Source of the DNA: Candidatus Ryanbacteria bacterium RIFCSPHIGHO2_02_FULL_48_12
GTDB taxonomy: Bacteria > Patescibacteriota > Minisyncoccia > Ryanbacterales > 2-02-FULL-48-12
Assembly (NCBI GenBank): GCA_001819875.1
Contig: MHNR01000001.1
Coordinates: 44,946-78,330, forward strand
DNA: 33,385 bases
Reading direction: 5' to 3'
The notes under the pieces are model-generated. The model saw only the letters and a program-made list of their open reading frames with translations, had not been told where the DNA came from and did not search any database. Below, one piece after another: positions 1 through 33,385 of this stretch; position 1 is the first letter of the stretch, and each line of letters starts with the position of its first letter. The position numbers and the translations under genes are program-made.

Positions 1-64
1 CCGCAATCTCGGCACGAATCTCGTCAGCAATAGCATCGCGTATTTTTTTACCATCTGCAATCAT
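1..64 (-). CDS. folD: FolD N-terminus (partial, runs off the window)
   Basis: The minus strand from position 64 reads M-I-A-D-G-K-K-I-R-D-A-I-A-D-E-I-R and continues past the window edge. The pattern ADGKKI followed by an amphipathic helix is the usual start of bifunctional methylenetetrahydrofolate dehydrogenase/cyclohydrolase, which converts 5,10-methylene-THF to 10-formyl-THF. It begins 9 nt after the glyA stop on the same strand. GlyA makes methylene-THF, so the neighbourhood fits a one-carbon operon. Only 21 codons are visible, so the call rests on the short N-terminal signature plus context. Confidence 0.6.
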   Translation of the reverse strand, partial: MIADGKKIRDAIADEIRAEIA

Positions 65-73
65 ACCAAAAAA

Positions 74-1255
74 TTATCTGGTCTTGTCCTTAATCTTATG
101 TAACAATATTGCATCGATTTTTTGCGCGATACGTACCACATCTTTCTCTTTTATGCCTCTCGTGGTCACCGCCGCAGTACCGATGCGAATCCCCGAGGGA
201 TCAGCCGGTGTACGCGTATCGTAGGGGATGGTATTTTTGTTGACGATAATCCCCTCACACTCTAACATATCGCTTGCGGCGGCACCCGAGACGCCACGCG
301 CCCAGGTATCCACTAGCAAAAGATGTGTGTCAGTACCGCCCGAGACTATCCGCCAGCCAAGTTTTTTAAGCTCGCTCGCAAGAGCTTGGGCGTTGACCAC
401 CGTTTGCTTGGCATAGGTTTTAAACGCTGACTGGGAGGCCTCGTGGAGCGCCGTTGCGACCGCGGCAATTTGATTGATATGCGGCCCACCTTGGAGTCCT
501 GGAAATACCGCCTTATCAATAAGTGAGCTAAACATCGAATGAGAGAATATCATTGCCGCGCGCGGGCCGCGCAAGGTCTTGTGGGTAGTGGTCATCACTA
601 TATCGGCATAGGGAAACGGCGAAGCGTGGACGCCTCCTGCCACTAGGCCCGCGATATGCGACATGTCCACGAGCAATACCGCCCCACAGGCATCCGCAAT
701 TTGGCGAAATTTTTTAAAATCAATCCGGCGTGGATAGGCGGTAAAGCCAGCGACAATCAACTTTGGCTTTTCTTTTTTGGCTAATACTTTCAGAGCATCA
801 TAATCAATCCGCTCCGTTTTTTTGTCTACCCCATAAGCGACCTGTTTCCAGAATCTGCCCGTGGCACTGACCCGATGCCCATGGGTGAGATGTCCGCCCA
901 TAGAAAGCTCCATACCCATAATCTTCTCCCCGGGTGGCACCAGTGCCAGATAGACGGCCATGTTGGCAGGTGATCCAGAATACGGCTGGACATTGACCTG
1001 CCATTTGCGCGGATCGAGTTTAAAAAGATTAAGTGCACGCAGTTTGGTAAGATTTTCTATCTCATCGACAAGATTATTGCCACCATAGTAGCGCTTACCC
1101 GGATACCCCTCGGCGTATTTATTGACGAGCGTGGATCCGAGTGCCTTGAGTACCGCGCGCGAGACATAGTTTTCAGAGGCAATCAGATTAATCACCCGCT
1201 TCTGGCGTTTGTCTTCTTGTTGTATAAGATCAAAAAGGCGTTTATCGTCTATCAT
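74..1255 (-). CDS. glyA: Serine hydroxymethyltransferase
   Basis: Cytosolic PLP enzyme that interconverts serine plus THF with glycine plus 5,10-methylene-THF. The 393-residue protein is close to the usual 410-420. It has the N-terminal signature INLIASENYVS, the EGYPGKRYYGG loop, and TTTHKTLRGPR, whose lysine (about K226) forms the Schiff base with PLP. The ATG at 1255 lies 9 nt after the TsaC-like gene and the stop is 9 nt before folD, so it is inside a minus-strand operon of leuS, nucleotidyltransferase, tsaC, glyA and folD. No SD is obvious, as for most internal genes here. The family assignment is secure. Confidence 0.97.
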   Translation of the reverse strand: MIDDKRLFDLIQQEDKRQKRVINLIASENYVSRAVLKALGSTLVNKYAEGYPGKRYYGGNNLVDEIENLTKLRALNLFKLDPRKWQVNVQPYSGSPANMAVYLALVPPGEKIMGMELSMGGHLTHGHRVSATGRFWKQVAYGVDKKTERIDYDALKVLAKKEKPKLIVAGFTAYPRRIDFKKFRQIADACGAVLLVDMSHIAGLVAGGVHASPFPYADIVMTTTHKTLRGPRAAMIFSHSMFSSLIDKAVFPGLQGGPHINQIAAVATALHEASQSAFKTYAKQTVVNAQALASELKKLGWRIVSGGTDTHLLLVDTWARGVSGAAASDMLECEGIIVNKNTIPYDTRTPADPSGIRIGTAAVTTRGIKEKDVVRIAQKIDAILLHKIKDKTR

Positions 1256-1264
1256 GCAATTGGA

Positions 1265-1930
1265 TTAACAAGTATTTTTCGATTGCTCTTCGCTTAAAAA
1301 CGTGAGGAGTGCTTCTTTGGTCATGGGCCCGGTACGGATGACTTGCGCGGGCTCTTTCGTAAAATCTACGATCATGGATGCACTATGTTCTCCAAGATTG
1401 CCGGCGTCAATGATCAAATCCGGCTTGGCGCGTCCTTTTTGGAAATCCTCCACTACATACTGAATATGCGTATGCGATGATCCCCCGGACTTATTAGCAC
1501 TCGTACCGGTAATCGGTCCCCCGAACATTTTGATAAGCCGCAGGAGAAACGGATGCTGGGGTATACGCACCCCAATCGTAAGTTGCCCGGCACGAAGATT
1601 GAGCGGCATCCAGCCTCGAGCCGGCAATACTGCCGTCACCGTATCAAACTTTGCAATCCGCTCGCGATTTTTCTCGGATAAAAGCGCTACTCTATTCATC
1701 ATAGCAAAATCGGAGACCAAAACGGGCAAGGGTTTCGCCGCATCACGGCCTTTTATGGAAAAAACCTTTTTAATGGCCCGCTCATTAGTGGCATCTGCCG
1801 CAAGACCATAGAGTGTATCGGTCGGCACTACTACCACACCACCACGCTTCAACACATCAACCGCCTCCAAGAGCACCAGAGTTTCTGTTTTTTCATTGAG
1901 CTCAAGTATTTTGGGACCAGCTTTTGGCAT
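1265..1930 (-). CDS. tsaC: L-threonylcarbamoyladenylate synthase (TsaC/Sua5/YrdC family)
   Basis: Makes threonylcarbamoyl-AMP from threonine, bicarbonate and ATP, the first step of t6A37 formation on ANN-decoding tRNAs. The 221-residue protein has the YrdC fold hallmarks GGVVVVPTDTLYGL (about 30-43), SIKGRDAAKPLPVLVSD (about 58-74) and TGTSANKSGG (about 141-150). The reading frame stays open to 2047, but those extra residues overlap the upstream nucleotidyltransferase and look non-homologous. ATG 1930 (MPKAGPK) is the first good start after the upstream stop at 1975. The length suits a TsaC-type protein without the full Sua5 C-terminal domain. It sits between the nucleotidyltransferase gene and glyA. 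Confidence 0.9.
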   Translation of the reverse strand: MPKAGPKILELNEKTETLVLLEAVDVLKRGGVVVVPTDTLYGLAADATNERAIKKVFSIKGRDAAKPLPVLVSDFAMMNRVALLSEKNRERIAKFDTVTAVLPARGWMPLNLRAGQLTIGVRIPQHPFLLRLIKMFGGPITGTSANKSGGSSHTHIQYVVEDFQKGRAKPDLIIDAGNLGEHSASMIVDFTKEPAQVIRTGPMTKEALLTFLSEEQSKNTC

Positions 1931-1974
1931 ACGCTTTACGATACCAAAGACCCAGCATATTAGTAAGAGGAGCC

Positions 1975-2676
1975 CTAGAGAAGGTGCTCCGGACGAACCT
2001 CTGCTTCGGCTCGAGCAACGTCTTCTGGATATCCGATAGGAAACCAAAACGTGGACGGTACCGCATAAAACGCGTGGCCATCTTGTATCATAGCGGCAAC
2101 ACTTTGAAACAGGTACTCCTCCCCCTTGTGAAGCGCGGGGCGATACTTGAATACTTCGGGAGTAAGGACAAATGCACCTGTTGAGACCAGATGGGAACGC
2201 GGTAAATCCGGTTTTTCTTCCGCATGCGTGATTTTCCCTGTCTCATCAATTTCCACCACACCAAATCGGCGCGGATCCTCCACCTCGGTCACCGACATCG
2301 TACACCCCTTATCAGACGCCGCAATGCATTCTCGCAATCCCTCCCTCCCATGCAGGTCATCTGCGTACAGGTAAAAGAATTTCTCACCCTTTTCGATATA
2401 TGGCTCACACAGCGAAAGCGCATGCCACGTGCCTTTGCGTTCCGTCTGTTCCACATACGTAATGGGCTTACCTGCATGGGTGACGCCGTACCACGTGCGA
2501 ATTTGATCTCCCTTATATCCCACCACGATAATAAGCGCGGAAATCTCTTCCGGCAAAGAATTCAGAATATGATCCAGGAGCGGCTTCCCCTGGAGCTCTA
2601 CCAATTGTTTGGGCTTATCATTGGTAAGCGGTCGCATACGCGTGCCCTCACCAGCGGCCACAATAATTGCTTTCAT
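1975..2676 (-). CDS. Sugar-phosphate nucleotidyltransferase (NDP-sugar pyrophosphorylase)
   Basis: A 233-residue GT-A-fold nucleotidyltransferase of the RmlA/GlmU-N/GalU group, transferring an NMP from NTP to a sugar-1-phosphate. The signature motif VAAGEGTRMRPLTNDKPKQL lies at about 6-25, the metal-binding YADD at about 104-107, and a conserved EEKP follows the core beta-sheet. There is no C-terminal left-handed beta-helix, so it is not a full GlmU. Sugar and nucleotide specificity cannot be read from the sequence. It starts 15 nt after the leuS stop and belongs to that operon. It probably feeds cell-surface glycan synthesis (inference). Confidence 0.88.
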   Translation of the reverse strand: MKAIIVAAGEGTRMRPLTNDKPKQLVELQGKPLLDHILNSLPEEISALIIVVGYKGDQIRTWYGVTHAGKPITYVEQTERKGTWHALSLCEPYIEKGEKFFYLYADDLHGREGLRECIAASDKGCTMSVTEVEDPRRFGVVEIDETGKITHAEEKPDLPRSHLVSTGAFVLTPEVFKYRPALHKGEEYLFQSVAAMIQDGHAFYAVPSTFWFPIGYPEDVARAEAEVRPEHLL

Positions 2677-2691
2677 GGTCTCTATACAACG

Positions 2692-5181
2692 CTAGAATAC
2701 GATATTTAGTAAGCGCCCTGGGACGAAAATAATCTTTTTTGGCTGACTGCCCCCCAAGAACGCTTGTATCTTTTCGCGAGCAAGTGCCAGGGACTCAGCC
2801 TCTTTTTGGGTAATACCGCTCGGTACCGTAAACGAATCCCTGACCTTGCCGTTTATCTGGACAACAAGTACGAACTCTTCATCCCGAATAAGCTTAGGAT
2901 TATAGACGGGCCACAGCTCCTCATGGATGCTTTTTTTGTTACCGAGTACCTGCCAGAGCTCCTCGGTAATGTGCGGCGCAAACGGTGAGAGCACGCGCAA
3001 AAACGTCTGCCACAGAGCGCGATCCAGCATCTCGCGCTTGCTACATTCATTGACGAATACCATGCAAGCACTCACCGCGGTATTGAATGCCATAGACTCA
3101 ATATCTTGGGAAACCTTCTTGATGGTTTTGTGCAATAGCGCCTCCAGTTCTTTGTCCGCGTGTTTTTTGGCGATGCGCTTGGGATCACCCAGCATCCAAA
3201 CACGCTCCAAAAATCGCGTAACACCTAAAATACCATGCACATCCCAAGCAACCGGCTGATTAAATGGCCCAATGAACATCTCATAGAGTCGTAAGGCATC
3301 CGCTCCAAAATCCTTGACCACACTGTCGGGGTTAACCACATTGCCTTTGGATTTGGACATTTTCATGCCTCCCTCACCCATGATCAAACCATGAGAAGTG
3401 CGCTTCTGATACGGCTCGCGCACCGGTACCAGCTTTTGATCATACAAAAATTGATTCCAAAACCGGGAATACAAAAGATGTAGGACCGTATGCTCCATAC
3501 CGCCGTTGTACCAGTCGACCGGCATCCAATGCTTGAGCTGTTTGAAATCAGCAAATGTTTTTTTGTTTTTGGGATCTATATAGCGCAAAAAATACCAACT
3601 AGAGCCCGCCCAATTGGGCATAACATCCGTCTCACGCCGAGCCTTGAGCCCGCACCGCGGACATTTGGTACCCACCCAGGAAGTAATATTGGCAAGGGGC
3701 GATTCCCCAGTATCAGTCGGCATATATTCTTTGACATTGGGAAGCTCTACCGGAAGGTTTTTTTCTGACACTGCTATCCAACCTGGATTGAGTCTCTCGC
3801 CTTTGGAAAACTGCCGCATCTTTTTGACGGTGGAGATTTGGGATTTGGGGTTTGCCGCATCTTTTTGGCATCCAGAACAAAAAACCAATGGTATCGGCTC
3901 TCCCCAATACCGCTGACGCGAAAACACCCAATCGCGAAGCTTGTACTGTGTGATACGTTTGCCTGCTACAGATTTGGCAATCTCCCATTTGGCCTTAGCT
4001 GATGGCATACCATCAAACCGACCTGATGCAGATACCATGCCTTCACCGGCAAATACTTTGCCCTCCTCTATAGGAGCCCCTGACCGGGGACGCACCACTT
4101 CGCGAATTGCAAGATTAAATTTGCGCGCGAACTCATAATCCCGCTCATCGTGCGCCGGGACCGCCATGATGGCGCCTGTTCCGTATCCCGCAAGCACATA
4201 GTCGGAAATCCAGACCGGCATCTCCTCGCGTGTTGCAGGATTGATAGCTTTGAGTCCACGGAGCTCCACACCTGTTTTTTCACGCTCAAGACGCAGACGC
4301 TCCTCTTCAGTTTTTTTCTTGCTCGCCTCTCTATATGCCTCTACCTCATGGAAGTTACTGATACGCGGGCGAAAATTATCCACCAAAGGATGCTCGGGCG
4401 CAAGTACCAGATACGTGGCGCCATAAAGCGTGTCCGGTCGCGTGGTAAAAACCTCGATCGGGGTTTGCGCATGCGGTACCGGAAACTGCAAAAGTGCGCC
4501 ATCCGATCTCCCGATCCAATGCTCTTGCTGGACTTTCGCCTCCGAGATATAGTTGACCGTTTCTAACCCCTTGAGAAGTTTATCCGCATACGCGGTGATA
4601 CGGAGCATCCACTGTTCTTTCTCGCGCTTCTCTACCGTGCCGCCACAGCGCTCGCATCTGCCTCCCACCACCTCCTCATTGGCAAGACCAATCTTACAAT
4701 TTAGACACCAGTTGATGAACGTTTTGGTTTTGTAGGCGAGACCCGCCTCAAAGAGTTGCAAAAATATCCATTGCGTCCATTTATAGTAGCCGGGATCCGA
4801 AGTATTAATCTCACGAGACCAGTCAAAGGAAAAACCGAGGGACTTAAGCTGTCGGCGAAAATTGTCGGTATTTTTTTTGGTAACAATCTTGGGATGGATC
4901 TTGTGCTTAATGGCATAGTTCTCTGTAGGAAGACCGAACGCATCCCAACCAATCGGATAGAGTACCTCATACCCCTCGGCACGACGTTTGCGAGCAACAA
5001 TATCCATAGCGGTGTAGCTTCGGACATGCCCCACATGAAGCCCGTCGCCGGACGGATAGGGAAACTCTATCAGCGCGTAATATTTTTTCTTGCGCGATGA
5101 CGGCTTGGCATTGTAGAGCTTTTTCTTCTCCCAAACCTTTTGCCATTTCGCTTCGATTTTTGCCGGATGATAGCGATTCAT
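2692..5181 (-). CDS. leuS: Leucyl-tRNA synthetase
   Basis: Class Ia synthetase that charges tRNA-Leu, 829 residues, a normal bacterial length. Visible parts are the ATP-binding HVGH (about 49-52) in PYPSGDGLHVGHVRSY, and a zinc module CLNC...CERC. The CP1 editing domain has TTRPDTLYG and YGTGAIMAVPAHDERDYEFA. The tRNA-acceptor segment DVMPNWAGSSWYFLRY and the catalytic loop KMSKS (about 607-611) are followed by the anticodon-binding helices. The ATG at 5181 is the first gene of a minus-strand operon. A TATTCT box ends 8 nt before the ATG, so the mRNA may be leaderless or nearly so, and no SD is seen. Confidence 0.98.
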   Translation of the reverse strand: MNRYHPAKIEAKWQKVWEKKKLYNAKPSSRKKKYYALIEFPYPSGDGLHVGHVRSYTAMDIVARKRRAEGYEVLYPIGWDAFGLPTENYAIKHKIHPKIVTKKNTDNFRRQLKSLGFSFDWSREINTSDPGYYKWTQWIFLQLFEAGLAYKTKTFINWCLNCKIGLANEEVVGGRCERCGGTVEKREKEQWMLRITAYADKLLKGLETVNYISEAKVQQEHWIGRSDGALLQFPVPHAQTPIEVFTTRPDTLYGATYLVLAPEHPLVDNFRPRISNFHEVEAYREASKKKTEEERLRLEREKTGVELRGLKAINPATREEMPVWISDYVLAGYGTGAIMAVPAHDERDYEFARKFNLAIREVVRPRSGAPIEEGKVFAGEGMVSASGRFDGMPSAKAKWEIAKSVAGKRITQYKLRDWVFSRQRYWGEPIPLVFCSGCQKDAANPKSQISTVKKMRQFSKGERLNPGWIAVSEKNLPVELPNVKEYMPTDTGESPLANITSWVGTKCPRCGLKARRETDVMPNWAGSSWYFLRYIDPKNKKTFADFKQLKHWMPVDWYNGGMEHTVLHLLYSRFWNQFLYDQKLVPVREPYQKRTSHGLIMGEGGMKMSKSKGNVVNPDSVVKDFGADALRLYEMFIGPFNQPVAWDVHGILGVTRFLERVWMLGDPKRIAKKHADKELEALLHKTIKKVSQDIESMAFNTAVSACMVFVNECSKREMLDRALWQTFLRVLSPFAPHITEELWQVLGNKKSIHEELWPVYNPKLIRDEEFVLVVQINGKVRDSFTVPSGITQKEAESLALAREKIQAFLGGSQPKKIIFVPGRLLNIVF

Positions 5182-5219
5182 ATATTACAAGAATAGCGCG
5201 AATCAGTCATTTTGTGGAC

Positions 5220-5263
5220 TTGACAATAAATAGAAATATTGCTCTTTTAAATGGTAGGAGGAG
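5220..5263 (+). promoter_or_regulatory. Possible promoter and strong ribosome-binding site for the 66-aa ORF
   Basis: A perfect -35-like TTGACA stands at 5220-5225, followed by an AT-rich stretch without a clear TATAAT; TCTTTT or TTTTAA would be the -10 at 17-19 bp. The sequence AGGAGGAGG at 5255-5263 is a textbook Shine-Dalgarno 6 nt before ATG 5270. Most other first genes in the window lack an SD, so this one is conspicuous. The RBS is convincing and the promoter is tentative. Confidence 0.45.
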
Positions 5264-5269
5264 GCCCTT

Positions 5270-5470
5270 ATGAAAAGATTCTTAAAAAATTTCTCTCTAC
5301 TAATAAGGCAAAGGCCTGTAGACGAAGAACCCGCCCTTCGTTACGAACGTATCCCCGGAACTTCATGTTCAAATCCCAAAAAAATTCTCGCCATATCGAC
5401 ATGGCCGAATGGTCAAGAAATTCGTACGGTAGTATTGCTTTTTCCGCGGAACCTCAATCCTGCGGCTTAA
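5270..5470 (+). CDS. Small protein of unknown function (66 aa)
   Basis: The start is decided by AGGAGGAGG six nucleotides upstream of ATG 5270. The product is basic at the N-terminus (MKRFLKNFSLLIRQRP), with no membrane segment, and ends in a hydrophobic strand-like stretch (EIRTVVLLFPRNL). I recognise no family. It is the only plus-strand gene between the divergent leuS and the convergent tatD. Its TAA overlaps the tatD TAA by two bases on the opposite strand (shared TTAA). The combination of -35-like box, strong SD and uninterrupted frame argues for a real gene, but without homologs it could still be chance. No terminator hairpin is evident after it. Confidence 0.5.
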   Translation: MKRFLKNFSLLIRQRPVDEEPALRYERIPGTSCSNPKKILAISTWPNGQEIRTVVLLFPRNLNPAA

Positions 5471-6303
5471 ATCTTGAAACACACTCTCGTATTCTCCACC
5501 AACTGCCGAAAGACTTGATCTTCCGGCAGGTTTTTTATTTCCGCGATTTTTTTGGCTACCTGCTCCACATAGAGCGGCTCGTTGCGCTTGCCGCGATGCG
5601 GCACCGGCGTCACATACGGCGCATCCGTCTCCACCATCACGCAGTCCAGCGGCACGTTTCGGAGCACCTCGTCATAATCCCGGGCAAACGTAATAACTCC
5701 CGTAAATGAAAGGTAAAAATCTAGGTCTAAAAATTGTTTCGCAATATCCCAGGATCCGGCAAAAAAATGAATATCGCCACCGATCTCATCAGCCTTTTCC
5801 TCTTTGAGTATTGTAATCACATCCTCATAGGCATTGCGACAATGAATCATGAGCGGTTTTTTGACTTCACGAGCGAGCGCCACCTGCTCGCGAAATGTAT
5901 CTTGCTGGGCTTTTTTGACCTCGTCTGTGTCTCTCCCACGAAAATAATCAAGTCCACACTCGCCTATCGCCACCGTCTTTGGATGCATCGCAATTTCTTT
6001 GTATGCATCGTGGTCAAATACCTCCGGACGTGTAGTATAGCTCGGAACCCCCGCTGTTTGTTCGGCCTCTGCCACATCAAAATGATCCTCAAATAAATGT
6101 ATAGGGTGAAGACCCACGGCGGCATACACGCCTTCAGGATATTTTTCGGCATACGAGACTGCGCGTCGCGAGGTATCAATCTGTGACCCTACAAGAATCA
6201 TCCAGACATCGCCTTTGAGTGTGCGGTCAATAATCTCCGGGCCGTCTTCTTTGAAAGCGTTGAAATTGACGTGCGTATGGATGTCAATTAGTTTTGGGTG
6301 CAT
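5467..6303 (-). CDS. tatD: TatD-family metal-dependent deoxyribonuclease
   Basis: A 278-residue TIM-barrel hydrolase of the TatD/YcfH family, associated with 3'-5' DNA exonuclease activity and possibly removal of D-amino acids from tRNA in some members. Metal ligands are all present: DIHTH near the N-terminus (H9, H11), AIGECGLDY (E115), MIHCRN (H154), a later histidine (about H179) and VETDAPY (D227). Two inserts (about 76-100 and 122-128) make it slightly longer than the usual 255-265. It starts 7 nt after metG, the same metG-tatD order found in many bacteria. It is the last gene of the long minus-strand run. Confidence 0.93.
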   Translation of the reverse strand: MHPKLIDIHTHVNFNAFKEDGPEIIDRTLKGDVWMILVGSQIDTSRRAVSYAEKYPEGVYAAVGLHPIHLFEDHFDVAEAEQTAGVPSYTTRPEVFDHDAYKEIAMHPKTVAIGECGLDYFRGRDTDEVKKAQQDTFREQVALAREVKKPLMIHCRNAYEDVITILKEEKADEIGGDIHFFAGSWDIAKQFLDLDFYLSFTGVITFARDYDEVLRNVPLDCVMVETDAPYVTPVPHRGKRNEPLYVEQVAKKIAEIKNLPEDQVFRQLVENTRVCFKI

Positions 6304-6310
6304 ACAGATA

Positions 6311-7882
6311 TCAGCTTATGCGCGGAAACAATCCCTCACCTTTTTTTACCTCAAACTCCGTCGCATCCTCCAAAGAGACAACTTTATCTGCACCAAATGT
6401 CGCAAGCACCTTTGCCGCAGTATCGGGCATAAAAGGGCTCAAGAGAAGCCCTAAGCGTGCACTTGCCTGCGCTAACTGCCATAAGATGGCCTGGGTCTTG
6501 GTCTTATCTACATGCACTAACTTAAATGGTTCATACTCCTGGATATAGGCGTCCATCACCGAGATGAGATGCCACAAGATTCCGAGCGCCTCGTTGAGAC
6601 GAAAGCTATCCATCGCCTGCGTGTATTGGGGCTCCACGACCTCTTGGACAAAGTAGCGAAGACTTGTGCTTTTGACGGAGAGATTTTGCTGGGCACCGTC
6701 AAATAGTGCGATGGATGCCTGAAGCGGCACCGAAAGGAGTACCTCCTCGGCAGGTTTTTGGATCCGCCCCTCAAAATACGACTCGATCATTTTTGCCGTA
6801 CGCGAGACGAGATTACCCAAACCATTGGCAAGATTGGCATTATACGCTTTTTCAAAGCGCTCTTTGGTCATATCTCCGTCCTCAAATGTAGAAATCTCGC
6901 GCAAAAAGAAATACCGCAACGCATCCGCGCCATATCTCTCTATCATTTCAAATGGATCGACAACGTTTCCCAAAGACTTAGACATTTTTTTGCCGCCGGA
7001 AATAATAAACCCGTGCACGAGAATACGCTTCGGAATTGGGAGTTTAGCAGAGAGCAACATGCCGATCCAAATAAGCGAGTGGAACCGCAAGATGTCCTTA
7101 CCAATCAGATGCATATCCGCCGGCCAATAGGTTTTGAATAGCGCTTCATCAGCACTACCATACCCAAGTGCGCTAACATAGTTGGAAAGTGCGTCACACC
7201 AAACATACATGTTTTGCGACTCATCCCCTGGTACCGGCACTCCCCACGGAATATCTTTGGCGGGGCGCGAGAAGCTCACATCCTCGAGCCCAGCATCCAA
7301 GAATGTCAGCATCTCATTTTTGCGCGCGTCCGGAATAATCTGAAGCTCGCCAGACTCGATGATCTTTTTGATGTCAGTAGTATAGCGCGAGAGTTTAAAA
7401 AAATAGTTTTCCTCTTCTACGACTTCCGGCGGTTTACCATGATCTTCGCAGATGCCATTTACTAGATCCTTGTCAGTAACAAATGCCTCATGACCCACAC
7501 AATAGAGTCCCTTGTATGAGGCCTTGGAAATATCTCCTGCCGCATGTATTTTTTGCCACAAAGCTTGTGCCCCCGGCCAATGACGCTTTTGGTCGGACGT
7601 CTGTATGAAATCGTCATTGGAGATGGACAACGCTTTCAAAAGCTCTTTGAACCGCGCCGCATTTGCATCCACAAACGCCTTGGGATCCTTGCCTGCAGTT
7701 TGGGCGGCACGAGCGATCTTGGCGCCGTGTTCATCAGCACCTGTCAAAAACCGCACATCCTCCCCTAAAATCCGGCGATAGCGCGCTATGGCATCGGCTT
7801 GCACAAACTCAAGCGCATGCCCCACATGCGGCACAGAGTTTACATACGGTATAGATGTGGTGATATAAAATTTGTCCGCCAT
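6311..7882 (-). CDS. metG: Methionyl-tRNA synthetase
   Basis: Class Ia synthetase that charges initiator and elongator tRNA-Met, 523 residues. HVGH is at about 19-22 and KMSKS at about 299-303, with the intervening TGADEHG signature and WCDALSNYVSALGYG typical of MetRS. It lacks the C-terminal tRNA-binding (Arc1p-like) domain. In the zinc-knuckle region the usual C-x-x-C is C-x-x-H (YCVGHEAF), followed by C-x-x-H (ICEDHG), so a C-H-C-H site is possible. The stop is TGA. It lies 6 nt after the AI-2E gene and 7 nt before tatD, inside the long operon. Confidence 0.96.
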   Translation of the reverse strand: MADKFYITTSIPYVNSVPHVGHALEFVQADAIARYRRILGEDVRFLTGADEHGAKIARAAQTAGKDPKAFVDANAARFKELLKALSISNDDFIQTSDQKRHWPGAQALWQKIHAAGDISKASYKGLYCVGHEAFVTDKDLVNGICEDHGKPPEVVEEENYFFKLSRYTTDIKKIIESGELQIIPDARKNEMLTFLDAGLEDVSFSRPAKDIPWGVPVPGDESQNMYVWCDALSNYVSALGYGSADEALFKTYWPADMHLIGKDILRFHSLIWIGMLLSAKLPIPKRILVHGFIISGGKKMSKSLGNVVDPFEMIERYGADALRYFFLREISTFEDGDMTKERFEKAYNANLANGLGNLVSRTAKMIESYFEGRIQKPAEEVLLSVPLQASIALFDGAQQNLSVKSTSLRYFVQEVVEPQYTQAMDSFRLNEALGILWHLISVMDAYIQEYEPFKLVHVDKTKTQAILWQLAQASARLGLLLSPFMPDTAAKVLATFGADKVVSLEDATEFEVKKGEGLFPRIS

Positions 7883-7888
7883 ATTCTA

Positions 7889-8926
7889 TCAGTCTACCTG
7901 GAAAGTTTTTTTCTTTTCTGCAACATCATTGAGAAACTCCACTAATACTACCGCCAAAGGCACCGCGAGCACAACCCCAAAAAACCCGCCGATTTTTGCC
8001 CCAATCAAGAGAGAGACGATAACCAAAAGCGGCGGCACGCCGACAGTCTTACGTACCACTACCGGATAGATGAGGTGATTCTCGAGTTGTTGGACCATCA
8101 CGTACAAAAATACCACCCAGAGACCCAAGACCGGACTTTGCACTACCGAGATCGCAATCCCGGGGATAGCTGCCATTATCGGACCAAAATAAGGAATAAT
8201 CTCAAACGTAGCTGAGACAACACCGAGCACGAGCGCGTATTTCACTCCCAAAAGTGTGAGGCCGAGATACACAAGCACCCCCACCAAAACCCCCAGCAAA
8301 ATCTGCCCTTGGAACCACCGTCCAATCTTGTACTGGGATCGGCCCCAAAGATCTATGAGATATGATTCGTGCCGATAAGGAGTAACAATTCGGAGAAAAT
8401 CCCCCACGCCGTCCTCTTGCACGGACAAATAAAATGCAATAATAACCGCAAATACGATAGCCATAGGCCCGTCAAACAAAAACGACCCGAGGGAGAAAAA
8501 CTCAAGTAGCTTCTCACTCACCAGAACATCAAGTCGCGACGCGAGCGTGGAAATAGATGGAGAAAATGCATCAAATGGCAAAAAGGTAAACGTCTCTTTG
8601 AGCTGTAACAAGGTACTCTCAAGATATAGAGGGAATCCGGAAACAAAATCCTGTAATTGATTGATGGTAGGAGGAATCACGAGATAAAACAAAAAACCCA
8701 AAAGCGCGATGGTTGCAAGATAAATAGCAAGGACAGCAATCACTCGCGGGAGCCCTCGCTTACAAAACCACTTTATCCCCGGCTCTATCGCAGAGGCGAT
8801 AACTACCGCTATCAAAAGAATAGCTACTACATCGCGCACATAATACAAAAACACTACTCCCAGAAGCAACAGAATAGTACGCAATATTGTACCGGTAGAA
8901 ATAATAATGGTTTGATCTTTGGGCAT
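7889..8926 (-). CDS. AI-2E transporter family (PerM/UPF0118) membrane protein
   Basis: A 345-residue polytopic membrane protein with about eight hydrophobic segments: two near the N-terminus (about 11-45), a pair at about 60-85, a soluble loop at about 90-150, then a dense C-terminal membrane half. Family features are the GLTLLGVKYALVLGVVSATFEIIPYFGP segment, read here in two parts around about 225-252, and the following KIGGFFGVVLAVPLAVVL. Family members are proposed exporters or Na+/H+ antiporters, and the substrate here is unknown. It sits between the M16 peptidase gene (5 nt gap) and metG (6 nt gap). It ends in TGA. Confidence 0.88.
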   Translation of the reverse strand: MPKDQTIIISTGTILRTILLLLGVVFLYYVRDVVAILLIAVVIASAIEPGIKWFCKRGLPRVIAVLAIYLATIALLGFLFYLVIPPTINQLQDFVSGFPLYLESTLLQLKETFTFLPFDAFSPSISTLASRLDVLVSEKLLEFFSLGSFLFDGPMAIVFAVIIAFYLSVQEDGVGDFLRIVTPYRHESYLIDLWGRSQYKIGRWFQGQILLGVLVGVLVYLGLTLLGVKYALVLGVVSATFEIIPYFGPIMAAIPGIAISVVQSPVLGLWVVFLYVMVQQLENHLIYPVVVRKTVGVPPLLVIVSLLIGAKIGGFFGVVLAVPLAVVLVEFLNDVAEKKKTFQVD

Positions 8927-8931
8927 ACAAT

Positions 8932-10200
8932 CTATAATTTGAGTAACACTCGAAATGGCTGCGGGTCTTTGTGTGGCCCAATAATCGCAACATTCAGCTT
9001 CTCCGGCCGAAACATAAAATTCGCAGCGCGCTGGAGGTCTTTGGTAGTCACAGCCTGAATACGCTCCATAACCGCTTCAGGCGTCATTAGTGCTTTTTTG
9101 AACAACTCCTGCGTCCCAAAAAATGACGCTACCTCATCGGAGGATTCAAGACCAATAGCCAAATGCCCCCGATAAAAATCCTTGGCACGGGAAAGCTCAC
9201 GTTCGGAGACACCCTCACGGCGAATCTTTGCAAATGCCTCCACTACGCGCCGTACCACTTCTTTTAGTTTATCATGCGGTGTGCCAACGTACACACTCAA
9301 ATACCCCGAGTCGGTGTAGTGCTCTGCGTCCGCCATCAGCGCATAAGCCAGACCTCGCTTCTCCCGAATCTCACGGAATAGCCGCGAGCTCGTCTTGCCG
9401 CCTAAAATAGTCGCCAAGAGTGCGGCCGCGTAACGATCTTCGTCAAACATAGTATATCCGCGCACTCCAATAACTACGTGGCTCTGATCGGTATCTTTGT
9501 ATTCAATGGATACCTTCGGACTTTTTTGTGCCTCCTTTACTTTGAGTTTCGGCTTGGGACTACCTTTTTTGATTTTGGAGAATATCTGGTGAATACGCTT
9601 GCCCGCCATATCCTCTGCAAAATTACCCGCAACGATCACCACGGCGTTGGAGCCAACATATTGCGACTCACGGTATTTGGCAAACTCTGCACGCTTCAAG
9701 CTTGAGATAACCTCTTTGGTGCCAATCGTCTCCCAGCCAGCTGGCTGGTCGCCGTACAGAAGCGACTCAAACACCTCATGCACGCGGCGCATCGGACTAT
9801 CCATATACATACTCATCTCCTGTAAAATCACGCCGCGCTCTTTTTCAATTTCTTTGGCATCAAACAACGGGTCAAGAAGGATATCCGAGACAATATCAAG
9901 CGCAAGATCAAACCGCCGTGAGTCTACCTTGACCCAATAGCCGGTAAGCTCTTTGGAGGTAAATGCATTGTGCTCCGCCCCCACGTCATCCAGCTCCTGG
10001 TGTACCTGCCCGGGACGCGGACGACGCTTCGTACCTTTAAAAAAGAGGTGCTCCAAAAAATGCGAGATACCGCTCGTTGATCTAGTCTCATACTTTGAAC
10101 CCGTGCCGAAAAGCACGAGAAGTGTCAGACTCTTGGTATCATGCATGGGGACCGTAATCACGCGCATGCCGTTGGGAAGGGTCGTTTTTGAGTATTGCAT
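8932..10200 (-). CDS. M16 family zinc peptidase (processing-peptidase-like)
   Basis: A 422-residue inverzincin of the pitrilysin/mitochondrial-processing-peptidase-beta type. The inverted zinc motif HFLEH (about 47-51) is followed by the downstream glutamate in ERGVILQEMS (about 128). The GLAYALMADAEHYTDSGYL block of the inactive C-terminal half is also present. With both halves in about 420 residues it matches small bacterial homodimeric M16B enzymes. The frame is open from ATG 10236, but MQYSKTTLPNGMRV at 10200 matches the usual family start, so that ATG was chosen; no SD supports either. The terminator at 10236-10260 lies just upstream of this start, so a separate promoter or readthrough is needed. 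Confidence 0.9.
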   Translation of the reverse strand: MQYSKTTLPNGMRVITVPMHDTKSLTLLVLFGTGSKYETRSTSGISHFLEHLFFKGTKRRPRPGQVHQELDDVGAEHNAFTSKELTGYWVKVDSRRFDLALDIVSDILLDPLFDAKEIEKERGVILQEMSMYMDSPMRRVHEVFESLLYGDQPAGWETIGTKEVISSLKRAEFAKYRESQYVGSNAVVIVAGNFAEDMAGKRIHQIFSKIKKGSPKPKLKVKEAQKSPKVSIEYKDTDQSHVVIGVRGYTMFDEDRYAAALLATILGGKTSSRLFREIREKRGLAYALMADAEHYTDSGYLSVYVGTPHDKLKEVVRRVVEAFAKIRREGVSERELSRAKDFYRGHLAIGLESSDEVASFFGTQELFKKALMTPEAVMERIQAVTTKDLQRAANFMFRPEKLNVAIIGPHKDPQPFRVLLKL

Positions 10201-10235
10201 ATTGGGATGGTAGCACATGCATCCGGAAAAGTTCA

Positions 10236-10260
10236 AACAAAAAAGGAGGCGATGTCTCCT
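10236..10260 (-). terminator. Intrinsic terminator after the small membrane protein gene
   Basis: On the minus strand AAGGAG and CTCCTT form a 6-bp stem with a 7-nt loop, followed directly by a run of T (TTTTTTG). It begins about 10 nt after the TAA of the 78-aa gene. The stem is short, so termination may be partial, and M16 starts only about 40 nt further on. Confidence 0.55.
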
Positions 10261-10269
10261 TCCAAAATT

Positions 10270-10506
10270 TTATTTCTTTTGCCTGCCGCTCCTTGGCAGA
10301 TAGAGATACCCCAGACCCGCCACCCCTACCGCGAGTACCAGACAGAAAATGCCTAGTAAGCTTACGAGCCAATCCATATGGCCGAGTCTGCCCGCGTAAG
10401 AAAACACCTGCCAGGATTGCGAGAGGAGTACGAGGATACAGAAACCCAACAACAGCCACCCACGCAGACTTAGACGATTTGGCGGCATTGAAGGAAGATG
10501 AAACAC
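10270..10506 (-). CDS. Small two-helix membrane protein of unknown function
   Basis: A 78-residue protein with two hydrophobic segments, GWLLLGFCILVLLSQSW (about 16-32) and WLVSLLGIFCLVLAVGVAGL (about 46-65). The ends are basic and the C-terminus is SGRQKK. I recognise no family. The start is GTG 10506, decided by AGGGGGG (10512-10518) five nucleotides upstream. An ATG two bases upstream is out of frame and ends after 12 codons. It lies 31 nt after glyS on the same strand and is followed by a terminator hairpin, so it seems to close the ileS-recO-glyS part of the run. Confidence 0.7.
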   Translation of the reverse strand: MFHLPSMPPNRLSLRGWLLLGFCILVLLSQSWQVFSYAGRLGHMDWLVSLLGIFCLVLAVGVAGLGYLYLPRSGRQKK

Positions 10507-10537
10507 ATATACCCCCCTAAAAAAGATACTACTAGGG

Positions 10538-11818
10538 CTAGACTAACCTCTCACTAATGAAGGGGTCAAGATCTGCAACAGACACGCGCACCTGCTCTCC
10601 TGTGTCGCGATCACGCACGGTTACCGTACTATCTTCGAGCGATTGAAAATCTACCGTGATACACCACGGGGTGCCGATCTCATCCTGCGCATAATAACGC
10701 TTACCGACATTACCCCGATCATCCCAAGCCACGGGAAACTTTTTGCGGAGCGTATCATATATCTCGCGAGCCTTGGCCACGAGATCAGGTTTATTGGCAA
10801 GAAGCGGGAACACTGCGACCTTATAAGGTGCAAGCTTTGGCGGGAGCTTGAGGTACACACGCTTTTTTTCTGTATCCTCTTGGTAAGCTTCCAGAAGCGT
10901 CACCAACACCGAGCGATCCACTCCCCAGGTCGGCTCTATAACGTGCGGCCAAAACTCCTCACCCGACTCCGGATCGCGATAAGGCGCCCCATCGGGAAAA
11001 TGATTTTTTAGGTCAAAATTGGTACGATACGCGAGACCGTATAACTCTTTTTGACCAAATGGGTACTCATACTCAAAATCCACCGTGCGCTTGGAATAAT
11101 GCGCGCGATCCCCATCCGGAATCTCGGCCTCGTGTATGCGCGCATCACCCACCCCCAACTCCTTGAGCCACGAGCGCATCTCGCCGAGCCAGTGATCAAA
11201 ATACTTTTGCCAATCTTCTTCGCGCACAAAATACTCAATCTCCATCTGCTCGAACTCGCGCATACGAAAGATAAAATTGCCTGGTGTGATTTCATTGCGA
11301 AATGCCTTGCCGATTTGCGCGATACCAAAAGGCAAGCGTTTGCGCATGGAATCGGCGACATTTTTAAAATCTACAAACATGGCCTGCGCGGTTTCTGGAC
11401 GGAAATAGACTTCATTGGCTTTTTCCTCGGCAGGACCGAGATATGTCTTGAGCATTAGGTTGAATTGTTTGGGCTGAGTGAACTCCCCCCCACAATTGGG
11501 GCATTTATTTTCTGTGAGCTGATCCGCACGAAACCGGCTATGACACTCTTTACACTCCACCAATGGATCGGAAAATTCCTTGAGATGCCCACTCGCCTCC
11601 CAAACTTTCGGGTTCATAATGAGTGCCGCATCAATGCCCACCATATCATCGCGCTCGTGCACAAAACGCCTCCACCAAAGCTGTTTGATATTATTTTTGA
11701 GCTCCACACCCAAAGGTCCGTAGTCCCAGGAGTTTGCGAGCCCGCCATAAATTTCCGAGCCGGGGAAGATAAAGCCGCGACGCTTACAAAGACTTATTAT
11801 TGTGTTTATATCGGTCAT
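10538..11818 (-). CDS. glyS: Glycyl-tRNA synthetase, dimeric (alpha2) type
   Basis: Class II synthetase, 426 residues, of the single-chain GlyQS type also found in archaea, eukaryotes and some bacteria, not the alpha2beta2 type. It has the N-terminal [20 protein letters not shown] and a zinc ribbon CKEC...CPNC (about 93-115). The class II motif 2 region FRNEITPGNFIFRMREFEQM and motif 3 with GVDRSVLVTLLEAY are present, then a C-terminal anticodon-binding domain. ATG 11818 (MTDINTIISL) lies 12 nt after the stop of a mini-ORF that repeats the same 5' coding region. No SD precedes it. See the pseudogene entry just upstream. Confidence 0.96.
   Translation of the reverse strand: MTDINTIISLCKRRGFIFPGSEIYGGLANSWDYGPLGVELKNNIKQLWWRRFVHERDDMVGIDAALIMNPKVWEASGHLKEFSDPLVECKECHSRFRADQLTENKCPNCGGEFTQPKQFNLMLKTYLGPAEEKANEVYFRPETAQAMFVDFKNVADSMRKRLPFGIAQIGKAFRNEITPGNFIFRMREFEQMEIEYFVREEDWQKYFDHWLGEMRSWLKELGVGDARIHEAEIPDGDRAHYSKRTVDFEYEYPFGQKELYGLAYRTNFDLKNHFPDGAPYRDPESGEEFWPHVIEPTWGVDRSVLVTLLEAYQEDTEKKRVYLKLPPKLAPYKVAVFPLLANKPDLVAKAREIYDTLRKKFPVAWDDRGNVGKRYYAQDEIGTPWCITVDFQSLEDSTVTVRDRDTGEQVRVSVADLDPFISERLV
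11736..11794 (-). repeat. 59-bp direct repeat, copy inside glyS
   Basis: This segment encodes [19 protein letters not shown] near the GlyRS N-terminus. It is identical base for base to 11847-11905, at an offset of 111 bp in the same orientation. Both edges of the identity are sharp. Confidence 0.95.
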
Positions 11819-11830
11819 GGAATTAATAAC

Positions 11831-11935
11831 TTAGAAATTTAGGTGGGCGAGCCCGCCATAAATTTCCGAGCCGGGGAAGATAAAGCCGCGACGCTTACAA
11901 AGACTCATAATTTTTTCCATAGATACTTCATGCAT
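11831..11935 (-). pseudogene. Duplicated 5' end of glyS (34-codon mini-ORF)
   Basis: An in-frame ORF from ATG 11935 to TAA 11831 reads [10 protein letters not shown], then the same [20 protein letters not shown] as true GlyRS, then HLNF and stop. The middle 59 bp are identical to glyS, while the first ten codons differ but look like an equally good GlyRS N-terminus ([12 protein letters not shown]). It begins 4 nt after the stop of the upstream 635-aa gene and ends 12 nt before the real glyS ATG, so it occupies the place of the glyS start. Possible origins are an allele-exchange scar, a tandem micro-duplication, or a misassembly joining two strain variants. A leader-ORF role is conceivable but unproven. 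Confidence 0.75.
11847..11905 (-). repeat. 59-bp direct repeat, upstream copy
   Basis: Perfect copy of 11736-11794 in the same orientation, lying inside the mini-ORF upstream of glyS. The lack of any substitution implies a recent event or an assembly join. Confidence 0.95.
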
Positions 11936-11939
11936 AGGA

Positions 11940-13847
11940 TTAGGGGGCTACGCTGTATTGATTGGGGAGGACCCGAAGATCAGTATGAACTGCTGTAGTA
12001 ATCTTACTTGCCAAACCTTGCAAACTCTGGCCGGTAAATGTGTCACGCCCGTTGACTACTATCTTACCCGTCAGATCGGGAGAGGTCCCCACGAGATTGG
12101 GGCCTGGTATGATGCCCACTTGAAATGAGACCTCTCGCGCCGGACGGACTCTCCCAGTTCCGGCCTCCAGCAAGCCAACATCCCATGCAATCTCACCCGT
12201 GTTGGCATTGTATCGGATCGCCGCGTCAGGAGGGTTTACTGTCTCTTTCCATTTTACGTATGAAGGAAGACCTGTAGTGACTACGACATTTTCCACGTCA
12301 TTGGAAAGATTACTCAAGGAGAGCGTGATCATGTAGGTAGTCTCCTCGCCGACCTGCGGCGGCAACGGTCCAGAGTTGGGCAACAAGCTCGTATAGTAAT
12401 ACCCCCGAGCCGCAATACCCAATCGGGTGGTCGTCTTGAATGTTACCGAACTTTTACCTGAAATATCAATACCCTCGTATCCTTGCGGAATGACGTTGGT
12501 GGCAATTCGCCCCGAGACTGAAGCAGTGAAATTGCGATCATTGGCGTCCGCTATTGGTAAATCGCTCAAGAGTTTTACCGTAAATGAAACTGTGCCCGAC
12601 TTGCCCGGCTCCACAAACTTGAGCGCCGGGCTGGAAAACCCGTTCCAGACAACCTTGCGTGTTGCGCCATCCATCACCCCCTGCTGTACTTTCACTGATC
12701 CATAATCAAATATCCTGCCCGCAAGCTCCGCCTCAATCGTCACATCGGTCACGGTAACTTTGAGATTATTTTTCCAAGCAAATGTCACGCTCACACTCTC
12801 TCCGGGAGCCGCCACATGATCCTTGGAATTGTTTACAAACGCATCAATAGAAAGTAGTGGCGCGCGCAGAAGCACTATCTTTTGGGCGTCACCGTAAATG
12901 GTCCAGGTATTCACCTCGCTATTGAATATGCCGATTTTGGCATCAATATTTTTATGATCATTCGCCGTGCCATTGAGTACGCCTCTTACGGTAATCGTAC
13001 CCGACTGCCCGGGCGAGAGATCTCCTAGATTCCAAGTGTTGTTGTTTTTTTGTGGTGCCGGATCCGAAGCTACGAATTCAAACCCCTCCGGATATTCAAG
13101 ATTGAGCGAGATATTTTTAAATACCGTCTCTGCGGTAGAAACATACCGCGCCTCAAGCACCACCTCCTGGCCGACATTAATCTCGTCGGGGAACTCAATA
13201 GATACCCCAATCGGCGAACGATCCACAAGAGTTGAGAGATCCGCATCATTGCCAAAACGTGCACTGGAGTTGGACGGACGATACTCGAGAGAGGCCTTAG
13301 CAGTAAGTTTGGTCCCCTCCTTGCCCAAAAGATACGCCTCAAAACGCTCCGTGCGCTCTTCACCGATATTGAGACGGCCGATATCACGACGATCTCGGAA
13401 TTTGCCTTTCGGCGGACTGCCAAAAATTGGCAACGCCCCCTCCGGATAGTCAAAAGTAAGCTCTACAGATTCGAGCACCGTTTGATTATTATTTTTAAAT
13501 CGCACCTCATAAGCGATACGATCGCCCGCCGTGATGCGTTCTGGTGCGATAATCTCCAAATCCACGTTTTTGGTGTTCACCCGCCCTACATTTTGCAAAA
13601 AATAAAACGCCGCACCCGCACCAGCGAGTACCAATACCAGAGTAATCGAGATACCCCAAATAAACGCGCGGCGGCGGCGTTGTCGTTTGCGTAGCCAAAA
13701 CGCCTGGATCTCATCCTGCGGTGCATCCGCCCAGGTATGTGGGCTCTTTTGGACTTCAGCAGGATCAAGTCTGGGATCTCCCACACGCTCCTCAAAATGC
13801 TCTTCTTGGCGAAATAGTCTATTTTTCAGTTCATCTACTCTGCCCAT
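11940..13847 (-). CDS. Membrane-anchored extracellular repeat protein (DUF11/CARDB-like Ig folds)
   Basis: A 635-residue protein with a charged cytoplasmic N-terminus (1-60, ending in RKRQRRRR). One transmembrane helix at about 61-86 ([10 protein letters not shown]...FYFLQNV) is followed by about 550 residues of beta-rich extracellular repeats. At least four modules share phrases of the type '[28 protein letters not shown]', given here only as the recurring core V-x-Y/F-K-N-N-x-x-x-V and LEYPEGFEF. This is the wording of DUF11/CARDB-type domains on surface proteins. There is no sortase motif and no C-terminal anchor. It starts 12 nt after recO and is co-directional with ileS and glyS. The likely role is a cell-surface or adhesion component (inference). 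Confidence 0.7.
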
Positions 13848-13859
13848 ACGTATCGTCTA

Positions 13860-14498
13860 TTATACCGCCCATTGCCTACTTGCGAAATCCTCCGGTGTGC
13901 GCATTTCCTTTAATGCATAAAAATAGATGCGCTCAAAAAAATCGCGTACCTCTTTTTTACGCAACTCCTCAAGCGATACTGCAGGGACAATATCTGCCGA
14001 TCGCAACAGCGCACGCACCACTGCCGGCTGTCCTTCGGGCATATACCCAAGGTGTGCAAGCGCCTTTGCTTGAAAGGTATACAAAGTCGGCAGGACATCT
14101 GACGAGCAAAACACTCCTGAACCGACACGTACGAGTGCCGCGCTCAATAGTGTCCAAAGGTCCGGATCTCGCTCTTCTCCCACGGCAACTCCAGAGATAA
14201 AACGCGTGACCGCCGAGAAAGCGTCAAACCGTGGCCCCTCCTCCCCGATCAACGGATAGACGTCCAGCGCATACGCATCAGTGAGACGGTACGATTCTTT
14301 GCCCACGACAAAAGAAATCCGCGCGTGCATAAAAATATCCAGACTGCTACGCAATTTGGATTTTTCAAGACGCACTCCTTTGGCGACCACTGCAATACTG
14401 CCAAAATCTTTAGTATAGAAGCGGATAATCTTATCAGCCTCACCGACTGGACGGGAGGAGAGGACTATCGCCTCGGTCTCATGTATATGGTAAGACAT
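13860..14498 (-). CDS. recO: DNA repair protein RecO
   Basis: A 212-residue RecO, the RecF-pathway mediator that loads RecA onto SSB-coated DNA. The N-terminal OB fold is clear: TEAIVLSSRPVGEADKIIRFYTKDFG, read as TEAIVL...GEADKI...FYTKDFG, then VAKGVR. The helical C-terminal domain carries LYTFQAKALAHLGYMPE. It is shorter than the roughly 240-residue model proteins. It contains a single cysteine, so the four-cysteine zinc site of many RecOs is absent. Its ATG shares one base with the ileS stop (TAATG), implying translational coupling. The next gene starts 12 nt downstream. Confidence 0.92.
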   Translation of the reverse strand: MSYHIHETEAIVLSSRPVGEADKIIRFYTKDFGSIAVVAKGVRLEKSKLRSSLDIFMHARISFVVGKESYRLTDAYALDVYPLIGEEGPRFDAFSAVTRFISGVAVGEERDPDLWTLLSAALVRVGSGVFCSSDVLPTLYTFQAKALAHLGYMPEGQPAVVRALLRSADIVPAVSLEELRKKEVRDFFERIYFYALKEMRTPEDFASRQWAV

Positions 14499-17400
14499 TA
14501 GGATCCGAGTGAGATAGAAACATCCTCCTCACCAAGAGAAATCGTATACTCCCCTTGTCCAGCCAATACCACATCCACATCGCTCGCGCCCACCGCTCTT
14601 TTTATCTCCTCATTGGATTTTTTAAAGAATGGCGCAAGTGTTTCTGAAGAAATATAAATTTTCAGAATCGGTATTTTTTGCTGTGGCACAAACCCGCTCT
14701 TTTTGCGTGCATCCTGCACCCCACGCACAAATTCGCGGAACATGCCTTTTTCCTTGAGTTCTGACGTGATAGTCACATCCAACTCTGCATATTTGCCCTC
14801 CGCAAAGTCGCTTTTTTCTTTCAGATCCTCGATATTAGTGCGTTTTTTTACAATATCACGATACTCTTCGCCTCTCGGAATTATATCTACATGTATATAT
14901 GAAAGAGAAAGTGGCTGACGCACACTGATGCCCAGAGAGCTTCGCTCCGCCAATATCGCCTCCACCGATTTACTAACCCTTGCCATATCTTCACTTACCA
15001 CATTCCAGCCGTCTATCTCACGCGCAAACTCCGGCCACTGCTCCAGATGCACCGACTCTTTGTCTGACTCTTGGCGCACACCCTGATACAAACGCTCTGC
15101 CAAAAACGGCGCAAATGGCGCAATAATTTTTGCGGTCTCGAAAATCGCATAGCGGAGCGTGCTAAGCGCCTCGACTCTTCCCTCCTCTCCTTCTTTGAAT
15201 CTATCACGCGAGTATTGAAGATACACCGTAGAAAACATATCTACAAAATCATTAATAGCACGCACCCCGCGGTCCAGCCGGCAGGCGTCCATAGCACGCG
15301 ATACATTTTGCGAAAGTTGCGAAAGCTCATAGACCAAAAACTTGTCGAGCACATGTGCGGCATGCGAAAGCACAAACGCCGGTACCGCCTCACCGCGATA
15401 CATTGCATAAAACGTAGCGACGTTGGAAAGACGTTGAATAATTTTTTTAAGTATCTCGTCTACCCCGCGCTCGGAAAAATTAAGATCGTCCGCGGCTACC
15501 GCCGGCGAGTTGAGGAGATAGAGACGCAGAGCATCTGCTCCATATTTTGATACCACCTCCATGGGATCGGGATAGTTTTTCAGACGCTTGGACATTTTTT
15601 GTCCGTTCTCGGCAAGGATCAGACCGTTGACCAAGATATGCGTAGAAGCAGGTTTTTGAAACAAGGCACCCGCAAGTACATGCAGGGAATAAAACCAGCC
15701 TCGTGTCTGATCAAGTCCTTCAGCGATAAAATCCGCCGGAAACCCGCGGCCGCTTTGAGGATCAAAATGCGCAAGCGGCTCACCCATATAATGTACCTGT
15801 CCGTAGGGCATAGAGCCTGACTCAAACCAACAATCAAATACCTCGGGGATGCGTTGCATCTCTCCGCCGCACGAGCACTGCAAAGACACCACATCACTAT
15901 ACGGCCGGTGAAAATCCACCTCGCCATCGTTGTTGAATGGATAGTTTGGGAACACCATCTCGCGCATCTCGCCTTGCTGTATATATGAAGTGGGACGCGA
16001 TGCGAGCATGGCCTCGGGAGCAGTAAAGGTAAGCGCCCCTTCGAGCATCCACAAAGGATCGCCATGACTCACAATTAGCACCCGCTCGCCCTCATGACGA
16101 GCGGCAACCTCACGAGCAACCTGCATCATGCGCGCTCGGGCTTGTGCGAGCGACTCCCCGCCATCAGGCACTTTGGTAAATCGTTCCAGCGGCGTTGCAA
16201 AATACGCATAGTATTCAGAAACTTTCTTACCCTCAAAGAGTGGTCCATGATTGAGCTCATTGAGCCGGCTATCATAGGAGATCGGCACACCAAGCACTTT
16301 ACTAAAAATATCCGCCGTCTCTTTGGCACGGATATACTCGGAAGAGTAGATGGCATCCACACCACCACTTGCCTTGAGAGTTTGTGCGCGCTCCTCAATA
16401 GTTTTTTTGCCGTTTTCTGTGACGTGCACATTGGCGTCCTTATGTGTATTTAAGGTTATCTCTCCATGACGCGCGGGGTTGTTCATAATATCAGCCGGCA
16501 TATCATCGCGCTCGCCGTGGCGCGCCAGTATCAAGGTCGTTGGCTTCGTGTATCGCTTTGCCTCCAGATCCTTGAGAGATCCTGCAACTTCTATGGTTTT
16601 GCAATCCGGACATTTCCAGACCGGGATTGGCGCCCCCCAAAACCGAGAGCGCGATATCGCCCAGTCGGGCGCGGTCTCAAGACCATGACCAAATCTCCCC
16701 TCTTTGATGTGTTCGGGTACCCAGGTAATTTGTTTGTTGTAGGTATGCAGGTCATCGCGGATTTGTGCGACATTTACAAACCAAGAAGAGGCCGCATAGT
16801 TAAGAAGCGGCGTATCGCACCGCCAGCAGTGCGGATAGGAGTGCGCGAGCGGCATCTCGGAAAAATATGCATCATGACTTTTAAGATACGCCAAAATCTC
16901 CTCATCAATTTTTCTCTGCAGTGCCGTGTCTTTGGGTTTTACCGCGCGGCCCGCAAAATCTTTAACTTCAGGCACAAATTTGCCGTCTCTCGTGACATGC
17001 TGGACAAACGGCAGGGTAAACTTTTTGCCAAGTTGCATGTCGTCATCGCCAAATGCCGGCGCGATGTGTACCACGCCCGTCCCCTCCTCTGTCTTTACAA
17101 AATCCGCGGCGTAGATCTGCCAGCCATTCTCACGGTTTTTGATATTGGGATCATTTACAAAGTAGTCGAATACTGGTTTATACTTTTTGCCAACAAGGTC
17201 GGAGCCTTTTATAGTCTTAAGTCTTTTAAAGCTAACGTTACCCTCAGCCTCAAAATGTAAATTAAACCCGCCATCATATTTAGCGAATGTCCCACCGAAA
17301 GTTCTGATCAGTACCTCATCATTATCCGCAAAAACAAATATATTCCCCTCTTTAAATCTACCCAAGTTAGATGCACCAACCTTAAAGAATCCATACTCAA

Positions 17401-18157
17401 TACCCCCCCCCACCGCAAGCGCAACATTTCCCGGCAAGGTCCATGGGGTCGTCGTCCAAGCGAGTATATATGTATGCTCATCTGTCACAAAATCCCCGAT
17501 TTTTTGTCCGGGCTCGAGCTGAAACTTCACCGTCACTGATGTATCCGTGATATCTTTGTATCCAAGTGAGACCTCGAAGTTTGCAAGTGTGGTCTCGCAC
17601 CGAGGGCAAAGATGCATGGACTTGTATCCCTCACTAATCAATCCCTTGTCGTAGAGATTTTTAAATATCCACCAGACCGTCTCGGTATACGTGGGATCCA
17701 TGGTCTTGTAATCATGCTCCATGTCCACCCATCGGCCGATACGCGGGATGATTTGTTTCCAATCATCGGCATAACGAAGCACCTCGGTTTTGGCAACCTC
17801 GTTAAACTTGTCTATCCCATACTCGACGATTTCTTTTTTGCTCTTGAGTCCCAGCTTTTGCTCCACTACATTTTCCAAAGGGAGACCGTGACAATCCCAA
17901 CCCCATTTGCGCTCTACATATCTCCCGCGCATCGTCTGATAGCGGGGTACGGCATCCTTGATGATAGAGGCAAGCAAGTGCCCATAGTGCGGCAAACCCG
18001 TTGCAAACGGCGGCCCGTCGTAGAATACAAACGGATCCCTGCCTCTTGTGGCCTCGAGCGATTTTTCAAAAATCTGGCGCTCACGCCAAAAAGCGAGCGT
18101 CTCCTCTTCGCGCTCGGCTATAGTTTTTTGTTTAGCGGGCTGTTCTTTTTGAGCCAT
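14498..18157 (-). CDS. ileS: Isoleucyl-tRNA synthetase with inserted histidine-phosphatase domain
   Basis: Class Ia synthetase for tRNA-Ile, 1219 residues, about 180-200 longer than normal. It has HYGH (57-60), zinc site 1 (CPRC and later CWRC), a CP1 editing domain with WTTTPWTLPGN, and KMSKR (854-858), then the anticodon-binding domain. Zinc site 2 uses C516/C519 (KCPDC) and C761/C763 (CSCGG). Between these pairs lies a complete histidine-phosphatase (phosphoglycerate-mutase-like) domain at about 540-735. It carries RHGE (R546, H547), SSEYIRAKETA, LNELNHG and VSHGD (H698), so all catalytic residues are present. ATG 18157 was chosen because a promoter -10 at 18169-18174 puts the mRNA start downstream of the alternative GTG 18166. 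The stop overlaps the recO start by one base. Confidence 0.97.
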   Translation of the reverse strand: MAQKEQPAKQKTIAEREEETLAFWRERQIFEKSLEATRGRDPFVFYDGPPFATGLPHYGHLLASIIKDAVPRYQTMRGRYVERKWGWDCHGLPLENVVEQKLGLKSKKEIVEYGIDKFNEVAKTEVLRYADDWKQIIPRIGRWVDMEHDYKTMDPTYTETVWWIFKNLYDKGLISEGYKSMHLCPRCETTLANFEVSLGYKDITDTSVTVKFQLEPGQKIGDFVTDEHTYILAWTTTPWTLPGNVALAVGGGIEYGFFKVGASNLGRFKEGNIFVFADNDEVLIRTFGGTFAKYDGGFNLHFEAEGNVSFKRLKTIKGSDLVGKKYKPVFDYFVNDPNIKNRENGWQIYAADFVKTEEGTGVVHIAPAFGDDDMQLGKKFTLPFVQHVTRDGKFVPEVKDFAGRAVKPKDTALQRKIDEEILAYLKSHDAYFSEMPLAHSYPHCWRCDTPLLNYAASSWFVNVAQIRDDLHTYNKQITWVPEHIKEGRFGHGLETAPDWAISRSRFWGAPIPVWKCPDCKTIEVAGSLKDLEAKRYTKPTTLILARHGERDDMPADIMNNPARHGEITLNTHKDANVHVTENGKKTIEERAQTLKASGGVDAIYSSEYIRAKETADIFSKVLGVPISYDSRLNELNHGPLFEGKKVSEYYAYFATPLERFTKVPDGGESLAQARARMMQVAREVAARHEGERVLIVSHGDPLWMLEGALTFTAPEAMLASRPTSYIQQGEMREMVFPNYPFNNDGEVDFHRPYSDVVSLQCSCGGEMQRIPEVFDCWFESGSMPYGQVHYMGEPLAHFDPQSGRGFPADFIAEGLDQTRGWFYSLHVLAGALFQKPASTHILVNGLILAENGQKMSKRLKNYPDPMEVVSKYGADALRLYLLNSPAVAADDLNFSERGVDEILKKIIQRLSNVATFYAMYRGEAVPAFVLSHAAHVLDKFLVYELSQLSQNVSRAMDACRLDRGVRAINDFVDMFSTVYLQYSRDRFKEGEEGRVEALSTLRYAIFETAKIIAPFAPFLAERLYQGVRQESDKESVHLEQWPEFAREIDGWNVVSEDMARVSKSVEAILAERSSLGISVRQPLSLSYIHVDIIPRGEEYRDIVKKRTNIEDLKEKSDFAEGKYAELDVTITSELKEKGMFREFVRGVQDARKKSGFVPQQKIPILKIYISSETLAPFFKKSNEEIKRAVGASDVDVVLAGQGEYTISLGEEDVSISLGS
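15940..16545 (-). other. Histidine-phosphatase (PGM/SixA-like) domain within ileS
   Basis: Within the IleRS reading frame this stretch has the full histidine phosphatase superfamily set. The phosphoacceptor His is in ARHGE at 16511-16525. Next come the substrate-binding Arg in SEYIRAKETADIF, the acidic residue in RLNELNHG, and the second His in VSHGDPLW at about 16058-16075. Normal IleRS sequence resumes with DFHRPYSD. The domain is in frame and undamaged, so it is likely functional. Its substrate is unknown. Confidence 0.9.
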
Positions 18158-18168
18158 ACGATGCACCT

Positions 18169-18197
18169 ATCATAATGAAAAACTGCCTTAAATTCAA
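18169..18197 (-). promoter_or_regulatory. Promoter for ileS operon
   Basis: TTGAAT (18197-18192) and TATGAT (18174-18169) on the minus strand are separated by exactly 17 bp. The expected transcription start is near 18162, about five nucleotides before ATG 18157, so the mRNA would be nearly leaderless. This lies just downstream of the terminator that ends the HTH gene, as expected for a new transcription unit. Confidence 0.7.
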
Positions 18198-18230
18198 ATC
18201 GTAAATAGAAGACGGCCATCAATTTGAAAA

Positions 18231-18262
18231 AATAAAAAGGTCGTCTTACCGCGACCTCTTTT
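18231..18262 (-). terminator. Intrinsic terminator after the HTH gene (bidirectional shape)
   Basis: AGGTCG (18238-18243) pairs with CGACCT (18252-18257). The stem is flanked by an A-rich run on the left and TCTTTTT on the right, so it can act on both strands. On the minus strand it follows the HTH gene stop by about 8 nt and ends in TTTTTATTTTTTC. Confidence 0.8.
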
Positions 18263-18269
18263 TACCGTC

Positions 18270-18611
18270 TCAAGGCGCCTTGCCTCCATATCTCCTCTCC
18301 CACATCATGAAAAACTTTCTCACTATAGCATGCGGCAGATTATCTACGAGTTCGAGAAGCTGACGTGCATTTTTAATTGAAGATGAAGAAGATACTGCTT
18401 GAGACGCACGGACATCAACAACATCTATGCCGACTTTAAAGACTGTGGCAACACGCTTCTTGAGCCCCACCGAAATCGTGTCCTTCTTTCTGCGACGATA
18501 ACGAGATACGAGCGACTCGCTAATGCCTAACTTCTCGGCAATACTCACCACCGTCTCACCTCGGCCTATGGCATGCTCAATGAGCTCATCAACATATATC
18601 TTCTTTTTCAC
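18270..18611 (-). CDS. Small helix-turn-helix protein of unknown function
   Basis: A 113-residue basic protein. A helix-turn-helix is clear at about 19-44: ETVVSIAEKLGISESLVSRY, followed by RRRKKD. After a serine run (SSSSS) the C-terminal part has LLELVDNLPHAIVRKFF and a basic tail. The frame is open to 18662, but GTG 18611 is the start because AGGAGGTG stands 4 nt upstream and the extra residues lie across the promoter. It has its own promoter and a terminator, and ends in TGA, so it is a single-gene unit between argS and ileS. A DNA-binding regulator is the simplest reading; its targets are unknown. Confidence 0.7.
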   Translation of the reverse strand: MKKKIYVDELIEHAIGRGETVVSIAEKLGISESLVSRYRRRKKDTISVGLKKRVATVFKVGIDVVDVRASQAVSSSSSIKNARQLLELVDNLPHAIVRKFFMMWERRYGGKAP

Positions 18612-18633
18612 AGAACACCTCCTATCCGGGCAA

Positions 18634-18662
18634 AGTCTAGCACACGAGAGGGCATATTTCAA
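18634..18662 (-). promoter_or_regulatory. Promoter and SD of the HTH gene
   Basis: TTGAAA (18662-18657) and TAGACT (18639-18634) on the minus strand are 17 bp apart and overlap the argS stop region. The predicted start near 18627 gives a short leader containing AGGAGGTG (18622-18615) just before GTG 18611. Confidence 0.65.
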
Positions 18663-20393
18663 TTACATTCGCTCCGGTGCCCTAATGCCCAAAAGGTCAA
18701 GACCATTTTTGAGTACTATGGATACGGCTCTCGTGAGCGCTACACGATACGGCGCCTCATCTCCAGAATCTACTATCCGCTCGTGCGCATAAAAAGCATT
18801 GAACTCTTGGGCAAGCACATACAGATACGTAGCAATATAATGCGGATCCCGCGCCTCCCCTGCCGCCCGCACCGCGTCCGAAAAACGCATGAGTATTCGC
18901 TCAAGATTCTTGGTCGTATCTGATGGCGCTTCCAAAGTATCTTTAATACCCGCCTCTCCGGCTTTTCGCAAAATTGAACAAGCGCGCGCATGCGTGTACT
19001 GGAGATACGGTCCCGAGTCCCCCTCAAACGAAAGCGAGGTCTCAAAATCAAAAATAATATCTTTGCCCACAGATTGCCGGATGATGGAATACTTCACTGC
19101 ACCGACCGCAATCATATCCAAAAGATCTTCGCGCTCTGCCTCCGGAATATCCGACTCTGCCATTTTTCCTCCGAGTGCCGCACGCACATCCTCCAAAAGT
19201 TTTTCCGCGGTTACCACATCTCCCGTACGCGAAGACATCTTGCCGGATTTCAGACGCAAAACCCCATGCGGTACATGGATGATTTTCTCCGCAAGATCGG
19301 GCCGCAGCTCCCCCAGGGCTTTGAGCACCACCTTAAAATAATCGGCGACCTCGTTGGCGGTCACCACAAGCGCCATATCGTATGGGCACTTCTCATATTT
19401 AGTCACGGCAAGACCAAGCTCTTTTGCTTCGTACGTAGGGAGACCATCGGAGTTGATAAATACACGCGTATGCAATCCAGGATATTTTTCTCCACGAAAT
19501 ACCACCGCGCCATCTGATCGCTCAAAAATATTTTTCTCAATCCCCGTCTCCACAAGTTGTTTGCCAAGTGAAGCAACCTCCGACTCAAAAAAATAATGGT
19601 CAAACTTGGTGCCCAAACGTTTGTATATGGTCTCAAAATACTCAAGACTCCACGCCCTTCCCTCATCATACAAAGCCGTAATATCAGCATCGGATCGTGC
19701 AAATATTTTTTTGTTGATCTCTTGTATCTCTTTTTTGACCGCCTCGTCATCCTCATACATTCCTGCGCCATAGGCATAGGCTTTACCGAGAAACATGGCT
19801 TTTTCGGACACACCTTGCGTCCGGACTTGGACAAGCTCTCCCGCGTCACGCGCAACCAACATACCCCAAACAGCTTTTGCCACATGCAGTCCCACATCTC
19901 CCTGGTAGTTAATGCGCCTGGTATCTGCACCGGAAAACTCAACGATACGCGAGAGCGACTCACCAATGCAGTTGGTCATCAAGTGGCCAATATGAAATGC
20001 TTTGAATGGATTGGGGTCAGTATACTCCACCACCACACGCTTCCCCTTGAGAGCATCATTTGCTCCGTATCTATCACCATGCTCCAGGACTTCAGCCACG
20101 CCATTCGCAAGTACCGAACGCGACAAATAAAAATTAATAAACCCCGGGCCGGCGATCTCCACCCGCTCGATCTTCTCACCCTTTGCAGACTGTATCTTTT
20201 GGGCCAAAGCCTCGGCGATTTCTCGCGGATTCTTACCAAGCGCCCGCGCATGCACCATGGCGGCATTGGTGGCGAAATCCCCATGGCTAAAATCTTCCGG
20301 GTACTCCACCGAAAAATCCAAAAGACTCACTTCGGGGTAGAGCTCCTGTAATCCGCCCCTCACTAATTTTTGAATATAATCATGCATCAGCAT
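18663..20393 (-). CDS. argS: Arginyl-tRNA synthetase
   Basis: Class Ia synthetase for tRNA-Arg, 576 residues. The N-terminal Add-1 domain (1-110) is followed by VEYTDPNPFKAFHIGHLM with HIGH at 134-137. The catalytic loop is KMSSR (385-389), the usual degenerate form in ArgRS. The C-terminal DALR anticodon-binding domain ends in LDLLGIRAPERM. ATG 20393 is preferred over the internal ATG two codons later because a -10-like TAGAGT ends exactly 6 nt upstream, implying a leaderless mRNA. No SD is present. The HTH gene follows 51 nt downstream with its own promoter. Confidence 0.97.
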   Translation of the reverse strand: MLMHDYIQKLVRGGLQELYPEVSLLDFSVEYPEDFSHGDFATNAAMVHARALGKNPREIAEALAQKIQSAKGEKIERVEIAGPGFINFYLSRSVLANGVAEVLEHGDRYGANDALKGKRVVVEYTDPNPFKAFHIGHLMTNCIGESLSRIVEFSGADTRRINYQGDVGLHVAKAVWGMLVARDAGELVQVRTQGVSEKAMFLGKAYAYGAGMYEDDEAVKKEIQEINKKIFARSDADITALYDEGRAWSLEYFETIYKRLGTKFDHYFFESEVASLGKQLVETGIEKNIFERSDGAVVFRGEKYPGLHTRVFINSDGLPTYEAKELGLAVTKYEKCPYDMALVVTANEVADYFKVVLKALGELRPDLAEKIIHVPHGVLRLKSGKMSSRTGDVVTAEKLLEDVRAALGGKMAESDIPEAEREDLLDMIAVGAVKYSIIRQSVGKDIIFDFETSLSFEGDSGPYLQYTHARACSILRKAGEAGIKDTLEAPSDTTKNLERILMRFSDAVRAAGEARDPHYIATYLYVLAQEFNAFYAHERIVDSGDEAPYRVALTRAVSIVLKNGLDLLGIRAPERM

Positions 20394-20399
20394 ATGTAC

Positions 20400-20405
20400 A
20401 CTCTA
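20400..20405 (-). promoter_or_regulatory. -10 box for argS (leaderless arrangement)
   Basis: TAGAGT at 20405-20400 on the minus strand is 6 nt from ATG 20393, which places the expected +1 on the A of the ATG. A weak -35 (TTTATT) lies 17 bp upstream. The match is moderate, but the spacing equals that of smpB and the 29763 gene. Confidence 0.45.
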
Positions 20406-20465
20406 TCCCTAAAACGTCCGAAAATAAAGAGTTCTTGGTGCCTATATAGCGCTGGCATAGAAAAA

Positions 20466-20504
20466 CATAAAAAATAAAAGAGGCGGCTATTCTTCCGCCC
20501 CTCT
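20466..20504 (-). terminator. Intrinsic terminator after the HECRH gene
   Basis: On the minus strand AGAGG, a two-base bulge and CGG pair with CCG and CCTCT around an 8-nt loop. A T-rich tract TTTTATTTTTTATG follows. It lies about 8 nt after the TAA of the gene at 20512. Confidence 0.8.
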
Positions 20505-20511
20505 GCCTTAT

Positions 20512-21165
20512 TTACGCCATACCCAATTTGATTATCCGCGGCGCATAAAACTCCAAAAGGACACGCTCGGGATCAAATGCAGTCCGTAATCTGCGCAAGT
20601 ACCTGTCCCACAAAAACACAATCGATCCCTCTATAAGAACTGCATCCCATTCATCCCATGTAGCGGGAGTGCCGCGAATTATCCCATTTAAAGCAAACCA
20701 GTCCACCAAGAAAGATGCAAGCATACTGGCATCAGAAGGAGGGATCATACTCATCATACACTCTTCCATGGCAGGTCTTTTAAGGATTGGCGCGCCACGC
20801 GCATGTGCCTTGTGCCTGCACTCATGAATGGCCTTGGTTATAACCATGAGATATTTCGGCAAGGGACGGTGTTTGTTTATGCCCAACACAGCCGCCGTAC
20901 CACCAATGAGGTTAAGCGCGGACAAGAAGCTCTGCGGCAATAAAAGGAACATATCCTCTCCGTCGGGAACACGGCCTGGGTAGAAACGCCCTGCATCTTC
21001 TGGTGTAATATACTGAGCCGCAATATCAGCATCCCCTTCGGCGAGAAAGATACGTTTAAAAACATCTTTTTCTCCAAATGCAACCTTATGCAAAAACTCC
21101 ATCACCAGAAAAAACCGATTGACCCAGCGACGCTCGGTTGGTTTTAAAAGAATTGCTTGCGGCAT
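20512..21165 (-). CDS. Unknown protein with HExxH (zincin-like) motif
   Basis: A 217-residue soluble-looking protein that I cannot assign to a family. The segment VITKAIHECRHKAHARG contains H114-E-C-R-H118, an HExxH pattern on a predicted helix. An MEE pair (E134/E135) 16-17 residues later could supply a third zinc ligand, as in gluzincins. There is no signal peptide or convincing membrane helix. The start ATG 21165 is supported by AAAGGAG 8 nt upstream. It has its own terminator and is divergent from smpB, so it forms a single-gene unit. A metallopeptidase is a reasonable inference, but the motif alone does not prove it. Confidence 0.6.
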   Translation of the reverse strand: MPQAILLKPTERRWVNRFFLVMEFLHKVAFGEKDVFKRIFLAEGDADIAAQYITPEDAGRFYPGRVPDGEDMFLLLPQSFLSALNLIGGTAAVLGINKHRPLPKYLMVITKAIHECRHKAHARGAPILKRPAMEECMMSMIPPSDASMLASFLVDWFALNGIIRGTPATWDEWDAVLIEGSIVFLWDRYLRRLRTAFDPERVLLEFYAPRIIKLGMA

Positions 21166-21220
21166 GCCTATGTCTCCTTTTGTTTTATATCCGCATCAAA
21201 TCTACCACACATAAAAGGTA

Positions 21221-21229
21221 TGCTACAAT
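21221..21229 (+). promoter_or_regulatory. Extended -10 promoter of smpB (leaderless)
   Basis: TGCTACAAT is an extended -10 (TGn plus TACAAT) whose last base is 6 nt before ATG 21236. The expected +1 is the A of the ATG. There is no good -35, as is common for extended -10 promoters. The same nine bases occur upstream of the RNA element at 28108-28231. Confidence 0.65.
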
Positions 21230-21235
21230 CCCCTT

Positions 21236-21688
21236 ATGCCATCCCTTACCGAAAACCGAAAAGCGCATTTTGACTATGAGATCCTGGAGACCTTCGAGGC
21301 TGGTTTGGCGTTGAAAGGTTACGAAGCAAAAGCAATACGAAAAGGCATGGCTCGTATTCAGGGCTCCTACATCATTATTCGCGACGGTCGGGCGCTACTC
21401 GTCGGCACGCATATCCCCCCCTATCAAACCGCCAATACCCCCGAGGATTATGACCCGGACAGGACCCGAGAGCTCCTCCTCCATAAGCAAGAAATCCGCT
21501 ATCTTACAGGCAAATCGGCCGAACAGGGGTTGACTTTAGTGCCTCTGGAGGTGTATACTAAGCGCAATCTCATTAAGCTCAAATTTGGCCTTGGACGTGG
21601 CAAAAAGACCATAGACAAACGCCAAAAGATACAAAAACGCGAGGAAGGGAGGCGTATCAACCGTACGCTTAAATACTCGCAGGAATAA
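21236..21688 (+). CDS. smpB: SsrA-binding protein SmpB
   Basis: A 150-residue OB-fold protein that binds the tRNA-like domain of tmRNA and brings it to stalled ribosomes. It has the N-terminal NRKAHFDYEILETFEAGLAL, the core GYEAKAIRKG, and HIPPYQTAN. The C-terminal tail rich in Lys/Arg (GRGKKTIDKRQKIQKREEGR) reaches the decoding centre in the family. The length is normal. The gene is immediately upstream of its RNA partner on the same strand. There is no SD; an extended -10 box 6 nt before the ATG implies a leaderless mRNA. Confidence 0.97.
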   Translation: MPSLTENRKAHFDYEILETFEAGLALKGYEAKAIRKGMARIQGSYIIIRDGRALLVGTHIPPYQTANTPEDYDPDRTRELLLHKQEIRYLTGKSAEQGLTLVPLEVYTKRNLIKLKFGLGRGKKTIDKRQKIQKREEGRRINRTLKYSQE

Positions 21689-21708
21689 TCCTGCCCCGCC
21701 TCTTTTTT
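21679..21708 (+). terminator. Weak terminator overlapping the smpB stop
   Basis: GCAGGA (21679-21684), an ATAA loop and TCCTGC (21689-21694) form a 6-bp hairpin over the stop codon. A T-run (TCTTTTTT) comes after a 6-nt C-rich spacer. The spacer makes it imperfect, so partial readthrough into tmRNA is likely. Confidence 0.45.
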
Positions 21709-21793
21709 ACGACTCATAGTTCCATAGGCAGTACATCAGCAACGATTTGATATTCAGATGTGCCCTGCATGGAAGTTGTCGCAGGAAAGATGC

Positions 21794-22150
21794 GGGGACG
21801 ACAGGCTTCGACGGAGGTAAAACCTTAAAAATCAGGCAGGAGCGCAGGACTCCTTTACCAAACTGCAAACGAATAAGTGCAAACTTATTTACAAAAGCTT
21901 TTTCCGCTGAACCGGCGCTTGCGCTTGCTTAGTGGCAACGAGCTCTTCTCTGGATTCGTCCAGAGCATCGGATCTGCTCACGCTCGTACGGCAGAACCCC
22001 GGTGTTATATCTTCGAGCTCGGCAATCTCGACGTCCGATACAGATTGCGACATTATCGGGCAACCCCTTTCGCTTTTAGTGAAATAAGCCTGTAAAACGT
22101 TTTTATGGCCTAGCCTCTCGGATGGGAGTTCAACTCTCCCCGTCTCCACC
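21794..22150 (+). ncRNA. ssrA: tmRNA (SsrA)
   Basis: About 357 nt. The 5' end GGGGACG pairs with CGTCTCC at 22141-22147 to make the acceptor stem, followed by ACC. The canonical 5' sequence ACAGGCTTCGACGG is present, and the T arm is GGGAG-TTCAACT-CTCCC at 22124-22140. The resume codon GCA at 21879 opens the tag ANLFTKAFSAEPALALA, ending at TAG 21930-21932. The tag ends in ALALA, close to the usual ALAA degron. It acts with SmpB to rescue stalled ribosomes. The discriminator and CCA are only partly encoded (ACC then G). No clear promoter abuts the 5' end, so a processed precursor is likely. Confidence 0.95.
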
Positions 22151-22153
22151 GCG

Positions 22154-22675
22154 ATTAACAAACCGACCATAGACCACCCAAGAATCAATAACCAAATACG
22201 GGTTCCACAGGTCCGCGTCATAGGCGCGGATGATTCGAATCTTGGCGTTATGGATACCTCGAAAGCTCTCGAGCTTTCCTTGGAGCAAGGTCTGGATCTC
22301 ATAGAAGTTGCCGCGAAAGCCGTGCCGCCGGTAGTCCGGATTATGGACTATGGCAAGTATCAGTACCAAAAAGAAAAAGAGGCGCGGCAGTCGGCAAAAA
22401 AGCAAAAAGAGATCGAGATAAAAGGGGTGCGCATCGGGCTCAATACCTCGCTTCATGATATGGAGCTCAAAGCCCGGGCCGCCGAAGAGTTTTTGGCAGA
22501 GTCCAACAAGGTCCGCGTCGAGTTTATCCTGCGCGGCAGAGCGAAATATTTAGACAGAAACTTTATCCAAGGACGCCTCGATACATTTTTAAAACTTATT
22601 ACCACCCCATACAAAGTGACCGCCCCTGCCCTCAAAGGCCCACGCGGACTCAATATGACTATAGAGAAGGAATAA
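22154..22675 (+). CDS. infC: Translation initiation factor IF-3, probable AUU start
   Basis: Binds the 30S subunit, blocks premature 50S joining and proofreads the start codon. The frame holds the full IF3 N-domain (RINNQIRVPQVRVIGADDSNLG), then DLIEVA, the lysine-rich linker and the C-domain ending GPRGLNMTIEKE. The first ATG (22250) lies inside the N-domain, after about 32 conserved residues. Upstream to the in-frame stop at 22085 there is no ATG, GTG or TTG. ATT 22154 is the best start: it gives 173 residues, the normal length, and AUU is the known infC start in enterobacteria. It begins 3 nt after tmRNA. There is no SD. AUA 22169 or AUC 22184 are less likely alternatives. Confidence 0.9.
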   Translation: MNKPTIDHPRINNQIRVPQVRVIGADDSNLGVMDTSKALELSLEQGLDLIEVAAKAVPPVVRIMDYGKYQYQKEKEARQSAKKQKEIEIKGVRIGLNTSLHDMELKARAAEEFLAESNKVRVEFILRGRAKYLDRNFIQGRLDTFLKLITTPYKVTAPALKGPRGLNMTIEKE

Positions 22676-22681
22676 CCGACC

Positions 22682-22876
22682 ATGGCAAAAACCAACAAAT
22701 CAGTATCCAAACGAATCAAAGTTACCAAAAACGGCAAGGCGCTCCGGCGTTCTTCGGGTCAGAATCATTTCAATGCCAAGGCTCGACGCACCAAACAGCT
22801 CGGCAAAAAAGGCATGACTGGATTCGTCCAAGAAAAAGAGACTCTGCGCCGTTATCCCGTTTCCATACATGCATAG
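22682..22876 (+). CDS. rpmI: 50S ribosomal protein L35
   Basis: A 64-residue highly basic protein, MAKTNKSVSKRIKVTKNGK onward, with the family's RRSSGQNHFNAKARRTKQLG core. Length and position between infC and rplT are canonical. An AAGGA sequence about 9 nt before ATG 22682 overlaps the end of infC and is a plausible SD. Expression is probably coupled to infC, from which it is separated by 6 nt. Confidence 0.96.
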   Translation: MAKTNKSVSKRIKVTKNGKALRRSSGQNHFNAKARRTKQLGKKGMTGFVQEKETLRRYPVSIHA

Positions 22877-22898
22877 CCGCTAATCTTATTTACTGAAC

Positions 22899-23252
22899 AT
22901 GACACGCGTAAAACGAGGAACTATATCTGTAAAGCGCCGCCGCAAGGTACTCAAGCAAACCAAGGGGTTTCGTTGGGGACGCAAATCAAAAGAGCGCGCC
23001 GCCCGCGAAGGACTCCTGCATGCCGGCGTCAACCGTTTCCAGGACAATCGCAAGAAAAAGCGAACTGCCCGTAAGCTCTGGGAGATCAAGATCAATGCCG
23101 CCGCCCGTTTGCACGGCATCTCCTACAGTAAGCTTATGGGAGCACTCAAAAAAGCAAGCATCGAGATTGATCGTAAGATCCTCGCTGAGCTCGCCGTAAA
23201 GCACCCGAAAGCATTTGAAATGATCGTCAAAAAAGCAGTCCCTGCCAAGTAA
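22899..23252 (+). CDS. rplT: 50S ribosomal protein L20
   Basis: A 117-residue basic rRNA-binding protein needed early in 50S assembly. It has MTRVKRGTISVKRRRKVLKQ at the N-terminus, followed by TKGFRWGRKSKERAAREG, and LWEIKINAAARLHGISYSK later. Length is standard. It is the last gene of infC-rpmI-rplT, and a terminator hairpin overlaps its stop codon. In other bacteria L20 represses this operon by binding leader RNA. Here tmRNA occupies the usual leader position, so any such site would have to lie inside the coding region (inference). Confidence 0.97.
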   Translation: MTRVKRGTISVKRRRKVLKQTKGFRWGRKSKERAAREGLLHAGVNRFQDNRKKKRTARKLWEIKINAAARLHGISYSKLMGALKKASIEIDRKILAELAVKHPKAFEMIVKKAVPAK

Positions 23253-23270
23253 GCAGGGATTTCTTTTTGC
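23237..23270 (+). terminator. Intrinsic terminator of the infC-rpmI-rplT operon
   Basis: CCCTGC (23240-23245) pairs with GCAGGG (23253-23258) across a loop containing the rplT stop codon, with up to three more weak pairs at the base. ATTTCTTTTT follows. The hairpin is strong and well placed. Confidence 0.88.
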
Positions 23271-23277
23271 GCACTAT

Positions 23278-23305
23278 TTGACATCCACTATAGACACGCT
23301 ACGCT
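23278..23305 (+). promoter_or_regulatory. Candidate promoter of the intergenic RNA
   Basis: A perfect TTGACA (23278-23283) is 16 bp from TACGCT (23300-23305), which matches TATAAT at three positions. It lies just after the rplT terminator and points toward the structured segment at 23312-23468. Confidence 0.4.
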
Positions 23306-23311
23306 TGAGCG

Positions 23312-23468
23312 TAAGACCTCCTTATGGGACGAATGAACGGACTTTCCTGGATTGGCTAATTTCCCGTCTCAATCCAATGCCTCTATTCCCTAGAGGAAAC
23401 TCCGTTCCTCGTCCCGCCATAAACTTCATGCGTACAGAAAACTCCACGGGCCGCTAGGGCCTTTTTTG
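23312..23468 (+). ncRNA. Candidate structured small RNA with anti-SD-like sequence
   Basis: A non-coding gap between convergent rplT and the half-MFS gene. From the 5' side it shows ACCTCCTT (23316-23323), identical to the 16S anti-Shine-Dalgarno core. Then comes a long imperfect hairpin: GGGACGA (23326-23332), GAACGGA (23335-23341) and TTTCCT (23343-23348) pair with AGGAAA (23394-23399), TCCGTTC (23401-23407) and TCGTCCC (23409-23415). Inner pairings include GGATTG with CAATCC. A terminator-like GGCC-GCTAG-GGCC-TTTTTT ends at 23467. With the promoter upstream this forms a complete unit of about 155 nt. I recognise no known family. It could instead be a remnant of a palindromic repeat element. 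Confidence 0.45.
23448..23467 (+). terminator. Terminator-like hairpin at the end of the candidate RNA
   Basis: GGCC (23449-23452), loop GCTAG and GGCC (23458-23461) are followed by six T. The stem is only 4 bp and overlaps the 3' end of the minus-strand half-MFS gene. Confidence 0.5.
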
Positions 23469-24080
23469 CTGCTCAACAAGCACCGGCTGGGTACGCACAA
23501 GCAAAAATGGATAGAGAGATACAAGAACAAACGTTGCGGCGACATTCATCATCCCCACCGCGACAATTAAAACCCGGATACCAAAAAGATCTGCGATATA
23601 TCCCCCGATGGCGGCACCCAAGGCTGTAGAGACCGTAAGCCCCACCACACTAAATAGACTCCACTCGAGACCCTCGGACCCCTTGTCTGCGTGATGTGCA
23701 AATACCGCATAGTACGCGGCCATCAGTGCCGCGCTCGATATACCCACGGCGACGTTCACCAGATACAGATGCCACGGCAAAGAGATTATGAGCAGTGAAA
23801 ATGATGCAAGTGTAGCAAGTAAAGATCCGGCGATCATCGCCCAAAAATCATCATGCTCGCCACGCCTTTTATCTAGATATCGCGCCAATGGCACTTGGCA
23901 TACAGACTTTGCGACAGCGGAAAATGCAACTGCAAGCCCGATAGTAGAAAACGTGGCACCCTGGACAATGTCGGTGACAAAGATCGCAAACACCGGCACA
24001 AAGAGCGCCTCCCCCACATTGGCAGTAAATATAAAAAGAAGGAGGATGCGGATAACGCGATTTACCGAAACATGTTTCAT
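23454..24080 (-). CDS. Half-length MFS-type transporter (six helices)
   Basis: A 208-residue membrane protein with six hydrophobic helices, at roughly 8-28, 43-63, 82-102, 104-124, 145-165 and 168-192. The loop after helix 2 has LARYLDKRRG, resembling MFS motif A (G-x-x-x-D-R-x-G-R-R), so it corresponds to one six-helix half of a 12-helix MFS protein. The frame is intact, with a good ATG and a hydrophilic C-terminal tail, and there is no trace of a second half downstream, where the convergent gap begins. It might work as a homodimer. It starts 2 nt after the amino-acid permease stop and is the last gene of its operon. Its substrate is unknown. Confidence 0.75.
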   Translation of the reverse strand: MKHVSVNRVIRILLLFIFTANVGEALFVPVFAIFVTDIVQGATFSTIGLAVAFSAVAKSVCQVPLARYLDKRRGEHDDFWAMIAGSLLATLASFSLLIISLPWHLYLVNVAVGISSAALMAAYYAVFAHHADKGSEGLEWSLFSVVGLTVSTALGAAIGGYIADLFGIRVLIVAVGMMNVAATFVLVSLYPFLLVRTQPVLVEQQKRP

Positions 24081-24082
24081 GT

Positions 24083-25222
24083 CTATACGCTAAAAATACT
24101 AAACCACAGCTCCCGCACAACACCGGCGAGTAACGCCGCAAGAATAATCCAAAGAACCCAATTTGCCCCTAAGCCATTTTGTATGTTTGATCGCTTGTGA
24201 CGCAACGCCAGCGTCAAAAGGACTATCGTGATACCATCTATGCCGATTGCTACGCCGCCTGCAAGGCCAATCGCACCCAAAAAATCATTCATGCCGAAAT
24301 AATAGAGTATCGGCGGCACCGCCATAACCAAGAGCCAGCTTACAAAATCATCACAGCCATAATAATACCGGTAAATATTGCGCAGATCCGCTCCCATAGA
24401 AATATAGGATCGAAACACAGCACATAATCCGATGAGTGCGCCCAAGAACACCGCACCCGACCCGAGATACGGCAAAAGACCCGAGATAGCATCCTGCGAA
24501 GTCGCCGCGCCAGAAACGCCAGCAACCGTGTAAATAAACAAAAGATAAATCACGAGCGGAATGACCGTCCCGCCAATTACAATCTTACGAAATAGTTTTT
24601 TGTTGTTGTGGCGAAATACGTCCGCCGCGTCCGGGATTGCAGAAGCCCCCGCAAATGCAAAGAGAAAAATACCGTATGGGAAAAACCACGCACTTGGATC
24701 CCCTGATCCTACGCGGGCAATATCTGCATGTGGAAACGCAAGTAAGAATAAGACTCCTACAAATAGGATCAATGCTACACTCAAGACAAAATCAATCTCG
24801 CCTACGCGCATGAGATTGACCGCCACCACCGCCCCCGCACACATAAAAAAGAGTGCGCTCAACGATCCCGCAGATACCGCGCCCCCCAAGATACGCTCAA
24901 GAAATATTCCCCCAAGGATACCGTAGGCAAGCATCGCTCCATAAAAACCGATGACCGCCGAGCCGAGCGAAACCCGCCCAAAAACATTTCCAAGATACAG
25001 ACGCGCGTACCCCGGCAAGCGGTGTTTTTTAGGCGTCGCGAAGATCACCTCACTATAGAGAAGATGGAGCGTAGTCAGCACGCCAAAGGTAAACACCAGA
25101 TGAAATACACTCCACCATAGACCAGCACGCACTACCACATACGGCAGCGCAAACATTCCCGCGCCAACAACTGTCCCTACCAGTAACCCTAGACCGGAGT
25201 AGACTTTGGTATGTGCTCCCAT
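24083..25222 (-). CDS. Amino-acid permease (AAAP/HAAAP-like)
   Basis: A 379-residue protein with about eleven hydrophobic segments. The N-terminal GLGLLVGTVVGAGMFALP matches the first unwound helix of the APC superfamily, specifically tryptophan/tyrosine- or AAAP-type permeases (G-x-x-x-G-x-G-x-x-x-L-P). The segment FLFAFAGASAIPDAADVFRH corresponds to the conserved helix 6 region (F-x-F-x-G-x-x-x-I-P). Substrate specificity cannot be read. It lies 3 nt after mgtC-like and 2 nt before the half-MFS gene, in one operon. Amino-acid uptake suits a reduced, auxotrophic organism. Confidence 0.85.
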   Translation of the reverse strand: MGAHTKVYSGLGLLVGTVVGAGMFALPYVVVRAGLWWSVFHLVFTFGVLTTLHLLYSEVIFATPKKHRLPGYARLYLGNVFGRVSLGSAVIGFYGAMLAYGILGGIFLERILGGAVSAGSLSALFFMCAGAVVAVNLMRVGEIDFVLSVALILFVGVLFLLAFPHADIARVGSGDPSAWFFPYGIFLFAFAGASAIPDAADVFRHNNKKLFRKIVIGGTVIPLVIYLLFIYTVAGVSGAATSQDAISGLLPYLGSGAVFLGALIGLCAVFRSYISMGADLRNIYRYYYGCDDFVSWLLVMAVPPILYYFGMNDFLGAIGLAGGVAIGIDGITIVLLTLALRHKRSNIQNGLGANWVLWIILAALLAGVVRELWFSIFSV

Positions 25223-25225
25223 GGA

Positions 25226-25699
25226 CTATTTTTCGATTTGAATCACCTCCGCAATATCTTCACGCGGGATACCCGCCTCTACTCTCCGTAATACCCACAT
25301 AATGCTAAGCGTGAGTAGTGTAGTAAAAATAGCAACCGTATAAAACTCGAGGCCAACCGCCATACCAATTGCGGAAACCGTCCAAAGTCCTGCCGCAGTG
25401 GTCAAGCCCTGGATTCTATTGTCATGCAAAATAATAAGTCCTCCGGCGATAAACCCAATACCCACCACTACTTGTGCGGCGATACGTGCCGGATCAAAAC
25501 TGTCCCGAAATGCAAACCGTGAAAATCCATCTACCGAAAGTATGGTAAATAGCGCGGCCCCCAGGCACACAAGCGTATAGGTACGGAGCCCGGCCGCTTT
25601 GCGCCGGTGTTCGCGCTCCACTCCCACAAGCATCCCTAGTATCACCGCAAGCAAGAGTTGCGAACATATGCGTATAGTTATGGGGTCGAACTGTAACAT
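25226..25699 (-). CDS. MgtC/SapB family membrane protein
   Basis: A 157-residue protein with about four to five helices. It carries the family signature LGMLVGVEREHRRKAAGLRT (about 18-37), followed by LVCLGAALFTILS, and later VVVGIGFIAGG and GLTTAAGLWTVSAIGMAVG. The C-terminal cytoplasmic ACT-like domain of long MgtC proteins is missing, as in SapB-type members. The family is linked to magnesium homeostasis and acid or intracellular stress, by uncertain mechanism. It starts 6 nt after the SLOG gene. Confidence 0.92.
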   Translation of the reverse strand: MLQFDPITIRICSQLLLAVILGMLVGVEREHRRKAAGLRTYTLVCLGAALFTILSVDGFSRFAFRDSFDPARIAAQVVVGIGFIAGGLIILHDNRIQGLTTAAGLWTVSAIGMAVGLEFYTVAIFTTLLTLSIMWVLRRVEAGIPREDIAEVIQIEK

Positions 25700-25705
25700 A
25701 AAAAA

Positions 25706-26293
25706 TTATTCTTTTTGTATTTTTTCTTCCTCAATCAAAGCTATCAATTTTTCCAAAAGACGTTTTGGGTCTTCATCGTATACAATGCGTGCCTTACGAT
25801 TGGAGGCTTTGACGATATCTTCAATAACATCCGCAGTCCCCCCCGTACCGGAGAGTACCCCAATGGGTTTCCCATCTTCAAATGCAATCGTAAACTCATT
25901 GAGTGTGCCAATACGTCCGCACCCAATCACCACCGCATCTGCAGACCGGGTAAGGAGCAAGTTTCTGCCCGAATAATCAAATCCGGTATAGATAATTATA
26001 TCCATATAGTCTACCGGGAGCTTAAATCGCTCCACATGCTCCCGCTCCGAGGATGCCGGAGAAAGCCCAATAGAAATGCCGTGTTCTTCTTTGGCCCCAA
26101 TGGCAGCCCAAAACGGAAAGCCGGTAGTGGCACCCGTGACCAACACGCAATTGTGCCGAACAATCTCCCGCCCCAACTCTTTTGCTTTATCGAGCGCATC
26201 TGCCGAGCAATGCCCGGTCTCTGCCGCACCCGAGACGCAAATTTTGTATTTGAGATGATAATGTGGCGATTTAGTTTTCGTATCTTCCGGCAT
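25706..26293 (-). CDS. SLOG-superfamily (LOG/TIGR00725-like) nucleotide-binding protein
   Basis: A 195-residue Rossmann-like protein. YKICVSGAAETG near the N-terminus and VLVTGATTGFPFWAAIGAK, then DAVVIGCGRIGTLNEF (about 119-134) correspond to the G-x-G-T-x-x-E phosphate-binding motif of LOG/lysine-decarboxylase-like proteins. Those cleave nucleotide 5'-monophosphates or sense nucleotides. The frame is open to 26410, but ATG 26293 is preferred since the rest overlaps the upstream RNase gene. A TATACT box lies 7 nt before the ATG, in the palindrome GTAGTATACTAC that directly follows the upstream stop. A leaderless internal promoter is possible. Confidence 0.8.
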   Translation of the reverse strand: MPEDTKTKSPHYHLKYKICVSGAAETGHCSADALDKAKELGREIVRHNCVLVTGATTGFPFWAAIGAKEEHGISIGLSPASSEREHVERFKLPVDYMDIIIYTGFDYSGRNLLLTRSADAVVIGCGRIGTLNEFTIAFEDGKPIGVLSGTGGTADVIEDIVKASNRKARIVYDEDPKRLLEKLIALIEEEKIQKE

Positions 26294-26306
26294 AGTATGT
26301 AGTATA

Positions 26307-27674
26307 CTACTCTGCCAAAATAAAACTATCGCCCAGGTGCGGTGCGAGCGCCTCAAGACCGAGATTGTCTTTGATGCGCTGTACCAGATACAGCGCCGCT
26401 TTTGGCTCACCCTGCACTACAAATACTTTTTTGAGTCCTTCACGAGCTCCTGCTACATAATCAAACAACATATCTGAATCCGCATGTGCCGAGTATGAGC
26501 CAATATCATAGGCTTTGGCATGAATAGGTATCCGCTCTCCGTGAATAACCGCCTCGGATGCTCCCTCGAGGATCCTACGCCCCAGCGACCCGGATGCCTG
26601 ATACCCAACAAACAAAATAGCGTTTTTAGAATCCGGTAAATATCGGCGCGCATGATGGAGTATCCTTCCTCCTTGCATCATACCCGCCCCTGCCATGATA
26701 ATTTTTGGTGCTGGAACATCGTTGATTGCCTTGGAATCATCAGTCGACTTGGTGAGTTTGAGCCCGGGAAATTTAAAAAGGTCGTCTCCTGACTGAATGA
26801 GCGCTTGAGCATCTTTATTGAAATACGCACTGTAATTGCGGTATACCGTAGTTGCATTAATGGCAAGGGGTGAGTCGATAAATACCGGTACACGCGGGAT
26901 ACGGCCGTGCTCTACAAGATCATTGAGTTCAAACAAAAGCTCCTGCGTACGCTCCAAGCTAAACGCCGGAATCATAAGTGTACCCCCCGCCTTAATCGTG
27001 TCCTCAATAACCCGCTCTAGTTTAATCTTGCGATCGGCTTTGTCCTCATGGATCCTGTCTCCATACGCCGACTCAATGGTCAGATACTCAATTCCTGTCA
27101 CTTGCTCTTTCGGTGAAAGAATCGGTGTAGGTGAATTACCAAGATCGCCGGTAAACGCGAGACGTACATGTGTACCATTATTATCAGCATCAATATCTAC
27201 GATGGCAGATCCAAGAATATGCCCTGCATCCCGAAGGATCAGCGAAAGATTGCCTATAGTAATCTTTTGCCCATAGGGAACCCCCTGCCACATTGAGGCG
27301 GCTTTTTCTATATCTTCCTCCGAATAAAAAAGTTTTTCCTCATGGTGGCGCGCTTCTTTTTCCATAATACCCAACGAGTCGCGGAGCATAATGTTGGAAA
27401 AATCTTTGGTGGGCGGTGTAGAATAAATAGTCCCTTTAAATCCGTCACGCACCAGCTTGGGTACGCGACCAATATGGTCCATATGTCCGTGCGTTACAAA
27501 CAGGGCATCGATCGAGATGGGGTCAAAAGGAAACTTGTCGACGTTACGCATCTCACAAAACCGCGGGCACTGGAACATCCCGCAATCTATCAAGATACGT
27601 ACTGTGTCTGTTTCCAAAAGATAACATGCCCCCGTAACCTCTTGCGCGCCCCCAAAAAAAGTAAGTTTAACCAT
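26307..27674 (-). CDS. MBL-fold beta-CASP ribonuclease (CPSF/Ysh1-like)
   Basis: A 455-residue metallo-beta-lactamase ribonuclease with the full order of domains. The N-terminus KLTFFGGAQEVTGACYLLE leads into HGHMDH (62-67), the zinc site. A beta-CASP insertion with ERTQELLFELNDL follows. The RMMBL C-terminus has SYSAHAD with later FVVQGEP. This is the YsxC-unrelated, CPSF73-like class of RNA exo/endonucleases widespread in bacteria and archaea. It is not RNase J, which is longer and has a distinct C-terminal domain. The frame extends to 27731, but ATG 27674, 1 nt after the upstream stop, gives the family N-terminus. Confidence 0.93.
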   Translation of the reverse strand: MVKLTFFGGAQEVTGACYLLETDTVRILIDCGMFQCPRFCEMRNVDKFPFDPISIDALFVTHGHMDHIGRVPKLVRDGFKGTIYSTPPTKDFSNIMLRDSLGIMEKEARHHEEKLFYSEEDIEKAASMWQGVPYGQKITIGNLSLILRDAGHILGSAIVDIDADNNGTHVRLAFTGDLGNSPTPILSPKEQVTGIEYLTIESAYGDRIHEDKADRKIKLERVIEDTIKAGGTLMIPAFSLERTQELLFELNDLVEHGRIPRVPVFIDSPLAINATTVYRNYSAYFNKDAQALIQSGDDLFKFPGLKLTKSTDDSKAINDVPAPKIIMAGAGMMQGGRILHHARRYLPDSKNAILFVGYQASGSLGRRILEGASEAVIHGERIPIHAKAYDIGSYSAHADSDMLFDYVAGAREGLKKVFVVQGEPKAALYLVQRIKDNLGLEALAPHLGDSFILAE

Positions 27675-27675
27675 A

Positions 27676-28092
27676 TTAGGCTTTATGTCTAGTATATATG
27701 CGACCCCCCAGATACGCAGCCGCGCCGACAAGATCTGCTAAGAGGTCTCCCATAGTATCTGTAAGACCCAACTGCATACGAAATACAAACCTAGTTGGAA
27801 AAAATAATGCATCTGAGACAAATTCCCCCCACTCCCATACCACGCCTATAATCATGGCGATACCCAGGAGGGAAGAGAAATAGAGCCATCGCGGCATCGA
27901 GACATGTGACTGGGGCGCTACCAACTGGTACCCATACGCAACCACCATAGCGACCCAGAAACCGCCTGATGCATGCATGACAATATCAATCCACCACAGT
28001 TTATGATACCATTGGTAGCTCAACCCGGCGACATGAACCGCCACAATAAGAATGAAAAAAGCGATTATCGCTTTTTTGCTAGGTAATTGCAT
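27676..28092 (-). CDS. YjdF/VanZ-like membrane protein (DUF2238-like)
   Basis: A 138-residue membrane protein with four helices. It carries conserved polar residues: DIVMHASGGF (about 36-45), VVWEWGEFVSD (about 84-94) and GLTDTMGDLLADLVGAA (about 109-125). This D...H, E-x-x-E-x-x-x-D, D-x-x-x-D pattern matches the DUF2238/YjdF and VanZ-like group; the molecular function is unknown. ATG 28092 is chosen over the longer frame (to 28167), which runs into the structured RNA-like element. A 10-bp palindrome that resembles a terminator lies in codons 6-13. The RNase gene follows by 1 nt. Confidence 0.75.
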   Translation of the reverse strand: MQLPSKKAIIAFFILIVAVHVAGLSYQWYHKLWWIDIVMHASGGFWVAMVVAYGYQLVAPQSHVSMPRWLYFSSLLGIAMIIGVVWEWGEFVSDALFFPTRFVFRMQLGLTDTMGDLLADLVGAAAYLGGRIYTRHKA

Positions 28093-28107
28093 GTTATAGA
28101 TTAGCTT

Positions 28108-28231
28108 GGCCCTGCCCGGGCGAACTTTTAGCCCTTCTCTACGTGGGTGCCCGCGGCATATCGCCACAGCGATCTGCTATATAAGGCTCCCAAAATATGT
28201 GGTGTCCTAAAAGTATAACCCGGGCAAGGCC
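28108..28231 (-). ncRNA. Candidate structured RNA element (6S-like shape or leader)
   Basis: Read on the minus strand, GGCCTTGCCCGGG (28231-28219) pairs over 13 positions (one G-U) with CCCGGGCAGGGCC at the other end (28120-28108). After a small internal loop ACTTTTAG pairs with CTAAAAGT. A large asymmetric bubble leads to GGGAGCC/GGCACCC, and an apical AUCGC-UGUG-GCGAU hairpin. TGCTACAAT (28246-28238) is an extended -10 about 7 nt before the first G. Closing stem, bubble and apical hairpin recall 6S RNA, but it is short (about 124 nt) and I cannot confirm homology. The plus strand also has a weaker -10 (TATAGA, 28095-28100) and a T-run after the stem, so orientation is uncertain. On the minus strand it would be the leader of the 28092 gene. 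Confidence 0.5.
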
Positions 28232-28237
28232 GTTTTT

Positions 28238-28246
28238 ATTGTAGCA
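28238..28246 (-). promoter_or_regulatory. Extended -10 upstream of the structured RNA element
   Basis: TGCTACAAT on the minus strand is identical to the smpB extended -10. It ends 6 nt before the GG that opens the 13-bp closing stem. It lies in the gap downstream of ndk. Confidence 0.5.
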
Positions 28247-28270
28247 CTTCCACAGGGATTGCGCCTAGTA

Positions 28271-28771
28271 TTAAAATGTATGCGTCTCGTGCACCGTTTT
28301 GTAGTCGGAAATCTCATCCACATTGAACCAAAGCCATACCTCATGCTCGGCGTCAGTAGCATCGGAGGACGCATGCACTAAATTTTCAATACCTTTGCCT
28401 TCCGCATCCGCATGAGAGAAGCTCATATGCGAAAAATCTCCTCGAATCGTCCCGGGAGACGCCGCTTTTGGCTCAGTAGCTCCGATCATTTTGCGTACGT
28501 TTTCTATAGCATTAACTCCCTGAATCACAAACGCCACTACCGGACCACTCGTGATAAACTCTACCATTTGTTTGCGTACATGCTCTCCACGACGAATTGC
28601 CAAATCTTCCGTATAGTGTTTTTGAGCATGACCAGCATCTACCCAACGCATCTTCATACCAACTATTTTTAATCCCGCATCCTCAAAACGCTGGAGAATC
28701 CGCCCCATAAGACCGCGCTTGACGCCATCTGGCTTGATAATAACCAATGTTTTCTCGATAGTGCTTGTCAT
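28271..28771 (-). CDS. ndk: Nucleoside-diphosphate kinase
   Basis: Transfers the gamma-phosphate of ATP to NDPs through a phosphohistidine. The 166-residue protein begins TLVIIKPDGVKRGLMG, with the usual K-P-D. SPGTIRGDFS and NLVHASSDATDAEHE carry the active-site His (about H133). Compared with the roughly 140-residue classic enzyme there is an insert of about a dozen residues (MSFSHADAEGKGIE) between GTIRGDF and the active-site His loop, and a C-terminal tail. The frame opens at 28789, but MTSTIEK at 28771 fits the family better. It follows the MBL gene by 50 nt on the same strand. Confidence 0.95.
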   Translation of the reverse strand: MTSTIEKTLVIIKPDGVKRGLMGRILQRFEDAGLKIVGMKMRWVDAGHAQKHYTEDLAIRRGEHVRKQMVEFITSGPVVAFVIQGVNAIENVRKMIGATEPKAASPGTIRGDFSHMSFSHADAEGKGIENLVHASSDATDAEHEVWLWFNVDEISDYKTVHETHTF

Positions 28772-28821
28772 ATGCACCCAGACTACCATAGAGAAAAACC
28801 TTTGTGAATACTACTCCCTTA

Positions 28822-29679
28822 CTACTTTCCCCGGAATGTGTAGGTGCCAAAGGCATCAGCAACAAGCACAACCGTCCCCTCCTCATCCGTCCGATGCAAG
28901 GATATGCCAAGTTGCTCGAGACGGACAAGCACGTCCTCGTGCGGATGACCATATCTGTTTTTCTGGCCGCTTGATATAACTGCCGCCTCTGGAGATACTG
29001 CTTTTAAAAAGCTTTCCGCGCTCGAAGTCTTTGACCCATGATGTCCTACTTTTAAAATATCCGTATTTGGCAATACTCCGAAATACAGAAGTTTTCGCTC
29101 TAGATCATCTTCCATGTCTCCCGTAAATAGCACCGACGTTTCACCATACGCTAGCTCTACAACCACCATGCCGTCATGCACGTTTTTACGTGAGGCGCCT
29201 TCGAATGATTCAAGTGGCGCAATCATATCTACCCGCAAATCTCCCCCCGCAATCATGCGCTGGCCGGATACTGCAATAACATGCGGTATATGCTTGTCCC
29301 TGATACGGCGCTCCCACTCCTTGTAGGCACCCGTTGCATATACGGCACCCGAGTCAATCACCATGCCAACCTCATATCGCTCCAGAACCTTCACAAGACC
29401 ATTGACATGATCTGCATGTGGGTGAGTCAAAATAATCGCATCCAGAGAGCGATCATAAAAAGGCATTACCTCCCCCAATCTACGAAGCACCGTATCATCC
29501 GGTCCGCCATCAATCAAAATCTGCGTACCGTCAGGTGATGTAACAAGTGCGCTATCCCCTTGGCCAACATCAAAAAAATATATAGTCAGCACTTCCGGCG
29601 GCGCCGATAAAATGACATACCAAACGGCACTGGCTGAGACCGCGAGAATCGCCAAAATAGCTTTTTGGACTCGAGACAT
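28822..29679 (-). CDS. ComEC-type MBL-fold hydrolase as a separate protein
   Basis: A 285-residue protein with an N-terminal signal anchor (KAILAILAVSASAVWYVIL, about 6-24), which places the catalytic domain outside the membrane. It then has LTIYFFDVGQGDSALV, THPHADHVNG (H86, H88, D90, H91), VLFTGDMEDD and KVGHHGS. These are the hallmarks of the C-terminal metallo-beta-lactamase domain of ComEC/Rec2, thought to degrade the non-transforming DNA strand. The ComEC channel gene in this window (31660-33201) lacks this domain, so the two may be a split pair. A TTGCCA/TAGGAA promoter (18-bp spacer) and AGGA before the ATG are both possible. It is divergent from the gene at 29763. Confidence 0.88.
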   Translation of the reverse strand: MSRVQKAILAILAVSASAVWYVILSAPPEVLTIYFFDVGQGDSALVTSPDGTQILIDGGPDDTVLRRLGEVMPFYDRSLDAIILTHPHADHVNGLVKVLERYEVGMVIDSGAVYATGAYKEWERRIRDKHIPHVIAVSGQRMIAGGDLRVDMIAPLESFEGASRKNVHDGMVVVELAYGETSVLFTGDMEDDLERKLLYFGVLPNTDILKVGHHGSKTSSAESFLKAVSPEAAVISSGQKNRYGHPHEDVLVRLEQLGISLHRTDEEGTVVLVADAFGTYTFRGK

Positions 29680-29747
29680 ATACCATTCCTAGCGCGTAAT
29701 GACACCTTCTGGCAAGCCGCAAGGAAGCTCCAACACATCAAAACGCA

Positions 29748-29756
29748 TGGTATGAT
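29748..29756 (+). promoter_or_regulatory. Extended -10 promoter of the TMTC-like gene (leaderless)
   Basis: TGGTATGAT is a TGn-extended -10 with TATGAT at 29751-29756. Six nucleotides separate it from ATG 29763, so transcription should start on the ATG. No good -35 is present. Confidence 0.65.
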
Positions 29757-29762
29757 ACCAAC

Positions 29763-31739
29763 ATGAAAAAATCCCCGGCTCTATGGTATACATGCATGAT
29801 AATTTTCCTGGTGAGTATAGTGTGTTTGCTTTTTTGGCCAACACATCGATATGAATTTGTCTACGACGATTATCTCTCTATAGAAACAAATACTGCACTT
29901 CGGGAGCCAAATATTCTACAATATACCACTCATCCCGAAACCGCCTGGGCATCTCAAGTAAAAGATGCGGGCGGCATATACCGACCATTTGGCATATGGA
30001 TATCCGCACAAGAGCTGTCACTTCTCGGTATGCACCCCGGACGCTGGCACATAGTAAGCATGGGAGTGCATATACTAAATACCGTACTGTTTTTTTTCTT
30101 CGTCTCCCTACTCGTTCGCAAAGCATCTATGGCATGTATCGCGGCACTGATATTTGCCCTGCATCCTGCCGGAACCGAAGCAATTCTTTGGATCACCCAG
30201 CAAACCACCCTTTGGGCAACCAGCCTTACTCTCGTCGCACTCATACTATTTACAAAATCTCTAGCAGGCAAACAACCCTGGCTCTATATTTCTGGCGCCA
30301 CTATCGCATCGTTTCTTGCAATATGCACAAAAGAACAGGCCATCATTATTCCGCTTCTTGCGGCCGTCATCTCCTGGCAACAACGGCCCACACGTATAGC
30401 ATGGCGCGGGATCATCTCTCTCTCGGTGAGCAGTAGCGTGTATCTCATGCTTCGTATACTGTATCTTGGATCATTCAGCCAAACAGAAACTCCTTGGGGA
30501 GGATCTTACGGAAGTGCAATACTTACCATGATCCGCGGTGTCACCCACTATATTAAAATTAGTCTCCTCCCATACCATCTTACGGTCAACTACGACTCCT
30601 TTGGCACATCGTACGCAATTAGTGATAGCGGGGTTTTAATTTCAGGAACAGCCATCATGGCGATACTCTGGTACATGTGGCGTCTGTGGCGCACGGAGCA
30701 TACTGCAAAGTACGCTCCCCTACAATTACTTGGCATCAGTTGGTTTTTTATCGCCCTTATCCCAGTACACAATGTGTTTAACCCATTGCGCGAAATTATC
30801 AACGAGCGCTTTTTATATATTGCACTCCCTGGTCTGGCGCTTGCAGTTACGGCGGCAGGATATTCGATTTTTGATACATATTTTATGCAAAAGGCACGCG
30901 CCGTACAGCTCGGTTTCATAGGTACTACTTTTCTTATACTCCTATCCCTCGCCTACCAATCACATACGCGCATCAAAGACTGGCAAAACGAAGAGCACCT
31001 TTGGCGCGCCGCTCTGCGTGTCCACCCAAACGACGTGCGAAACCACCACAACCTCGCCGTTGCTCTAGAAAAGCAAAACTCAAGCGATGAAGCCCTGCGT
31101 GAATACCAGATAGCTCTTGATCTTGCTCAAGGCAATAGCATGGAAAAGCGGGAAATCATTACTCTTGGATGGGCATATCTACGCGCACGACAACCGGACA
31201 AAGCTATCAGTACCATCGCACAAATATACCCCAACCTCCCCGACAACGACGAGGCGGCATTTGTATATGGGAATGCCCTCTTGGATAAGCAGGCATACCA
31301 AGAAGCGGCATCGGCATTCATGCTGCTTACGGCGCGCACACCAAAAGACAATGAGTATGTGCTGTATGCGGTACTTGCCGCTACCTTAGCTGGAGATACA
31401 AAAATATATGAACGCGCACTCCTGCTCCGCTCCCCGGCGGAGATGCAGGCGCTGTTTGTACCACTCTCTGAAGCAAGAAAAAAAATACTCGCCGGTCAAA
31501 CAAAAGATGGCATCGCCCTTACAACTCAAGTATTACGAAAATATCCTGCACCATCGCCATTTGTACTTATCTGGCTCGGTGAAGCATTTGAGCACATCAA
31601 AGACCAAGCCTCGGCGGCAACACTTTATAAGATTGCCTACGCCTCTCCATTTACTGCGATTAGCGCGCTCCAAGGACTGCATCGCCTCCAGATACCGCTC
31701 TATACTTCTGCGTCCGCCGGTGACTCACCAGCGCCCTAA
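29763..31739 (+). CDS. TMTC-like GT-C glycosyltransferase with TPR repeats
   Basis: A 658-residue membrane protein. The first helix (about 9-25) is followed by EFVYDDYLSIETN, with D35-D36 in the first extracytoplasmic loop, the catalytic acidic pair of GT-C enzymes. A dense set of about ten helices covers positions 1-400, with YRPFGIW, HPAGTEAILWI and CTKEQAIIIPL recalling TMTC/DUF1736 O-mannosyltransferases. The C-terminal part (about 410-640) consists of TPR-like helical pairs, e.g. NHHNLAVALEKQNSSDEALR. A polyprenyl-phosphate-sugar donor and protein glycosylation are inferred. There is no SD; a -10 lies 6 nt before the ATG. Its 3' end overlaps comEC by 80 bp on the opposite strand. Confidence 0.82.
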   Translation: MKKSPALWYTCMIIFLVSIVCLLFWPTHRYEFVYDDYLSIETNTALREPNILQYTTHPETAWASQVKDAGGIYRPFGIWISAQELSLLGMHPGRWHIVSMGVHILNTVLFFFFVSLLVRKASMACIAALIFALHPAGTEAILWITQQTTLWATSLTLVALILFTKSLAGKQPWLYISGATIASFLAICTKEQAIIIPLLAAVISWQQRPTRIAWRGIISLSVSSSVYLMLRILYLGSFSQTETPWGGSYGSAILTMIRGVTHYIKISLLPYHLTVNYDSFGTSYAISDSGVLISGTAIMAILWYMWRLWRTEHTAKYAPLQLLGISWFFIALIPVHNVFNPLREIINERFLYIALPGLALAVTAAGYSIFDTYFMQKARAVQLGFIGTTFLILLSLAYQSHTRIKDWQNEEHLWRAALRVHPNDVRNHHNLAVALEKQNSSDEALREYQIALDLAQGNSMEKREIITLGWAYLRARQPDKAISTIAQIYPNLPDNDEAAFVYGNALLDKQAYQEAASAFMLLTARTPKDNEYVLYAVLAATLAGDTKIYERALLLRSPAEMQALFVPLSEARKKILAGQTKDGIALTTQVLRKYPAPSPFVLIWLGEAFEHIKDQASAATLYKIAYASPFTAISALQGLHRLQIPLYTSASAGDSPAP

Positions 31740-33201
31740 GAAAAACTCCTCCATACAAAGATACCAACACTACAAATCCTGCATGCCCTAAGTCTACTGA
31801 TGCAAACGGCAGAGACCCAAGAACATGTATGATAAAAAGTTCGTAGGAAAGTAAAGCATAACTTACACCCCCCAAAAGCATTCCGAGTAGGGACGCGGCA
31901 AACCCCGCGAGCACCGCCGCAAAACCAAACGCCATAGTGATCGGGATGAATGATAAGACTAGTATATTCGCAAGTGGACTAATAAACGACAATGTTCCGA
32001 AGTAGTATATGAGGGTCGGCAATACACTTGCTTGCGCGCCAAGTGTAGATGCTAGATTCTCGCGTACGCCGAAATATTTTGGGAACCACCCAAGATACCG
32101 TTTTACTATCGGCGCAAGATACACAATGCCGAATGTCGCCAAAAATGAAAGCTGAAATCCTACATCAAATCGGAGAATCCGCGGATCATAGAGCATCATC
32201 AGTGTTCCCGCGCATACAATAGCGTTGGCCGCCTGATACGACCGCCCCTCTCGACGCGCTATAAGTACGAGAATACCCATAATACTTGCCCGTACGATGG
32301 AGGCAGATGCTCCCGTCATCACCGTAAATCCAATCACACATATGACCGGTATCCAAAACCCCGCTACAGCCCCAACATGTAAAACCCTCATGAGCACGGC
32401 AATGTTTTCGGCGATAATCGTAATGTTGAATCCGGAGAGCGCTACAATATGAGTCGTCCCCGTACGTTGCAAATCTAAAGAAAGATCTTCCGGGATGCCG
32501 GTACGCGACCCCACAAGAAGACCTTTGAGTAATGAAGCGTGTGGCTCCGGTACTATCTCCTCTACTCCCTGCTCCACACGCTGTTTTATACGTAAGAGAT
32601 ATTGATATGCTACGACTCCCTGATCACGCTGGATCAACTCTATCTGTGGATGACGCATGAGTGCATATACGCCTTTTGACTTAAGATATGCAGGATAATC
32701 AAACCCATCAAATGCCTCTGGCCGTTCCAAGACGCCAGAAAGACGCAATTTATCTCCGTATACATACGAAGGATACTCGTCCGCATACACGACAACCCGC
32801 CCCAATAAAGGACGCGTTCCTTGATCGTGGGCTATTTGCTTGAGCTCAATCACAAGCCGCAGTGAATTTGCATTTTCTTGCGACTCTTCCGCTACAACTC
32901 CCTCGAGTACAATCCTTGGTCCTATATCCCCCAATATAAATGGATCTTGATAGGCAAACTCCACCGCATCATACCGCCATATGCCGAGCCCAAAACTCAT
33001 CAGCATCATACCAAGCACTACCGCATGATTCAACTTTGCCCTTTGGCGTACTCGTGTGTCTAGTAATCCAAAAGAAAAAGATGCGATAGCGCCTGCGATC
33101 AAACCATACACTACAGGGACAGCAATCGGCCAGAAAGAACGTACTGCTATGCCAGCAATACAACCACAGAGTACACACAAAAAAGCACGTGCTTTGGGCA
33201 T
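31660..33201 (-). CDS. comEC: ComEC/Rec2 DNA-uptake channel without MBL domain
   Basis: A 513-residue polytopic membrane protein. N-terminal helices are followed by the soluble DUF4131/OB-like part (VVYADEYPSYVYGDKLRLSG), and then the competence domain with LLKGLLVGSRTGIPEDL and GTTHIVALSGFNI (His about 251). Around eight more helices follow. The C-terminal metallo-beta-lactamase domain of long ComEC proteins is absent; a free one is encoded at 28822-29679. It imports single-stranded DNA across the membrane. It starts 45 nt after recJ. A possible -10 (TATGCT) lies 11 nt before the ATG. The C-terminal tail is coded within the region overlapping the TMTC-like gene. Confidence 0.92.
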   Translation of the reverse strand: MPKARAFLCVLCGCIAGIAVRSFWPIAVPVVYGLIAGAIASFSFGLLDTRVRQRAKLNHAVVLGMMLMSFGLGIWRYDAVEFAYQDPFILGDIGPRIVLEGVVAEESQENANSLRLVIELKQIAHDQGTRPLLGRVVVYADEYPSYVYGDKLRLSGVLERPEAFDGFDYPAYLKSKGVYALMRHPQIELIQRDQGVVAYQYLLRIKQRVEQGVEEIVPEPHASLLKGLLVGSRTGIPEDLSLDLQRTGTTHIVALSGFNITIIAENIAVLMRVLHVGAVAGFWIPVICVIGFTVMTGASASIVRASIMGILVLIARREGRSYQAANAIVCAGTLMMLYDPRILRFDVGFQLSFLATFGIVYLAPIVKRYLGWFPKYFGVRENLASTLGAQASVLPTLIYYFGTLSFISPLANILVLSFIPITMAFGFAAVLAGFAASLLGMLLGGVSYALLSYELFIIHVLGSLPFASVDLGHAGFVVLVSLYGGVFLRALVSHRRTQKYRAVSGGDAVLGAR

Positions 33202-33246
33202 GCACTATCCGTAGCATAGAACTTCCACAAGAAAAAGATGCACGTG

Positions 33247-33385
33247 TTAACTCAACCGGATATCCTCGAGACGCAGACGAAGCTCGCGATTACCATTCCA
33301 CTCATTAAGATCGAACGATACTACCGCATCCACATGCGCGCCTACTGCGACCACATCCATCCACTCGCGCGGCGCATTAAATTTG
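33247..33385 (-). CDS. recJ: RecJ single-strand exonuclease C-terminus (partial)
   Basis: The minus strand from the window edge reads KFNAPREWMDVVAVGAHV, then VVSFDLNEWNGNRELRLRL and EDIRLS before TAA at 33247. This N-E-W-N-G-x-R-x-L-x-L-x-L-x-D-I-R ending is the typical C-terminal OB-fold end of RecJ, the 5'-3' ssDNA exonuclease of recombination and mismatch repair. Only 45 codons are present. It lies upstream of comEC on the same strand, so DNA uptake and processing genes are adjacent. Confidence 0.8.
   Translation of the reverse strand, partial: KFNAPREWMDVVAVGAHVDAVVSFDLNEWNGNRELRLRLEDIRLS

Follow-up and report, generated by a model that had tools for sequence, protein, structure and literature searches.

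A histidine phosphatase domain in the zinc knuckle of isoleucyl-tRNA synthetase of Patescibacteria

The ileS locus and its inserted domain

The window analyzed here is a stretch of 33,385 nucleotides from the ultra-small Candidatus Ryanbacteria bacterium RIFCSPHIGHO2_02_FULL_48_12 (contig MHNR01000001.1). It contains five synthetase genes within 18 kb (2692-20393; leuS encoding 829 aa, metG, a proS-like gene, ileS and argS), and a phosphatase is present only in ileS. The local gene order is argS - small HTH gene - ileS - recO. The ileS frame (14498-18166, minus strand) encodes 1222 aa if read from a GTG, or 1219 aa from an ATG three codons later at 18157. Residues are numbered here in the 1222-aa frame; those of an earlier sequence-only reading were counted from the ATG and are therefore lower by 3. 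The features of the locus are as follows.

18663..20393, minus strand: argS, conserved upstream neighbor (Pfam; near ileS in 48 loci)
14498..18166, minus strand: ileS, isoleucine--tRNA ligase of the IleRS2/eukaryote-like type with an internal phosphatase
17978..17989, minus strand: HIGH-type synthetase motif HYGH, residues 60-63
16601..16612, minus strand: zinc-knuckle pair 1, C519-C522 (CPDC); C519 nearly invariant in A6
15917..16555, minus strand: histidine phosphatase insert with its linkers, residues ~538-750 (PF00300; boundaries taken from uninserted relatives)
16517..16522, minus strand: R549-H550 of RHG, predicted phosphohistidine site; invariant in A6
16460-16471 of the window: second RHGE string, residue 566, non-catalytic, 17 residues past the catalytic one
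16328..16330, minus strand: R613, predicted catalytic
16256..16258, minus strand: E637, acid
16064..16066, minus strand: H701, predicted catalytic
15869..15877, minus strand: zinc-knuckle pair 2, C764-C766 (CSC); nearly invariant in A6
15587..15598, minus strand: synthetase KMSK, residues 857-860
13860..14498, minus strand: recO, conserved downstream neighbor (PF11967; in 36 loci)

The host protein has the HIGH and KMSK motifs, zinc pairs and CP1 editing domain (GTGVVHIAPAFG, including D376) of an isoleucine--tRNA ligase, and exceeds the cut-off of the ileS equivalog model TIGR00392 (796.6 vs 621.4 bits). It is closer to Thermus IleRS (1ile) and Priestia IleRS2 (600 bits) than to IleRS1 (270 bits). 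An AlphaFold2 model of residues 1-1049, built with 80 relatives, has a pLDDT of 92.7 and a pTM of 0.89, and the whole IleRS model matches solved IleRSs (TMt 0.82 against 1ile).

The sequence-only reading claimed that a catalytically complete histidine phosphatase lies between the zinc-knuckle cysteine pairs of this enzyme, and both parts of the claim hold, with the insert located between C519/C522 and C764/C766. The domain passes the gathering cut-off of PF00300 (His_Phos_1) by a wide margin (105.3 vs 21.7 bits, E=4.3e-30), and in alignment with 1ile the synthetase match ends at residue 542 and restarts at 751, a gap of 208 residues where Thermus has ~5. The motifs RHGE (549-552), RAKETA (613-618), LNELNHG (635-641) and VSHGD (699-703) supply the full branch-1 residue set, namely the RHG, second Arg, acid and second His (R549, H550, R613, E637 and H701). 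The Pfam alignment was misleading at one point, taking the second RHGE (566) rather than the first; we assign catalysis to the first (549/550) because both the alignment of relatives and a predicted strand at 544-549 point there. The predicted fold also agrees with a histidine phosphatase: the domain modeled in isolation is confident (pLDDT 94.1, pTM 0.91) and Foldseek places it in the alpha/beta phosphoglycerate-mutase fold with matches to 6s2q, 4ij5 and 1h2e. The window protein did not reach the NCBIfam equivalog cut-off of any named phosphatase subfamily (CobC, SixA, PspA, GpmB), scoring 65.3 of 162.9 for TIGR03162, 34.8 of 74.5 for SixA and 47.5 of 350 for PspA, and a subfamily name was consequently dropped.

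Conservation and distribution of the insert

Across 124 IleRS inserts, R549, H550 and H701 are present in 124/124, an acid at 637 in 124/124 (111 E and 13 D) and R613 in 123/124; the H701 count is biased in loci from the GTDB-wide scan, which selected for SHGDPLW, and the sets from genome searches were not so selected. Identity averages ~36% in the insert vs 47% in the core of the synthetase. Conservation reaches 97% or more in just 8 of the 187 insert columns, and R549, H550, R613 and H701 rank with the best-conserved positions. Apart from the single R613S substitution, no dead phosphatase copies were seen in IleRS. To judge from these alignments, the pattern is that of selection for catalysis. 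A purely structural role, in which the domain would stabilize or space the zinc knuckle or bind tRNA with no use as an enzyme, might be expected from its location in a catalytic-body loop and its high-confidence packing in the model (pTM 0.89). However, the catalytic residues outrank nearly every other insert column in conservation, and a free-gene version of the phosphatase, described below, also keeps R, H, R and H in 17/17 cases, and we regard this explanation as highly improbable.

The suggestion that related insertions exist in other CPR genomes proved to be far too modest. Each of the ten genomes of the order has one PF00300 match, always in a frame 1100-1222 aa long, and all ten frames, when read, align to the window IleRS. 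In the class, IleRS model searches indicate an IleRS interrupted at the knuckle in ~72 of 112 genomes and an uninterrupted one in 31, with 9 unscorable, these counts being approximate as they were sorted by hand from search rows. A His_Phos match is present in all 72 genomes with an interrupted IleRS, and IleRS-sized frames carrying His_Phos also occur outside the class. A GTDB-wide scan with an insert peptide returned 124 relatives, of which the best 80 were used as named loci; these come from Patescibacteria-type MAGs and one MAG labeled WOR-3, which may be mis-binned since its locus groups inside the others. The phosphatase in IleRS is thus apparently a conserved partnership rather than an accident.

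This recurrence also settles whether the insertion is an assembly join. The genomes are MAGs in which single contigs can be misjoined, but dozens of independent genomes, produced by many projects and in some cases complete on a single contig, show the same junctions. Chance and assembly or binning error are excluded by the presence of the insert across order, class and phylum, leaving an artefact with negligible probability.

The class-wide sample also bears on what the domain might do. The sequence-only reading proposed action on a nucleotide by-product, and the version examined was that the tethered domain clears the PPi of aminoacylation, standing in for a missing inorganic pyrophosphatase (PPase). 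The window genome is suggestive in this respect: it is estimated to be 100% complete in 32 contigs, none of PF00719, PF02833 and PF03030 matches it, and a PPase of family I, family II or the membrane type was found neither in it nor in 12 other genomes of the 112 in the class; at least one of the three Pfam models matches in 14/14 control genomes. Over the 103 scored class genomes, however, the insert shows no association with PPase absence, PPases being present in 63/72 genomes with the insert vs 27/31 without it (odds ratio 1.04, p=1.0), and two genomes of the same family (G002 and G003) have insert and PPase together. Membrane PPase alone is commoner in genomes with the insert (50/72 vs 11/31, Fisher p=0.002, with lineage effects uncorrected), the opposite of replacement. 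Histidine phosphatases, moreover, normally cleave phosphomonoesters. PPase replacement is therefore very unlikely, and we rejected this form of the by-product proposal.

Fused, adjacent and absent forms

Among the best 80 of the 124 relatives, the phosphatase is fused to IleRS in 64, and 15 of the remaining 16 loci have a free phosphatase gene encoding ~200 aa directly upstream of an uninserted ileS, usually overlapping it. The order argS - phosphatase - ileS is seen in two loci (L082 and L085). The adjacent free genes fall among the IleRS inserts in a tree of the phosphatases (several supports are weak), which points to their excision from the fused form. Two uninserted IleRSs (L217 and L213) retain sequence resembling the C-terminal linker of the insert (HNWPVNEKMELDLHRPYVD, LPRDEKGETNLHRPYVD), apparent scars of in-frame deletion. 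Loss may also be complete, with no His_Phos match anywhere in 15 of the 31 class genomes without the insert. The tree of the IleRS core requires many state changes, with starred branches forcing 18 for the inserted state. In the window family, the phosphatase is closer than the synthetase core to distant IleRS types, suggesting that inserts were probably transferred between IleRS types. In one genome (G047) an HD_4 alarmone-hydrolase-like gene (L239:3042-3548) separates the free phosphatase from ileS; it did not recur among neighbors, and a link to an alarmone hydrolase was rejected.

The knuckle of IleRS is not the only recipient of such domains. In several families of Patescibacterial ValRS, a histidine phosphatase sits at the homologous zinc knuckle or next to it (L021, L022, L024, L025, L027, L029, L036, L111, L117, L118, L119 and L235). 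One IleRS family has a tandem pair of phosphatases at the knuckle (L100, L101, L103 and L104) and another IleRS (L102, 2167-6882) has three at three sites. In L106 (2638-6990) a GNAT domain lies between DCWFESG and FIAEG and a phosphatase precedes the anticodon-binding domain, both being non-knuckle sites. L240:1193-4780, L241:1297-5580 and L044 carry a NUDIX insert within the CP1 editing domain or close to it, L241 having a histidine phosphatase in addition, and a YdeN-like serine hydrolase (1uxo, E=5e-13) is found in the editing-domain region of two IleRSs that also have the knuckle phosphatase (L069:1351-5574 and L243:640-4698). These other inserts are rare, with three NUDIX, two hydrolase and one GNAT cases among 183 distinct IleRS frames; phosphatases dominate in this set, which is enriched for them. 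Elsewhere in the Patescibacteria, the fusion partners of His_Phos are a short pyruvate kinase, a DedA-like VTT membrane domain and an MFS transporter (L230, L231 and L234).

These arrangements could have arisen by hitch-hiking, that is, by capture of an active generalist phosphatase gene beside ileS into a tolerant surface loop, with ordinary metabolites as substrates and co-expression as the only meaning of the fusion. The relatives with a free gene directly upstream of ileS fit such a history, as do the tolerance of the knuckle for 200-aa insertions, the joining of His_Phos to VTT, MFS and pyruvate kinase partners in the phylum, and the action of the nearest solved relatives (PhoE and PspA) on small metabolites. 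Aminoacyl-tRNA synthetases (aaRSs) are also known to be preferred hosts of domain insertions (PMC13114784). Capture does not readily account for repeated insertion at the same knuckle in both IleRS and ValRS, for single IleRSs with tandem and multisite phosphatases, for the finding that, when the best PF00300 loci of the class are taken without selection, all 14 of their frames longer than 600 aa are IleRS or ValRS, or for the survival of the catalytic residues in every IleRS copy bar the one R613S. We consider hitch-hiking doubtful on balance, but it remains a serious rival.

Proposed role and relation to known systems

A partnership with IleRS under selection is favored by the conservation of the catalytic residues, by the fused or adjacent position of the phosphatase and by its repeated gain. 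Conversely, the frequent loss and free-gene form argue for an accessory activity, which tethering would help without being required. We propose an active phosphatase functionally coupled to IleRS, with an accessory house-cleaning or protective role near tRNA charging, a proposal that we hold to be evenly poised. Loss and free-gene forms mean that tethering is dispensable, which weighs against coupling, and some fusions could be opportunistic.

The catalytic set of histidine phosphatases implies the usual two-step phosphohistidine reaction. The insert would accordingly be a PhoE/PspA-like phosphohistidine-forming phosphomonoesterase carried on the zinc-knuckle loop of IleRS. We predict that the phosphoenzyme forms on H550, held by R549 and R613 together with E637 and H701, and that phosphate is released from a small phosphorylated molecule. 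The likeliest substrates would be by-products or inhibitors of the nucleotide or adenylate type, or else a phosphate remaining on a tRNA end, in either case acted upon close to the site of Ile-tRNA synthesis. This would be a guard or house-cleaning activity and not a step of aminoacylation, able to work in cis when fused or in trans from the next gene, to disappear entirely and to be regained repeatedly. Given the NUDIX, hydrolase and GNAT inserts and the parallel to microcin C immunity set out below, house-cleaning or protection is in our view the most coherent reading. The idea of a phosphorylated antibiotic-like adenylate as target, also from the sequence-only reading, would fit both the accessory pattern in which the domain is gained and lost and the presence of inserted NUDIX, GNAT and serine-hydrolase domains in sister IleRSs.

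A broader and more speculative extension, which we think somewhat unlikely, is that Patescibacterial IleRS (and ValRS) serves as a chassis that repeatedly takes in small house-cleaning enzymes, with histidine phosphatases foremost and NUDIX, YdeN-like serine hydrolase and GNAT domains in addition. Jointly these would form a guard system, active where tRNAs are charged, for the destruction of poisons or faulty by-products that are phosphorylated or adenylylated; its fused, tandem and free-gene versions would interchange.

The insertion is conserved in catalytic detail over most of a class of bacteria with tiny genomes, and organisms stripped of most biosynthesis still keep a phosphatase attached to, or beside, an essential enzyme. 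Should the coupling prove real, identification of the substrate would expose an unrecognized hazard or regulator of translation, and the fused, adjacent and absent forms provide ready comparisons for testing it.

Among known systems, type 2 IleRSs (1ile, Priestia IleRS2 and yeast IleRS) share the synthetase motifs, editing domain and zinc pairs of the window IleRS, which differs in its ~213 extra residues; none of the solved IleRSs found has a phosphatase in the knuckle. The branch-1 enzymes PhoE (1h2e/1ebb) and PspA (4ij5, a metal-independent phosphoserine phosphatase) resemble the insert in fold (Foldseek E ~1e-12, TM 0.66-0.70), have the same catalytic set and are its top profile matches in the PDB, but they are free metabolic enzymes with ~28% identity to the insert, which lies within IleRS. 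Microcin C immunity offers an analogy only, in that the small enzymes MccE (GNAT), MccF (peptidase) and MccH (HIT hydrolase) act against toxic aminoacyl adenylates, neutralizing aminoacyl-nucleotide inhibitors of aaRSs (PMC7157772). These enzymes are separate from the synthetase, belong to other families with no histidine phosphatase among them, and protect against inhibition of AspRS (PMC7157772).

Synthetases with extra domains are known, and the NCBIfam family NF040702, an IleRS with an N-acetyltransferase domain, means that an IleRS with an added enzymatic domain, like that of the window, is already a known kind. NF040702 carries GNAT whereas the window IleRS carries a phosphatase; Pfam searches found no GNAT domain in the window protein, which scores 295.6 bits against a cut-off of 1999 and falls outside that family. 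Searches of open-access full texts turned up no description of an IleRS or ValRS with a histidine phosphatase. Compared with these systems, what appears to be new is a phosphatase in the zinc knuckle of IleRS, class-wide in its distribution and common to ValRS.

Follow-up and report, generated by a model that had tools for sequence, protein, structure and literature searches.

The gene for translation initiation factor IF3 (infC) lies almost against the tmRNA gene (ssrA) in the stretch of 33,385 nucleotides analyzed here (the window, G000:C1:44946-78330, within a 0.99 Mb genome whose closest named relatives are Parcubacteria/Paceibacteria MAGs), and our data indicate that it starts at a non-AUG codon disfavored by IF3 itself, most likely AUA 22169. 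We infer that read-through from the ssrA promoter drives ssrA, infC, rpmI, and rplT, that translation would begin on an unstructured leader devoid of a Shine-Dalgarno (SD) sequence, and that, by homology with known systems, rising IF3 would repress its own synthesis through the weak start codon. We assign this reading as a whole a probability of about 0.6. A weak infC start is a known principle, and near-fusion to ssrA is an unusual setting for it.

Table 1 Features of the smpB-rplT region of the window
Feature	Position	Strand	Evidence
smpB (partner protein of tmRNA)	21236..21688	+	ATG start; Pfam SmpB E 1.2e-49
ssrA, tmRNA gene	21794..22150	+	ARAGORN; Rfam RF00023; discriminator A22148
Intergenic stretch GCGATTAACAAACCGACC, complete if AUA is the start	22151..22168	+	Sequence; terminator/promoter scan
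ATT, start proposed earlier; less likely alternative	22154..22156	+	In frame; not conserved in four nearest relatives
ATA, most likely infC start codon	22169..22171	+	Aligns with ATC/ATC/ATC/ATA of L015, L016, L024, L038
infC (IF3), most likely extent	22169..22675	+	IF3_N E 1.9e-27; IF3_C E 5.1e-11
rpmI (L35)	22682..22876	+	ATG start; AAGGA 10 nt upstream; Pfam Ribosomal_L35p
rplT (L20)	22899..23252	+	ATG start; Pfam Ribosomal_L20 E 6.1e-33

Gene content of the locus

Five genes follow one another on the + strand in the order smpB, ssrA, infC, rpmI, rplT (Table 1). ARAGORN called the tmRNA at 21794-22150 with the tag ANLFTKAFSAEPALALA followed by a stop, and Rfam model RF00023 matched 21794-22151 over its full length (1-374 of 374) at 102 bits versus a gathering score of 47, so that a full-length model match and a tag reading frame both identify ssrA. 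Its acceptor stem finishes in TCTCC, followed by the discriminator A22148 and by C22149, C22150, and G22151; since the 3' end reads ACCG, the CCA of ssrA is not fully encoded. The smpB-ssrA gene pair is well known in bacteria, and the window resembles it in having smpB 105 nt upstream of ssrA (with TACAAT 6 nt ahead of the smpB ATG, a leaderless-like arrangement) but differs in that infC follows ssrA. A literature search for ssrA and infC as neighbors found nothing on point, and a plasmid collection searched with the ssrA-infC junction gave no match, as expected.

Both IF3 domains scored above their cut-offs (IF3_N 95.6 bits; IF3_C 42.8 bits, spanning model positions 1-46 of 86). Elsewhere in the window (14498-18166, minus strand), an isoleucyl-tRNA synthetase ORF of 1222 aa encodes a class I synthetase in which a histidine-phosphatase domain (His_Phos_1, E 4.3e-30) is embedded at residues 566-717.

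The infC start codon

The infC frame is open after TAA 22085, from which it reads ACKTFLWPSLSDGSSTLPVSTAINKPTIDHPRINNQIRV..., and its first ATG, GTG, or TTG is the ATG at 22250, inside IF3_N. This confirms, by direct reading of the frame, the statement of an earlier note on this DNA that none of these codons occurs between the two positions. A start at ATG 22250 was rejected, as it would delete the conserved RINNQIRV strand, the first of IF3_N. The earlier proposal of a non-AUG start of the type IF3 discriminates against is likewise upheld, both by the lack of a usual start codon ahead of the domain and by the class-wide pattern described below.

Two AUH codons lie between the tmRNA and the RIN motif: ATT 22154, which the earlier note took as the start and which is indeed in frame and 3 nt beyond C22150 of the tmRNA, and ATA 22169, which it missed. 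We aligned five genomes at RIN (the window, L015, L016, and L024 of the same family, and L038 of a sister family). At the position of 22169, four codons ahead of the R of RIN, all four relatives carry AUC or AUA (ATC CAA AAC ATT CGC, ATC CAA CAC TCC CGC, ATC CAA AAT CCT CGC, and ATA CAG CAT CCT CGC, compared with ATA GAC CAC CCA AGA in the window), and upstream of this codon we found no likeness among the five. In L038, a stop stands six codons above the aligned ATA, with TTA as the sole start-like codon between them. Because an AUH codon is conserved here in all five genomes of this small alignment, with nothing alike upstream, AUA 22169 is the likely start, judged from comparison with four close relatives; the tmRNA-infC gap would therefore be 18 nt rather than 3, and the start codon chosen earlier was probably misplaced by five codons.

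Initiation at AUU 22154 appears unlikely by comparison, the codon being unconserved within the family, where only 22169 is AUH in 5/5 aligned genomes. In its favor, apart from its place in frame directly after the tmRNA, the window sequence ATT AAC AAA CCG resembles the ATT AAG AAA CCG start of the more distant L018 and similar members, and starts directly after the tmRNA are known in L147 and L170. A cut after the discriminator would then yield a near-leaderless CCGCG-AUU message, doubly disfavored by IF3 through its weak codon and almost absent leader (IF3 inhibits leaderless mRNA translation in E. coli; review PMC9031893), but such processing meets the difficulty that no RNase Z was found above cut-off (see below).

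Weak infC starts across the class

The favored reading, with a non-AUG start at AUA 22169, fits a broader pattern among 152 infC loci of Paceibacteria (one per genome). No ATG, GTG, or TTG occurs in the open N-terminal frame at 58 of these loci, and ATG is lacking at 114, whereas the usual start was absent from none of the judgeable smpB (0/50), rpmI (0/71), and rplT (0/71) genes of the same loci, a contrast that argues against chance. Where a locus offers only a single one of the seven start codons considered, this is TTG (13), ATC (11), ATG (10), ATT (9), CTG (4), ATA (2), or GTG (1). These start-codon counts over the 152 loci indicate that weak infC starts are habitual throughout the class. 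In roughly two fifths of class genomes, gene callers restricted to ATG, GTG, and TTG will thus trim the start of IF3 or overlook it, and the pattern lends itself to direct testing through the class-wide contrast of infC with smpB, rpmI, and rplT. Separately, an IF3_N match was absent at E 0.001 from 11 of 208 class genomes (e.g., G022 and G111), some of which are rated 99-100% complete.

IF3 and control of its own synthesis

In E. coli, infC is preceded by thrS and followed by rpmI and rplT. The window shares the AUH start disfavored by IF3 and the two downstream genes but differs in its AUA (or AUU) in place of AUU, in having no detected SD, in the replacement of thrS by ssrA upstream, and in several replaced IF3 arginines. 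Relative to the E. coli protein (in a numbering that agrees with structure alignments), the window IF3 keeps K110, R131, R133, and R168, while the C-domain residues R99, R116, R129, and R147 have become G, E, I, and T; across the class (150 aligned rows), these same four arginines are mostly replaced and R133 is nearly invariant. E. coli mutants link C-domain residues to codon choice, and since these four arginines are missing, start-codon discrimination may differ here.

Autoregulation through a weak start codon is known for infC in E. coli, where the gene starts at ATT (Butler 1986, 1987; Sacerdot 1996, cited in PMC5472188), and in Streptomyces, where it starts at ATC (PMC5472188). The Streptomyces gene shows that an AUH start extends beyond enterobacteria, and AUC is also the codon found in the window's nearest relatives; it differs in that PMC5472188 describes no ssrA link and in the C-domain of Paceibacteria IF3. 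By analogy with these two systems, we consider it fairly probable that the window infC may be autoregulated in the same way.

Transcription of infC

The gap preceding AUA 22169 (GCGATTAACAAACCGACC, 18 nt) holds no SD-like motif, no -10-like hexamer, and no terminator, and a scan found no terminator anywhere between ssrA and the infC start. No -10 box lies 5-9 nt ahead of either 22154 or 22169, the arrangement expected of a leaderless gene, and no hexamer with A2 and T6 directly precedes 22169. The earlier claim that infC has no room for its own promoter or SD is supported, and both motifs are absent from the gap. With no -10 box, SD, or terminator in 18 nt, transcription of the window infC is most simply explained by read-through from ssrA, and on these sequence features ssrA, infC, rpmI, and rplT quite likely form one transcription unit from the ssrA promoter.

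The same note held that infC must be cotranscribed with the tmRNA, which stands for a few tight junctions but not generally, as relatives with room show a promoter-like sequence of infC's own. Members of the same order (family f3) carry TTGACT-17-TACACT or TTGACT-17-TAGACT (L033, L035; L030 is similar) followed after 9 nt by TTG, and other relatives carry TGCTACAAT or TAAGAT 5-8 nt ahead of the infC start. Class-wide, a -10 box (5 of 6 matches) stood 5-9 nt before a start-like codon at 33 loci versus 20 ± 3.9 in shuffles, a count reached in 0/200 shuffles, although the excess is a moderate one and, among loci with a uniquely assignable start, is spread over spacings of 4-24 nt. SD-like words ahead of 53 assignable infC starts numbered 0 versus 3.1 expected. 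The infC genes of many relatives are thus probably leaderless and transcribed from promoters of their own, as far as such motifs tell; that all infC genes are leaderless is only partly supported, given the moderate and dispersed -10 excess.

These relatives, with their promoter-like sequences and -10 excess, together with the additional promoters of Streptomyces infC (PMC5472188), are consistent with a promoter for the window infC inside the 3' part of ssrA, which would leave the gene untied to tmRNA transcription. We consider this rather improbable: no hexamer of the required form directly precedes 22169, and a simple scan of 21600-22720 found no sigma70-like site on the + strand, though that scan misses even ssrA's own promoter.

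Within the sampled part of the window genome (~256 kb from outside the window), -10 boxes 6-9 nt before starts occurred in excess (20 versus about 5 expected), while SD words before genes were barely above chance (28 versus 21); leaderless genes are therefore probably common in this genome. The 3' end of its 16S rRNA (G000, L251) reads GTGGAATTTCTCCTTTTAAGG rather than the usual GGATCACCTCCTTT, an alteration of the anti-SD core. No pertinent paper came up in a literature search for leaderless genes in Patescibacteria. The many relatives with a -10 box directly before the infC start resemble known cases of leaderless mRNA translation, but the window has no such box, and an SD-less leader of 18-20 nt is more likely there.

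Processing at the tmRNA 3' end

An encoded CCA is missing from most of the tRNAs sampled in the window genome, and a CCA-adding enzyme is present. No RNase Z scored above the curated cut-off in the window genome and 35 relatives (36 genomes), and RNase Z was accordingly set aside as the tmRNA processing enzyme; weak metallo-beta-lactamase matches were partial or distant (best in G016, G024, and G035, with weaker two-part matches in G003 and G001) and look mostly like other metallo-beta-lactamases. The window also encodes, at 26307-27731 on the minus strand, a ribonuclease-like MBL/beta-CASP/RMMBL protein of 474 aa, a candidate RNA-processing nuclease.

The earlier note had envisaged that endonucleolytic maturation of tmRNA releases an mRNA beginning at about GCG-AUU. 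This is unlikely, since a cut after the discriminator leaves CCGCGAUU... and the 36 genomes yielded no clear RNase Z. Counted to AUA, a clean cut at that point would give CCGCGAUUAACAAACCGACC-AUA, a 20-nt leader, and the predicted fold of this presumed processing product shows no pairing in the leader, both candidate start codons included. A structured leader was discounted, the fold not being unusual (z -1.1). Maturation of the tmRNA might release an infC mRNA, though on weaker grounds than co-transcription. It is doubtful that, in several Paceibacteria lineages, maturation of the tmRNA 3' end makes an infC mRNA that can be translated, with the supply of both tmRNA and IF3 set by a single transcript and a single cut while a weak start or missing leader kept IF3 under its own control. 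Were this true, ribosome rescue would be coupled with start selection and ribosome splitting through the joint supply of tmRNA and IF3.

Origin and meaning of the ssrA-infC junction

By ARAGORN, 52 of the 152 loci have a same-strand ssrA no more than 400 nt upstream of infC, and Rfam adds seven more (L009, L040, L042, L043, L161, L191, and L193), a count that is a lower bound because some loci stop at contig ends. The two genes are also near each other in some genomes of other classes of the phylum, by coordinates (e.g., G228, G244, G258, G261, G276, and G288); their linkage is old. As to whether the junction is conserved among relatives, adjacency is common but tightness is not: within the family, 59, 85, and 145 nt separate the tmRNA from the aligned start, which indicates that near-fusion was derived in the window lineage. 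Other families do have very tight junctions, at L147 (ATG 1 nt after the tmRNA) and L170 (ATG, 2 nt), with further ones at L193 (TTG, about 9 nt) and L021 (TTG, 10 nt), and near-fusion to the tmRNA is an uncommon arrangement that turned up independently in a few cases. The exact window junction was found in one genome only, as a small deletion misassembled into a metagenome-derived contig would produce, but such an error is highly improbable given the contig's 102,787 bases, the genome's completeness of 100 and contamination of 1.17, the equally tight junctions in other families, and the intactness of both ssrA and infC.

The ancestral state appears to have been ssrA followed by infC with its own promoter and an often leaderless or near-leaderless mRNA; in the window lineage, the gap would have shrunk and any infC promoter been lost. 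Genome compaction might account for the adjacency by itself, as an old neighborhood whose gap was shortened by deletion and which carries no regulatory link between rescue and IF3. We hold this, which is compatible with co-transcription, to be slightly better than an even chance. Gaps range from about 1 nt to >300 nt among relatives and many class members have no nearby ssrA, a variability that speaks against selection for a fixed junction; against compaction alone, near-fusions in several families (f1, f4, f19, f76, and f80) indicate that the unit has repeatedly been at least tolerated.

Our data extend IF3 self-control by weak start codons, at the strength given above, to a large uncultured class. 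They also point to a natural tmRNA-IF3 transcription unit, a possible means of setting ribosome rescue and the fidelity of initiation together.
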